Shown: positions 1 through 64,000 of the stretch, one piece after another
How positions within the stretch are numbered: position 1 is the stretch's first letter
Layout of the letters: each line of letters starts with the position of its first letter
NCBI GenBank assembly: GCA_963965975.1
Contig: OZ014422.1
Location: forward strand, 4,053,155-4,117,154
DNA: 64,000 bases
Direction: 5' to 3'
Origin: Xestospongia bergquistia
Taxonomy: Eukaryota > Porifera > Demospongiae > Haplosclerida > Petrosiidae
Made by a program: the position numbers and the translations under genes
The notes under the pieces: generated by a model
The model's input: the letters and a program-made list of their open reading frames with translations, nothing else
Told to the model about the DNA's origin: nothing
The model's database searches: none

Positions 1-1003
1 ATAACACCTAGAAGGTTATACAGGGAGAGTTTATATATAGATACACAAAAGACAAAGATGAATGAGATGTAAGGTACCACAAGACAAGGAAGAGGATACA
101 ATATTAGAAAGTATTCACAAAATAACATATTCTTCCATGTCCAAATCCACCTATTAATACCCCACACTCAACAACCACCCTATAATCACATTATGATGTC
201 CATATACACAACCCACAAACTGATCCCTGACCATACTCAACACACAAAGACTTTCAACCTCAAGAACCAAGATAAAGAGCCACAACCAGCAATGTTGAAT
301 ATTTTTCCAGACCCATGAACAATTATTGATGTCCACACAGCGTTAGTACTAGATAAACTAATTAAAGGAGACCAAAACACTTTATAATTATACTATAATG
401 TAACTATTCATATACAACCATTATCACCATCACCACCATCTCCATCATCATCGCCATCAACATCTCAATCATCGTCTACATCGTCATCTCATTCATCATC
501 TCCACCATCTCAGTACACTCAACTTGAACATCACTACAGAATGAAAAGTTTAACAAAATGTATATAAAGATCAATCTTACATAGAGTGATTATTAGAGAA
601 CATCACTGCATCACCTCCAGTCCAGTCTAGTCACGCATAGAGTTAATGATACGCCTATATAATACATTAAAGTCCATCTAAAAATTATTAAAATACATGT
701 TTAGTAAAGAAATCTCCATATTATTACAACAGATAACTTACATTAGTCATCAGTTAATGTACATAAGATCATCATTACCAGTGACATTAACCTTTCTATC
801 CTATTATAGAACACTGAGGTTCATTTAGTAGACATTGTACTATTTAATAATTCAACTTACATTAGGTATATTAACAATTGTTATCAGATCATCTCTTTTA
901 GTTTCTTGATAGATCTACTAAATGTAACAGAATTTGTTTTGTTCTAACATTATTCTTACTATACAACTCACAACCATTACAACATTATATCATTACACTA
1001 CAG
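1..1003. repeat. Large direct repeat, copy A
   Basis: This block recurs almost base for base at 3730-4707, starting with the same ATAACACCTAGAAGG and ending at the same CATTACACTACAGAA. It is AT-rich and holds a CATCAT/CACCAT trinucleotide stretch near 425-515. Short ORFs inside it are not conserved in frame between the two copies, so it is read as non-coding repeat DNA. The left edge may continue beyond the window. Confidence 0.9.
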
Positions 1004-1093
1004 AACAAGTATAAAATGAAAAAGAGCTATTACAACAGAGCACCAATAACAATTATTACTTCTAATTCTAGTGTACAATAAACACTAACTGTT

Positions 1094-2157
1094 GAACCCT
1101 CCAGGCTGATACAAACCATGAATGAAAACTTACCAAAAGCCCTGATGCCAATGAACAGGACACGAAAAATTCTAGATGCCATACTGAAGTAAACTTTTAG
1201 ATGCCAGTAAAAAATATTGAAGTAAAATTCTAAATGCCAGTAAAGATGCCAGTAATAAAGTAATTCTAGTAATAAAGTAATTCTGATCTTTCCAGATTAT
1301 AACGAAAGCTTTAAACAAATTCTTTGACTTAAGACATTAACTCAAAGGATAAGATGAATTGGTAGATATACAGCTCTTTATCCACATGGAAAACAATAGT
1401 AATACTTGACATTTGTCATCTGGTACATCAGATCATCACTACCAGTGATCATTAAACCTGTCCATCCTATTAAATAGTTCATTCAGTACAAAATTCTACT
1501 ATCTAAAAGGTCAATTTACAGTAGTCGTAAGATAATGTAGATTAGATCATAAACCTATTAGAGTGACAAAAGTGATTGTACTTATAACATAGTATAAGTA
1601 TTATGATACAGCTGTCATGATTCCCAGCACTCAACTAGAACATGTTGCAACTAGACAATAAAAACAACTAGAGAATAAAAATGGGCAGTTTGATTTTCAA
1701 TCTTACATAGAGTAGTTATTAGAGAACTTCACTACATCATCTCCAGTCTAGTCATATATAGTATATCATAGGACTATACTAGATCTAGATCATCGCATGT
1801 TGATGTAGAATAAATTACTATTATAATAGAAGAGAACAAACTTTAAAAATATTATTTAATATAAGTCTTTTTATTAACTTACTAAAGTAGGACAATCATC
1901 TCCAATAGACCAGACAGTAAACAGACCTATTCTACTCTTATCCTAAAAGAAGGTATCATTTAAATTGTTGATTTTTTAACTCTCAATTAGTTGATCATCT
2001 CCAGTAGAAAACAGTACTACTATAAAATGAAAAATACTTATTATAACAGAGCAATAATAATTATTATAAATTGACAAGAGTCTGTTGTATATTAAAATTA
2101 CTTTGTTAGGGATAAAGAGTTTATATTTCATAGACATCTGCTATAAAACCTAACCAC
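1094..2157. repeat. Tandem repeat block, copy 1
   Basis: The block starts with AACCCTCCAGGCTGATAC and continues through GTTGATGTAGAATAAATTAC to a TTATTATAAATTGACAAGAG segment. The same order of segments follows immediately in the next copy. Inside it, short ATGCCAGTAA-like repeats form a small tandem cluster around 1190-1280. It is non-coding. Confidence 0.8.
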
Positions 2158-3090
2158 AAACCCTCCAGGCTGATACAAACCATGAATGAAAACTTACCAA
2201 AAGCCCTGATGCCAATGAACAGGACACAAAAAATTCTACATGCTATACTTAAGTAAATTTTTAGATCCCAGTACAAAATACTGAAGTAATTTTCTAGATG
2301 TCAGTAAAAAATACTGTAGTAAATTTTTAGATGCTAGTAATAAAGTAATTCTGATCTTTCTGGATAATAACGAAAGCTTAAAACAAATTCTTTAGTAGAA
2401 AATTGTACTACTTAATACGTCAACTTACAGTAGTCATAAGTTATGTAGATTAGATCATAGACCTATTAGAGTGACAAAAAGGTCAGTAGTATCGTACTTA
2501 TAACATAGCATAAGTATTATGATACAGCTGTTATGATTCCCAGCACTCAACTAGAACATGTTGCAACTAGACAATAAAAACAACTAGAGAATAAAAATAG
2601 AGAGTTTGATTTTCAATCTTACATAGAGTAGTTATTAGAGAACTTCACTACATCATCTCCAGTCTAGTCATATATAGTATATCATAGGACTATACTAGAT
2701 CTAGATCATCGCATGTTGATGTAGAATAAATTACTATTATAATAGAAGAGAACAAACAGTAAAAACATTATTTAATATAAGTGTTTCTATTAACTTACTA
2801 GAAGTAGGACAATCATCTCCAATAGACCAGTCAGTAAACAGACCTATTCTACTCTTATCCTAAAAGAAGGTATCATTTAAATTATTGAGTTTATAACTCT
2901 CAATTAGTTGGTCATCTCCAGTAGAAAACAGTCTTACTATAAAATGAAAAATACTTATTATAACAGAGCAATAATAATTATTATAAATTGACAAGAGTCT
3001 GTTGTATATTAAATTACTTAATAATTCTAGTGTACAACAGTCCATGTCACTTATTAGGGATAAAGAGAAGAAGAGCCTAGACTTCACAAA
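2158..3090. repeat. Tandem repeat block, copy 2
   Basis: Head-to-tail second copy of the preceding block, about 130 bp shorter through internal deletions. A third, partial copy lies at about 4745-5235 and includes the end of one unit plus the first 70 bases of the next. This shows that the array was longer, or that it was cut when the 3.7-kb higher-order unit duplicated. Confidence 0.8.
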
Positions 3091-3227
3091 TACCAGTTAA
3101 TAAAATGTAACCCTTCCAGACCACCACAAACCTAACCTTCAAAACCAAGCCAGATACCAGTAATACAATGACAATGAGATGTTAGTATTAATTTACAAAA
3201 AATTATAAAGAAAGTTACCTTATACAG

Positions 3228-3726
3228 CACACATAAGGGGTAAATATGCAACACACTCGATGGTTAACAATTACGAAACAGAAGGGGTTAAATTATTCAG
3301 GATTATAAAGCACACATAAAGGGATAAATATGCAACACAATGGTAACAATTATGAAATAGAGGGTTAAATAATTCAAGATTATACGACACACACAAGGGG
3401 TTAATACACAACACACTCAATGGGCAACAATTAAAACAGAAGGGGTTAAATTATTCAGGATTATATAACGCACACAAGGGGTTAAATAATTCAGGATTAC
3501 ACAACACAAAGGGACTTAATATGCCAGACGTAAGTTATAGAACATTATGACACAGTAACAGACACACACAAAGGGACAAAAATAAATATGGAGGGGTCTG
3601 ACGTCAGGTTTAATATCAAGAGAAAGGGTCACCATTATACACTGACAGACACACACAAAGGGATTAAAATAAATATGGAAGGTCTGACGTCAGGTTTAAT
3701 ATCAAGAGAATGGTTCACCGTTATAC
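3228..3726. repeat. Minisatellite with about 83-bp units
   Basis: Units opening with CACACATAAGGGG and ending with AAATTATTCAGGATTATA recur at about 3228, 3311, 3389 and 3468, shrinking to the right. They are followed by two units of about 85-88 bp (about 3561 and 3645), each holding a perfect TGACGTCA palindrome (3599-3606, 3685-3692). The units are contiguous with no unique spacers, so this is a minisatellite and not a CRISPR. Confidence 0.8.
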
Positions 3727-3729
3727 ATC

Positions 3730-4707
3730 AATAACACCTAGAAGGTTATACAGGGAGAGTTTATATATAGATACACAAAAGACAAAGATGAATGAGATGT
3801 GAGGTACCACAAGACAAGGAAGAGGATACAATATTAGAAAGTATTGACAAAATAACATACAAACAGTTCATCCATATCCAAATCCACCTATTAATACCCC
3901 AGACTCATCAACCACTCTATAATCACATTATGATGTCCATATACACAACCCACAAACTGATCCCTGACCATACTCAACACCTCAAGAACCAAGATAAAGA
4001 GCCACAACCAGCAATGTCGAATATTTTTCCAGAATCATGAACAATTATTGATGTCCACACAGTGTTAGTAGTAGATAAACCAATTAAAGGAGACCAAAAA
4101 ACTTTATAATTGTACTATATATAGTGTAACTATTCATATACAACCATTATCACCATCACCACCATCTCCATCATCATCTCCATCATCATCTCAATCATCG
4201 TCTCCATCGTCATCTCATTCATCATCTCCACCATCTCAGTACACTCAACTTGAACATCACTACAGAATGAAAAGTTCAACAAAATGTATATAAAGATCAA
4301 TCTTACATAGAGAACATCACTGCATCACCTCCAGTCCAGTCTAGTCATGCATAGAGTTAATGATACACCTATATAATAGACTAAAGTCCATCTAAAAATT
4401 ATTAGTAAAGAAATGTCCATATTATTATAACCAATAACATACATTAGTCATCAGTTAATGTACATAAGATCATCATTACCAGTGACATTAACCTTTCTAT
4501 CCTATAATAGAACATTGAGGTTCATTTGGCAGATATTGTACTATTTAATAATTCAACTTACAGTAGGTATATTAACAATTGTTATCACATCATCTCTTAT
4601 TACTTTATTGATAGACCTACTAAATGTAACAGAATTTGTTTTGTTCTAACATTATTCATACTATACAACTCACAACCATTAGAACATTATATCATTACAC
4701 TACAGAA
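3730..4707. repeat. Large direct repeat, copy B
   Basis: Second copy of the block at 1-1003, with a small number of substitutions and short indels. The 3729-bp offset means that one full higher-order unit (this block, two 0.9-1.1 kb blocks and a minisatellite) lies between the two starts. No coding capacity is supported. Confidence 0.9.
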
Positions 4708-4744
4708 AAGGAATAGTTAGTAAATTAGTAATTTAATAATAGAT

Positions 4745-5235
4745 ATGACTTATATAGTATATCATAGGACTACACTAAATCTAGATCATATGTTGATGTA
4801 GAAGAAATTACTAATATAATAGAAGAGAACAAACAGTAAAAACATTATTTAATATAAGTGTTTCTATTAACTTACTAGAAGTATGATAATCATCTCCAAT
4901 AGACCAGTCAGTTAACAGACCTATTCTACTCTTATCATAAAAGAAGGTATCATTTAAATTGTTGAGTTTATAACTCTCAATTAGTTGATGGTCATCTCCA
5001 GTAGAAAACAGTCCTACTATATAATGAAAATACTTATTATAACAGAGCAATAATAATTATTATAAATTGACAAGAGTCTGTTGTATATTGAAATTATTTA
5101 GTTGTTAGGGATAAAGAGAAGAGTTTATATTTCATAGATGTCTGCTATAAAACTTAACATTCAAACCCTCCAGGCTGATACAAACCATGAATGAAAACTT
5201 ACCAAAAGCCCTGATGCCAATGAACAGGACACAAT
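4745..5235. repeat. Tandem repeat block, partial copy 3
   Basis: Matches the second half of the blocks at 1094 and 2158, then the opening of the unit again, and then breaks off near 5235. It follows repeat copy B just as the tandem block follows copy A. Confidence 0.75.
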
Positions 5236-5483
5236 CACATCATCTCTTATTAGTTTACACTAAATCTAGATCATATGTTGATGTAGAGGAAATTGCTATT
5301 ATAATTGGAGAGAGTAAATAGTAAAAACAATTATTTAATAAGTGTTTCTATTAACTTACTAGAAGAAAAACACTCATCTCTAATAGATCACCAAACAAAC
5401 CTATTCTATCCTAAAGGTAGAACAGCTGCATGAGATGGTTGTATGAGGTTTGTATACATGTACACAGGGCTAGGTTGTATTGT

Positions 5484-5798
5484 CAAGGTTTCATTTAGAA
5501 AAATGGACAAGGGGGGCGGGCAAAATAATACTTAGAGAAAACTTAGAGGGGTGAAGGAACTGTGTGCGACAGCGCACCCTCTAGGGGAGTCTGGAGGCAT
5601 GCCCCTCCAGAAAAGTTTTGTTGTGTTTAGCCTAAGGTTATCTTATGATGTATATTCCTTTTGTTGAATTTCAGTTCTGTATTCACTACATCTAATTACC
5701 CCTTGAAAAAAAGGCTAACCTAATTTCAAAGGGGGGGGGGGGGCATGACTCTGGCAAGGGGGGGCAATGCCTCCCCATCCCCTCTAAATGAAACCCTG
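5484..5798. mobile_element. Small inverted-repeat element (MITE-like)
   Basis: A 16-bp terminal inverted repeat, CARGGTTTCATTTAGA, lies at 5484-5499 and, inverted, at 5783-5798. The outside bases on both sides read ATTGT, a possible 5-bp target duplication. The 315-bp interior is G-rich with poly-G runs and has no ORF. It would be a non-autonomous DNA element; the superfamily is not clear. Confidence 0.6.
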
Positions 5799-5929
5799 AT
5801 TGTACTACATAAGGTTGGGTACTAAAATATTTGTATGTATTGGGTTGTATAATTAGGACATTATGTGACATGGGTAATTAGACATTCAAACATGTACATG
5901 TAAGGTTATACCATATTGTAAAAGAATAT

Positions 5930-6320
5930 GCCACAGAACTAGTAACAAGATATTTGTATATGAATAGCTATATATATGTATATGTCATAGAACTAGGTTG
6001 TAGGACATAACGTGGTACAAGTAACAAAACATTTATGTATGAATACGTCAAAAGGTTTGCATATGTACATTTCACAGAACTAGGTTGTATGTATCATAGG
6101 ACATAATGTGGTACGAGTAACAAAACATTTGTGTATCAAAAGGTTTGTATATGTACATGTCACAGGACTAGCTTTATTACCATAAATTAAAAGAAAGGAA
6201 GTTACAAGTGTGTCTGAATATACATGGTATAGAACTTACAAAAGGTTGGGATATGTAGATGTCATACTGTGATAGGATTACCAAAAGGTGTGTGTATGTA
6301 AATGGATTAACATAACACTA
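5930..6320. repeat. Degenerate repeats around GTAACAAAACATTTGT
   Basis: Phrases such as CAGAACTAGGTTGTA, GGACATAA, GTAACAAAACATTT and AAAGGTTTG..ATATGTACAT return roughly every 80-90 bases in drifted copies. It looks like an old tandem array. The following stretch to about 7250 shows nothing recognisable. Confidence 0.5.
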
Positions 6321-7249
6321 GCTTTATATAACACAATAATAGATAGTATAATGGTCACTGGACACAACAAGTCTTGGATCATTAGATATTGCAGTGATTT
6401 AGCTTCTATATGATATGATGCTACAATATAAGACCAAAGTGACAAGACATAAAAATCTATGATAAAAATTTTAATATGTTAATTTTTAAAGGTTACTTTT
6501 AAAGTTGGTCTAAAAAGCTTGCACAAACTACAATTATTAATACATACAGGACTTGTAATACTCTAGTTATTTAGTCCACATTATTACACCAAAACATTAC
6601 AATAGGGTTGTCAACATGTTCTAAAATTAGACTATTGGACCCACAGAGTTCATGTACTTAGCAGGGAGGCTCCACTAATAATTATAGTTAACAATATGAC
6701 TTCTCATTACCTATGCTGTGGTTATAAGCTACAACCAAGAAGAAAGCTAGCCTGCTATATCGAAACTGCTGGTATGAGTAAGCTTCATATTCTATCGAAG
6801 TGCTTATATATTCCAGGCTTCAAGTCTGGTACTTAATGTGAAATACAGCTACTCCACTTGTCAGCTAGCTGCCAGGACCTTCTAACGTAAAAGCTTCATG
6901 CTTATTGTCAGCTATAGCATTCATGAAAAGTTGCTCAGTACTCAGAACCTATCTATCTGGGAGAGATTTGCACTAGCCATTTAGTTGTGTTTAGGACAGA
7001 AAAATCCTCTCTACGTATACTCTGAATACAATCAATCAATATAACAGCTTTCTGTACAATTCTACCTCAGATCGATGCTACACTGCATAGGCCAACTAAA
7101 TATTGACTTAAACTGAGGTAGAACTAAACTTACTATAGAATAAGGCAGCCTCGACAGATCAAAGGGTATCAAGTCATAAAGTAGCTAGAAGAGGTTATAA
7201 GTATGTGAAACAACAGCAACTCTCTGGGCCAAAAAAGCTATAAAATATC

Positions 7250-7680
7250 TGAATTAGGCTTTCCACATATACACACGGCGTACGTTTACTCTGACCTGAA
7301 TACTTTCTCTGCTTGTGTATGTGATGGAACAAAGCGTACTTTTTGTCGTTGCCCTCGAGTTGACTGTAATGTTTTTCTGCATTAGAGGTGAACGAGAATT
7401 GAAGGATGGGTACATATTAGCTTGACTGGATACAAAAGCAACGGACTGTAGACAGCAGTACGGTTGTGCTCTTCTTCTTTAAAACATATCGGTCCTGCAG
7501 TAGCACCGGTCCAATAGGCATAGTCATTTTGCAGAAATGAGGCGGTCTACCTAATGCATAGGACTAAAAATTGCGTCACTTTAGTGGTTTGTCGAACTGA
7601 GCATGCTCAGTTTACTAAAACTGAAAGCAGCGTGTTAAACTGAGCATGCTCAGTTCATTGGGTACAATGCGTGATAAAAT
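7250..7680. promoter_or_regulatory. GC-richer promoter-like stretch with two palindromes
   Basis: Base composition rises above the AT-rich surroundings and CpG appears repeatedly. Two identical perfect palindromes, AACTGAGCATGCTCAGTT, lie at 7595-7612 and 7638-7655. The core GAGCATGCTC fits the RRRCWWGYYY decamer pattern bound by p53-family proteins, but the 33-base gap between the two decamers is longer than usual for a single site. No coding exon of a downstream gene was identified, so the promoter role is inference. Confidence 0.35.
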
Positions 7681-8498
7681 CATAGTAAAAATAAACTGAC
7701 ATTAAAACACATATTCTATCTGTCAGTACGTTGTCTATTTATTTTGTTTGTAACAATGCAAAGTGATGCTAATCCATTAAGAACTAGGTATAATTTCATC
7801 AGTGCAATTTTGAACACTAATGCATTATCAGATTTGTATACATGTTAATATCAAAATAATAAACCATATAATATAGGTTCTGTTTGTGTTTGAATGGGCA
7901 GAGCAGGAGGATGACTGATGACAGAAGGGAAACTTCACTTGGATTAGTAGATAGTTTGCATTTCATTGTGACAATTTAGTGTTAATTACCATGATTATAA
8001 TATAATTGCAACAATATACATCATTGTACACTAATTTTTTATATACCAAAAGTATTATTCCATTTAGCATATGGATCTGTTGAATTACAGGTCCTATATA
8101 AAGAAAGAATTGTAAGACAACCTTATTAGAGTCCTCAATTCATGCATACAATCAATATCTACCCATTCATATAGCATTCAATTAGTAATCATATCGGAAG
8201 CCAATAAAAAACATGAGGTACCTTGAGCTTTCTGCTGTATGGGCTCATGGTCTCATCTATCATTGTAGTTTGGGTCAAACAACTGGTATGTCTCACACAT
8301 ATCACTTGTTGATACAAGGATCATTACAGATCCAATGTTATCATATCCTTTGTTATTATAGTCATTACTCATTATTCTGGTTGACAGGCATCAGCTGAAA
8401 CGCCAATAATTCCACCATCTCTCACCACTCATATCATATATTTTATGTTATTTTTATTGGTATTAATATAACAATCATAATTATATATAATTATATGA
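7680..8498. other. No supported gene
   Basis: AT-rich DNA. A 61-codon plus-strand ORF at 8213-8398 has no recognisable motif and ends close to the INTS2 3' end on the other strand, so it is not called. It could hold the 3' UTR of the minus-strand INTS2 gene. Confidence 0.5.
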
Positions 8499-9318
8499 TT
8501 AATTCAAAAGATCAATTCTGTCATTTATGTTTACATTAGCTACTTGTGAAGTGGGAATTTTCACCTTATTTATGACAAAAAATCCAGCTTGACAAATGCC
8601 CACTTTTTTAAGTGCATGGATTAATAGATTTTCCATCACCCAACTACCACAAATTTATAATAATGATTATTAATGTATTAAAAATAAAGCTCAAAGGGAC
8701 AAAGGGTAAAAGAGTTATGAAAACTTCATGATGTTTCTCAGATAGAATCTCTTCTGTAAATCGATGGAGACGTTTGAAGATATCTCTGATCAGATTTAGG
8801 GATTCAGGAAGTGGGTATTGGTTTGTGACATAGGCTACTAATTGAACTGCAAACACCTGAGAGAGGAGATAAACTATTTTAGACTAATTCACTTGTCTAA
8901 CCTGTTTTTCTAGCTGAGGTTGATCCAGGAGTTCAGACATCACAATATGCATTGATGGAACACCAGACACCAATAATGGTAATAACTGTGGAGGATAGCC
9001 TTGAAAATGGATTAGTTTGGCCATACCGGGTTCAGAAATGAAAACCTGTGATCATAATGACAACATTATCACTCTCTCTCCAAACCTGATGAAGATATGA
9101 ACAAACTAAACACTGAATTTCTCGAAGTGATGTTAACAGAAGACCAAAAACAGCTGCATCCTATGTGACAGATAAACTCATCATTAACATTTCAATTTAT
9201 TGATCTCTTACTTTATCTTGTTCATTAGGTAGACATAATAACTGTATCATGCTACTCTCTTCAGCAGCTGTTAGTGCAATTCTGAGCTCTTCCCTCTCTT
9301 GCCCATTCAATTGTTGAC
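8499..9318 (-). CDS. INTS2: Integrator complex subunit 2, C-terminal exons
   Basis: Four minus-strand exons join in frame: 9212-9318, 9086-9160, 8902-9045 and one starting at 8856, each with AG/GT borders. They encode the well-conserved INTS2 C-terminal part, including LREIQCLVCSYLHQ, then KLIHFQGYPPQLLPLLVSG with VPSMHI, then QLEKQVFAVQLVAYV with YPLPESL. A last exon at 8499-8643 encodes a VMENLLIHAL-like segment and ends in TAA. I could not find a canonical donor joining it to the exon at 8690-8856, so the very end is uncertain. INTS2 is a structural subunit of Integrator, which cleaves snRNA 3' ends and attenuates RNA polymerase II. Upstream exons lie at higher coordinates. Confidence 0.85.
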
Positions 9319-10808
9319 CTAGAGTAACATGAGATGAATTATTGGGGATTAGAATGAATATACTGAAAAGTAATGGTAGTAAAAGAATGGGTAAGACTGG
9401 ATTGTTTTTGAATAAGGAAATGGTATGGGATTGGAATGAATATTATGGGACTGAGACTGGATGGTATGGGAGTGAGGCTAATATATCATGAAAATTAAGA
9501 ACGGATGGTATAGGAATAAGATGTGATTCAGACTAAACAATATTGTATTGAGAATGTACAGTATGGGAGTGAGACTGCGTGGTCAATGGCGTAGCGAGAC
9601 CGGGGCACACTGGGGCATGTGCCCCAGTATTGTTAAAATGTGCCCCAGCAACTTTAACTTCCATACTAATAATTAAATGTTTTTACAATCAATGTTAATT
9701 ATGTTATTATAGTGAAGTGGGGGGTGGGTACTAGTTTACCATATATGTCAATTTAAGTGGCTGTAAGCCTGTAAACACGTGTGTGGTGATAGTTAATTAT
9801 TATACAATTCAATTAGAATTCAATTTGTTGAATAAGTTTAGGATTCAATTTCTTTTGAAACTAACTTTTTCAAAGTGCAATATATGTTCATTGTTGTAGG
9901 AACAGGAGGGGCACAGGAAGCACACCCTCCCCCCCCCCCCCCCCAATATTTTTGGTATATTGTGAGATGGTTTCACAATCAACTGATTTAGATTAGCCAC
10001 TTTTCAATCCCTATCCTCATAATATAATTTACACCTGTAGATGCACATTTTATGTAAAAACATTTCAAAAATTTTTGTCAGTGTAAATGACAGAAGAACA
10101 TTTTATTTTGGCTGTTTTTGAAATACTTCATTGTTAAACTGAACAATGTTAAAATGTTACATATGTGCCCCCCCCCCCCCCCAATGACAAAATTGTTCCT
10201 ACACCTATGATGCTTAATTGAAACTATAATACTCTCTGGCTTTTATAATACCTTATCTTTAATATAACTTCTTTAATAAGTAACTACAATCAGTTTTACT
10301 TACCAAGCTAGAGCCAACCAGGAGAGGGGGGTGATAAAGGTAAAGCTGGCAAATTCAGACATATAATTGGGACATGTAACTGTGCTTGCAATAGAGAAGT
10401 TTTACACTTGTGAAGGTATGACTAGATTTTGATAAGTTAAAGTTAATTGCTCAAAAAAGTTAGGTCTTTGATAAAGTTAAGTGTGTGAATTTAATTATTA
10501 TTCAAAGGGAGTTGATCTCATGGGAATTGATCTCATGGGATGAACCCAAGTCAGTATCATTAACAACAGACATGTACATGCTTTCAATATAAGCTGTATA
10601 AGAAACTCAGTATAATGAATGGACAATTTCCTCTACATCAAAACCTGAAAACCACTACACATCAAAAAATAACAGACAATTTGTCAAAATTGTCATGTAT
10701 GATGTAAGGAATGCAATGTTTGTATAAACAAGTATACATGTACATGTTCTGACTCTCTTCTCAATGTAACAGTGTCTAAACATATTCACCTTGTTATCAA
10801 ACTCTCAC
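9319..10808. other. INTS2 intron or intergenic DNA with poly-C elements
   Basis: No exon is evident. A stretch with GGGGCACACTGGGGCATGTG near 9604 and two poly-C runs (about 9929-9943, 10169-10183) looks like pieces of non-autonomous DNA elements. A short inverted pair, TGTAGGAACA at about 9894 and its complement at about 10195, may bound one of about 310 bp. Around 10500-10530 a short GATCTCATGGGA motif is repeated twice. Confidence 0.4.
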
Positions 10809-10907
10809 CTAAATCATATTCCAGTAGAACCATCAATTGTCTCTTTGAAGTCACTCGATATTGGGAATTAGAAAATATTCCATGAAGTAAAAGTCTTAGA
10901 GAATTTA
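10809..10907 (-). CDS. Probable upstream INTS2 exon
   Basis: The open minus-strand segment has a GTGAG donor at its low end and a TAG acceptor at about 10907. It encodes an alpha-helical stretch including NSLRLLLHGIFSNSQ and RQLMVLLEYDL. Its position in the minus-strand gene, and a weak likeness to the INTS2 middle region where helical repeats of the form LNQRFSITAQLLVLYYIL occur in vertebrates, suggest the same gene. The link is inferred from order and strand. Confidence 0.4.
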
Positions 10908-10921
10908 CTACAACAGATGCC

Positions 10922-11032
10922 ATGAAAAAAGACATACAGAGAGATATGAATCATCTATATGCCTTATTAGATCAATGTACAGATGAAGATATCCTGCAAG
11001 AAATAAAAAGGAATAAAAGAGCAGCTTGTTGA
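10922..11032 (+). CDS. Small ORF, 36 codons, unknown
   Basis: The ORF begins MKKDIQRDMNHLYALL, continues DQCTDEDILQEI and ends RAAC before TGA. Codon choice and amphipathic pattern look coding, and the frame stays open upstream to about 10888, so this may be a terminal exon. It lies on the strand opposite INTS2. No family was recognised. Confidence 0.25.
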   Translation: MKKDIQRDMNHLYALLDQCTDEDILQEIKRNKRAAC

Positions 11033-11366
11033 AGTCATTCCATTAACAAAAATTATTAAACCAACCAACAAACAAAACATGAGCTTAAACAGTCGCTTCT
11101 ATCAAACTTTAATCACTCAAGATAAGTAGTAACTTATATGTTTATTTTCAATAAACACTGTATACATAATATATATTTTAGATGTGATAGTGAGATTAAA
11201 CTGTAAAAAATGAAAAGCTGTTGGTTAAGTAATTATGCACAAAACTTGAGGATACTAGTTGATACTACAGTGGTGACATGAACAATGAATTTATTACTGC
11301 ACTATATATAATTCTTGTGTCATATAAACTCTAGTCATGAGTGTCAATCAAAGAAGTATCTAAACC

Positions 11367-11522
11367 ATGTTTCAGCATGGACAACTAATTACTACAAATA
11401 ATCTTTTAACATCATTACCAGATGAAATCATTGACAGTGCTATTAATGATGTGAAGAATTATTTCACTGATCATGCTTGGTATGCATTCTTACAGAGAGG
11501 TATATCGAAATATGAAATGTAA
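11367..11522 (+). CDS. Small ORF, 51 codons, unknown
   Basis: Complete ATG-to-TAA frame encoding a mixed hydrophilic peptide with LTSLPDEIIDSAINDV and YFTDHAWYAFLQRG. Composition is protein-like and unlike translated AT-rich noise. It follows the 36-codon ORF on the same strand 335 bp downstream, so the two could be exons of one transcript. No homology is recognised. Confidence 0.25.
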   Translation: MFQHGQLITTNNLLTSLPDEIIDSAINDVKNYFTDHAWYAFLQRGISKYEM

Positions 11523-11730
11523 AGGATTGTTTTACTTGTTTTTTGATATATAAATAAAAAGAAATGGGAATGGACCTATAAATTATATAACAACGAATAT
11601 GATACACTGTGACTTATGTGAAGAGTGGTATCACAGGTATATTTATTAAGACAAAGAATGTATAAATTAAACATCTTTTGTCTTTCAATAATGTTTGATC
11701 CAACATAACGATTACAATAATTTCACTTAC

Positions 11731-11952
11731 ATTCAATAGGACCTGTGTTAACATCAAATATCCTCCTACTTCTGAATGGTATTGCAATACGTGCTTAACA
11801 TCAAATGTATCTCAGAATGTCTAAACTAAGATGTCTAAATAAAATAATAAAATTATTAAAATTAATCAAAGGAGACATCAAGGTGTTTACTTGCATTAAT
11901 ATATGAGTCTAAGGTTCTGGAGCCATTTTTAATAGCATTCCATGCATGCATC
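11731..11952 (-). CDS. Two putative minus-strand exons, unknown gene
   Basis: One 63-bp segment (11731-11793) has a GTAAGTG donor and an AG acceptor and encodes HVLQYHSEVGGYLMLTQ. A second (11891-11952) has a GTAAAC donor and a GTTAG acceptor and encodes HAWNAIKNGSRTLDSYI. They lie between the INTS2 3' exons and the MAGUK 3' end on the same strand, so they may be further INTS2 exons. That assignment is not proven from sequence. Confidence 0.3.
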
Positions 11953-12438
11953 CTAACAAAGGAGACAGGTACAAATAACATCTAAGACAAGACAAAACAC
12001 ATCATAAGTCTAACACAATCCATACTCAATACAACACTTCCTTCATTAACAGGCTACCTTACCTTAAGTATTATTTCATTACTCTAATATAAAGCAATAC
12101 AATTCTGAACGTCTCATGTGATGACTGTAGTGTTCACGTGATTGAATTGAGTTTTATTAGCCACACCCCCTTGTAGAATTTTATTATTACCTTACATGAT
12201 TGACTATTTTATCTCCATAATAATATGTAACTATTAACAAAACAAACAGTGATTATACAAACAGAGGAGACATGTATTTATAATTAGTTAATGAAATGAG
12301 ATTAACTATATAGTTCTGAACATGATTTGTATTGTTATGTTAGAAATACATTACAATACAATACAAGTACACCACAGAATTAAAAGAAATTGGGGAAACA
12401 ATATGAAATGATAGTAATATTAATTTCAAATTTCTCAT
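11953..12438. other. MAGUK 3' flank, nothing else seen
   Basis: AT-rich sequence downstream of the MAGUK stop codon on the minus strand. A TTTATT (AATAAA on minus) lies near 12273 and could serve as a distant polyadenylation signal. No gene is supported. Confidence 0.4.
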
Positions 12439-15066
12439 TTACACTTCTTCTACCCAACTAGCAGGAATCCATTGAGGTTCTTCCTCTATTCTCCTTGCTA
12501 CTTCTATTAACATGTCTGAAGCAACTTGTAAGCCATCATTGACTATCGTCCAATCAAAGTAATGACCATACTTAGCTTGAATCTCTTGACTAGCATGATA
12601 AAGCTGAAGTAGTTCAGATTCCTGGAGAAGGTGAAGTAACACAAGATCACTATTTTAATGGTGTATGGAGATCATGATGTTAATGAACATGAGGCCAGAA
12701 TAATCAAACTATGAAATGGTTTGGACAATTACAAAGATAAAGTCGCATCAGTGGCTACCGTGTGTGGTTTAATTATTGGTCACTCTCCAAATTCACATAC
12801 AACAATATAGTAAAATAAGGAAAACTACCATAACAAATATAGTTAACATATGATCCAAACCAATCTTAGGAACACTTGTTATGTGCAGTGTACCAGGAGG
12901 TAAAAACAAAAACTAAAACAACACCACTTACAGTAAATGGACAAACTTCTTTAATCAATCCTTCGGCAGAAACTGATGTGTGAAGTTTCTTCTTGAGTTT
13001 TTCAGATGTTACACGTCTAGTCATTTGCAGTCTATCAAGTCGAGGTGATGCAATATAAATAATATAGGGCATTAGGCCTGAAGAACCAATCACTTTGAGG
13101 GCCTGGAAATAAAAATTGTGTAAACAATTAATTTGAAAATAGGTATTAGAAGTGATGCATGTATAAACAGACTTGCTGTACACCAATATACAAGTGACTC
13201 ATATTAAATATGTAGCATTGAGTACTGTACCATCTACAGCTATCACTCACCTGAGGATTAAATTCTAACACTGGGACTTTGTTATTTTCGATTACTCTCT
13301 TAACAGCCTTAACGGAGAGTCCATAAAGATGACCTTTACTTTCTCCATACTCTAAAAATTTGTTAGCTTGAATGTCACGCTCCATTTCTTCTCGAGATAC
13401 AAAATGAAATTCATTTCCATTCATCTCACCTGAACGCATTGGTCGTGTCATATCTATTATAGTTAAAATAACATAGTTTTATTTAGTCATTGTATAAAAC
13501 TTACAAGGAATACAAGCTGAATAATGTTTGGGATTTGACTCCATTTGTTTCTTCATTAATGTACGGCGACCCACACAAGGGGCACCTAAAGTGATAAGAA
13601 TGAACGAGTTATAACTTTACTTAATAAAAGTGTTTACTGTAAACAAAATGTGAAGCAAAAAATGCATCATATTTATGTTAACTTGGATCTTGTAAATCAC
13701 TTTGTTGGTTCTGTCACATTTTTAATGTTTGTCCCAATGAAAGTACTTTGCTTATGGGTAATGCAACTAACTTTTGAAATTGATTTCATATATTTTTTAG
13801 ATTAATTTAATATTTTAAAATTGAACGAGAAAAGACAAAGTTATCGTAGAACATCAAAGTCAAATTAATGTGAACAGACTTTAATATATCTATCCAAATG
13901 AAAAACAAACAAAATTAATATACTCACCTATTAATACAATGGGTCTTTTTCTAGTTGAATCAGGCATCAATTTGACTACATCCTCATACGTGGCAACTTC
14001 ATGTCCAACTGACTGAAAAATTAAAAAGAATGAAGGTTGTTATACAATGTATTACCAATATCTTACATTGGTAAATATACAATTACATGTATAATTACCT
14101 CCACTCATTGGTCCCTGATTGTAATATATCTTCTTTTTCTTCCTTCGAGAAAACTTTGATAAAAGTCCTAAATTTGTAAGACCAGGACAATATAAATGAG
14201 ATGCAAAGAACATTAATGTTGAAAAGGTACGAGTAGAAGGCAATGCAATTGCTTTACCAAGTGTCAAAGCTTGCTCAGTTGTGGCAGGACAATGTTTTGG
14301 TAATAAATATTTGTGGTTTAATTTTTTGAAAATTGCACACAACAATAGACATCATGACACATGAAACTTGCCAGATGGAATACTAAAGTCATTAGGTGAG
14401 TAGTTAACTGACCTTTTCTTCTATTGTTTTCTTCCATAGCTACTGACACAACATATGATTCTCTTAGTACTTCTCTCCTATAGGAACAAAGTAGGACCAT
14501 CATGATGATAACTTGTACTATATACTTTTGTTGAAGATGTCTTGCAGGAATTAGACCAGGAAGAGATTCACCTCCATCATCAAAACTTTTACGTGCCTAA
14601 GGGTATAATAGTTATGAGAGTTACTTAAAAGTGCCTAATAATAGTACCTGCCACCAGTCTGGATCGTCTTGATTAGATACTTCTAATATTTCTCCTTTAG
14701 TGAAATTAAGTGCTAATTCTTTGCAGGTAATTTCTTCGCCCAATTGACCATTGTATCCAAAATGAGCTTGGACATATTTCTGTAAGAACAATAGACCAAT
14801 TTATTTACTATGTACAGAAAGTCTCATGAAATAATGTATGAGATCTGACCTCCTCATAATCTACATCAACACTGTCATCATGAACTAGAATTAATGTGAA
14901 AGCCAGTATCTTGCCAGCTTCTCCAGACTAGATAGTACATGTTAATGTAATAATACAAATCACAAGCTGTTAAGATTTACCATCAATCTAATAATCTCAT
15001 CAGTTGATTTGCCATGTAAAGCAATACCATTAATTTCTAATAGTTCATCTCCTTCTCTCAAAACAC
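12439..15066 (-). CDS. MPP-family MAGUK: PDZ-SH3-hook-GUK portion
   Basis: At least ten minus-strand exons were read: 14981-15066 and 14850-14927 (PDZ, with GDELLEINGIALHGKS), 14648-14779 (SH3, with AHFGYNG and DDPDWWQ), 14526-14596 (GLIPARHLQ), 14413-14477, 14099-14167 (basic hook, SRRKKKKI), 13928-14012 (TYEDVV..RKRPIVLIG), 13505-13585 (P-loop GAPCVGRRTL), 13251-13453 (TRPMRSGE, HFVSREEM, LEYGE), 12932-13102 (LKVIGSSGLMPYIIYIASP) and 12439-12621 ending PQWIPASWVEEV. Phases agree except between 14099-14167 and 13928-14012, where one base is out. Such proteins scaffold polarity and junction complexes under the membrane. The guanylate kinase fold in this family usually binds phosphopeptides and lacks catalysis. 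The C-terminal EPQW-P-SW pattern is nearest to MPP2/MPP6. L27 and the start of the PDZ were not found; they may lie beyond a long intron. Confidence 0.93.
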
Positions 15067-15579
15067 CTAAATCGAAGTTAAATCATAGCATCAGTCACTA
15101 CCCATAATGTTTCCAAAATCATATTGTTAGAAGTCATCTTCTCTTAATATTTCCACATCCAAAGCCACAGCTCAAAATATATAACATTTTATATATGCTA
15201 TTGTGACCAATATTGTATATACTTGTATGTGTAGTGCAAACATGATGATACAAAGTACAGTTGATGCTAGATCTCAACAGGACTGCTTAAATTATAATCA
15301 GAAAGTATGTTATAACAACATTTCAACATTGACATAAGCAGATAGTATATAGAAAAAATCTGGCTCACTAAGGTGCAACATGGAACATAGGACAAACTTT
15401 TTCGAATAGCTATCCACCTATCGCCTGACTTTTCAGTATTTTCTTTAGATATTGTTGGATAATAGAACTATTATACTATATTGATATAAAATCTCAAGTA
15501 ATAGAAATTGTTGTCTGTTAGTTGCCATTATCTTGAACCCAGCATGGTACCATCTGTTACATACAATCTCCATCACATC

Positions 15580-15780
15580 CTATCCACCCATTCTTATCAT
15601 CTTATTATATGATGATAAGAATGGGTGAATAGTATGTTTCTCTGAGAGATGATCATGCAGAGTACTGGAGCTAATTCCATACTTTCTAGCAGCACCACGG
15701 ATGCTACTTGCTCCTGTCTTTACTTCTTCTATGGTGCTTTCCATTGCTTCTTTGCTATAAGTCATGTTATGGAAACTCAA
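15580..15780 (-). pseudogene. psq-type helix-turn-helix fragment (pogo-like transposase N-terminus)
   Basis: The minus frame encodes a Pipsqueak-type HTH: TYSKEAMESTIEEVKTG, then SSIRGAARKYGISSSTLHDH. This domain opens many pogo/Tigger-type transposases and some derived host proteins. After about 50 residues the frame runs into a hairpin (15586-15626) and stops soon after, with no transposase catalytic domain nearby. It could be a transposon scrap or an exon of a domesticated gene. Confidence 0.6.
15586..15626. repeat. Perfect 15-bp hairpin
   Basis: ACCCATTCTTATCAT at 15586-15600 is followed, after an 11-base loop, by its exact reverse complement at 15612-15626. It lies inside the 3' end of the psq-type frame and truncates its homology. 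Confidence 0.8.
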
Positions 15781-16234
15781 ACTGCATTGAAGTTTTCAAA
15801 TTTGAACTGTATTTTATGAGCTGCTCAAAAAATTAACTATAAGTGTTGAATTCATCATAAAATTTAATTAATATTTATTGTTATATTACAGTTGATGGCT
15901 CCACTTCAATGTTATTCAGTTTGACTATGAGAAGTGTGTTCTTAAAGGCAAGAGAAAAAGTTTAAGATCAGAAAATCTATTCCAACATTCAAAGGGGAAC
16001 AAACACCCTCTGCAAATAACTGAAGGAAAAAGTAAAACTAGCATTAATTGCTACAATAGATTGATTATATATAGCTATATTATATGTACTAATATTAATA
16101 CTATTCAAAGTCTTTTCACATTGTAATACTCGAAATTGTGATTGTGTCCGGAAACACCCCCTTGTCCGGATCCCCCCCTGTTTACTCTAGCTAATATATC
16201 CCAATTGAAAAATTTACCTAAATAGTCTGTCACC

Positions 16235-16567
16235 CTCACAGTTTCTCTCTCTCTCGCTCTCTGAGTCCCTATCCCTCTCTCTCTATCTCATAGTCGATCA
16301 CTCTCAGAGTCCCATCTTTCTCTATTAAACACAGACATACACTATCAAATTCTTTCACTTTTTCTCTCTCTCACTCTCTCACTTTAGAAGTCTTTCTCTC
16401 TCATACTCACAAACACAGATTCTCTCAGTCTATCTGTCTCTCCTTCCCTTACTTTAGATCTCTCTCTCTTAGAGTCTTACATTCCTTTTCAATATCTCTG
16501 TATCTCTCTCTTATTATACTCTATCTGTCTGTGTCTCTCTTCCTCACACACACACACACACACACAC

Positions 16568-16637
<70 letters not shown>

Positions 16638-16817
16638 CACACACACTCTCAGAGTCTCAATCTGTCTGTATGTGTTACTATGTGTGTTTCTCTCTCTCAT
16701 ACGGTATCACACATAAAGCCTTTCTCTAGCACACTCATACTCACATTCTCTCACTCTTTCTCTCTCTCTCACTTTCACTTTCTCTGTCACAGAAACATTC
16801 ATAGAGTCTCTTATTCA

Positions 16818-16849
<32 letters not shown>

Positions 16850-17422
16850 ATCCTCCCTCACTCTCCCACTATCTTTCAGAGTATCTCTCTCTCTTTCATA
16901 GTATTTCACTGTCAGAGTCTCTCTCTCATTTACACACACACATTCTTAGATTCTGTCAGTCTTTCTCCTTGTCTCTCTTGCCCCTCGCAATAGAATTATC
17001 TCTCTATATCACTCTCGGAGTCTCTATGTCTCTCATTCTCTCATTTTAAAAATGTCTCTCTCTCCTTATTATTTTGTATATCTCTTTCTTATTCACTTAT
17101 TTCCTCTCTGTACTCTCTTTCCCTTTCTCTCACCCATGCACAGAGACTGTCAGAGTCTTTTTCCCTCTCTTTTTCTCTGTCTCTTTGTCTCTGTCTATAA
17201 ATCTTTCTTTCTCTTACTCTCTCTCTCTCTCTCATAGTTTATCACTGTTTGAGTGCCTGTTACACACAAACACTTACACACACTCTCAGAGTCTGTCAGT
17301 CTCTCTCTGTGTCTCCTTCCTCAGTTTATTCTCTCTCTCTTTCTTTCAGAGTCTCCCTCTCTCTCTCTATCAGTCTCTATTTCTCTTTCTTTCTCTCTTA
17401 TTTTCTCTTTGTCTGTCTGTCC

Positions 17423-17454
<32 letters not shown>

Positions 17455-17770
17455 GATTCAGAGTCTCTCCCTGTTTCTTTTTCTTTTTTCTCTCTCTCTA
17501 TCTCATAGAGCATCACTGTCAGAGGCTACCTCTATCTTTTCCACTTTCTCACACGCCCACACTCCCAGTTTCTTTAATTCCTTTTCTCTCTCTCTTTTTC
17601 TCACTCACACACTCATGTCTCTCAGTCTTTCTTGCTCTCTGTCGTTTCTCCCTCACATTAGGAGTCTCTCTCTCACACTCGGTATCTCTCAATCTATTTC
17701 TTTTCAGAGTCTCTCTCTTCTCTTATTCTTGTAGTACCTTGACAGAACAAAATACACTCTCATTCTTTTA
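16235..17770. repeat. CT-rich low-complexity tract, duplicated unit 1
   Basis: Dense (CT)n with recurring AGAGTCTCTCTCTC and CATAGT..CACTCTCAGAG phrases. The many ORFs it opens encode Ser/Leu/Phe strings on plus and Arg/Glu on minus and are composition artefacts. The tract ends with GTACCTTGACAGAACAAAAT. The whole block matches 21590-22955 in the same order, so the pair is a segmental duplication. Confidence 0.85.
16546..16634. repeat. (AC)n microsatellite
   Basis: About 90 bp of near-pure AC dinucleotides, interrupted once at about 16567, inside the CT-rich tract. It is absent at this length from the duplicate at 21.8 kb, which keeps only a short interrupted ACAC stretch, so the run expanded or contracted after duplication. 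Confidence 0.95.
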
Positions 17771-17814
17771 ACTTATTATACACAAAATTATTAATTATAC
17801 ACATAATTATCTGT

Positions 17815-18080
17815 TATGGATCATCTCAAACTGAGACAGCTAATGAGCTGGCCAATCTGAGGACTGCAGTGACCAGTAAGTAATACCAATTAATTGTACT
17901 TAATTATAGGAGTTGGTCTTCTCAATGGAGGATTTGGTAAACTAGGTCAAGAGATAGAAGATTCTTAAATGATAGTTTGTATGGCTACGTATACGTATGG
18001 TGAAGGAGACCCTACTGATAATCCTGCAAAATTTATGATGGGTTTAAAAAGACAACCAATAATCATGAAGAACTTTTACA
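17815..18080 (+). pseudogene. POR: NADPH–cytochrome P450 reductase FMN-domain fragment
   Basis: Two adjoining segments look like FMN-domain exons. The first (17815-17875, GTAAGT donor) encodes YGSSQTETANELAN, the FMN phosphate-binding loop. The second (from about 17910, after TTATAG) encodes KLGQEIEDS, an in-frame TAA, then MIVCMATYTYGEGDPTDNPA, which matches the MATYGEGDPTDN signature of P450 reductase with an extra TY. The internal stop and the loss of downstream reading mark it as a fragment. POR transfers electrons from NADPH to microsomal P450s; this piece cannot do so alone. Confidence 0.65.
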
Positions 18081-18279
18081 CTTTAAGTCAATGGTTAGAG
18101 CTTATTAATAATTAATTAGTTGCTAGTTATGCCTCTGCAACCTCTATGTTGTGAGACCACACCCTTTTACTAGTTACATCATATCTTATAGTATTGAGGA
18201 AGACTGTGAAAGACAGAAGGCACATTGATCAGCTGTATATATCACATTATTTTAATATTGACAATAGTTAGACTACTCA

Positions 18280-19010
18280 AGTATATTGGTTTCTTTCTCT
18301 CTCTATTGCTCTTTATTTATCTTTCTCTGTCTCTCTCTGTCTCACACTCATTTAGAGTCTTTTCTCTCTCTCTCATTGTGTTTCACTCACAGAGTCTGTC
18401 TTTCTCTCTCTCTCTCATGCACATTCTCTTAGAGTCTGTCAGTCTCTGTCTCTCTCTTTCTCTCCTTCTCTATCATAGTTTCTCACTCTAAGTCTGTGTG
18501 TCTCTGTCTAACACCCACCCACACATTTATGCTCTCTTGGTGTCTTTCAGTCTCTCTTTCTACACACACACATATATATCTTTCACTCTTTCATAGTGTC
18601 TCACTCTCAGAGGCTTTCTCACACATACATACCTTCTTAAAGTCTCTTAAATGTTTTCTCTTTCACTCTCTTCCTTACTTTAGAAGTCTCTCTCAGAGTA
18701 TCTCTCTTACAGTCTCTTTTTCTTTCTCTCTCTCTCAGAATCTTTTCTCTCAGTCAGACCCACTCTCTCACTAACATGCACTCAGAGTCTCTGTCTCTCT
18801 CTCTCATACAGTACCTCTTTCTCTTTCTCTCATCCTCAGAGTCTCTCTCTCATTTTTCTTTCTCTGTCACTATATTTCTCTATAAGAGTGTGTCTGTCTC
18901 TTTCTCTCTCTCACACAGTCTCTCTTTCCCATTCTCTCTCTCTCTAGGTCCTTCTCTCACTTTTGATGTGTTTCTCACTCTATCTCTTGTTTTTAAACGA
19001 TTATGCGCAA
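18280..19010. repeat. CT-rich low-complexity tract
   Basis: Continuation of the CT-rich type with AGAGTCT phrases, following the reductase-like fragment. The ORFs here encode Ser/Leu-rich strings and are not called. Confidence 0.85.
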
Positions 19011-19130
19011 ACTCTATTATCTTTTCGACTTCTTATTCACGTTTATGGCATATAAGACAACGTATTATTAATTTATGTAATAAGTTACATCATATGATAA
19101 TAATGATTGAACTAGTCTGTTAGTAGTGTA

Positions 19131-19257
19131 TTAGTAGTTGTTATTGTACTTATTATCAAGAAAGGTACTAGTTATAATACAAGAAATGAACAACTCAAGA
19201 ACTTCCAAAACAATCCAGTGTAAGAGACTGAAACTGAAACAGCTGATTAACTCACAC
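19131..19257 (+). pseudogene. Possible reductase membrane-anchor exon, copy 1
   Basis: This plus segment matches 23446-23575 and translates, with indels, to a hydrophobic VIVLIIKK end followed by a polar linker. In the better-preserved copy the linker reads QSSVRETQNV, which resembles the segment between the N-terminal anchor and FMN domain of P450 reductases. A TAA and a shift break this copy. The assignment rests partly on the nearby FMN-domain fragment. Confidence 0.3.
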
Positions 19258-19560
19258 TCAGAGATTATATCCCTTTCCTTCTCTCTCTTCAGCCTCCCTA
19301 CAAACCTCTCTCTCTCTCTCATAGTCTCTCACTATTGTTCTCTCTCTCTCTCATTCTTTTAGAGTCTCTCTCTCTCTCAGAGTTTCTTTGTCTCAAAGTC
19401 TCTCCTTTTCACAGTCTCTCTCTCTCACTCATGAAGTCTTTTTTGTCTGTCAGTCACTTTCTCTCTCAACGTTTCCTTTCTCGCAGTCTCTCTCTCACCC
19501 ACAGAGTCTTTTTTCTCTTAGATTCCATCTAATATCTTGGAGTTTGTCTCTATCTCAGAG
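19258..19560. repeat. CT-rich tract
   Basis: Short CT-rich block with AGAGTCTCTCTCTC units directly after the anchor-like segment, as also seen at 23575 after the second anchor-like copy. The gap from 19560 to 20150 shows no supported gene. Confidence 0.75.
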
Positions 19561-20149
19561 AACATAATATATGCCTTTTTATAAGATATATGGTCGTTCT
19601 AAATTAATCAAAGATGATGACAAATACAATGCACCACATTTAGTACACTCATGTAAGGTTATGATTGTCTCATTTCAATTTTGCTATTAATAGATATATA
19701 TAATATATATATGTTGGAGAAGAGTGCACAAAATATTAGTAATTTTAGTAGCAGGACACAAAGAAGACTGCATATAAGAATTGGTGGAATAAAATACTCT
19801 GCTACTCAGATGAAACATCCCATTATTTGCATGCTACATATTCCCTCTTATTACAACAGATCCACAATTCAGATAATCCACCTTATCTTCACTCCTTGAT
19901 TCTCCACTTTCATCTTTCTTCTTGCTTTTATCAGCTAGCATTATATCCTTATCAAGTCCTTTTATTTTTAAAATTTTAGTTGCTCACCAGAAGATATTAG
20001 TGTACAAGGTATTTCAAGTCCTCCCTGAGGAAAGTTGTATGAGTACCTTTTACTGCATTCTGACTTTACACACTATAGAACCTCTTGCTCTCAAGAATAG
20101 AGAGCATATAGCAGACAGTTTTCTACACACATGTCCAACTATCTCATAA

Positions 20150-20815
20150 TCTTTAACTCTCACAGTCTCTCTCACACGTACACACTCTCAGAGTCTCTCA
20201 GTCTTTTTCTTTATTTCTCTCTCCTGCCACATTATAGGAGTCTATCTCCCTATGTTTGTCTCTCTATCTCTCTAACTCTCTGTCTCTCTCACTCTCTGTC
20301 CTTTCTCCCTCCCTTTCTCTCTCTCTGTTTCTCTCTCTCTGCTCTCACTATCTTATAGTCCCTCCCTCTCTCAGAGTCTCTCTCTTATCCTCTCTCTTAT
20401 AGTCTCTCTTTTTCTCCTTCATACACACAAACTCTCAGTCTCTCACTCTTTTTGTTTTTCTCACTCTCCCCATCTCTCTTCCGATCAGTCTCTATTTCTC
20501 TTTCTCTCTCATTTATTTTATCTCTGTGTGTCATTCCCTATCTCACACAGAGATTTTCTGCTTGTCTTTCTGTCTTTGCCTCTCTCTCCCTTACTTTAGG
20601 AGTCTCTCTCTCTGAGTCTATCTCTTGGAGTGTCTTTTACATTCTCCCACTCACACAGTCTCTCTATTTGCCTATATGCATGTCATCCTCTCACATACAT
20701 GCACACACACCTTCAGAGTTTCTCTATCTCTCTCTATCTAAATCTCTTTCTCTCTGTCATAGTGTCTGTCACTTCTTCCTATCTCACACACTCACATTGA
20801 TAGTCCCTTAATGTC
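20150..20815. repeat. CT-rich tract
   Basis: Another block of the same low-complexity family, ending near a TAGTCCCTTAATGTCGG transition. ORFs are artefacts of the dinucleotide composition. Confidence 0.8.
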
Positions 20816-21000
20816 GGAGTCATGCCATTTCATGTAATCCCATTTTGTTTAACAAAATGGACTTTTGTCCCATCTTGTCTAGTAGTGTAAAAGGTTTAAG
20901 ATAAGTGGATTAAGGCCAGTAAAGGTGATGGAATTCTAATTCAAAAGTACTAATAATGTAAAGTCTTTGATGTCTTGAAAGGCAGAGTACTTAAGAGGAC

Positions 21001-21370
21001 CCATTTCATACATACAATATATTGAATCAATGGAGTTTGTTACAACAGCAAGAGGAGCTAAGTCACTTATACTCCAGGTTATAGGTACACACTCAATTGA
21101 AGAACAGCAGATGGACAGATGTGTTGGAGATGTCCAGATATAAGTTGTCCTGGAAGAGCAGTCACTGACATTCATGATCAGCTAGTCTCTTGCAATGAGA
21201 GTCACTCCTGCCTCCAAAATGTAACAGAGACAGTAGAGACAGTAGTGGAGTTGATCAGGGAAGATGCTGACTTCAAGTTGTACATCCATCAAGTGATATC
21301 AGGCTGCAGGAGGGCTTCCAAGAAGAAGAAGAAAGTACAGAAACCACGAGAACAGACTGAAAACTATTAA
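21001..21370 (+). pseudogene. FLYWCH-type zinc-finger fragment, broken
   Basis: A first frame encodes MEFVTTARGAKSLILQ. A shifted frame then carries GYRYTLN, a TGA, and CWRCPDISCPGRAVTD followed by a histidine, which is the F..t.rG–GyrY–WrC..–C.ar.t layout of FLYWCH fingers. These fingers accompany Mutator-like transposases and some host factors. The last third ends in a Lys-rich tail (SKKKKKVQK) before TAA. At least one frameshift and one stop break it. Confidence 0.5.
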
Positions 21371-21559
21371 GGAAAAGCATGAAGTAGGACACTATATGTT
21401 ACAAGAACTTAAGGCGTATACCCATTGGGTATCTTTGTAATTACTGTTATTTAAATGAATTTGTTTTTTAGACGATATGGGACAATTATACATTTTGTTA
21501 GGCGAAATAGGATTAGACGAAATGGCTATAAATCTTAATGTCTCTCTCAGAGAACATGC

Positions 21560-22955
21560 ATTAGAGTTTCTATCTCATAGTCTCTCACCTTCCTCTCACT
21601 CTCTCTCTGTCACTCCCTGAGTCCCTATCCCTCTCTCTCTATGTCATAGTCCATCACTCTCAGAGTCCCTTTCTTTCTCTATTGAACAGAGACATACACT
21701 ATCAAATTCTTTCACTTTTTCTTTCTCACTCTCTAAATTTAGAAGTCTCTCTCTCTCATACAAACAAACACAGATACCTGTCTCTCCTTACCTCACTTTA
21801 GAACTCTCTCTTTTAGAGTCTCGCATTCCTTATCAAATTCTCTATATCTCTCTCTCTCACACACACATACACTCACAACACACACACTCTTAGAGTCTCA
21901 CTCTGTCTATTTGTGTTAGTGTGTGTGTATCTCTTTCTTGCATAAGATATCACACATAAAGTCTCTCTCTAACACACTCATGCTCAGATTGTGTCACTCT
22001 TTCTTTCTCACTTTCTCTGTCACAGAAACATTGATAGAGTCTCTCAGTCGCTTTCTCAGTCTCTCTCTCTTTCTCTTTTCTAACTTCCCTTACAACAGAA
22101 GTCCTTACTCTCTCTCAGAGTATCTGTCTCTCTTTCATAGTCTTTCACTCTCAGAGTCTCTCTGTCATTCACACACACACACACACTTAAATTCTATCAA
22201 TCTTTCTCCTTGTCTCTCTCCTCCCTCGCAATAGGATTATCTCTCTCTCTCTCTATTACTCTCTCACTTTGGAAATGTCTCTCTTTATCTTTTTCTATAT
22301 CTCTTTCTCTTTCACTTATTTTCTCTCTGTGTGTCTGTCCCTCTCTGACCCATGCAGAGAGACTGTCAGAGTCTCTGTCTGGCTCTCTTTCTCTCTGTCT
22401 CTGTCTCTCTCTCTCTTTCTCTTACTCTCTCTCTCATAGTTTATCACTGTTAGAATCTCTCTTACACACAAACACACACTCAGAGTCTGTCAGTCTCTCA
22501 CTCTCTCTCCTTCTCCTTCCTCAGTCTATGAGTCTCTCTCTTTCTCTCAGAGTCTCCCTATCAGTGTCTATTTCTCCTTCTTTCTCTCTAATTTGCTCTT
22601 TGTCTCTCTGTCCCTCTCTCTCTCACGCACAGACACTCTCAGAGTCTCTCATTGTCTCTTTCTTTTTTCACTTTCTCTCTCTCTATATTTCATAGAGCAT
22701 CACTGTCAGAGGCTATCTCTATCTTTTCCTCTCTCTCATAGACCCACACTCTCAGTTCCTTTCGTTCTTTTTCTTTCTCTTTTTCTCTCATACACACTCA
22801 TAGAGTCTCTCAGTCTTTCTTGCTGTCTGTCTCTTCTCCCTCACATTAGGAGTCTCTCTCTCACACTCGGTGTCTCTCTATCTATTTCTTTTCAGAGTCT
22901 CTTTCTACTCTTATTCTTTTAGTACCTTGACAGAACAAAATACTCTCTCATTCAT
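21560..22955. repeat. CT-rich tract, duplicated unit 2
   Basis: Duplicate of 16235-17770, same orientation, sharing unique words such as ACACTATCAAATTCTTTCAC and the terminal GTACCTTGACAGAACAAAAT. Many small indels separate the copies. About 5.3 kb lies between the starts of the copies. Confidence 0.85.
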
Positions 22956-23445
22956 TGAACATATTATAGACAACATTCTGTTAAACCACAAATTAATTAG
23001 AATATGTGACACTTTGGTCTCATATTCTAATTAATGCCCACATTTATGATGTATAGCAATGTCTTATTTACGTAACAAGTCATGTCACGTGGTAATAGTG
23101 TTTGAGCTGTTGAAAGAGGTAATTGGTTAGGTTTTTTATCTGTATTCATTTGTGTGTAAATTAGTCTATCTGTAAGTCTATTTTCTTTGAATCATTTAAG
23201 TGTGAATTAAGTGCGTGTAAACTTTCTTATTCATGATTTCTGTGATAGTTCTTATCTTTGTCCATTTCGTTTCATCTTTATTCTTTGTTTGATTTCTGTT
23301 ATAAATACCTGATTTTTTTTCAGATTGTTAGTTCTTAACCGTATTGATTTCATTTAAATACAAGTTCTACTTAAACTTAGCTGCGTACTCAGCTGCAGTC
23401 TTACCATAGAACTATACAAAAACTTTCAACATGAGCTAGTCAATT

Positions 23446-23575
23446 AGTAGTTGTTGTACTTATTATCAAGAAATCTACTAGTAAGAAGACACCAAATGAA
23501 AAAAATCAAGAACTTGTAAAACAATCCAGTGTAAGGGAGACTCAAAATGTGACAGCTGATGAACTCACACACACT
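23446..23575 (+). pseudogene. Possible reductase membrane-anchor exon, copy 2
   Basis: Open segment encoding LVVVLIIKKSTSKKT, then NQELVKQSSVRETQNV and TADELTHT before running into CT repeats. A hydrophobic helix end followed by a charged linker fits the N-terminal anchor of a POR-like protein, and the sequence is duplicated at 19131-19257. With no FMN domain following, it is a fragment at best. Confidence 0.35.
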
Positions 23576-24130
23576 TTCTCTCTTTCTCTGTCTCTGTCTC
23601 TCTCACTACATATGGTAAAGAGTATCCTACTGGTAATTGTCACTCAGAATATCTCTGTCTCTCTCTCTCTCTCTTACACACTATCAAAGTCTCAATCTTT
23701 CTCTCTCTGTTGTTCTCTCTCTTATCTCTCTTTCTCTCTCACTCTTTCTCATTTCTCAGAGTATCTCCTTCTCTCTCATAGTCTATCCTTATAACATCTT
23801 GCAGTCTTTCTCTCATAAACTCAAAGTGCTCTCTTTCCCTCGATCTTTCTCTCTGTCTCAATCTCTCTCTCTGTCTCTCCAACTCCATCATCTCTGTCTC
23901 TGTCTCTTTCCTTCTCTTTGTCTTTTGGAATCTCACTCTCTCCCTCTTAGAACCTCTACTCTTTCCCTCTTACAGTTTACATATTTTGATGTTTCTTTCT
24001 CTCAGAGTCCATCTCTCTCTCTCTCTCCCTCTCTTACTCACTCCAGAAGTCGTTCTCCATCTCTTCCTCTCTCTTACTTTCTCTCACTCTTTCAATCTCT
24101 CAAGTTTCTCTTCATAATACACATTCCATA
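23575..24130. repeat. CT-rich tract
   Basis: Last long block of the CT-rich family. Its opposite strand gives Arg/Glu-rich ORFs such as 23739-23936, which are artefacts. From 24130 to 24770 there is a short ACAATCCTAATAATATA repeat and a small CT stretch at 24536-24635; nothing else was recognised. Confidence 0.8.
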
Positions 24131-24769
24131 GATTTATGATCTAGATCTCCATTAACTGATGGCTATTCTAAGTTATATCTGTAATAATAATATAGCAGTC
24201 CTAATAATATAACAATCCTAATAATATAACAGTCCTAAATTGTCTATAGCCATCGACTCTCGACATTGCTGCCAGAAAGAGGAGAGAGTTGACTGTTGGT
24301 CGAGGGCCCCTGGCTTCCCAAGGAAGTCATGAAGGGGGGCACCTTTACTTGAACATATTGTGATGTAATGTACCAGACTAATTGGTGTGATAATGTGTAA
24401 TATGTTTCAATGTAGTTGATCTTTGACCTCATCTGTCAGTTTCACAGGTTACTTTGAGCATTGGATGTTTTAAAAAGAAGAGTTATCTTTTATGGACCTC
24501 AAACAGACTATGCTCACAAACTCGTGATAACAGACTCTTTCTTTCTCTCAGGGACTATATCTCTTTTTTTAGAGTCTCATTGTCTCTCATTCCCTCTCTT
24601 TCTCTGTGTCTCTTTCCTCACTCTAGGAGTCTGTTTATTGTCAACAATGTTTGGCCATCTGTCTAATACAAAACGATGAACTTGAGATAAGATTGAATCT
24701 TTTTCTGTCCAATTCTTTATTTGATTAGCGGTGACAGTTACTTCTGAGAGTTATGAATGAGAATGAGTA

Positions 24770-26250
24770 GTTCCACCGATCCATCTTTACTTGACTCGGA
24801 TGTGGTCTCTGCTTATGGGAGTCTACTGAGAGCATCAACATTTGCAACTTTGGATCCTGGACGATATTCAATCTCATATTCATAAGAACTGAGGAGTAGT
24901 GACCAATGTTGAATTCTCAATGCACCCATCACTGGTATCAGATGGGTTTCACTGAATAAATATTTGAGGGGTTTATGGTCTGAATATATTTGATCTTTCT
25001 TCCGGATAAGTAATAGTTGTAGTGTAGTTTCTGTACAGTGACAATAATTGCTAGGCCTTTTTCTAATTGCAAGTAAGTCTTCTCAGCTTGTGTGAGAGTT
25101 CTAGAGATGAATGCAATTGCTTTCTCTGATCCATCGTCCATCTTATGAGCTAAAACTGCTCCTAAACAATACTGTGAAGTGTCACAAGAAAGTATGATCT
25201 TCTGACAATCGTAGTGCACAAGGAGTGTCAATGATTTTTTAGCAACTGCTTAGTATTATGAAATGCATCTTCATGCTACTTCTTCCAAGACCAGTTTACA
25301 TCTTTCCTAAGTAACTGATACAGTGGGGACAAAAGGGTATATAAGTGATGCAAGAATTTAGAGTAATAATTGAGCAAACCTAAAAACGAGTTTAATTCTG
25401 TCACATTTCGAGTATGTGGGGTTTGTTTAATTGGTCTGACTTTCTCCTCTGATGGATGCAAACCATCTTGATCAATAACATGACCCAGATATTCAACTGA
25501 TGGTGCAGCGAATGTACATTTGTGTCTCTTCAATGTTACTCCAGCCTCTTCTAAACAAAAGTGTACTCTTATCAGGTTGTGAAGGTGCTCCTGTTGACTT
25601 TTTCTGGTCACTAAAATGTCATTAATATATGCAGCAACCCCTGGTAACCCTTGCAACAAACTCTCAATTGTTCTTTAAAAAATGGCGTGGGCAGAAGAGA
25701 TACTGAAAGGAAGTCATTCAAACTGAAATAAACCCTTCTATGTGTTAATGATAGTAAATGTTTTGGAATCCTCTTCCAGTACAATTTGTTGATAAGCATG
25801 AGAAAGGTCTAGTTTAGAGAATAGCTTTCCTCCAGAAAGGGCTGTGAATAGATCTTCCACTAGAGGAATAGGATACTCTTCTAGTTTGGACACTGTGTTG
25901 ACTGTCACCTTGTAATCTCCTCCACAAATATGTATACTCCCATCTGACTTGACAACTGGTATGATTGGGATAGCCCAATCAGAAAATTAAACTGGTGAGA
26001 TAATTCCAGCTTGGAGTACACGTTGAAAGAAGGCTTCGGACAACATATTTCTTTTGGAAAAAGGAGCCTGACTATGGAAGAGGAGAGTCATTCCTTCAAG
26101 TCCTTGCAGAATCCTCTGAAAATACGCAAACGAAAGGAAGGTACTTCCACAACTCATCCACTTCTTCAAAGTCAGAGGAGGTCACATTGTCGGATGAGAA
26201 ATCACTACAAGAAAGGTCGTCTGCTGCCATATCTACAAGAGACATTCTAG
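24770..26250 (-). mobile_element. Ty3/Gypsy pol remnant
   Basis: Reading down the minus strand: RT fingers and palm (DWAIPIIPVV, ICGGDYKVTVN, KLDLSHAYQQI at about 25790-25990), the catalytic region where YxDD is altered to YINDILVT (about 25615), thumb (FLGLLNYYSKF) and RNase H (SCDTSQYCLGAVLAHK, FISRTLTQAEKTY). Several stops and frameshifts break it. No LTR, gag, protease or integrase was found on either side, so it is a truncated copy. It borders the viral-like block at about 26250. Confidence 0.9.
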
Positions 26251-26258
26251 TAAGTTGA

Positions 26259-26753
26259 TTTTACCAAAAACTGAGAAATTTAGATATATTAGATTGTTTA
26301 GCCATTATCAATAATGAGATTAAAGATGCCAATCATTGTATAACAAGAAGATTTGAAAGAAATAGATCAGAAGAGCAACTTAATCAATGGGAACAATTCC
26401 TTAATAATCCCATACGACCTAATGTTAAAAGATTTATGGTTAACCGTTGTGCATACTGTAGGATGACAATATGTAGTATTGCTCTTCAGACTGTCTGCAT
26501 GTTGAGTAATTGTAGATTGAAGTATAGTAATTTTAGTGACCATGACATTGCTATGAGAGATCGAAAGTTTCAGAGGTGCATTAACTGTCTTGAATTTGTA
26601 CCCTTTGATCGTTCAAAACCATGCCCACAATGTGTTAAGTCAAAACAAGCTTTAAGAGAGTTTGATATAGACTATTATGTAGAGGAAGAGGAGGAAGTAC
26701 AAGATGAAGAAACGACCTGTATGGACATCTCGTTCTTGCCTGAATTGTCATAA
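26259..26753 (+). CDS. Cysteine-rich putative zinc-binding protein, unknown
   Basis: The frame is open from 26259; the first ATG is at 26436, so it may be a spliced exon or use an upstream start. After a helical part (FERNRSEEQLNQWEQFL) come Cys pairs CAYC, CINC and CPQC, with CRL and CML cysteines between, consistent with two zinc-ribbon or RING-like knuckles. The end is very acidic (YYVEEEEEVQDEE). It is the first plus-strand ORF of the viral-like block. A second, overlapping frame near 26704-26784 (start MKKRPVWTSRSCLNCHKHF) also carries a CxxC and could be a small separate product. No family was recognised. Confidence 0.45.
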   Translation, partial: FYQKLRNLDILDCLAIINNEIKDANHCITRRFERNRSEEQLNQWEQFLNNPIRPNVKRFMVNRCAYCRMTICSIALQTVCMLSNCRLKYSNFSDHDIAMRDRKFQRCINCLEFVPFDRSKPCPQCVKSKQALREFDIDYYVEEEEEVQDEETTCMDISFLPELS

Positions 26754-26861
26754 ACATTTTGTTACTTACATTACTGACTTTTGATTACAACGTGATTCTA
26801 ATCATTTCCTTTATTAATTTTGTTTTTTTTGTATTCAAATATTATCTTTTCTTTAAATCTA

Positions 26862-27388
26862 ATGACTAAAGACCTTCAAACGCACAAATTGACTTTTGCG
26901 CAATGGAAAGTAAACATGGAGAACATGATTTTCGGTCTCCAAGCTGCTAAAAAAGTAATGCATGTAGGGCCTGCTCGGGAGACAACCGTATCCAAGGGGA
27001 ATGTTTGTGTGAAAATTGGCTTAGTCACAGTATGCTTCTTGGAAGTGTACAAAATGGCAAAGGACAACAAGGAAGGACTGAAAACATGACAGATGCTGTT
27101 GTGACGATGGACGAAAGGAGAGATCACCTACAGGAAGGAATAGAGCTACTGCAGAAAGAGTTTGAAGAAGTCCAAGACAATTCTCGAAGCCAGGGGATGA
27201 AGTTTCAAATCGATAACAAGAGGATAGAATTGTTGGACGAACAACATTTGGAAGTGAGGAAAGACCTGGAGAAGTACACTATGATGGCGAAAGAGCAACA
27301 GAAGTGCATGATGGAGACTCTTATGAAGTACAAGGAAGAGTGGACACACCGTCCGAAAGTGTCTGTCACTCTGAAAGATGAACTCTGA
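26862..27388 (+). CDS. Coiled-coil protein segment, two overlapping frames
   Basis: One frame starts MTKDLQTHKLTFAQWKVNME and closes at 27089. A second, open through 27005-27388, has a Cys cluster (ACRACSGDNRIQGECLC) and then a charged heptad-rich helix (RRDHLQEGIELLQKEFEEV, RIELLDEQHLEVRKDLEKY). The overlap suggests alternative splicing, a frameshift break or overlapping genes. Composition is GC-richer than the flanks. No homology was recognised beyond coiled coil. Confidence 0.4.
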
Positions 27389-27551
27389 AAGCATCAACCA
27401 AAGTCATAAGGGAATGCAAAAGTCTCTGCAAGTGGGAGGACAATATCTCGGAGGAATACAAGATGCAATTGGACTCCTATTTTGAAGTCTCAACCAAATA
27501 GGAGGAATAGTGGGGACGGTCAATCAAGCAACTCGGGATCTGATTCCTCAG

Positions 27552-27650
27552 GTAAGCATGTCTCTCACAATATAGCAATTAGGTTATTATTGCATGTCTT
27601 ATTACATTCAGTAATGATCTTTTGTTACATTGTGGTTGATGTGGTTACAG
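27552..27650 (+). other. Putative spliceosomal intron
   Basis: The sequence GATTCCTCAG/GTAAGCATG opens and GTGGTTACAG/GTGAATCATC closes a 99-bp AT-rich stretch between two coding-like, GC-richer segments of the viral-like block. If real, the block is transcribed and spliced in the nucleus. Confidence 0.55.
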
Positions 27651-28172
27651 GTGAATCATCATTTGAATGAGGAACTGAGTACAGAGAAACAGAAACTAAA
27701 CTTTATGCAAGAGAATCTATTAGGGAGAAAGGCTGATATAGAGAAGTCAAGAGCACGAGTCCAGGACTTAGAGCGAAGACTATGTGAGAATCGTTTTACA
27801 TACTTTTTTCTGTTCCAAAGGTATGAGCTCTGTAAAACAGAACGGGGCAGAACTAGGTCGTGTCCTGGATACATTGAGACAACACAAAATGTTTACGGAT
27901 GGAGAAACCCCTCCCTCAGATGGGAACTCGATTCCTTTTATACCTTCGCAAGAATCATTGGACATCCGGTTATCAGAACTGGAGGTCACAGTCTCTGTCC
28001 TCAAAGAAAATCAAGACACTCTTTTGATGACAAGCTCCTCCTTTGAAGAAAAGATGACGCAGTTACAAATTTCTCTCGATGTGACGAAAGGCAATTCCAA
28101 TATGAACGGGACTGCATTGGGTCAGATAAACATGGAGTTGATCGAAATGATGAAGCTAGCAACGTCAATATA
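27651..28172 (+). CDS. Coiled-coil protein segment
   Basis: After the putative acceptor at 27650 the frame encodes NEELSTEKQKLNFMQENLL and KSRARVQDLERRL. It then passes a TTCCAAAG acceptor-like site into a frame reading NGAELGRVLDTLRQHKMF, a short Pro/Ser linker, and another helix (LDIRLSELEVTVSVLKEN). It ends at TAG 28171-28173. Several exons or broken pieces of one long coiled-coil protein are likely. Confidence 0.4.
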
Positions 28173-28209
28173 GGAAAAGTGCAGCACCATCTCAACGACG
28201 CTCAATGAT

Positions 28210-28731
28210 GTGAAATCCATCCAGGGTATGATACAGAAGGAGATAGGTACTCTGTTCTCGGAGGCCAACATAGACAAGAGCCTGAATGCTCGCATTTTGT
28301 ACTTAGTGGAACAGTTGTCGGCTCTGCAAGACAAGATGATGCTGGAACAGTTGACTGTTTTGGAAAGGAAGCAAATAGAGATTCAAGAGAGGTTGATGAA
28401 ACTGGAAAACGAGAAAGGACAAATGGCCTGGGATGCGATGTCTATGACAAACCAAGTGGGTACTATACAGACGAACCTAGATGTTGTTGCTTCACAATCC
28501 CATAGCTTGACAGAGCAAGTGGACAGGCTGACAAGAGAGGAGAAACAAATGAAAGTCCAGGGGATGAAAGACACAAAAGCGGTCCAAGAGAAAATGTGCA
28601 CAATGGACAAGAGGATGGACACGTTGGTAACGAACACCCAGTCGAGGTTGATCAAGATAGAGGAGACGTTGTTGATGGAGAAACTGGAAATAAGAGAGTT
28701 GAAAGTGAGAGTAACAACTCTGGAGAACTAA
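28210..28731 (+). CDS. Coiled-coil protein, 173 codons
   Basis: Intact ATG-to-TAA frame, almost entirely helical with heptad-spaced Leu, Ile and Met, for example LNARILYLVEQLSALQDKMM, LERKQIEIQERLMKLENEK and LRVTTLEN at the end. No globular domain or signal peptide. The preceding frame ends at 28173 with a similar coiled coil, so a single stop may separate two halves of one protein. Fibrous viral proteins and tape-measure-like proteins have such composition, but no specific family is recognised. Confidence 0.5.
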   Translation: MKSIQGMIQKEIGTLFSEANIDKSLNARILYLVEQLSALQDKMMLEQLTVLERKQIEIQERLMKLENEKGQMAWDAMSMTNQVGTIQTNLDVVASQSHSLTEQVDRLTREEKQMKVQGMKDTKAVQEKMCTMDKRMDTLVTNTQSRLIKIEETLLMEKLEIRELKVRVTTLEN

Positions 28732-28862
28732 ATGAAGTTGCAAGGAATAGATCTGGACAAAGAGAGGAGGAGAAACGAAGACTCTTGAAGACTTTGAACA
28801 GGTTAAGAGAGCAGCTCAAAGAGGACAGGGAGGATTTGTTAGCTTATGTGAAGACGTCCTAA
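28596..28862 (+). CDS. Charged ORF overlapping the coiled-coil ORF
   Basis: An 88-codon frame overlaps the previous ORF by 136 bases in another frame and continues past it, ending with a basic helix (QREEEKRRLLKTLNRLREQL) and AYVKTS. The part beyond 28731 looks like the natural continuation of the coiled coil, so the upstream overlap may be only a shadow and a frameshift or splice may join them. Confidence 0.35.
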   Translation: MHNGQEDGHVGNEHPVEVDQDRGDVVDGETGNKRVESESNNSGELNEVARNRSGQREEEKRRLLKTLNRLREQLKEDREDLLAYVKTS

Positions 28863-28881
28863 GCCCCGACATAGCCGTAGA

Positions 28882-29151
28882 ATGTGGAAAAATAAAGAAG
28901 AGCTACAAATGGCAGGTAGACAGGATGAGGATATGATACAGAAGGATTTCATTTTTTCAGTTCAAAGGGACATAGAGAGCCTCCACTCCAAAGTAGATCA
29001 AAACGTAGAAAAAACGAACGAGGACAAAAATGATCTGGTGAAACTATATTTCTGGATTCAGGATCTGTACAAGAAGCTAAATTTCATAGTCCCAGTCCCA
29101 ACACATCCCCTGAACCAGGATAGGGAGACAATATTGGTCACAGCAACCTAG
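28882..29151 (+). CDS. Coiled-coil ORF, 89 codons
   Basis: Encodes QRDIESLHSKVDQNVEKTNE and LVKLYFWIQDLYKKLNF, then a Pro-rich end, stopping at 29151. It continues the series of helical, charged segments. It may be one exon of the same long coiled-coil product. Confidence 0.35.
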   Translation: MWKNKEELQMAGRQDEDMIQKDFIFSVQRDIESLHSKVDQNVEKTNEDKNDLVKLYFWIQDLYKKLNFIVPVPTHPLNQDRETILVTAT

Positions 29152-29349
29152 ATTTAAGATATGATGGGAGGAGCAACAGATTCAGAAGCACCGATGACGA
29201 CACAGAACACTCAGTTAGCCCCAGTCCAAGACGAAGAAGACGGAGAGGAGGACGTGGAGGTAGTGGATTTGGTGAAAGTCTTGAAAAAGCCATCAGAGTC
29301 ATCAACAAAAGACTCAGTATGTCACAGAGGAGCAAAAAGATGACTTTTT
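29124..29349 (+). CDS. Arginine-rich ORF in an overlapping frame
   Basis: The frame runs from after a TAG at about 29121 to TGA at 29347-29349. It encodes TDDDTEHSVSPSPRRRRRRG followed by RGGSGFGESL and a basic helix (INKRLSMSQRSKK). SPSPRRRRRR with RGG is typical of nucleic-acid-binding tails and nuclear localisation signals. A second frame over the same bases (29161-29343) gives an acidic 60-codon ORF; the two are mirror products of purine-rich codons. Which one is used is not known. Confidence 0.35.
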
Positions 29350-29351
29350 GA

Positions 29352-29577
29352 CTCACCTGAAAACATTCCACAAAGCTCCCCAGCACCCTCTATTAGAAAT
29401 GACCCGGTCAATCTTCCTTCCTCTGCTCCCTCCAACCTAACCCCAAGGCAAAGAGAACCGGTTCAAACGCCTCAAATCGAGGATACACATTTGGAGGGAC
29501 AACCGACCTCTCATAACTAACGAAACGCACAGAGCACTAAATACAGAACAACGCTACAACGCACTACTCAGACCTAT
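29352..29577 (+). other. Pro/Ser-rich frame overlapped by a basic frame
   Basis: One frame (29352-29519) reads PENIPQSSPAPSIRNDP and PSSAPSNLTPRQREP, a disordered linker. Another (about 29437-29577) reads ENRFKRLKSRIHIWRDNRP and ends at RPI-stop. The second may be the upstream part of the helicase gene or the end of the preceding one; breaks prevent a firm model. Confidence 0.3.
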
Positions 29578-29600
29578 ATAATACAGCCTAAAAGAACTTT

Positions 29601-30763
29601 CATGATAGTCCTGAAGGCCAAGGACGATTTACCTTATCACAAACTGTACAACAAACTCAGAGACTTTGTTCTTCAACGCATGTACATGGACCAGTTTCTA
29701 TTGGTCAACTGTAAGCATTCCGGTAAGAACTCATGCATGAAAACACACACCATCACATAATAGGTGTGGCTCCCCCTCAGGAAGCTGACATTTACATTAA
29801 ATGTTTGAAGGACTTCCGTGAGGAGTTACACACTCGTTTCGGTGACAGAAATCTGGCCAACAACGGAAAAGGAGGATGTGGAAACTTTTGTCAATACGTT
29901 TCTCCAGACGGCACATCGAAACAAATAGGACCGTTATAGATCCTGACAGCGGTATACTGCTATACATCCGTGCCGGTTATGACTCTAGACAACACCATTG
30001 CAAGTGGTACGCAACAATATATCCCAAAGAAAAGAACCAACTCAAAGCCGTTTGGGACTGCCCACCTGGCAAAGATACATTCATGTCGGAACACAAGAAG
30101 AAAAATCCTTCCTGCTTCGAGGTAAGTTGTGTAACTAAAAATGTGGATGGGGTCATAGTAGATAAATTCGCTATGTTCCAATCTGATCTTGTCAGATTGA
30201 CTAATTTTAACTTTTCTGCTTTCCAATACAGCAGACTCATACACTTCAAAGAACTAGATCTTCACACACTTTCTTCTAACTTTCAAAGCACTCTAAAGAA
30301 ACTTTTCGAAGGGGACGAAGAACTCGTAGATGTTAAGTATTCCAGACCGGTTAAAATTTCGTCAGTGCCCATAATAATAACATCTAACTACAACTCCGAA
30401 GTCCTCTTGAGAAACTTTGTGACAACGACAAAGCATCGTACAAAGCTTTCCTCAATAGAATATACATTTACAAGTCAGTCCAATTACTATTATTCTTTTT
30501 TTAGTATCATTATTAGGTTTGAAGTCACTTTCTCAAATCTCAACTTCTTCAAATCCATTTAAAAGTTATGATCGACTTCACAGAAAACTCTAGTAACTGT
30601 AACACTTATGTACCTGTAGATAAAGTGAGGGACACATCCCAGTACATAGACGAGAACGGAGGTCAGATGGCTTACAGGCCTGAAGACTATGTCAAACTCC
30701 TTAGATTAGACGTCCCTATCAACTTGTTTGACTTCAAAGGAGATATCGACATATTTAACATAT
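29601..30763 (+). pseudogene. SF3 helicase (parvovirus NS1/bidnavirus-like), broken
   Basis: In the 29876-30562 frame I see a hydrophobic strand with acidic end (RLIHFKELDL, about 30235-30262) as Walker B, then LKKLFEGDEELVDVKY (B' region) and PIIITSNYN (about 30369-30395), which is SF3 motif C with its sensor Asn. A candidate P-loop region (CPPGKDTF, about 30061) is degenerate. The frame changes just after motif C, and the following ASYKAFLNRIYIY-type segment is in another frame. A second frame change lies near 29900-29940. The C-terminal frame 30568-30765 is open to TAG. An intron at about 29712-29759 is possible. SF3 helicases unwind origins in small DNA viruses. The HUH nuclease usual upstream was not recognised. 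Breaks are reported and not repaired here. Confidence 0.65.
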
Positions 30764-30914
30764 AGGAACTTGACTCTAAGTTAGTCATTACTTTTATATG
30801 CTGTTTTAAGTATATGCTTATTAATAATTTTTGTCATATTTCAATTTTTTCATAATAATAAAAAGTTATTAAAAATTATTTGTACAACAAAGGTATTTGT
30901 GATTCTGCCTTAAC

Positions 30915-31637
30915 TTATAAGTCAGGATGTCTAACAGTTTGCATCTTCTGCAGTATGGCCTCACTCAATGCTACTGGATCTTTAGCAATTTCTGCATCTT
31001 CCATGGCAAGTTGTTCAAAAAGCAATTGTTTCTTCTGCCTACTAGATTTTATGTAGTTCTTTTCTTCCACTTTCTTAGGATACCAAGCCAACTTGTGGCT
31101 AAAAGTACCTTGCCCTTGAGAAGCCTTGTTGCTGTAAGTGATGGAAAGTTTGTTTCTTATCACGTTAGCTCTTTTCTTATAATAGGATATCTGTGCCAAA
31201 TCATTGTCCTTGGAGATGTTCAAATTCAACACATCCCTCTTTTCGAAAGTCTCCAGAGTCTGCTTCATAGTTTTAAGGTAAGAGTGACCCAACCTCCTAT
31301 ACTCTCTGAACTTCTTTGGATTCCCTTCCAATTTGGACAACAACCTATAACTTTCTCCAATCGTGGTAAGTACATCTACTAACCTAACCATCACAGGCGT
31401 TAACCTCTGCACTCCAACGTATATGCCACCAACTACTAAAAGTCCGCTCACTAAAGGTACCAAGTCTTCTTCTTTGACTCCTGGAACTCCCATCTCATGC
31501 AAAGCTTCCATTTCTGTTTCAACTTGAGTGACTTTCTTTGCCAACTCTTCTTCACCTTCGCTTGTGTATCCTTCCAATACTTCGTCAAGTTCAGCCAAAA
31601 AACTAGCAGTAAGGTCTTTGGGATCTGCAGCAAACAT
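30915..31637 (-). CDS. Intact 240-residue ORF of the viral-like block, unknown
   Basis: The longest intact ORF here, convergent with the helicase. It has an acidic helical N-terminus (SFLAELDEVLEGYTSEGEEE), a hydrophobic helix at about residues 58-78 (LVPLVSGLLVVGGIYVGVQ), then a long basic, helical C-terminal half with Tyr/Lys-rich patches. No signal peptide. The start ATG is preceded by an A at -3 and lies about 5 bp from the border with BAIAP3-like pseudogene sequence. A structural or membrane-interacting viral protein is possible, but no family was recognised. Its intact frame contrasts with the broken helicase. Confidence 0.55.
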   Translation of the reverse strand: MFAADPKDLTASFLAELDEVLEGYTSEGEEELAKKVTQVETEMEALHEMGVPGVKEEDLVPLVSGLLVVGGIYVGVQRLTPVMVRLVDVLTTIGESYRLLSKLEGNPKKFREYRRLGHSYLKTMKQTLETFEKRDVLNLNISKDNDLAQISYYKKRANVIRNKLSITYSNKASQGQGTFSHKLAWYPKKVEEKNYIKSSRQKKQLLFEQLAMEDAEIAKDPVALSEAILQKMQTVRHPDL

Positions 31638-31641
31638 CTTG

Positions 31642-33265
31642 ATGATATGCCTTCAGACAAAGTTAGTCAAGTCAGGAAATGTCATTATAATAATTATCAA
31701 TACTGTGTGTTAGGTATTGGAACCACTGTTGCACTATATTGCTTCTAATATGAGCAAACTGGGACAAGCTTTATTGACTCCAATCTTCCTAAGGTAGTAA
31801 ATATTTATCATATCTAGACATCGCTGTTACTATTATCATATTAGTATTATGAAGGAAATATGGCTAGATATTATCAGCAAGTTAAAGTGAGAATATGTGA
31901 AGTTGTCACACATATCAGCTGTTAATTGTCACAAGCGTAAACACTTGAGAGTAACTCTAATTACACTAGGTGACTTCTTTGAAGCTGATGGAAATGGATT
32001 ATCACATACTGAACTGGAGACAGAGGACTACACAGTGAGTAACTAAACTTATGACATGTAATGAGTTTCTTTGCAGACCTTGTTGGATGAACTTAGTGTT
32101 TCTGTGTTATCAACAGAAGATGTTATAAAGAAATTTTGTCATGATTTAGTAAAACATCAGGTATTGAAGTATTGTTATACTTGTACATTAATGTTTATAT
32201 ATATTTTAAAGGTTCTTTCAAAGAATGAATACGGTGTCCTTCATATAAGTCATATTTATGACTCTACAAAGAAGGCATTACTAGTTGAAGTATTGTTTGC
32301 TGAGCATATTACTGGTCTAGATTGAAGTGGTGAGTCAACTAGTTTCATATGTCATAGTCATATTGATTTAGGAAAAAGCGACCCTTACGTCAAGCTGTAG
32401 CTACTACCAGAAACAATATTTACTGCTGTTGAACATAAACCCCTTAAAACCACTGTGCAGAAGCAAACATTAGACCCAATCTTCAATGAGACATTTGAAT
32501 TGTAAGCTCCAAATTTTGTCTCTACAAGATATGTAAAGACAATATGTTGTAGTAACTATATATGCGTATATACAGTAATTGTAATATTACTATTTTCAAT
32601 ATTCATTTTTATTTCACCAAACAAAAAATATATTAACTTTCAATAGTCATTATTTAAGCCACTGACGAAGATAGTCAGTCTGACTATTGAAACGTTTGGC
32701 ATTAATACATTTTTTGTTTGGTGAAATAAAAATGAATATTGAAAACGCTAATCTACCCAAACATCCAGGTCTTTTTCTCATTGCAATATTACTATTAGGA
32801 CTGCTGATCAAACAAGATGGTGCTATTCTTCTTCTCACTATGTTTGATCACAATACATTTGGTAGTGATGACTTTTCTGGTATATGTGTCGTATCTTGTA
32901 ATACAACACCTTTGGAAGGAGATGAATGTAAACTAGAGCACTTAAACCTCTTTCGCTATGAGAACACTCTTGCCTTTAATGAACTAGAGATGAGAATTAC
33001 TGAACCGATGCCTCACAAATTTATGAAAAGTGTTAAAATCTTTAAGAGAGAAACCAATGTTGGACATTCTTTTAATTCAGTTCTCATTTTCATTGGTACC
33101 ACTTGCAATAATTGTTTGTATCTGTGTAATTTTTTTTCTAAGATTTTTAAAGTTCTACATGAAGTTAATTTAGAACAAGATACTAGAATTATAACTGTAC
33201 TAAGTCAATTAGTTAGAAAAATTTGCAAGATTGACTGGTCATTGTGGCTATTGTTAGAATACTGA
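31642..33265 (+). pseudogene. Unc13/BAIAP3-like pseudogene, 3' copy with C2B domain
   Basis: Plus-strand segments match the minus gene at 60.6-61.4 kb in exon and intron: 31642-31795, 31850-32036 (with an in-frame TGA at about 31888, LK-stop-EYVKL), 32077-32160, and 32211-32336 (LISHIYDS..LLVEVLFAEH, GLD-TGA-SG with a GTGAGT donor). It continues further than the other copy: 32372-32503 encodes GKSDPYVKL, a TAG, LLPETIF and QTLDPIFNETFEL (C2B calcium-loop region). 32800-33050 encodes LLLTMFDHNTFGSDDFSG, the last C2 strands, and a basic tail. The first 20 residues of the ORF starting at 32687 come from an inserted hairpin element. Confidence 0.8.
32593..32745. mobile_element. Hairpin (fold-back) element inside the C2 intron
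   Basis: Arms 32593-32636 and 32702-32745 are 44 bp and inverted, with one mismatch. The 65-base loop holds CCACTGACGAAGATAGTCAG and GACTATTGAAACGTTTGGC, which pair partly with each other. A 12-base word, AATATTACTATT, flanks it at 32583-32594 and 32784-32795, so the inserted unit may extend to about 32783 with that word as target duplication. It supplies a spurious ATG to the downstream C2-coding frame. Confidence 0.75.
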
Positions 33266-36200
33266 TGTTATGTTGACTATCCCAGGACAATTCTGGGATA
33301 GTCATCAGTCATAGCCCTTGTGTAAACGTATCCTGGAATATATATACTGATCAAAGTTACATTGACTGATAATGTTACATCTTGTTACAATCCTAAGGTG
33401 AGCATTTGAGCAATTACAATTGTATCAAAGCAATCTAGAATATTGGTGTTACTGTGACTTGGGATGGTCATCAGGGTCATAACAGTAATGTCATTCCTTC
33501 TGAGTATACTAGGGTTGTTACTGTGACTATATTCTAGTCTATCACAATCCTATGATGGTCAACAGTCATAACTACTTTCAATATCTCTATTACATGTATC
33601 TTGTATCTACATCTACTCATTGAAAACTGATCATCAAATTGTTTAGCTTCTCTCAATAGGTATAGATATCTAAGATGCCTTAACTCTAACTAATTTATCA
33701 TCTACTGACAGAACAACAATGTTAGGATCTGAATGATCTTTTAATACTTTCAATGATCATTCTAGTTTCTTGTGTCATATACTTACGTTGCTCCTGCAGC
33801 TTTTCGATGATATATCTAGCAAGAGAATGAAACATCATATATACATAGAAATCAATATTAAAGATATTAGGTCATTTCAAAGAAGGTGACATTTTATTAT
33901 CACTACAGACATCAATGCTCAACTGTTTGTCACATGTTGTTCATGAGCGATCATCATTAACTGTTTATGATGTGGCAATGCTGTCCACACAAAATGTATA
34001 CAATATACTATTATATACATAACTAACAAAATATATCCCACTACCTGTATCTACTAAGAACTTCAATAAATAAAAAATCATATACTTCTATGTAGTTGAA
34101 CACAATGGACTAGAATTAGCAGCAACAAACAACAAATATTGTGTCTGTCTCTCATCAGTTATATGAGCACAAACATTAGCTCAATAGTAACTGGTTTGTT
34201 GTTCTCAGAGCATCTGCATACTGATACAATGCTATCTTTAGGTAAATGAAATTCGCCTGAATCCACAAACCTTAAGCAACTACTTCATATACAGACTCTA
34301 CTGGTGAGATGACCTCTGCTGGGGTTGACAAGTCTTAACACATTTTTTCTAATAATAACTCCCGAGCAGTTGATTAGATTGTTTGAGTAGTTTTGTAGTG
34401 TTGCAATGGTCTCAACATTCTTGTGCTAGATAGACAAATGAACTCAACCAATGTGTCTCATACAACATGCTATCATTCAGTGTATGATAAAATAACTTAC
34501 CACTGTACACTTGATGATATTCAATATATGGAGACTATTTGATACTGCACCTTCAACATAGCCACCAGAGATGATTTTTCTTCAAATTGTATTTCAAAGT
34601 AACTACCAGGTGGCATTCACTGTACGTCCATTGATCTGAGATATGATCCATTTACCTAAAAGAAGAACAAATAGAACACTCATCATTATCACTCATCAGT
34701 AGTAGTGGTTAGATCATGACAATGACTGTAGTGAGCAATATCTGACAATTAGATGTGATAATTTAATCTTCTTGCCAGTTGATACATCAAATGGATTGTG
34801 CTCAATGGTGTATAACTCTACCACAGAATAAGTGACAATATTGAGCTTGCGATATTTATGTAGAGGGTGCATGTGAACCCATAACATCCTATCATTTTTA
34901 GTGTTGTCCTTCATAATCAGGTGACATCATGTCATCATTGGTTCATTTCACAACTTGTATGTTGTCATCTGGTGGTTATAGTTGTGTCCAAGTATAGGTA
35001 GAAGTATTGAGGTGAAAGTTGGCATTATGAAAACAATCATCAGTTTAACACCATCCTGCAAAATAAAGTATTTTTTTGACTGATCTACAGGAATATCCTG
35101 CCACGCCTTGTATGGATTTTGTTAAAGTATTTAGGCAATCTCTGTTTATTCAACTATAACTAAAAGATCAACTGTAGCATTTACATAGTGTGTACAAATA
35201 GGTACAAAATAAAGTCATGTGTGGTGGGATGATTTTTGGACTCTAGCTATTTGCTGTGATTATTATTGACTTCTTAACTTGATTGGGACATCATACATTT
35301 ATACATTCATTGATTACAACTTGTTTAAGAATTTAACTAGTGAATTTGGTACTAGACCAAGTGATGTAATTCAAGTTGTTCTTCAAGCTGTTCAATTTTC
35401 CAATTAAGCTAATCCACCACTACAAGCTGTAGTCAAAACATGAAAATTTTTGGTCAAAATATCTTGTGCTAAGGTATTAAATGTCACCATATTGCTAATG
35501 ACAACTTCACCTACACTATCACCAGCACAATATGCACTTTTACATATCCTTTCATCCCTTATTAATTAAGTTATCAAGTATACTTGGTCACAGTAGATGT
35601 ATCAGGTTGATATATTTATGGAGCAACACAACTTCAATTAAATAATTGAGTTATCTTGATGAATAAAGCTAAAGAGAAAGTGGTGACAACAATAGCCATG
35701 ACTTTGAAACTACGGAGCACATACACAAGTGATGACAACGTTGCTCAAGATGATCTCTTAATTCTTAAACCAATCCAATTTTTGTAGTGATAACATCACT
35801 TGAGAAGATCTTTTTTAACTCTTATAAATGTCAACAGTTTACTTTAAACATTCCAATGTAAGTGTGCTAATTTTTCGTAGATCTTAAGTTTCCAATGTTC
35901 GAGCTTTTTTTACATTGAAACTTTCCCAATCTACTATAGTTAAAGTATGTTCATAATGTGTTTTGTTTATTATTAAAGCTGAATGAGTGTACTCAGGATA
36001 TATAAATATACTTTTTAGACATTTTGGTATTTCGATTACACATTCTTTGATTAGACATTTTTAGTTTAGAAACTAATATTTCTGAGATTACACATTCTGG
36101 GAACAACCCGTGCGTCAGAAAAACGATTTATTATATATCTGTATAACCAAACTAGAATAGCTAATTCAACTGGTAATATACGATAAGCATACTTGTTTCT

Positions 36201-37860
36201 GTTTTCTTTTGAAGACAAGAGAAATCTAAACAGGATCGGAACTGAGGTTGCTGACAAATTAAAGAACACAAGGCTTATTTTTAGAACAGACCTCGCGATC
36301 ATGATAGTAAAGAATATATCGACCCTAGCCTACAAATTAAACTTCCGTTAATATAACTCTCTTTTATTCATAAAACTCACAAAATGGTATCTCTAACAAA
36401 AGCTACTTCCAATCCTCCCTCCCCCCAAGTCACTACTTTCATCCTTAAAAGCGCTCAAATAACCCTTGTAATATAAAAGTAGATGCCTCACATGAAAACA
36501 TACCTTTCTATGTAAAAGTATTCTTCAAGAGATTTCTGCTTTTCTATTCATTGCATAACTAGAAAAATAAGAAGGAAAGAAAAGAACATTGCACCATCCC
36601 TACATTGGCACTACTACTGTCTGCCTGATAGAAAGTCGACGTCATAGACAGTTTAATTACCTTTTTCTTGTATCTGCATGGCATATTAATTCCAATAGGT
36701 TTATATCATTCTAAAGTTGAGTCATTATGGTTTCAAGTGCTATCACTTTACTTGCATAGAAAACTGTTGTTTTGAGTCACTCATTTGACTTCAGTAACTA
36801 CTTAAATGAGAATGTCATCTTTCTGATCTTTGAGCTGAGGATAGTAGAAACAACTCACCATTTCTAATGAGGATGCCACTGTTATGTTGAAAGTCAATCT
36901 TTGGTGGCATTGAAAGCAATGAAGAAAGTTATGTCAATTGTTTGAGCATGTAAAGGTTTAGCAGTTCACAGGAAAAATGTATTGAATACATTCATTGTTT
37001 TCATGATGGAAATGAAATGGTTTATACTATAATTACAATAGTAAATATTCCACCCACTTTGTACCATGTATTTTTTACATAATGGTGGATTTATTAAAAT
37101 TGTAGTATTATGTGTTCTTTGTGATGTAACTGTGTTTTAAAATTTAACAAAGTTGTTTACGCATAACAAAAAAATGAATGTATTGTAAATTATATAATGT
37201 GCCTATATTGTTGTAATAACATTGTAATAACTCTATTGCAATAACTCTGTGTAAATTTCTAACTAAATGTATTCTAATGTATATTATGTTTTATACTGTT
37301 GTATTAACTTTGTAAATTTTCACTTTAAATTTGTAATTTAATTTTTCTAATACTTTTATGAAGAATGTAGTATTTTAATAGAAAACATCTGTAAATAACA
37401 ACAAATGTATTGAAAAAATTCCATCATAGTTTAGTAATGTGAGGTCAATGAGTGGAGCAACTATCAAGTTCTTCCTCAGCTCCTGAATCAGTACTAGTAC
37501 AGATCACAGGAGAGTTACCAACTATAATGTACTGTCAATGCAGAACTAATAAATGTGAAATGATTAATATTGAATTAGCAGACTTACATGTATTGCACTA
37601 CTAACGCATGTATTGTTAGCAGTTGACCTTAATTATGGCTACCTCAAAGCAGAAGTCATAGAGCAAGGAACAACTTACATGATTAGCTGTTGATTGCAAA
37701 TGAAGTCTGTTTAATTAAGATTTCCTCCATACAATAAATAACAGAGACTGACATATGCCTAGCAATGTTGATATATGGATCGATTGAAAAGATAAATGGA
37801 TGGACATGATTAAGAGTTGAATGAATGGATTGACGCATACCTATGAAAGCATATACATAC
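33266..37860. other. No supported gene; short repeats
   Basis: Between 33274 and 33570 a TGACTATCCCAG hairpin (33274-33285 with 33293-33304) and drifted GTTACTGTGACT..GGTCATCA phrases recur three times. The rest is AT-rich with only short unsupported ORFs (for example 34714-34914 and 36066-36302 on minus). 37000-37420 is particularly AT-rich with repeated TGTAATAAC words. Nothing else was recognised. Confidence 0.5.
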
Positions 37861-38094
37861 TGCTGTGGGTGGTCAAATTACTATTATAGGAGTGGCTGAA
37901 CTAGGTGGAGAACTGGGAAGTGGGGTGATCCCTGTAAAGAACTCTTGTCGTGATCAGTTAGAGAATGTTCATCCTCAGTGGCAGATTCATCAATATATCA
38001 ACCTGCTATCAGAATGTCGAATGGTAGATCATCAAAATAAAGTGTAGTAATCCATAGTGAATATGATATGTACATGGATACAAAGCCATTATCA

Positions 38095-38580
38095 TGCAGG
38101 GTTGGGGTCAATTACATGAGAATGATTACAAATACAATTATACAATGATTATGCAAGGTGATTACAATTACGATTATAGGGAAATAGTATGATTATGATT
38201 ATGATTATGATTACAGAACCACAATTATGATTATGATTACAGATTACAGTATAGCAGTGACAGTATATATAGGCTTTACATTCAGCTGCAAATATGCAAA
38301 GCGTAATCAATCTAATCACATGTTCTTTTTGCATGATTTCATAAATTTACAATAACAGATGTTAACACAGGCAACATGTACTTGTTCCATGTACTACTTG
38401 CAAAGGCTACTTAATTGCTGTAATCACTTGTGATTACAGTAATTACTTTGTCTGATTACAATTATGATTACTGATTACACTGTTTCTAGAAAGTTGATTA
38501 CAATTACGATTATGATTACACCAAAAATGTAATTGATTGTAATTGATTGCAATTACGATTGTAATTGATATTATATACAT
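38095..38580. repeat. GATTAT/GATTAC microsatellite-like array
   Basis: Many imperfect 6-base units (GATTAT, GATTAC, AATTAC) in the same orientation, with a non-repeat gap at about 38240-38400 and a second cluster at 38400-38580. ORFs across it are meaningless. The flanks 37860-38095 and 38580-40360 hold no supported gene, although a 60-codon ORF at 37865-38047 and two at 38857-39362 exist. Confidence 0.8.
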
Positions 38581-40362
38581 GCGTTACTGTGTATACTATG
38601 AATTCTTCATTAAAAACGTTACATGTTGTGACACTGCTGAATGAATGTCCTGTTTTTTATTCCTTTTTCACTTTAGACTTTAGTTAAATGATTGACTAAT
38701 TGTAGTGTGATGGAATATGTTGTCTAATAGCCTGTAGTCATAATTATATGAATGATAAATGTACACTCAAAAATGTAAACCAATCATCTTATGACTACAA
38801 AAGACGTCATTATCTTCACTAGATATATCATGGTCAACATTATGACAATATAATCATTGCATTTGATGTTATCTTTATCTACTGGACCTTCTTCTTCGAA
38901 ATCTTTAAATCTGGTTCATGATCACTACCTGGGAATTGAAATAGTACTCATTAACTTCATCTTCACCATCACTCAGATCAAGACCCTCTGTCTGTCCAGA
39001 AATACCTCTTTGATGCCATATCTTCAATGGATGTTTATTTTAGCGATGAATAAAATAACAACTGTAACAGAGTTCACTCAACACTTCACCTTTTTGATTG
39101 TCTTACTGAATGTCCTGTTAATCAGTATTTCTCTTACTGAATGACGTGTGGGTCAATTAGATCTTGTCATAGTTACTTTGCACTTCTTTGTTGTGTGGTT
39201 ACCTTACTTTTGTCTATTGTACTTTGGTCTATTAAGTTCTGTATTTTGTTATTTATGATATGCTTTCTGTTAAGTAAGGCTGAGAACACGATACTGTCCA
39301 TTGGTACAGTTGCATTACACAACTTTGAGTTGGACTATAATATGACGAATGAGTCGAAATAAGTTTGAAAATAGCTGTTATAGCAATCTTGAATGCAATG
39401 ATACGAACATAGGAGATGGTATACAACCTAAACAGGCACAATAGTACCCTTTGAACGCTGTAAAACAAGTAGCACCTTTACGTTAAGAGAAATGAACGTC
39501 TTCTTTGCCACACACTATTTCCATTGTCAATTACTTATCTGATTTTTGAGGCACAATCTGACGATTATAACAAATAAGATCGAGATAATGAGAAATCTAA
39601 TGTCATACAAGACGTTTGTCAAAGAAAATCAGCCAGGATTGCAATTGGAAGATGAAATTCACCTGAAATTTTGAGCTGTTTATGATGATTAAGGTATATA
39701 TATATATACTGATTATATGTTATTGATACTGAATATTTATTAATGCTTAGTACTTGAGAGGGAGCATAATTATATAAAATATGACAAGTAAAGTACCTTT
39801 GAAAAAGTCCTTGTAGTAATATCGAATGTTGAAGTTTCTGTTGTCATTCATAGGACCAGTAGACATTAGCAATCACTTTACGAGTTACAGAGCTACTTAT
39901 TAATATTACCTAAAGTGATTAACTATGCCTTAATTAGGACGCTGTGATTTCCTAAGCTATAGGACAGACTGCTGTGCAGTCTCCAACTGTTAGAAAGTTT
40001 GAATTACAATATAATAAAAAAAAGGAAAATTAGAAAAAAAGGAATGAACAAAGAAAATATCACTAAAAATTAAATAATCTGAATCTAATAAATCATAATG
40101 TAGCCATAATAAAGTAATTTAGCAAATACATTTAAATGACACCTAACAAAATACACGACATATTCTCAGTACACAACCCAAGCATTAAATTAGTAAAAAT
40201 AGCAATAAAAACAAAAAATTAGTCTAAAAACATTTTACAATCTCTTTAAAAATTCAGGAAAGTATACTAATGAGTAAGTCTAGGGAGCAACTTATAAAAT
40301 TAAATGACACTATTTATGACATGCGTGTTCTATGCAATAAATAAACCTGATGTTGTGAAACG

Positions 40363-40580
40363 TTAACTTTGTTTAATCAAGAGACATTTGTCCAGAATAC
40401 TTTCAGCTATGCTATGCTCATAAACTGGTGGCAATTTAACAGCATTTATTATAGTACTCCATTTAAGTGGACTTGTTCTTTTGTCAAACCATATTTGAAC
40501 AACAGCAGAGAGTCTATCTGCATTATCAGTCTTTCCAAATCACCATTTTTGATACTGAGGGCCTCCCTTATTTTTTTTCA
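40363..40580 (-). CDS. Death domain 2, last exon of the ankyrin–ROCO gene
   Basis: 218-bp terminal exon on minus, acceptor CACATAAG at 40580, stop TAA at 40363-40365. It enters in phase 1 as the upstream exon requires. It encodes ADRLSAVVQIWFDKRTSPLK, WSTIINAVKLPP and HSIAESILDKCL, the second half of a death domain (W..II.....iA..I pattern). An in-frame TGA lies about 36 bases before the ADRLSAV segment. Death domains recruit caspase- or kinase-linked adaptors; here it would be an effector tail behind the GTPase. Confidence 0.6.
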
Positions 40581-40765
40581 CTTATGTGAAATAGGAAAGA
40601 GTAAATGAATGAGGTCTAACTTGTTACCTACATAGTTGATAAAGAAAAATGTTAAATAAAATTAATATTGGGTTCATTTCATAATAGCTCTAAGTGAGAA
40701 TTTGCTATGTATATTGTGTAATAATGAATGTAACCAAAACTTTCATGAGAAACCTTAAATCTTAC

Positions 40766-40828
40766 CAATAGTTATTGAAATGTCAGCTATACTTTCACAT
40801 TCATTGATTTGAGAAGCACCAAGATCAT
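40766..40828 (-). CDS. Short linker exon of the ankyrin–ROCO gene
   Basis: 63 bp, phase 1 in and phase 1 out, GTAAGA donor and TTGTAG acceptor. Encodes DDLGASQINECESIADISIT. It fits between the two death-domain exons in consistent phase. Confidence 0.55.
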
Positions 40829-41012
40829 CTACAAGGTAAAATAAGTAGCAAAATACTTAATAAGTATTGATCTTCAGCTAATATAATGATTTGTAATTAA
40901 AAGAAACTAGTGGACTGGCTAACATAATGTGTGTGTATTTATTAATAACTAACAAATTCTTATATTAACATGGAAACGTTTTGTAATAGTATCAGTACTG
41001 CAACATCTTTAC

Positions 41013-41266
41013 CATTTTGTGAGAGTATGTCTTGTGCAATATGATGTTTACCAATGGCCTTTAGAGCTTCAATGAAGTCCCCCTGTTAGCACAACCACTT
41101 TTTAACCACTTTACTAACATGTCTTTATGAGATGGCGCAGGTTGAGAGTGATTGAGTACTTTAATATCTTTTACTACAGCATCTTTAACACCCAGATGTA
41201 TACCCAAAATTTCCCAGTCATCAACCTCTTTGACATGCTTTACAAGTGCAGACAGGTGATACTCAT
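41013..41266 (-). CDS. Death domain 1 exon of the ankyrin–ROCO gene
   Basis: 254-bp minus exon in phase 1 encoding LVKHVKEVDDWEILGIHLG, a KDAVVKDIKVLNH segment, then HKDMLVKWLKSG and, after a one-base shift at a G run (about 41082-41086), FIEALKAIGKHHIAQDIL. This is a full death-domain pattern (helices 1-6). The shift is also visible in exon length: 255 bp would restore phase. Upstream it connects through exons 41313-41363, 41459-41485 and 41564-41599, all phase 1 to phase 1. Confidence 0.75.
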
Positions 41267-41312
41267 CTATTACATAAAAATCTATAAGTCAGTGTTTTTA
41301 TTGCACCATTAC

Positions 41313-41599
41313 CTAGTGGTCCATTTGGTATAGTAGAGGAGACTGAAATAACAGCTAATTCATCTTTTAGAAATATACAAAACAATCACAAACTATCCAT
41401 ACAAATAAATAATGCAGAAAATTGTGTACATACATAAAACAATTATCTATTAGCCTACCTAATTTATCTTCTTTATCACTCTTCTCTAAGTTAGGTTGAC
41501 CGACAAGTGTGTAAAAGTTTTATCAATGAATGCAGTCTCAGCTTGGTCTTAGCATAATCTTACCTCTTTCTGTTGCTTTCCTTGAAGTACACACAGACT
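41313..41599 (-). CDS. Three short linker exons of the ankyrin–ROCO gene
   Basis: Exons 41564-41599 (36 bp), 41459-41485 (27 bp) and 41313-41363 (51 bp), each with AG/GT borders and each phase 1 on both sides. They encode short Ser/Lys/Glu-rich linkers (KSVCTSRKATE, EKSDKEDKL, DELAVISVSSTIPNGPL). Equal phase makes each skippable, so isoforms with different spacer length are possible. Confidence 0.6.
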
Positions 41600-41641
41600 C
41601 TGTTTAAAAAAAGCTCAATAAATTACTATACCATACTTTAC

Positions 41642-42104
41642 TTTTAAGGTGACCAATTAGCCAACATGTTTGTTGTTTGTCAGTTAATCTTAAAGTAGAG
41701 AGCTCCTTTTCAACACTGTACCTTATGACTGGAGGATCTTTGTTTGCTGACAAAACAACTGGATGTAACTTGTTATCATGAACTCTTAGAAGATGTTTTT
41801 GTTGGCAAGGTACAGTAATTTCAGTAATAACGGCCTCTTTATCATAAGCTAATATCTCAGCACATGTTGATATAGCTTTACAAATGATATAATGAAGTTG
41901 AAAGCAATTTTCACTTAGTCCATTATAATAGATCTCTAGCCAATAGAATTGATCAACTAGTAGTACTGATCCAAACAGATCTTCAGAATAAAGTAAAACA
42001 GCATAACGAAGCTGTCTTGGGAAAGTAGGTGATTGACTAGCAATAAAAAATTGTGGCTTACCCTGTCTGGAAAGAATTGTAACCACTAAAGCAGTAAACA
42101 TGCC
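41642..42104 (-). CDS. C-terminal extension exon after COR
   Basis: 463-bp exon, acceptor TTTTTAG at 42104, donor GTAAAGTAT at 41641. It continues in phase 0 from the COR exon and leaves in phase 1. Encodes GMFTALVVTILSRQGKPQFF, RQLRYAVLLYSEDLFGSVLL and LSTLRLTDKQQTCWLIG, a mixed alpha/beta region as found after COR in sponge and cnidarian ROCO proteins. The frame is intact. Confidence 0.6.
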
Positions 42105-42290
42105 CTAAAAATGATGAAGTGTTATTGTAAACTAGGTAAATCTTGCTTTATTTACATTATGTAATCTAGACAAGAGATGTATGTATTACTGGAAATGACA
42201 AAACATACATAACATGTAATACAGCAGTAACAATTATATATATGAGAATTATATACCTACAATTCTAGGGCATACATGTGCATATCTCAC

Positions 42291-43945
42291 CTGAGGGACT
42301 ACTTTGGTTTTAAATGCAACTATCATAAGATCATAAGTTGCTTTGAAAATTGCAATATGTTTGTCTGTCATCTGATGAGGTGGCAGAACAACTGGCAAGA
42401 AATATTTTTTGAGAGGGTTAGATGAGAAAATAGGAGCAAACACAAAGATATTGAAGCAATTTAAGACTCTTCTCCTCAGAAAACAATTGAGACAGAGGAT
42501 TAGTAAAAATTACATTAGGTAGGACTGCTGGAAAATAAAGAAACAAGGCTATTGAATGTAAATATGTAACAGACTTTAGCACTTTGTCTTGATTCATGTT
42601 AAAATTAATTCCTATTTCACAACAAGACTCTAAGGAGATCATTCCATGCTGATTTTGTGATGCCTCCTCTTTTACACATAACTCAAACATATACCAACTC
42701 ACTGGTATAGGTGCAGAAACAGCAACATCATTTTGAAAGGACATAATACGTTCACGAATAGAAGATGATATCTTGTTACGATTCAACTTGCAAAGATTAT
42801 CTACTGGAAATATCACCTCTTCTGATGACTCATTATAAAAAATGAGACAATCACGAAATTCACTTAATGAAGAAAGTATTTGGGCATTCTGTTTGCACAA
42901 AGACTCAAGAAAAAGTGAAAATCTCGTCTTGTCATAGTAAGTGCCTGTAATCATAAAAAGTCGTCGCAAAAAAGGCTCTGATTGCCATCAACAACAGCCA
43001 TGCTCTTAGAAGCAGCTACTGAACACACAAAATGCTCTATAAGGTGCATGTTTGTCATTTGTAACTCACTTGGTTGATTGAGTAGTTTACCACTTAGTGA
43101 GTAAAAAAACTGTGGCTTATCAGATAACTTTTCTGTTAAGTTAGTGCAAATGATATTAATTGTGTTGCCACGAATAAATGCTTCTGATACATCAGCAAAT
43201 TGTGGTTGACCCCCACTGTCAAGAATGTTTATCCAAGTGGCTTTATGGAGGTCTTCTGAAATGTTTTGTTCTGCAAGAACATTGAGTATTTCATTTGAGT
43301 AGCTTTCAGGAAAAGTGGAGAGTATACTTTGCTGTGACTGTGTTATAGGACTGGCAGTAACTTTAGATGGCAAAGATGCTGTATTTAGTATTGTATGAAC
43401 CACACTAGATATTGTAGTGGTCTCCACAGATGACGTAACATCAAGATCAGAAGATAATGATAGAGCTGGCAGGGGCATACCAGTTGAACTATTAGGAGAA
43501 GGATGAACTTCTGATATATCAACAGATGAGATATAACTTTCTTTAACAAAAGAAGAGCTATTACTTTCTTGAATCGCTTCAATCTCCATGGATGAATTTC
43601 CACTGATATAACTAGATGATTGTGATGTTGCTGCTTTTTCTAAAGTAGAATCATTTACATTATCTGACTGTTGTTCAAGAGCACGGATAGCATCACACAA
43701 CATCTTCAATAGGTCACGACCAGTAACTCTCTCCCAAATTTTGCCTTCATTCCTTTCAGCTACTCTCTCAATAGCATGAACAAGTCTTGTTGCTAATGCT
43801 AGACTATGATGAACTTTTGGTGCAGGCCAGTTGAAGAGTAATGATTTAAATGATGTTTTGCCAACACAAGGTGGTCCCATAAGAACAAGTCTCATGTTAC
43901 TTAGATAGACATTGCCTTTGTGAAGACTGTGATGTAGAGTAGACA
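42291..43945 (-). pseudogene. Roc/COR GTPase exon, two frameshifts
   Basis: One long minus exon. The Roc part has the P-loop GPPCVGKTSF (about 43850-43880), a Ser/Thr-rich insertion and the switch motif ILDSGGQPQFAD (about 43200). A one-base shift at about 42955-42965 in a T run separates this from the next frame, which begins at the ITGTYYDKT segment and runs through COR-like DEVLKSVTYLHS-type and LFLYFPAVLPNVIF sequence. A second shift at about 42430 leads to FAPIFSSNPLKKYFLP and the GTGAGA donor. In ROCO proteins the Roc GTPase works as a dimer through COR. The exon joins the ankyrin exon at 44364 in phase 1. Confidence 0.8.
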
Positions 43946-44363
43946 CTTGGGATTAGTATTAAAAGTATATCAGAACAACCATGAGGAAAACAACAATAAG
44001 AACTATAACAACACTCAAATCTACTGGACACATATGGCAATGAGTATTTATACAAAATCAAAAGATGAGAAGGGCTCTAGAATGTTCTAGTAACTAATTT
44101 AAGAACATGTGGTGCAGCTCTAGTACAGATAAAATGAGAGTTTACAATAATTAACAAGGGCTATAGACATGATAAATAAACATTCACATAATAAGTCTAT
44201 AGTACACTACAAAGACCTTTTTTGAAAAGTTGTTGTAGTTCTATATAAAAAGATAATTGTAATAATAAAAATTACAGCATACATCGTCAAATCAATATTG
44301 TATATTGAATATATGTAAGGCAATGTCTACATATATATAACCTTCTTTATATTTGAACTTAAC

Positions 44364-44424
44364 TTTCATCAGTTAAAGCGCATGCTGCTTCTTCATTAGC
44401 CAAATCAAGTGGTGTCTTACCATC
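44364..44424 (-). CDS. Ankyrin repeat, last (half) repeat exon
   Basis: 61 bp, acceptor TACTCAG, donor GTTAAG, encoding DGKTPLDLANEEAACALTDE. It ends in phase 1, exactly matching the acceptor at 43945, so the ankyrin part and the GTPase part belong to one transcript. The intervening 43946-44363 is intron. Confidence 0.7.
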
Positions 44425-45378
44425 CTGAGTAATTAAACAAAGTTACATCAACAAGGATATTCAAAGCCATAAAATGATGGGATTACAGATAAGAAATTAA
44501 AAAATGCACAAAATAACATTAAACAATAAAACATCTTTGGTTAAACAAATTTGTCTTTATGCTCATCCATAGAATAATATTATTGGTTATTCTGATGATC
44601 GAGATGCTACATCATATGCCACACTATATAAAAATAGATCATATCATAAACAGTCAAATTCACAATGTGATTTAACAAATCATCTATACTGAGATGATTG
44701 CATTGTAATGTAATTACATGGCCATGGCATTACTGGTTACCCTATATTAGCTACAAATCACATTACATGCTCTAGTGATGCTACAGTTAACCAATCACAT
44801 AAGCTATGCATGTAATAATATGTGAATATCAAAAATCAATGTAGTTTTGATCCCTTCTTTGTTAAAGTGTGTTAATTGTTATAACTAAGTTTACTGCAAT
44901 TTATTTTGTACATGATAATGGATCTTTTAACAAAAACATGGAATGATACCACGTTCTTATATTATGACATAAATGTAAAGATTAACAAATGCTATTTTAT
45001 GCTGTCATTATTACTAAACTTGCAATCATTATAAACAAAAGGGTGTGTCTTTACTAATCTGTTTTAAATTTGAACTTGGAAATGGTCACTCCTAAGTAGT
45101 AAGGACATAAATGCACTTGTCAATCTTAGCCATACAAGGATCTTTTATGGTAGGGTATTTGCAATGAGTCACTCTAGTTCTGTTCATACTTTAAGGAATT
45201 AGTCTATTCCACAATTTTTCTGCATTCATGTTGTAAATTGTTATGTATTCAATTGTGTAATCAGCAATTGTGTGTGCATAACATAGTTAGTTGTCTTGTA
45301 TGGTGCAGTAAATTACAAAAAATCATTAAAGGGATCAGATATTATATGTGTATTGTTATCTTAAAATTTATATTATAC
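44425..45378. other. Intron of the ankyrin–ROCO gene
   Basis: AT-rich DNA between two ankyrin exons. No exon, repeat family or ORF is supported. The next intron, 45477-46270, likewise shows nothing until the Gypsy LTR remnant. Confidence 0.5.
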
Positions 45379-45476
45379 CTTATTGACAACATTGATGTCA
45401 GCAGCATTACTAGTTAACAATTTGATGATCTCTAGATGATTCTTGGAGGCTCAAAATGTAATGCAGTCCAACCATC
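45379..45476 (-). pseudogene. Ankyrin repeat exon with a one-base deletion
   Basis: Borders GCTACAG and GTATAA. It should be 99 bp for one 33-residue repeat but is 98. DGWTALHF is in one frame and NHLEIIKLLTSNAADINVVN in another, so a base is missing near 45448-45455. Confidence 0.75.
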
Positions 45477-46270
45477 CTGTAGCAATAACAGAAAGAAGCA
45501 GTACATGAACATTGCACACTATGCAATAATACTAGACATTCTACTGAGTATACTGGTAACATATAATAAAATTATGTTTTTACCTATTTCATATATGTAG
45601 CATTCTATTTACATCATGTGACATTTTATGTTAGTTCATTCTTATAAAATTATGTTGCTGTATATACAACTGCTATACTTTGTACTCTACAAGAATGAGC
45701 TAACATTGTAAACATATTAGCAATAAAAGACATCAGTAAGCTAATAGTTAATAACTGACTGTGCACAGTCAGAAAAGAAAACAAGGAAACAAGCTGTAAT
45801 AAACATTTAACCTGTATAGTTTTGAAAAATAAGGTTTTAAATCCATCACAAGTACATACAAGTTAGAGGGGTACACATTATCTAAAGTGATTAAACAAGA
45901 CTTAGGAGGCTAGTCAAACTAAGTCAGAATGTTCTTCTTTATGAATTCTATTCCATCTTTTTTAATTTCCAAATTTCCGTATTTACAAACTATATAACAA
46001 TTTACATACACCTGGAAATGTGAATCTACTCTGATATATTTATGTATATCTCATCATTTAGAGGCCATTTTATCTCTGAACACTGACCCTTATGAGAGGT
46101 GATTAGTGCCAAAATAGTCACATTAAAGAGAGGCTAGTGAAATCTTAGAGAGGGTTGTAAAGTCTCAAATAGGGTGGTGGTTTTATAAAATAAGGTAGTG
46201 ATTTTAAATGAAAAAAGCAGCACCCTCGTTTAAAAGTCACTAGACTGCCACTAATTGACTGCCCTATTAG

Positions 46271-48715
46271 AATGTTTCTAGGTCATCTTATGGTTCTGTT
46301 CTTGTATTCTGTCTCTCTCTTTTATGACTGTATTGTGTCTATTCCCCATGTCTGTCGCAATAAAAGTTGTTGTTTGACTGTATAAAGTTTACAATAACAC
46401 TACATTTGGCGATAAGATGAAAATCTGTTGAAAAGTTACTCTATTCCATCTATTTCATTGGCTGTTGCTATGGACTCATTAGATGTATTTTGATTGGTTG
46501 TTGTATTGTATATATAGCTTGGTTTTGTTTATTGATTTTTAGTATCGGTTGTCCAAACAAACATAAAGTCTGAAATGAGATGAAGAACTGTTGAGATATC
46601 TTACTCCACAGCAAAATCGAGTCTTTCAATCAAAGAGGTGAAGATTTTTCTACTTATGTTGAACAGCTTCATTAATACTTCAAATCCAACAATATCACGA
46701 CTAAACTTGAGAAAAGACCTGTCTTTCTAACTGTATGTGGCACTGATATGTATTCTTTATCATGCAACTGGGTTACACCTGCAAGCTAGGAAACAAACTA
46801 TACAATAATCTAGTTGCCTTGATCAAGTAACATTACTCTCCTAAGTCATGTATTATCATACAAGTCTTCACGTTCTACTCACTAATAAGTAAGGCAGATC
46901 CATAGCAGTTTATATTGCCAGCCTAAGCCAAGTTCGATGATTTTAAGGAAGTTTTCAATGACATGTTAATGATTGCTTATTCCATGGGGTAAATGATAGC
47001 AGAATAAAATGAAGGCTTCTTTCTTAGTTGGATCTTACTCTAAAGAAGGCATTAGGTATTGCCCAATGAATGGAGTCAGCTAGTAAACATATTCAAGTGT
47101 TGCAAGTCACTAATTTAGTAGATTCTCTACCATCAGAGCAAACTAATAAAATGTAGAGAACAAGGACAGTGACAAGTTCTTGTTATTGGTATATGGCTCT
47201 AAGCTATTATTTTAAAGATACAGTCTGCCATGTCTGTGAAAAGAAAGGTTATTTGATAAATGTATATGATAAAAGAGGACACAAGTAAGCACAGAGACAG
47301 TACACTACACTAGATCAGTCATAAGATTAGACAAACTGTCAGTAGAAGATGACTTAAAATATTAACGATACATCTGGTACAATCAGGTTCCACGAAACGT
47401 TATAGAATACCAGTGAAAGTCAACACCTAGAGATGGAACTTGATACAAGAGCATCAGTTTCCATCATAAGTGAAACTATGTAACACGAGTTTTGCAGCAA
47501 TCAGGAGCTCTAGCCCTCAAAAGTACAGCTGAAATAGTACACTGGAGATTCTCTCGACGTTATGGGATCCCTGAATGTTACAGCTGTCATTAGATCAATG
47601 TCAGTTATTATTATTACTATTCATTAAAGGGGAAGGGACAGGTTTATTTGGTAGAGAGTGGTTAAACAATATTAAGTTGAAATGAACACAGATTAATTTA
47701 CTCCCAAGATGCTCTCTCTCATTAGACAGTGTGCTTACCCAGAATGTTTTCTCAGGGATGACCTATTCTTAGAGATGTCATTAAATTACATGTTCACTCT
47801 GATGCTAAGTCCAAGTATTACAAGCCTTGCCTATTCCCTTTGTCTTGAAACTTGGAGTTGATAAAGAATTTGAGATACTCCAAACCCCAGGAGTCATAAA
47901 CCTATTAATTACTCAGAATGGGCTGCACCTATTGTGCTAATTGTGAAGAGTGACAATTCTCTTAGACTTTGTGGTTAGCAGTAAATGGTGCATGTAATAC
48001 TGATCATAGGTAATACTTGGTATTGATAAGATTTTTGCATCATTATCTGGTGGTACAACATTCACTAACCTTGACTTACAATATACATGTATATACCAGC
48101 AGTTATCCTTCAATTAGCAATCTCAAAAGCTAATGATTATGAATGCTCATGGTGGGTTGTTTCAATACACAAGACTACTATTTGGTGTGGCATCAGCACT
48201 GGTGATATTTCAATGGACCATGAAGTCCTTATTACAAAGATTGTCTACCATGTGTGTATATTGTATATTTAGATGACATACTAGTATTACGATTAACTGT
48301 CAAAAGAGCATTTATGTTATCTAAGCTCAAGTGTTATGAAACTTTAATGTAAGCTGCTTTATGTTTAATGTGTTTGTTCATGATACTTCATGTAGAGTAC
48401 TGTGACAAGGAAGGATTACTTGCTACAGTAGCTAGCATTTCAACTATTAAAAGAGCACTATCTTCTAAAAATAAGAGTCAACTCAAAGGATTTCTTGGTT
48501 TAGTAAATTAATATAACAAACACTTGCTTAATCTACCAATGACAATAGCTACATTGTTTTTTGGGTCATTCTTGGTTTTGTTGCTATTTTGTTTTTTTCT
48601 CTCTCTCTCTCTCTTATCTTTATATTGTGTCTAATCCCCACATTTGTCATTAAAAGAGTTGTTGCTTCACTGTATTACATTTATGAGAACACCACTGGTA
48701 TACACTGAACATATA
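46271..48715 (+). mobile_element. Decayed Ty3/Gypsy element inside an ankyrin-gene intron
   Basis: Related LTR ends lie at about 46271-46404 and 48565-48715, sharing TATTGTGTCTA..CCCCA and GTTGTTG..ACTGTAT words. After the left one comes TTTGGCGATAAGATG, a likely primer-binding site. Gag remains include GEDFSTYVEQLH and PVFLTVCGTDMYSL (46640-46760). RT scraps include FTNLDLQ (about 48065) and KNKSQLKGFLGLVN (about 48470). It has many stops and frameshifts and no long ORF. Confidence 0.75.
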
Positions 48716-49662
48716 TATGAAATAGTAGATTCAAAGCAAACATAAATTGTACAAAATTGTAACTAACAAAACATTGACTTATAAACAATGAATATAAAAA
48801 AATACAGATATCTGATTTACTACCATTAATTTCGGACAACTGTTTGATTCATCAAGTGGGACTGCCTATGCTATTTCAACTGAACTATTGAAAATTCAAA
48901 TCAACACAAAAATGGCCCCTCTGTTAATTAGAGACTCCTAGCACTTTGCATATCCTAAGAAATGGTACTTTAAATTAAACAGAGAAATATACATCGAAAA
49001 ATGTGACTTCATTTTAGTTTGTATTGTTTCCTTTTAGTGAAATTATTTAATAGTCACACTATAACTGAACTCTGTCTTTACTAAGCACAAGCAGAACCTC
49101 TAAGTCAACTCCAGTAAGACATATTTACTACGTTTTACTACCACAAACCTAATCCTACATTGTAGAATGCTAGTACTGAACATCCATTTTGGCCTTGCCT
49201 ATTCTAAGTAGCTATTAGCAAGAGCATTCAAGAGATATACAGTCTTAACATTGGAAATGTGTTATTGTTTGAATCTAGCTCCTCTATAGATTCAAATTGT
49301 TATTTCACATACCATGATACATTTGAAATTTATTTGTTTGCATATTAAACAAAAATAATCCTTGGTGAATTTACAAATAGGGTCATTTGTGAACTTAAAC
49401 CATAAAAAATGGACATATCTATACCTCTATTTACTTACCAACAACAGTTTCTATCTCTTTATAGCTCAATGTAACGTGATGTTATTAGAACATGTTTATG
49501 ACATTAAAAATAAATGATAAGCGAAGTCCATGGTTTTGAAAAGAAAACTGAATACTGATCATTTGGTGACACTTTTAAATTTACATAAAATGGACTGGAC
49601 TCATATTGTTCATTTCACATACAATAAAAAGAACAGAGATTAAAGTAGGGAATACATCAATA

Positions 49663-49684
49663 AACACACACACACACACACACA
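49663..49684. repeat. Short (CA)n microsatellite
   Basis: ACACAC run just 3' of the ankyrin exon donor. From 48716 to 49706 nothing else was recognised. Confidence 0.8.
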
Positions 49685-49706
49685 TGTATATACTGAATAT
49701 ACTGAC

Positions 49707-49805
49707 CTCGTCAGTATGGTGGATATTCACACCATGCTTAAGCAACAAAGCAACGACATCTAAGTGACCATTTCCTGCAGCTGTCATCAGTGGAGTAGAA
49801 CCATA
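49707..49805 (-). CDS. Ankyrin repeat exon
   Basis: Exactly 99 bp and phase 0 on both sides, with acceptor TTGTAG at 49806 and donor GTCAGT. Encodes YGSTPLMTAAGNGHLDVVAL followed by LLKHGVNIHHTDE, a canonical 33-residue ankyrin repeat. One repeat per exon in phase 0 lets repeats be added or skipped without a shift. Confidence 0.85.
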
Positions 49806-51681
49806 CTACAATTAATAAGAACAAATTGTGTTCAAATACACACATTAAGCATTAAAATTAAAAATGTGTTCCCATATTTAACATTATGTACATGTTTGTG
49901 CATATAAGATGTACGAGTACTCGATATACTGGTCTTAATTGACCAGTATATAGAACTCAGAAGCTTTACACCCAATTAAAGGTGCTCAGTGTACAAGGTA
50001 TGATATTTATTAGTTGCCATATAATATTGTCTGTCATATTTCTGTTGATCTTTTATCCTTCATTACCTTATAGTTATGTATATTTTCTATCGTATATGTA
50101 GGTGATCAAAATGATCTTTAGTAGTAAAATTTATATAAACTGATTATAGTAATCTAATTTGATTTTGTCTGTCCATTGGCACACAGTATGTACTGTGATA
50201 ACTGTGTAGTTGTCTAAAATAATCTGCTTGTGTTAATTAAATGATAATACTGTAATGTTTACATTCATTGATGTATTATGATTATAAAAGGTTGTTATCA
50301 TAGATCATAAAAGTTTTATTGGGACAAAAAGTTTAAATGTTGGATGATCTACAAAATATAAGCACACTAAGATTATCACACATTGAAATATTTATGGTAT
50401 GTAATAGTGTTCAAAAATTTTCAACATATTATTTTTACATGAAACTGTTGTAACATAAATGTTTCCCAATCCATAGTATATACAACGTAAGATTGATCTG
50501 TTTATTTCATAGTATAGCGAATTCTCCATCTCATATCATACACATTTGATGTACTATAGTGGTTGGGGTCAGACAGTGTGTATCAATATATAACTGATAT
50601 ATCACTATATCTATAGTACCACATAGTAAACAGTCTATATATATTATATATTAGAAATATTATAGTAGTCTTGTATCGTCAGATTGTGTCACATACAAAG
50701 TATAGCAATAGTCTGTTCGCGTTTACCTTGCCGGTAAAAAAATTATCATAACTTTCTAATAACTCAACCAAATTCAAAATTTCTAAGTAAAGTGGTCTCC
50801 TGATTGTCATTCGTTTCTTTTGACATAATGATAGGACCACAAGAACAAGGTTTTGTTGTACTTTCCATAAGTAAAGTATAGGAGATGCCATTGACCATGA
50901 GGGATGTGATCTCACGAATTTCGTTAATCAATAACGTGGCTGCCATTTGAAGAGAGAAACCAGCATGATTAGAAATATGTTCTAACTGTAAAAGTCTGAT
51001 CATATAGATATAGGTAAAAGTACTATACTATTGTAGCTAATAAATTTGTTCTTACAAGAAAAGAAAATCAACTCTTTACACACGAACACATGGGCTTTTA
51101 TTTTCATGTGATATAAGAATAACACCACAGGTATTTAACTTCTGATCTGTGGTATGTGGTAATTATACCCACTACTAATTTCCAGCAACAAAGTGAACAC
51201 AAACAGACTATAGAGATGTAGAGAAAAACTAATAACGTAATAATTAACTACAATCACAGTATATTGATACTACTACAGTGGAACCACTCTTAAAGTACAC
51301 TATAAATTAACCTTAGCGACAAAAGTTGCATATTTACAACCTTTTATGTATAGATATTAAAATGCAAATCTGCAACCAAAAATCACCGCAGTAAATTTTT
51401 AAGATTTTTCCAAATTTGAAAATCACAGTAGTTAAAAAAAAGCTGTGAACAGTCCAATAACATTCAATTACTGCACAATGCATACTGTACATTTGGACAA
51501 TTCTGAGTAGGAATATATGGCATTTAGTACATGTAATAATCACACCCAGCTAGAAATCTGTGATACATTGATCGATAATTATTGTGTAAAGGAGACCTCA
51601 TTATAAGTTAGAAAGTATTGTGTAAAGGAGACCTGATTATAAGTTAGAAAGCCAAAGTTGTGATCAAAAGCAGTAACCAAT
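49806..51681. other. Intron or intergenic DNA with one unassigned ORF
   Basis: AT-rich. A 79-codon minus frame at 50764-51003 (LLQLEHISNHAGFSLQMAAT, then SLMVNGISYTLLMESTTKP) has protein-like composition and could be an exon of the ankyrin gene, but no family was recognised. A duplicated GTGTAAAGGAGACCTCATTA-type 34-base unit occurs twice at about 51583-51650. Confidence 0.3.
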
Positions 51682-51872
51682 TGTAGTATATTGAGACTTA
51701 TTATGTTGTGTTATCTATGCATTGTAATTATTTGTAATGATTTGTGACATCATTGCTACATTTCTGTATATATATATATATATATATTGTATTCTGCCAT
51801 TGTTGTTCAGAGATTAAAGATATTCAATTCAGTAAAAGACCTATGGTAGTCGTGCTAGATGGAGTTACTACA
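51682..51872 (+). repeat. 5' LTR
   Basis: 191 bp, TGTAGTATATT..TACTACA. Holds a (TA)n stretch at 51770-51787 that could act as TATA box and ATTAAA at about 51814 as polyadenylation signal. It differs from the 3' LTR at about half a dozen positions plus TA-repeat length and a short rearranged stretch near 51831. Confidence 0.95.
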
Positions 51873-51898
51873 ACTGGTGACAAGGCTGGGATACTAAG

Positions 51899-52713
51899 AT
51901 GGCTCAACCTCAGCACAGCTACAAACCTGTAGTGTTCGGGCAGTTGGATGCATTTGACCCAGAGTCAGATAACGTCGTGGCTTATCTTGAGTGGGTGGAC
52001 CTTTTCTTCACCGCAAACAATATAGGACCTGACAAGCAAGTCTCAGTGTCTTAACTGTTGTAGGGAGCAGGAACTACGCTCCGATTAAGAGTCTCACAGC
52101 ACCCACCTTGCCACAGGAAAAGTCTTACGAGGATCTCAAGGCTGTGTTGCTGGCTCACTTCCAACCTAAACCTCTATTGATCGAGGAGCGATTCCGTTTC
52201 TATCAGTGCAACCAAGCAGCTGGTGAGTCAGCACATGATTTTCTAGCAGACTTAAGATGTCTAGCTATCACTTGCGAATTTGAAGATTTTCTCGATCAAG
52301 CTCTTCGCGACCGCTTTGTGTGTGGGTTGAGAGCTGAGGGTATGCAGAAGAGATTGTTAACCAAACCTGATCTCAATATTGCTCGAGCACTGGAGCTTGC
52401 TCAGAGCATTGAAGCTGCTGCATCAGAGACAAAAGGATTCAAAAACCCAAGCAGCATTGCAGGCACCTCAGGCAAAGTCCTCAATGTTGGAGGAGCTGCT
52501 GCCGCCGTCGTCAAAAATCCAGCCTATCGGGCGGATCTTCTTGTTGTAGATGTGGGCGCCACAACCACGAGGGACAGACATGCAAGTACCGGCAAGCCAA
52601 GTGTCGGCTTTGTGGTAAAATTGGTCACATCTCACCTGTCTGTAGAAGAGGTTCAACAAAGAAAACTCCAGATTATAGAAGTGGAAAGAAGAGCTGAAAA
52701 ACAAATGTGGTGA
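51899..52713 (+). pseudogene. Gag, with zinc knuckles in a shifted frame
   Basis: An ATG at 51899 opens a matrix/capsid-like N-terminus (YKPVVFGQLDAFDPESDNVV) that stops at TAA about 52052. The next frame, open to 52713, contains the capsid-like EERFRFYQCNQAAGESAHDF and ARALELAQSIEAA. Zinc knuckles (CRCGRHNHEGQTC and CRLCGKIGHISPVC, CCHC type) lie at about 52545-52640 in another frame. So there are at least two shifts. Gag forms the particle and the knuckles bind RNA. Confidence 0.85.
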
Positions 52714-53432
52714 ATGAAGATTTAAGGGTTGCTAACACTGATGGTGAGTTAGCAAAGCATGCACTTACCATAGGCAAGCCTTCTGTTAAACCTATTCGAG
52801 TAGATCTAGAGGTATCTGGTAGGAAACTGACCTTGGATGTAGACACTGGGGCAGCTGTATCTATCTTATCAGACAAGATTTTTCAACAGTTGTTCTCAGG
52901 AGTTAAGCTTAAGCCTTCTCCATTGCTACTGAAAACGTATACGGGAGAACGCATGCAGGTATTGGGAACACTGGCTGTTAAGGTGTGTTATCTGTCACAA
53001 GGCCCATTTGACCTGGAACTGGTAGTTGTTTCTGGTGATGGTCCTTGCCTCATGGGCAGAGACTGGTTACAGGTCATTCATTTAGACTGGTCATCAATTG
53101 CTGTTGTATTACAAGGAGCCTCAAGTAGGGCAGTACAAGCTGTCCTAGACAATTTCCAAGATGTCTTCACTGGTGAATTAGGAACTATTTACCCCTTTAA
53201 AGCCACATTGTTTGTTGTCAAAGATGCCAAACCTTCGTTCCATAGGGCTCAACCTGTTCCTTTCGCCTTAAAGAGTTGCATAGAGGAAGCACTCGACCAA
53301 TTAGAAGCAGATGGTGTTCTGGAAAAGGTTACTCACAGTGATTGGGCAGCACCGATTGTGACTGTTCCCAAAAAAGAGATGGTAGTATCAGAGTGTGCGG
53401 AGACTATAAAGTCACTGTTAATCCAGTGCTAA
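52707..53432 (+). pseudogene. Aspartic protease and RT fingers
   Basis: Encodes the retropepsin active site LDVDTGAAVSIL (about 52840-52870) and CLMGRDWL, then the linker and RT opening (DQLEADGVLEKVTHSDWAAP). The frame shifts in an A6 run at about 53370 (VPKK), where RT continues in the next frame. Confidence 0.9.
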
Positions 53433-53959
53433 ATGTGGATAAGTATTCACTACCTCGACCAGAGGATATTTTTGCTACTTGCACTGGTGGCAAGAGGTTC
53501 TCTAAACTTGATTTGTCTCATGCTTACAATCAACTGATCTTGGATGAAGAGTCCAGGAAGTCTGTTGCTGTGAACACTCATTGTGGTCTCTACCGTTATA
53601 CCAGACTTCCATTTGGTATAGCTTCTGCTCCAGCCCTATTTCAAAGTGTTATGGACCAAATCCTGAGTAATGAGAAGGTAACATGTTATTTAGATGATAT
53701 TCTGATTACAGGTAAATATGGTGAGGAATACCTAAAGAATTTGTCAGAAATACTGAAGAGACTTCAGAATCATGGAGTACGTCTCAAGTTGGACAAGTGT
53801 CACTTTATGGAGGACAGTGTTGAATATTTGGGTCACCGAGTGGACTCAAAAGGACTTCATACAACAGATAGCAAGTTGAAAGCTATTGTAGATGCACCTC
53901 CACTTAAAAATGCACAGGAACTTCGAGCATTTCTAGGACTCCTTAACTACTATGGTTGA
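53342..53959 (+). pseudogene. Reverse transcriptase palm and thumb
   Basis: Encodes VCGDYKVTVNPVLNVDKY, FSKLDLSHAYNQLILDEES, FGIASAPALFQSVMDQIL, the catalytic CYLDDILITG (YxDD intact), VEYLGHRVDSKGLH and FLGLLNYYG ending at a TGA where the family normally reads a bulky residue. Catalytic residues are intact, so the copy is recently inactivated. Confidence 0.93.
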
Positions 53960-54059
53960 TTTATACCAAATCGAGCTAGTTTGACTCAGCCATTGAACAG
54001 TTTTTACTGGGTAAAGATGCTCATTGGAAATGGACTAAAGACTGTACAAAAGCCTTCCA

Positions 54060-54534
54060 ACACATCAAGGATGTTCTGGTATCTTCCACTTTTGTTACCC
54101 ATTATGATCCTAGTTTACCCCTTAGGTTAGCAGCTGATGCTTCTCCTTATGGCCTTGAAGCTGTAATTTCTCATGTGATGGAGGATGGACAGAAACAACC
54201 TATTGCCTTTGCATCACGTACGTTGTCTAAGAGTGAACAGAACTACTCTCAAATAGAGAAAGAAGCTCTGGCACTCATCTTTGGTGTAAAGAAGTTTCAT
54301 ATGTATCTGTGTGGGTGGACATTTACTTTAGTGACTGACCACAAGATGCTTACAACAATTTTCGGAGCAAAGAGAGGAACTCCTTCCTTAGCTGCTGCTC
54401 GTCTACAGCATTGGTCATTGATCTTGTCAGCATACAGCTACAACATAGAGTATCGCCCAACAGAAGCTCATGCAATTGCAGGCAGTTTGTCCAGATTACC
54501 TTTTGAAATCACAGGGAGCCCCTATCACGTCTGA
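54060..54534 (+). pseudogene. RNase H domain
   Basis: Frame with LRLAADASPYGLEAVIS, IAFASRTLSKSEQNYSQIEK, EALALIFGVKKFHMYLCG and TLVTDHKMLTTIFG, then IEYRPTEAHAIAGSLSRLP. Catalytic D, E and D are visible. An additional shift lies between 53960 and 54060, where the connection domain is disrupted. Confidence 0.9.
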
Positions 54535-54739
54535 TGAACCAGCCGTCTTCAATGTATCACAACTAGAGAGCCTTCCTGTCACTTCACAACAACTTAGAAC
54601 AGCTACTAGAACAGATCCTGTTTTAAGTAAGGTTGTAAGTTATGTTCAATCAGGATGGCCACAAAATTGTACACCTACTTACATCCTTATTGGTCCCGTA
54701 GGTTTGAATTAACAGTAGAGGGAGAATGTCTATTATAGG

Positions 54740-55485
54740 GCATACTAGTCATTGTTCCAAAGAAACTCCAAAGGAAATTGTTGGAAGAGCTACATTAACA
54801 CCACCAAGGCATTAGTCGTATGAAATCTGTTGCAAGAAGTTACATCTGGTGGCCTGGTCTTGATAAAGCAATAGAGGAAGTGGTAAAAAGCTGTACTTCC
54901 TGTCAAGCTGTAAAACATTCTCCAGCTGTTGCTCCAGTACAGCCATGGACATGGCCAAATCAGCCCTGGAAGAGAATACATTTGGACTTTGCTGGTCCCT
55001 TGCAAGGTTCAATGTTCCTTATTGCTGTTGATGCTCATTCTAAATGGCCAGAAGTGTTATGAAGGAAACTACGGCCACCAAAACCATTGAAATTTTGCGT
55101 GTCATTTTTGGTAGATTTGGACTACCGGAGCAAGTTGTTACAGACAATGCTCCACAATTTGGATCATAAGATTTCTCCCACTTTCTGAAATCCAATGGGA
55201 TTAAACACATTCAATGTGCTTCCTATCACCCAGCTTCAAACGGGTTGGCAGAACGATTTGTTCAGTCTCTCAAGATGGCACTCAAATCAACTGTTAACAG
55301 TGGACTATCTCTTCAACATCGTCTCTCAAATTTTCTGTTAAACTCCCGTAGTACTCCACATGCTACTACTGGTGTATCTCCTTCATCATTGTTTTTGCAT
55401 CATCACATTCGAACTAGACTGGATTTAATTCGTCCAGACTATCCCTCTCAAGTCATAGCGAAACAAGCTCAGCAGAAGGCTTAGC
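54740..55485 (+). pseudogene. Integrase
   Basis: HHCC zinc finger (HHQGISRMKSVARSYIWWPG, then CTSCQAVKH) with a TAA just upstream of the HH. Core: HLDFAGPLQG, TDNAPQFGS followed by a TAA, and NGLAERFVQSLKMALKST give the D, D and E of the catalytic triad. Breaks lie at about 54797, 55060 and 55168. The C-terminal part (to about 55900) is low in recognisable motifs. Confidence 0.9.
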
Positions 55486-55925
55486 ATGATCAAATGAGCT
55501 CAGGAATGATAATTCTTTGTAGGACAATCAGTCACGGCTCATAATATGCGTCCTGGTCCTTATTAGGTACCTGCTGTTGTCATTGAAGGACTAGGACCTC
55601 TAACATATCTAGTCGAAACAGCTGAACATTTATTATGGAAAAGACATATTGATCTCTTGCGTGAGCTGAAGATGGACAGGTCAAACAGAGACTCCACAAT
55701 CTACAGAATCAGACCATTCAGATCTGGATATTCCTTTAGGTGATACCACTCCCATGGGTACACCTCCTGAAGAACGTATTACTCCACCTGAGCCCCCTGG
55801 TCAGTAAAGGAACCAAGATATTGTCCCCGAGACTCCCAGATATCCAAGATGTGATCGGCGATCTCCAGATCAGTATGGTCTGTATGTTAGGGTTGTCAAG
55901 TATGTTTGAACTTAGTCGGAAGGAG

Positions 55926-56107
55926 TGTAGTATATTGAGACTTATTATGTTGTGTTATCTATGCATTGTAATTATTTGTAATGATTTGTGACGTCATTGA
56001 TACATTTCTGTATATACATATATTTTGTATTCTGCCATTGTTGTTCAGAGATTAAAGATATTCAATTCAGTGAAAGGTAGTCAGTCGTGCTAGACGGAGA
56101 TACTACA
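55926..56107 (+). repeat. 3' LTR
   Basis: 182 bp, same ends as the 5' LTR, followed by the CCAAT target duplication. The TA stretch is shorter (TATACATATA). A transition relative to the 5' copy creates TGACGTCA at 55990-55997. Confidence 0.95.
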
Positions 56108-56689
56108 CCAATCATTAGTAGGATGTAAGGAATGAAATTATGTGTGACTATAGTGATAATAAATTAATGAAGATGACTTACAGCATGAAGTAATAAAGAC
56201 TTTTAGAAACAAAAGGTGAAATATAATAGTTATAAACACAAACAAAGTAATTATAGCAATACAAAAATGACTCATAGGTGTTTTCCTTATCAGTTTTTGA
56301 AACTGATAATCTGAATGAACCTAAGTAAAGAATTGACCTGCCCAATGCAGTTTAACTGTTAAAACATCACAAAAACATATATAACTGTTAAAAGTATCAC
56401 AAAACAATTTTGTATCTATAATTACAAATGTTAAAACAACACAAAACATCTTTGTAAGCCTGAGAGAAAGTGAAAAAATCACATTCACAATATTTTCCAT
56501 TCTGACTTTCATGATAGTGCAACTTCGCGATAGTTGGTTAACATTTTCATGTTTCTATACGTTATTTTACTATCAAGTTAACATGATGAAAAAAGTGTAC
56601 GTGAAGCAGATATATATGTATAATATAAAAAATAACAAGTCATGGCATGTTTTCAGCTAAAAATACTAATCTGTTTACATTGTCTGATA

Positions 56690-58480
56690 ACAAACACTAC
56701 CTTTTTTCTGAGGCAATATGACCAGCAGCGCTAAACAGCCGTTCACAAGGCACTGATGTAGCAGGTATAGCAAGATATCTTCTTGCGAGCTGAGAAAGGA
56801 GTGGATATCAAGTTTCATTTTTCCTCCACCATTCAATTGGCAATTTAGATTTTGGTTGTTCGCCTTCGTATCGTGATATTTCAATGTTCAATCTGTCTTC
56901 CTTTGGTGGTAAGTCTTATTCGTCATTTGTTTCACCTATGCCTTCTAAAATATGCATTAATTTTCTTTCCCCTTTAGATCATTTTGGTGGAGGTTGCTCA
57001 GATTGAATCTCTTTAAGATTTACATAATCATCAACCAAAGCTACATCTTTTTTGATACGTGAAATCACTTCATCATGATCCTCATGAGAAAGGAGAATTT
57101 CAATCGTTTAAAACGGGGATCAAGAAATTTACCCTTGGTAAGGAATAGAAGTATTTCAGTTTCACCTGTGTACCATTCCTGCAGGTCTGTCAGTAAAACC
57201 TTCTTAAAGGTCTTAATCTGAGCAGTGTCATCATAAGACAGAAGTAGACTGGATTGAAGTAATTTGTGCAAAATCGCTGATTGTGGAAATGGTAATCCAT
57301 TTTTCTCCTCCAATAGCTTCTGTTATTTCTACTGTAGTTTCATTACAGAAACAATTGCTTCTAAAGTGGCAAATTCAGAGTCTGATGGCATTAACTCTCC
57401 TTTGTGAATCGCTAACAAAGTGGCACAAATTGGCTGCTGCTGTTCCATGATACGATTTATCATGTAATAGGCAAAATTCCATTGGGTTGCTACATCTTGG
57501 ATTAAGTAGTGTTGTTTGTGACCTAAACTACTTTGCTTCTCCTTTAATTGGTAAGATGATTTATTTGAGTGATGAAAATGTGTGACAATACGTCTGCATT
57601 GTGCTACTGCTTTAACTACTGACTTTCTCTACACCAAGATGAAGTGTGTGGGAAAAGCATGGGACATGGATCAGGCCCAACATTTGAACTGCTGAGGTGA
57701 TGTTGGCTCCATTATCTGTTGTAATTTCTTTTGCCGTGTTCATCTTAATATCCCATTATTTTAAGACACATTCCACTTCATCTGCTATATTGGCACCTGA
57801 ATGAGTAGTAGGAAACTCTCTTGTTTCAAGCAGATAGTGATGGAGCTCAAAAGACTTTGAGAGGAAATGCACAGTGACCCCAGTATAGGCATGATTTGCT
57901 CTTGACGTCCATATATTGGTTGTCATAGCAAACGAGTTAGCAGTTTGAGTGATTGATTTAACTCGAACCACTTCTGACTCATAGAGTTGAGGAAGCTGCT
58001 TAGTTGAGATTGTCTTTCTGGAAGGCGGACTGTATCTAGGTTCAAATATATGAATCATGTGACGAAAGCCTTTGTCATCTATAGTATCCAAAGGTTGCAT
58101 ATACTTTATAATAAAGTACATGACCTCCATCAGTCAGCTTATTCCATCTTGCTGAAGACGGTTGAATTGGTTTAGAGGCAGAAATGACCTGTCGTAGTGT
58201 GGACTGATGTTTGTCTAATTGAACTGATCTAGTTTGTGAGCTGCTGTCAGAGTTCAGCAAGGAATTAAAAACAGATCTGTGATGTTCTTTTAAATCAAAT
58301 CTCATATTTGTAGTACTACTACTGTACTTCATAACCTTGTTGCACAGTTTACAATAAACTCTATTCCTTTTTTTCTTCTCAATTATAATTTTTCCATCCT
58401 TTGATGGGGAGCCAAAGTGTTTCCATACAGCACTAGTTGAACATTCAAGGAAGAGTAGCTCTTGAGTGGCTCTGTTGCCA
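56690..58480 (-). pseudogene. hAT-family transposase with BED zinc finger
   Basis: Reading down minus: a BED finger (VWKHFGSPSKDG at about 58400, YCKLCNKV, then an H..H pair), then TLRQVISASKPIQPSSARWN, MATTNIWTSRANHAYTGVT-like catalytic-region sequence (about 57880-57930) and ADEVECVLK. Later comes QWNFAYYMINRIMEQQQPI (about 57430-57490), and last the dimerisation end [19 protein letters not shown] (about 56700-56755). Several frameshifts and stops separate these. It is ZBED/Tam3-like. Terminal inverted repeats and an 8-bp target duplication were not found. Confidence 0.88.
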
Positions 58481-60207
58481 TCTTGTAATCACAAGGTTAT
58501 GACAGTTAGTCACTGTACATGTACAAACAACTGAAAACCACATTACAGCTGCAAGCACTTAATACATTTGCGCATGTGCAAACCACGTATTATAATCGTG
58601 AAAGTAAGATTAATCGTTATCATAATCGCGATAGTGACGATACCAATACTTTCGGCCAGGCCTACAGCTTTGTATACATACACCTGCTATATATGCACAA
58701 CTATTCATGAAACTTTATCTATGTATACAAAACTGTTTGTAAAGGTGTTATAACAGTGTTTGTTTTCATAAATCTTGTCACAATTGTTTTGACAGAAGAG
58801 GTGTCTTATTACAAATTATCAACAGTACAATCATTATACATACATTGATACATGCGTACTTACACATATATGACAATAATCATAAGAGATATAATATTAA
58901 TATTTAATATTATAATTATATATGTACATGTAAAATATAACATCACATATTTAATTTATATCTCATTAAGTAATGTTATCATAATTATTATTATGTAAAT
59001 AATATGAAGTGATAATAAGTAAACTTTACACACAGTGAACAACAAATCTATATGATCTGGTCCAGGAACCGATAAAGACACAAAGGAGAAAGGAGCATGT
59101 AACTATGTAAGACAGTGTTGATCAAACACCTTTATTGTCAATGAAGATATATGCAATTTATTCATAGTGAGTTAATCATATTAATAATTTCACAAGTCTT
59201 TTAAGCTTCCAAGTATTGTCATTACCAGATGGCTTGTGAATGACACTCTTTCCTCTTTTGTGAAGCTACAAGGTCCTATAATAACTTGAAATGCTTATAA
59301 AACAAGTTACTATAATATTGACTAAATTCTCATTGCAAAATCTTCGTTGACATTATATTTAAAAAGGGACTTAAAACTCAACTGTCATTTTGAAAAATTG
59401 CACTAATACAATGTCAAGGCTCATTAATGAAATAATTGACCACACTCTACCAATTAAATTAACAATCAGTGAACATTTTATGACATTTTGTACACTACAT
59501 TACAACAAATCTGCAAGTTGTACTTGACTATAAATAATTATTAAAACAATCTAATCCTCTAATTCATTTTTTTAAATACAGAGCTATAATTCAGAAGACT
59601 ACAAGTGACCAGAAGAGTGGCTAGGTTAAAAAAAAATCCCTCGTTAACTCTAATAACGAGTTTATGAAAGTTAATAAACATTCAAGCATTATGCCTTAGC
59701 AACAGAGTAAACCATTTATGATGTATGCTGTGTTAATTCATTCACATATCTCATATGATAGTATAAGTCAGTATACTCTTCCATCTTGTTGTGCACATAT
59801 ACATGTACTCATAATACAAATGACATATATAGTCAGTTACTGACTGCTAATATCATAATGAATGTATTTATAAATAGAATCATCATGATATAATACAAAC
59901 ACATATAACATAATATAATATAACACATATTATAAACATTATCATCATGATGATACATCTAAACACTTAAATCAGCATTGTGCATATAACACAAGTACAA
60001 AATTAACTTTATATTTCAGCTACATATAAATACTGACATAAAACATAAAATCTTATAAGATGTTATATATAAATGGTTTAACTACATGATTGAAACTTTG
60101 ATGAAGACTTGTAACACATGTTAATTTATGCTAGGTTGATTTAAAGAATATATTGTGATTATAATCATTTTAAAATTACTACATATAACATTTCCATATC
60201 ATACAAT
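58481..60207. other. No supported gene
   Basis: AT-rich sequence with short ATAATA and TATAAT stretches (58880-58990, 59920-59960). Two overlapping plus ORFs of about 60 codons at 58519-58753 have no support. Likely intron of the ankyrin gene or intergenic DNA. Confidence 0.4.
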
Positions 60208-60256
60208 ACACACACACACACATATATATATATTGTATATATATATATATATATAC
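60208..60256. repeat. (CA)n/(TA)n microsatellite
   Basis: A CACACA run followed by (TA)n, interrupted once by TTGTA. Confidence 0.9.
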
Positions 60257-60341
60257 AGTTATTGTGATTTGATAAAGACAAGAACTCTCATCATATATAT
60301 AGCAATATCATCTTTGAACAGTAATATATTGTGACACTTAC

Positions 60342-60437
60342 ATACTCATATTGAGCATTGACATTTGCTCCTTGTAGTAAAGCTTGTTTCAATTCATATA
60401 GTTGTCTACTTTTAACAGAGTTAATCAGTAACTTATC
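60342..60437 (-). CDS. N-terminal-type ankyrin exon
   Basis: 96-bp minus exon, acceptor TTTGTTAG, donor GTAAGTG, phase 0. Encodes DKLLINSVKSRQLYELKQAL and LQGANVNAQYEY, the form usual for the first repeat of an ankyrin array (capping helix, then GANVNAQ). It could be the first ankyrin exon of the ROCO gene, with the TE insertions at 51.7-58.5 kb lying between, or belong to another gene. Confidence 0.65.
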
Positions 60438-60597
60438 CTAACAAAGATATCAATGTTAACAAATGTAATATTGCACATAAACAAGATCATATACAACATA
60501 GTTTATAATACAGTAGAAATAATATTATAGAAGACATACTATAACAAGAGCACAGTAACTACTAATACAGTACATTGTACTAAGTATATGGACATGG

Positions 60598-62640
60598 TAG
60601 TAGGTACAGCTTGACATAAGGGTTGCTTTTTCCTAAATCAATATGACTATGACATATGAAATTACTTGACTCGCCACTTCAATCTAGACCAGGAATGTGC
60701 TCAGCAAACAATACTTCAACTAATAATACCTTCTTTGTAGAGTCATAAATATGACTTATATGAAGGACACCAAATTCATCCTTTGAAAGAACCTTTAAAA
60801 TATATATAAACATTAATGTACAAGTATAACAATACCTCAATACCTGATGTTTTACTAAATCATGACAAAATTTCTTTATAACATCTTCTGTTGATAACAC
60901 AGAAACACTAAGTTCATCCAACAAAGTCTGCAAAAAAAATCATTACATGTCATAAGTTTAGTTACTCACTGTGTAGTCCTCTGTCTCCAGTTCAGTATGT
61001 GATAATCCATTTCCATCAGCTTCAAAGAAGTCACCTAGTGTAATTAGAGTTACTCTCAAGTGTTTATACTTGTGACAATTAACAGTTGATTTGCATGACA
61101 ACTTGACATATTCTCCCTTTAACTTGCTGATAATATCTAGCCATATTTCCTTCATAATACTAATATGATAATAGTAACAGCAATGTCTAGATATGATAAT
61201 TATTTACTACCTTAGGAAGATTGGAGTCAATAAAGCTTGTCCCAGTTTGCTCATAATAGTACCAATATAGTGCAACAGTGGTTCTACTACATAGTACACA
61301 ATATTGTTATTATATTGACATTTCCTGACTTGACTAACTTTGTCTGAAGGCATATAATCACTAGCTTCCATAATACCAGGTAAATAAGCGAATATACTTG
61401 GTGACAACTAGAGACACAATGTTTCTATCTATGTACATAATATATGTACTACACCTTTCCCTTGATGATCTTTACTATTGAATCAATCTTGTTGAAAATT
61501 TCCTCATCAACACTATTCAATATGCTAACAATCAAAGAATGAGCATGCTGGCTTACCTTTGGTCATTCAACTGTTTTTTCTTCATTAAGCCATTTTCTTT
61601 ATTCATACAACCATTGGTAATAAGCAAGTAAATTTAGTTCAGTTTCACTATTTTGCAATACTTGCTTAACATGATAAAGATTTACAAGAAGCCTAACTTA
61701 AATTTTCATACTTGCAAGAAGAAGGCATGAGTATCTACAGCAGAAGATGAGCAAGATCCTCTGTCTGTATACTTGACAATAGTGTCTAATTTAATGGCTT
61801 TTAACAGCCTGTCTTTAGCTTTATTCTGTGCAAGATGTATCCACTTTGAAAGAAAAGGTTTAAACCAAAAATGATAGGAAATAAGTGTAAGCTCCACAAC
61901 TTGCATTTTTCCTAAAAAACTATAGCTATATAAATAAATGAATAAAAGATATATGAATACAGAAATGTTAGAGTATATACAGGTATATTAATGACTAAAA
62001 AAGTCCAAATTTACTCAGAATCAACATTGTAAGCAAACACAGACAGTTCTTCAAAAATTTTATAACTTTCATATGTAACAAAAATAATATCTGGATTGTC
62101 TTCTTCAAATCCAAATTGACTCTTAACCTCACTATATAGCTAAGTACAGAGTTAGGAAATGTGAAGTCAGATAGGACTAACCAAATTGTCCAAAGTAGTA
62201 AAGAAAAGAAAGAAATAGCCCACAGCTATTCTAATGAAGAATAAAAATATGGCTTGAGTTTTGAGGTTGTACTTACTCCATAAACATAGAATGAATTTTG
62301 CTATGTACTTGCTCACACTGTTTTAAACAATGAAAAGACAGTGCTTTAAAGGCAAGCATATTTTCCATAACACCTTAGTATATAATTATAGTTAGAGAGA
62401 TCATACACAGGTATATATACTTACACTATGTGCTGGCATTAGACTTCCTGACGATGTCAGCATCCATTGTGAAACAGCAGTCTAAGCAGTTAATGTCAAT
62501 ATTAATATATTAACAACATCATTGACAGTACTTGTATAGCTGATGTCGATAGAATTTTATAATTTAGATTTGGATGTTGTCAATCTTTAAAAAGCTGAAT
62601 CTGGTAAACGTCATAAAGAATCCTTTCAATAAGATTATAA
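60598..62640 (-). pseudogene. Unc13/BAIAP3-family gene: MUN part and start of C2B, truncated
   Basis: Minus exons: 62520-62625 (LIERILYDVYQIQLFKD, TGA, QHPNLNYKIL), about 62425-62480 (AVSQWMLTSSGSLMPAHS), 62277-62317, 62015-62139 (LYSEVKSQFGFEEDNPDIIF), 61712-61911 (LISYHFWFKPFLSKWIHLAQ..CSSSAVDTHAFFLQ), 61457-61560, 61211-61407 (VVEPLLHYIGTIMSKLGQAL), 60970-61149 (LGDFFEADGNGLSHTELE), 60844-60927, 60675-60792 (LLVEVLFAEHIPGLD, TGA, SG, with a GC donor) and the first 35 bp of the C2B exon (60598-60632, KSNPYVKLYLL). This is the MUN domain and following C2 of Unc13-type vesicle-priming factors, closest to BAIAP3/Munc13-4. The C2B exon is cut after LLP. Two in-frame TGA codons and the cut suggest a broken gene. 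Confidence 0.82.
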
Positions 62641-64000
62641 TTTATTTATTATTTATTATTATTATTATTAATGTCGCACACAGAAGACTGCCCAGCCACC
62701 AATGGCTTATGAGTGACAAGTTAGTTACATAATAAAAGTGATATGATATAAATAAAATTTTGGATTAAATAATAAACTTACAGTGACTATACAAAACATG
62801 AAAGGAAAACAAAATTAATAATTACAAAACTAAATTTGATCTTAAAATGAACATTTCATTAAAATACAACAATGATATATGGCTGAATTCATTTGATAAA
62901 ATGATAGTGAGTTTGTCTTTGTGGGGAAGTAAGTAAAAGGATGGTACTTTGGAAGTGATTGTGTTGTAAAGTTTGAGTCGTATGTTACTATACTTTGGAC
63001 AGAACAGGACAAAATGAGGTACATCTTCCATTGAATTCGTGTTGCAAAGAATACATAGTCTATCCTTTAGAGGTATCTTTGGTACATGAAAACACCCCCT
63101 CTCAACTGCTCGGGGCAGACAACCCCCATATATGGCTGCCATAGTCACACGTCTCTTTGCGATCATGTTGGCAAGCACATAACTATGTAGCAATGGCTCC
63201 TGTTGTAGTTGTCTATATATTACTAACTTACCTCCTGTCTCAGATGAAGGATCTAAAGGTTTATTTAGTTGAGACTGCCAGTCTTCATTGGCTATAGTGT
63301 GCCTTCTTTAAATCAATAAAACATATAAATGTATCTTTATTGAAAATTTTTCTATTTTGTGCCATTAAGTAAACAGTGAGAGCATGCTCAAGACAGTTAT
63401 GACCACTTCTAAATCCTAGTTGTTCTTGTACAAGTATTTCATTGTCTTCTAGCCAGTAAGTTAATCATTTATTTAATATACTTGTATATGCTTTAAGAAA
63501 ATTACATTGGAGGGCAATTACCCCATAATTTAAAGGGTCTGTAAGATTGCCTGATTTTGGGAGTGGTAATATATTTGCTTTATGCCATAAATTAGGGAAA
63601 CAACTAGTTAGGAAACATATTCTGAAAAGCTGGGTAATAAGAGGAATAAGATTATGATGTTTAAAGTAATCTTCATATATGTTATCAGGTCCACAAGGTT
63701 TCTTAGTAGGTGCAAGAGAAATTGCCATATGGATTTCATCAAACAAAAGGTCATCATTGAGTACAGATGTATCAAGGCATTTACTTTTAATATTTATCTA
63801 TGTAAAGTAATAATCTATATATCTGTCTTGTACAATGGAGCATTTTATATAGTTTGTAGTAAGTGTCTTTCCAAACTTTTAGTATTGTATCCTTGTTGGT
63901 ACAAATATTACCTTGTATAATGACTTCCCAGGGGATGGTTGATTTCTTGTTAAAATAACTGATAGATAGCTTTTTGACCTTCTTCAAAAATGATCTAGGA
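62636..64000 (-). mobile_element. Non-LTR retrotransposon, 3' part, internally deleted
   Basis: The minus strand carries a linker (VWKDTYYKLYKMLH, about 63850), RT motifs (PTKKPCGPDNIYEDYFKHH, PNLWHKANILPLPKSGN, DPLNYGVIAL, EQLGFRSGHNCLEHAL, FICFIDLKKA at about 63310) and then, directly, the C-terminal region with CILCN..EDVPHFVLFCP (C-C-H-C zinc motif). The YADD catalytic part is missing at about 63300, so at least several hundred residues are deleted. The 3' end is a (TAA)n tail at 62636-62672. The 5' end lies beyond the window. Confidence 0.88.

What the first reader, a model, noticed from the sequence alone, without database searches (positions are those of the whole stretch)
26259..31640. 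Ambisense virus-like block with an SF3 helicase in an animal genome
Seen: about 5.4 kb of GC-richer, gene-dense DNA in an AT-rich context, with a plus-strand frame carrying a Walker-B-like strand and a clear SF3 motif C (PIIITSNYN), and an intact opposite-strand ORF meeting it tail to tail. Known: SF3 helicases of this kind occur in parvoviruses, bidnaviruses, CRESS-DNA viruses and some polinton-like elements; ambisense layout and about 5-6 kb length are densovirus traits. Inferred: this is an endogenised unknown small DNA virus or a transposon using its replication gene. The coiled-coil field, the absence of a recognised HUH nuclease or capsid, and possible introns do not fit any known family well.
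Basis: partly seen in the sequence, partly recalled or inferred. Interest (0 to 1): 0.9.

Follow-up and report, generated by a model that had tools for sequence, protein, structure and literature searches.

The report
Fossil of unknown animal DNA virus
The block is a broken piece of an ancient 12-14 kb DNA virus-like element, present in at least three diverged lineages in this animal genome, whose copying enzyme resembles those of papilloma- and parvoviruses while its other genes matched no known family in our searches.

Summary
In detail: window 26026-31640 carries an SF3 helicase remnant (Pfam Parvo_NS1, E 5.6e-5) on + and a 240-aa ORF on -, meeting tail to tail. It is not a 5-6 kb virus but a truncated internal fragment of a larger element with Rep remnants at 10 or more loci in this genome. 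Three lineages (contigs 12/7/13; 1; 9) share one gene order: Cys-rich protein, coiled coils and Rep on one strand; a minor protein, a Pro-rich ORF, a further ORF and a large candidate capsid protein on the other. Between lineages synonymous sites are near saturation and proteins conserved: the genes were under selection before they decayed. The C9-lineage helicase keeps its P-loop and scores best to papillomavirus E1 (4.7e-16). The C1 unit is about 13.9 kb, ends in a near-perfect palindrome (z -46), stands in a head-to-tail array with an inverted piece, and entered a hAT-like gene with microhomology, loss of about 44 bp and no target duplication. Best reading: fossils of an undescribed DNA virus, copied by a nickase-helicase from hairpin ends and inserted by host repair. 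HUH nuclease and capsid fold are unproven.

The parts
26026..31640 (.). Truncated internal fragment (5,615 bp) of the virus-like element, joined on the left to a reverse-transcriptase element remnant
   Evidence: blastn: 93.6% to L020 and 93.2% to L021 over exactly this span; L020/L021/L025 go on aligning with one another on both sides of it. RVT_1 1.6e-7 for 25276-25659:-
26181..26753 (+). Cys-rich (zinc-ribbon-like) early protein remnant; ORF 26436-26753 with CxxC pairs
   Evidence: tblastn of C1 (5.3e-10) and C9 (6.8e-8) ORF pieces on 26181-26669; no Pfam family above cutoff; the zinc-ribbon label is my reading
26826..29198 (+). Coiled-coil protein field, broken into several frames
   Evidence: tblastn hits of C1/C9 pieces at 26826-27062, 27447-27554, 27910-28089, 29094-29198; heptad contrast reached by 1, 2 and 4 of 200 residue shuffles in three window pieces
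29590..29998 (+). Rep N-terminal region, HUH-like: HHH motif at 29745-29765; tyrosine-bearing RAGYDS stretch downstream
   Evidence: tblastn of C1 (8.6e-11) and C9 (9.2e-11) Rep pieces; alignment A5. No Pfam match: motif-level only
30158..30412 (+). SF3 helicase remnant without P-loop; Walker B changed to FKELD; motif C PIIITSNYN 30368-30394
   Evidence: Pfam PF01057 5.6e-5; tblastn 1e-35 to the C9 and 1.9e-33 to the C1 helicase
30178..30185 (+). Junction of the in-frame ~390-bp deletion that removed the P-loop
   Evidence: sequence comparison with L024, which keeps the segment
30474..30516 (+). Candidate 43-nt gt-ag intron in the 3' part of Rep (inference)
   Evidence: sequence reading; homology resumes in another frame after it in the window and in L026; no transcript data
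30529..30765 (+). Rep C-terminal region
   Evidence: tblastn 7e-12 (C1) and 3e-10 (C9)
30915..31637 (-). Minor late-strand protein, 240 aa open, 5' end truncated by the right break at 31640
   Evidence: match at all 10 Rep loci; 33% to C1 and 30% to C9 homologues

Best explanation
The block is a decayed fragment of an endogenous DNA virus of an undescribed lineage. The intact element was about 12-14 kb long, linear or passing through a linear form, with palindromic (hairpin) ends. Two convergent gene sets met in the middle: early genes (Cys-rich protein, coiled-coil proteins, Rep) on one strand and late genes (candidate capsid protein, two or three further late proteins) on the other. Rep joined an N-terminal HUH-like nickase to an E1/NS1-class SF3 helicase. 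Mechanism, inferred: Rep nicks and unwinds at the folded palindrome, host polymerase copies the genome by a rolling-hairpin or rolling-circle route that yields head-to-tail and inverted concatemers, and stray genomes enter host DNA by microhomology-mediated repair. Later segmental duplication on contigs 12 and 7 and decay (loss of the P-loop, frameshifts, truncation) made the window copy. Shown: gene content and order, SF3 homology, palindromes, concatemer, empty site for one insertion, decay. Inferred: nicking, virion function, replication route.
For: SF3: window piece PF01057 5.6e-5; C9 copy PF00519 4.7e-16 and PF01057 8.6e-9 with intact GPSNTGKS. Rep remnants at 10 loci (19 match rows), the minor protein at all 10, the candidate capsid protein at 8 of the 10, about 3-4.7 kb away on the other strand. 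Same gene order in three lineages (ORF lists; alignments). Between lineages pS 0.65-0.84, pN 0.16-0.46 in 10 of 10 comparisons; within the C12/C7/C13 lineage dN/dS 0.44-0.88 in 3 comparisons. C1: 488-bp palindrome between two head-to-tail units, 96% identical to its own reverse complement, folding z -46, 0 of 100 shuffles as good; then a 3.3-kb direct and a 4.4-kb inverted late-region piece ending in another palindrome. C12: 951-bp palindrome at the left end and a homologous one at the next unit junction. C1 left junction lies in the palindrome's tip; the undisturbed hAT-like copy L038 shows 8-nt (one mismatch) and 5-nt overlaps, about 44 bp of target lost, no duplication. No PolB, integrase, packaging ATPase or protease family above cutoff in 56 protein pieces scanned in six Pfam calls.
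Against: No Pfam or PDB-profile match for the HUH region; it rests on a conserved HHH motif in two lineages plus a conserved tyrosine stretch, and P0016 lacks the HHH motif. The capsid role is unproven: no Pfam, PDB-profile or PHROGs match, the single-sequence model is poor (pLDDT 41) and its best structural hits were immunoglobulins at E 0.01 or worse. Only one insertion has an empty site. The C9 copy has no detected terminal palindrome and no copy of the WYEWWC gene. A circular genome with a palindromic origin would also give palindromes at tandem junctions. No free viral genome was found in the collections searched.
Confidence: 0.66

Rival explanations
1. An adomavirus-grade circular dsDNA virus: E1-type Rep, coiled-coil and penton-like genes on a 9-20 kb circle. 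The palindrome is the replication origin, not a telomere.
For: E1-type SF3, size in range, coiled-coil genes, head-to-tail array. The definition is that of PMC11071296 (passages seen).
Against: No recognisable penton, hexon or adenain-like protease. The C1 left junction lies in the palindrome tip and the C12 copy's left end also lies in a palindrome, as expected of linear ends; the inverted late piece bounded by palindromes at both ends looks like a snap-back linear molecule. The coiled-coil genes sit on the Rep strand.
Confidence: 0.15
2. A self-replicating transposon that captured a viral replicase, without virions.
For: Many copies, terminal palindromes, no proven capsid, no free virus found.
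Against: The one resolved insertion has target loss and microhomology instead of a duplication. No transposase or integrase family was found in 56 pieces. Copies on contigs 12 and 7 share flanks outside the element, hence spread at least partly by segmental duplication. Five or more late-strand proteins unrelated to replication were kept under purifying selection.
Confidence: 0.1
3. A large parvovirus or bidnavirus relative (Parvoviridae/Bidnaviridae in a broad sense).
For: Parvo_NS1 match, convergent ambisense layout and palindromic ends as in ambidensoviruses (recalled), concatemers and snap-back-like pieces.
Against: Two to three times the length of known parvoviruses (recalled); four of five helicase pieces score higher to papillomavirus E1 than to NS1; no parvovirus VP or PolB family match.
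Confidence: 0.07
4. A normal host gene or a chance helicase match.
For: The early strand reads like a coiled-coil host protein if seen alone.
Against: Repeats with shared sharp edges at several loci, decayed frames, palindromic ends, an occupied and an unoccupied site, strong E1 match in the C9 copy.
Confidence: 0.02

Closest known systems
Adomaviruses and other viruses with papillomavirus-like replicase (RepE1), as surveyed in PMC11071296 (abstract, passages and sections 14, 16, 25 seen)
   Same: E1-type SF3 replicase, 9-20 kb size class, coiled-coil genes, late genes without recognisable sequence relatives
   Different: Palindromic ends and concatemers that suggest linear ends; no recognised penton, hexon or protease; coiled-coil genes on the Rep strand; integrated in an animal genome; the word sponge does not occur in that paper's held text
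Parvoviruses, especially ambidensoviruses, and bidnaviruses
   Same: Convergent ambisense genes, palindromic ends, SF3 Rep with an HUH-like motif, microhomology-type integration (parvovirus traits recalled)
   Different: 12-14 kb; helicase nearer to E1 in four of five pieces; no VP or PolB match
Polintons, adintoviruses and other midsize linear DNA viruses (meldviruses)
   Same: Linear 12-20 kb class, inverted ends, integrated copies
   Different: No PolB, rve integrase, hexon, packaging ATPase or adenain match; no target duplication at the one resolved insertion
CRESS-DNA virus remnants such as L033 in the same genome
   Same: SF3 helicase with an HUH-like motif
   Different: The L033 Rep matches PF00910 and scored only 33% identity, E 1.9e-6, in a search with the C9 helicase

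Membership tests
Adomaviruses (definition in PMC11071296) | superfamily 3 helicase | tested here: met
   PF00519 4.7e-16 in the C9 copy
Adomaviruses (definition in PMC11071296) | predicted circular genome of 9-20 kb | tested here: inconclusive
   size 12.1-13.9 kb fits; palindromic ends and the C1 left junction point to linear ends, but only integrated copies were seen
Adomaviruses (definition in PMC11071296) | candidate penton (single jelly-roll) | tested here: inconclusive
   late protein beta-rich in a poor model (pLDDT 41), no fold match at E <= 0.001
Adomaviruses (definition in PMC11071296) | candidate Cah-class (coiled-coil) gene | tested here: inconclusive
   coiled-coil-like genes exist (0-5 of 200 shuffles reach the score in seven pieces) but on the Rep strand; capsid role unknown
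Parvoviridae | NS1-type SF3 Rep | tested here: inconclusive
   PF01057 above cutoff in the window, C9 copy and P0011, but E1 scores higher in four of five pieces
Parvoviridae | parvovirus VP jelly-roll capsid protein | tested here: not met
   no Pfam VP family in the late-strand pieces scanned; sequence-level test only
Parvoviridae | linear 4-6 kb genome with palindromic ends (recalled) | tested here: not met
   palindromes present, but units of 12-14 kb
Papillomaviridae | E1 helicase with L1/L2 capsid genes, circular ~8 kb (recalled) | tested here: not met
   E1-like helicase only; no L1/L2 Pfam match
Polinton/adintovirus | protein-primed PolB and rve integrase | tested here: not met
   no such family in the pieces scanned in six Pfam calls; copies are decayed and not every ORF was scanned
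HUH endonuclease superfamily | HUH motif plus catalytic tyrosine in the HUH fold | tested here: inconclusive

The most novel reading that the evidence does not exclude
A family-level new group of linear, hairpin-ended animal DNA viruses of about 14 kb that couples a still HUH-bearing E1-class replicase with unrecognised virion proteins. It would be a living intermediate form, now fossil, between hairpin-replicating parvoviruses and the papilloma/polyoma/adomavirus branch, in what may be an early-branching animal.
Probability: 0.35. Interest if true: 0.85.

Novelty: new variant of a known kind. Interest (0 to 1): 0.66.

Why it matters
How parvovirus NS1, papillomavirus E1, polyomavirus LT and adomavirus replicases are related is an open question (PMC10433990 and PMC11071296, passages). 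This element pairs an E1-type helicase with an HUH-like motif, hairpin ends and an otherwise unknown, conserved gene set, in three diverged lineages within one genome. If the late proteins prove to be capsid proteins, it documents an unknown virus group and makes the hairpin-to-circle transition testable. If the host is a sponge, it would extend this replicase class to an early animal branch.

Tried and rejected
Host-gene reading: rejected by dispersed decayed copies and the undisturbed hAT-like site. First intron reading (30122-30231): rejected, because L024 is coding through it. Reading the window as a complete small virus: rejected. Protein database: 5, 4 and 8 hits, one of them the window's own ORF, the others from unnamed ENA contigs. 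The capsid-candidate model was too poor to use. Paper searches for sponge or early-animal relatives listed no paper that I recognised as describing this element; one search tried to identify the host and did not. Dropped row: the window-against-L021 comparison used a wrong frame and is not counted. The shared 8-mer GTACCTCC also occurs outside palindromes (L027, L023), so I do not rest on it; the 13-mer AGTGAACTAACTG occurs in 5 of 13 sources examined, in all 5 within palindromes. Labels recalled, not from calls: hAT (Pfam gave DUF4371 2.7e-6, below its cutoff), parvovirus and papillomavirus traits, rolling-hairpin replication, snap-back molecules.
Full report
1. Check of the observation. The window is G000:C12:4053155-4117154 of an unnamed 146-Mb genome in 21 contigs. 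The block is GC-richer (0.400 against 0.338; 9 of 292 overlapping windows of equal length reach it). Its + frame 29876-30562 matches Parvo_NS1 above the Pfam cutoff (5.6e-5) and more weakly papillomavirus E1 (0.0059, below cutoff). The - ORF 30915-31637 is open. Pieces of the same genes from two distant copies hit the block 22 times: 16 on the early strand, 2 on the minus ORF, 4 on antisense shadow frames; the reversed block gave 0.

2. It is a fragment. blastn against other copies gives shared edges at 26026 and 31640, while L020, L021 and L025 continue to align with one another on both sides. Rep remnants lie at 10 loci (19 match rows; contig 12 four, contig 7 three, contigs 13, 1 and 9 one each; lower bounds). 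The minor protein is at the same 10 (11 rows). The candidate capsid protein is at 8 of them, all but the window and its near-duplicate L022. The WYEWWC gene gave 9 rows at 7 places on contigs 1, 13, 7 and 12, none on contig 9. The window and L022 share 23938-33102 at 97.9%, a host segmental duplication; L020 and L025 also share the flank left of the element.

3. Gene order. In the orientation of the window: early + strand: a short ORF, the Cys-rich protein, coiled coils, an acidic stretch leading into Rep; late - strand, read leftwards from the right end: WYEWWC ORF (L030 3370-3729), large candidate capsid protein in several frames (L030 485-2435), the MANYRNW ORF (L023 809-1423), a Pro-rich ORF (L020 8946-9479) and the minor protein. 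The C1 copy (L031, L026) has the same order, and the C9 copy (L034, L027) too apart from the missing WYEWWC gene and short ORF (alignments). Candidate names are mine; the capsid role is an inference from position, a basic N-terminal stretch and beta-rich content in a poor model.

4. Rep. The C9 piece has GPSNTGKS, FEEFD and ITTNY and scores 59.2 bits to PPV_E1_C and 35.2 to Parvo_NS1. L024 scores 29.6 and 13.9, P0011 42.4 and 21.5, L026 15.1 and 13.2 (its best is DUF5906, 18.8), the window piece 16.2 and 22.7. So four of five favour E1, and the window piece alone favours NS1. The N-terminal part has THHHIIG in C12 copies (one copy THHHIIE) and IHHHIVG in the C1 lineage, and RAGY(D/N)S downstream in C12, C9 and P0016. 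P0016 lacks the HHH motif. No library match supports an HUH fold.

5. Decay. Seven copies that cover the site (window, L020, L021, L022, L023, L025, L028) lack the P-loop segment by the same in-frame deletion; one (L024) keeps it, with a changed P-loop GPSNTEKS. The C1 copy lost it by a different, larger deletion. Between lineages pS is 0.65-0.84 and pN 0.16-0.46 in 10 comparisons; pS was too saturated to correct in 5 of them. Within the lineage dN/dS is 0.60, 0.88 and 0.44 in three comparisons (one further row invalid, wrong frame). So the genes were selected while the element replicated, and later drifted.

6. Ends and integration. C1: the left end lies at 17216829; a 488-bp palindrome at 17230500-17230987 separates unit 1 (about 13.9 kb) from a direct partial copy to 17234134, followed by an inverted partial copy 17234137-17238503 that ends in a further palindrome. 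The palindrome folds with z -46; 0 of 100 shuffles do as well. C12: a 951-bp palindrome (L020 1530-2480) and a homologous palindrome at the junction with the next partial unit (L030 3967-4239) give about 12.1 kb. The 13-mer AGTGAACTAACTG occurs in the palindromes of both lineages, though at different depths. The C1 insertion lies in a hAT-like gene; the copy L038 on contig 13 (97%) has a 446-aa frame running through the site. Its comparison shows an 8-nt overlap with one mismatch on the left, a 5-nt overlap on the right, about 44 bp lost and no duplication; a further 13-bp gap lies nearby in the right flank. The stretch left of the C1 unit, with its first 222 bp, is repeated with a period of 7,589 bp. 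No palindrome was found at C9.

7. Mechanism. An HUH-like nickase joined to an SF3 helicase, palindromic ends and mixed head-to-tail and inverted concatemers are what hairpin replication would leave (established for parvoviruses; recalled). Host microhomology repair explains the single resolved insertion. No transposase, integrase, PolB, packaging ATPase or protease family passed its cutoff in 56 pieces; the only families that did were SF3-helicase families. PHROGs gave weak primase/helicase matches to the C9 helicase (5e-4) and nothing better than 0.017 elsewhere.

8. Relation to the known. PMC11071296 (abstract, passages, sections 14, 16 and 25 seen) defines adomaviruses as circular 9-20 kb contigs with SF3 helicase, penton and a coiled-coil class gene, reports RepE1 in cressviruses and adomaviruses, and notes relatively large parvoviruses. 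The element meets the helicase criterion; circularity, penton and coiled-coil class are inconclusive. It is not filed as a member of any family. PMC10433990, PMC5013282, PMC6085071 and PMC11097642 were seen in passages only. The first two do not contain 'sponge'; the third reports parvovirus-like sequences in the passages shown from starfish and sea anemone; the fourth does not contain 'parvovir'.

9. Verdict. Real, more than chance, and larger than first thought. Endogenous virus-like element: very likely. Linear hairpin-ended virus with its own capsid: more likely than not, with capsid and HUH fold still to be shown.

Noticed in passing
L033 13-1158 and 1968-3455 (C1:16415001-16421000): Separate CRESS-like element: intact 495-aa frame with HUH-like DTHFHAYI and P-loop GPSGSGKST, PF00910 3.8e-9, next to a 381-aa ORF that could be a capsid protein and a 283-aa ORF with a hydrophobic stretch.
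   Followed up: partly
window 23938-33873: Recent host segmental duplication of the block and its flanks on the same contig (C12:3903001-3913000), 98-99% identical.
   Followed up: partly
window 24938-25659: Reverse-transcriptase element remnant on the minus strand next to the fragment (RVT_1 1.6e-7).
   Followed up: no
window 16000-24000: Long stretch with strong negative GC skew; at its right end reading frames rich in Ser-Leu repeats, with similar stretches in L028 and L029.
   Followed up: no
C1:17201651-17216829: Hat-like gene plus the first 222 bp of the viral left end repeated with a period of 7,589 bp, at 99.97-100% identity in the stretches compared; recent or an assembly effect.
   Followed up: partly
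L024 5702-10000: Tandem array with a period of about 143 bp beside the C13 copy.
   Followed up: no
P0016 (ENA contig of 8,060 bases): Rep N-terminal relative whose best match in this genome is only 50% identical, so a further lineage exists outside this assembly.
   Followed up: partly
window 52001-56000: Second GC-rich stretch (0.41-0.46), not examined.
   Followed up: no
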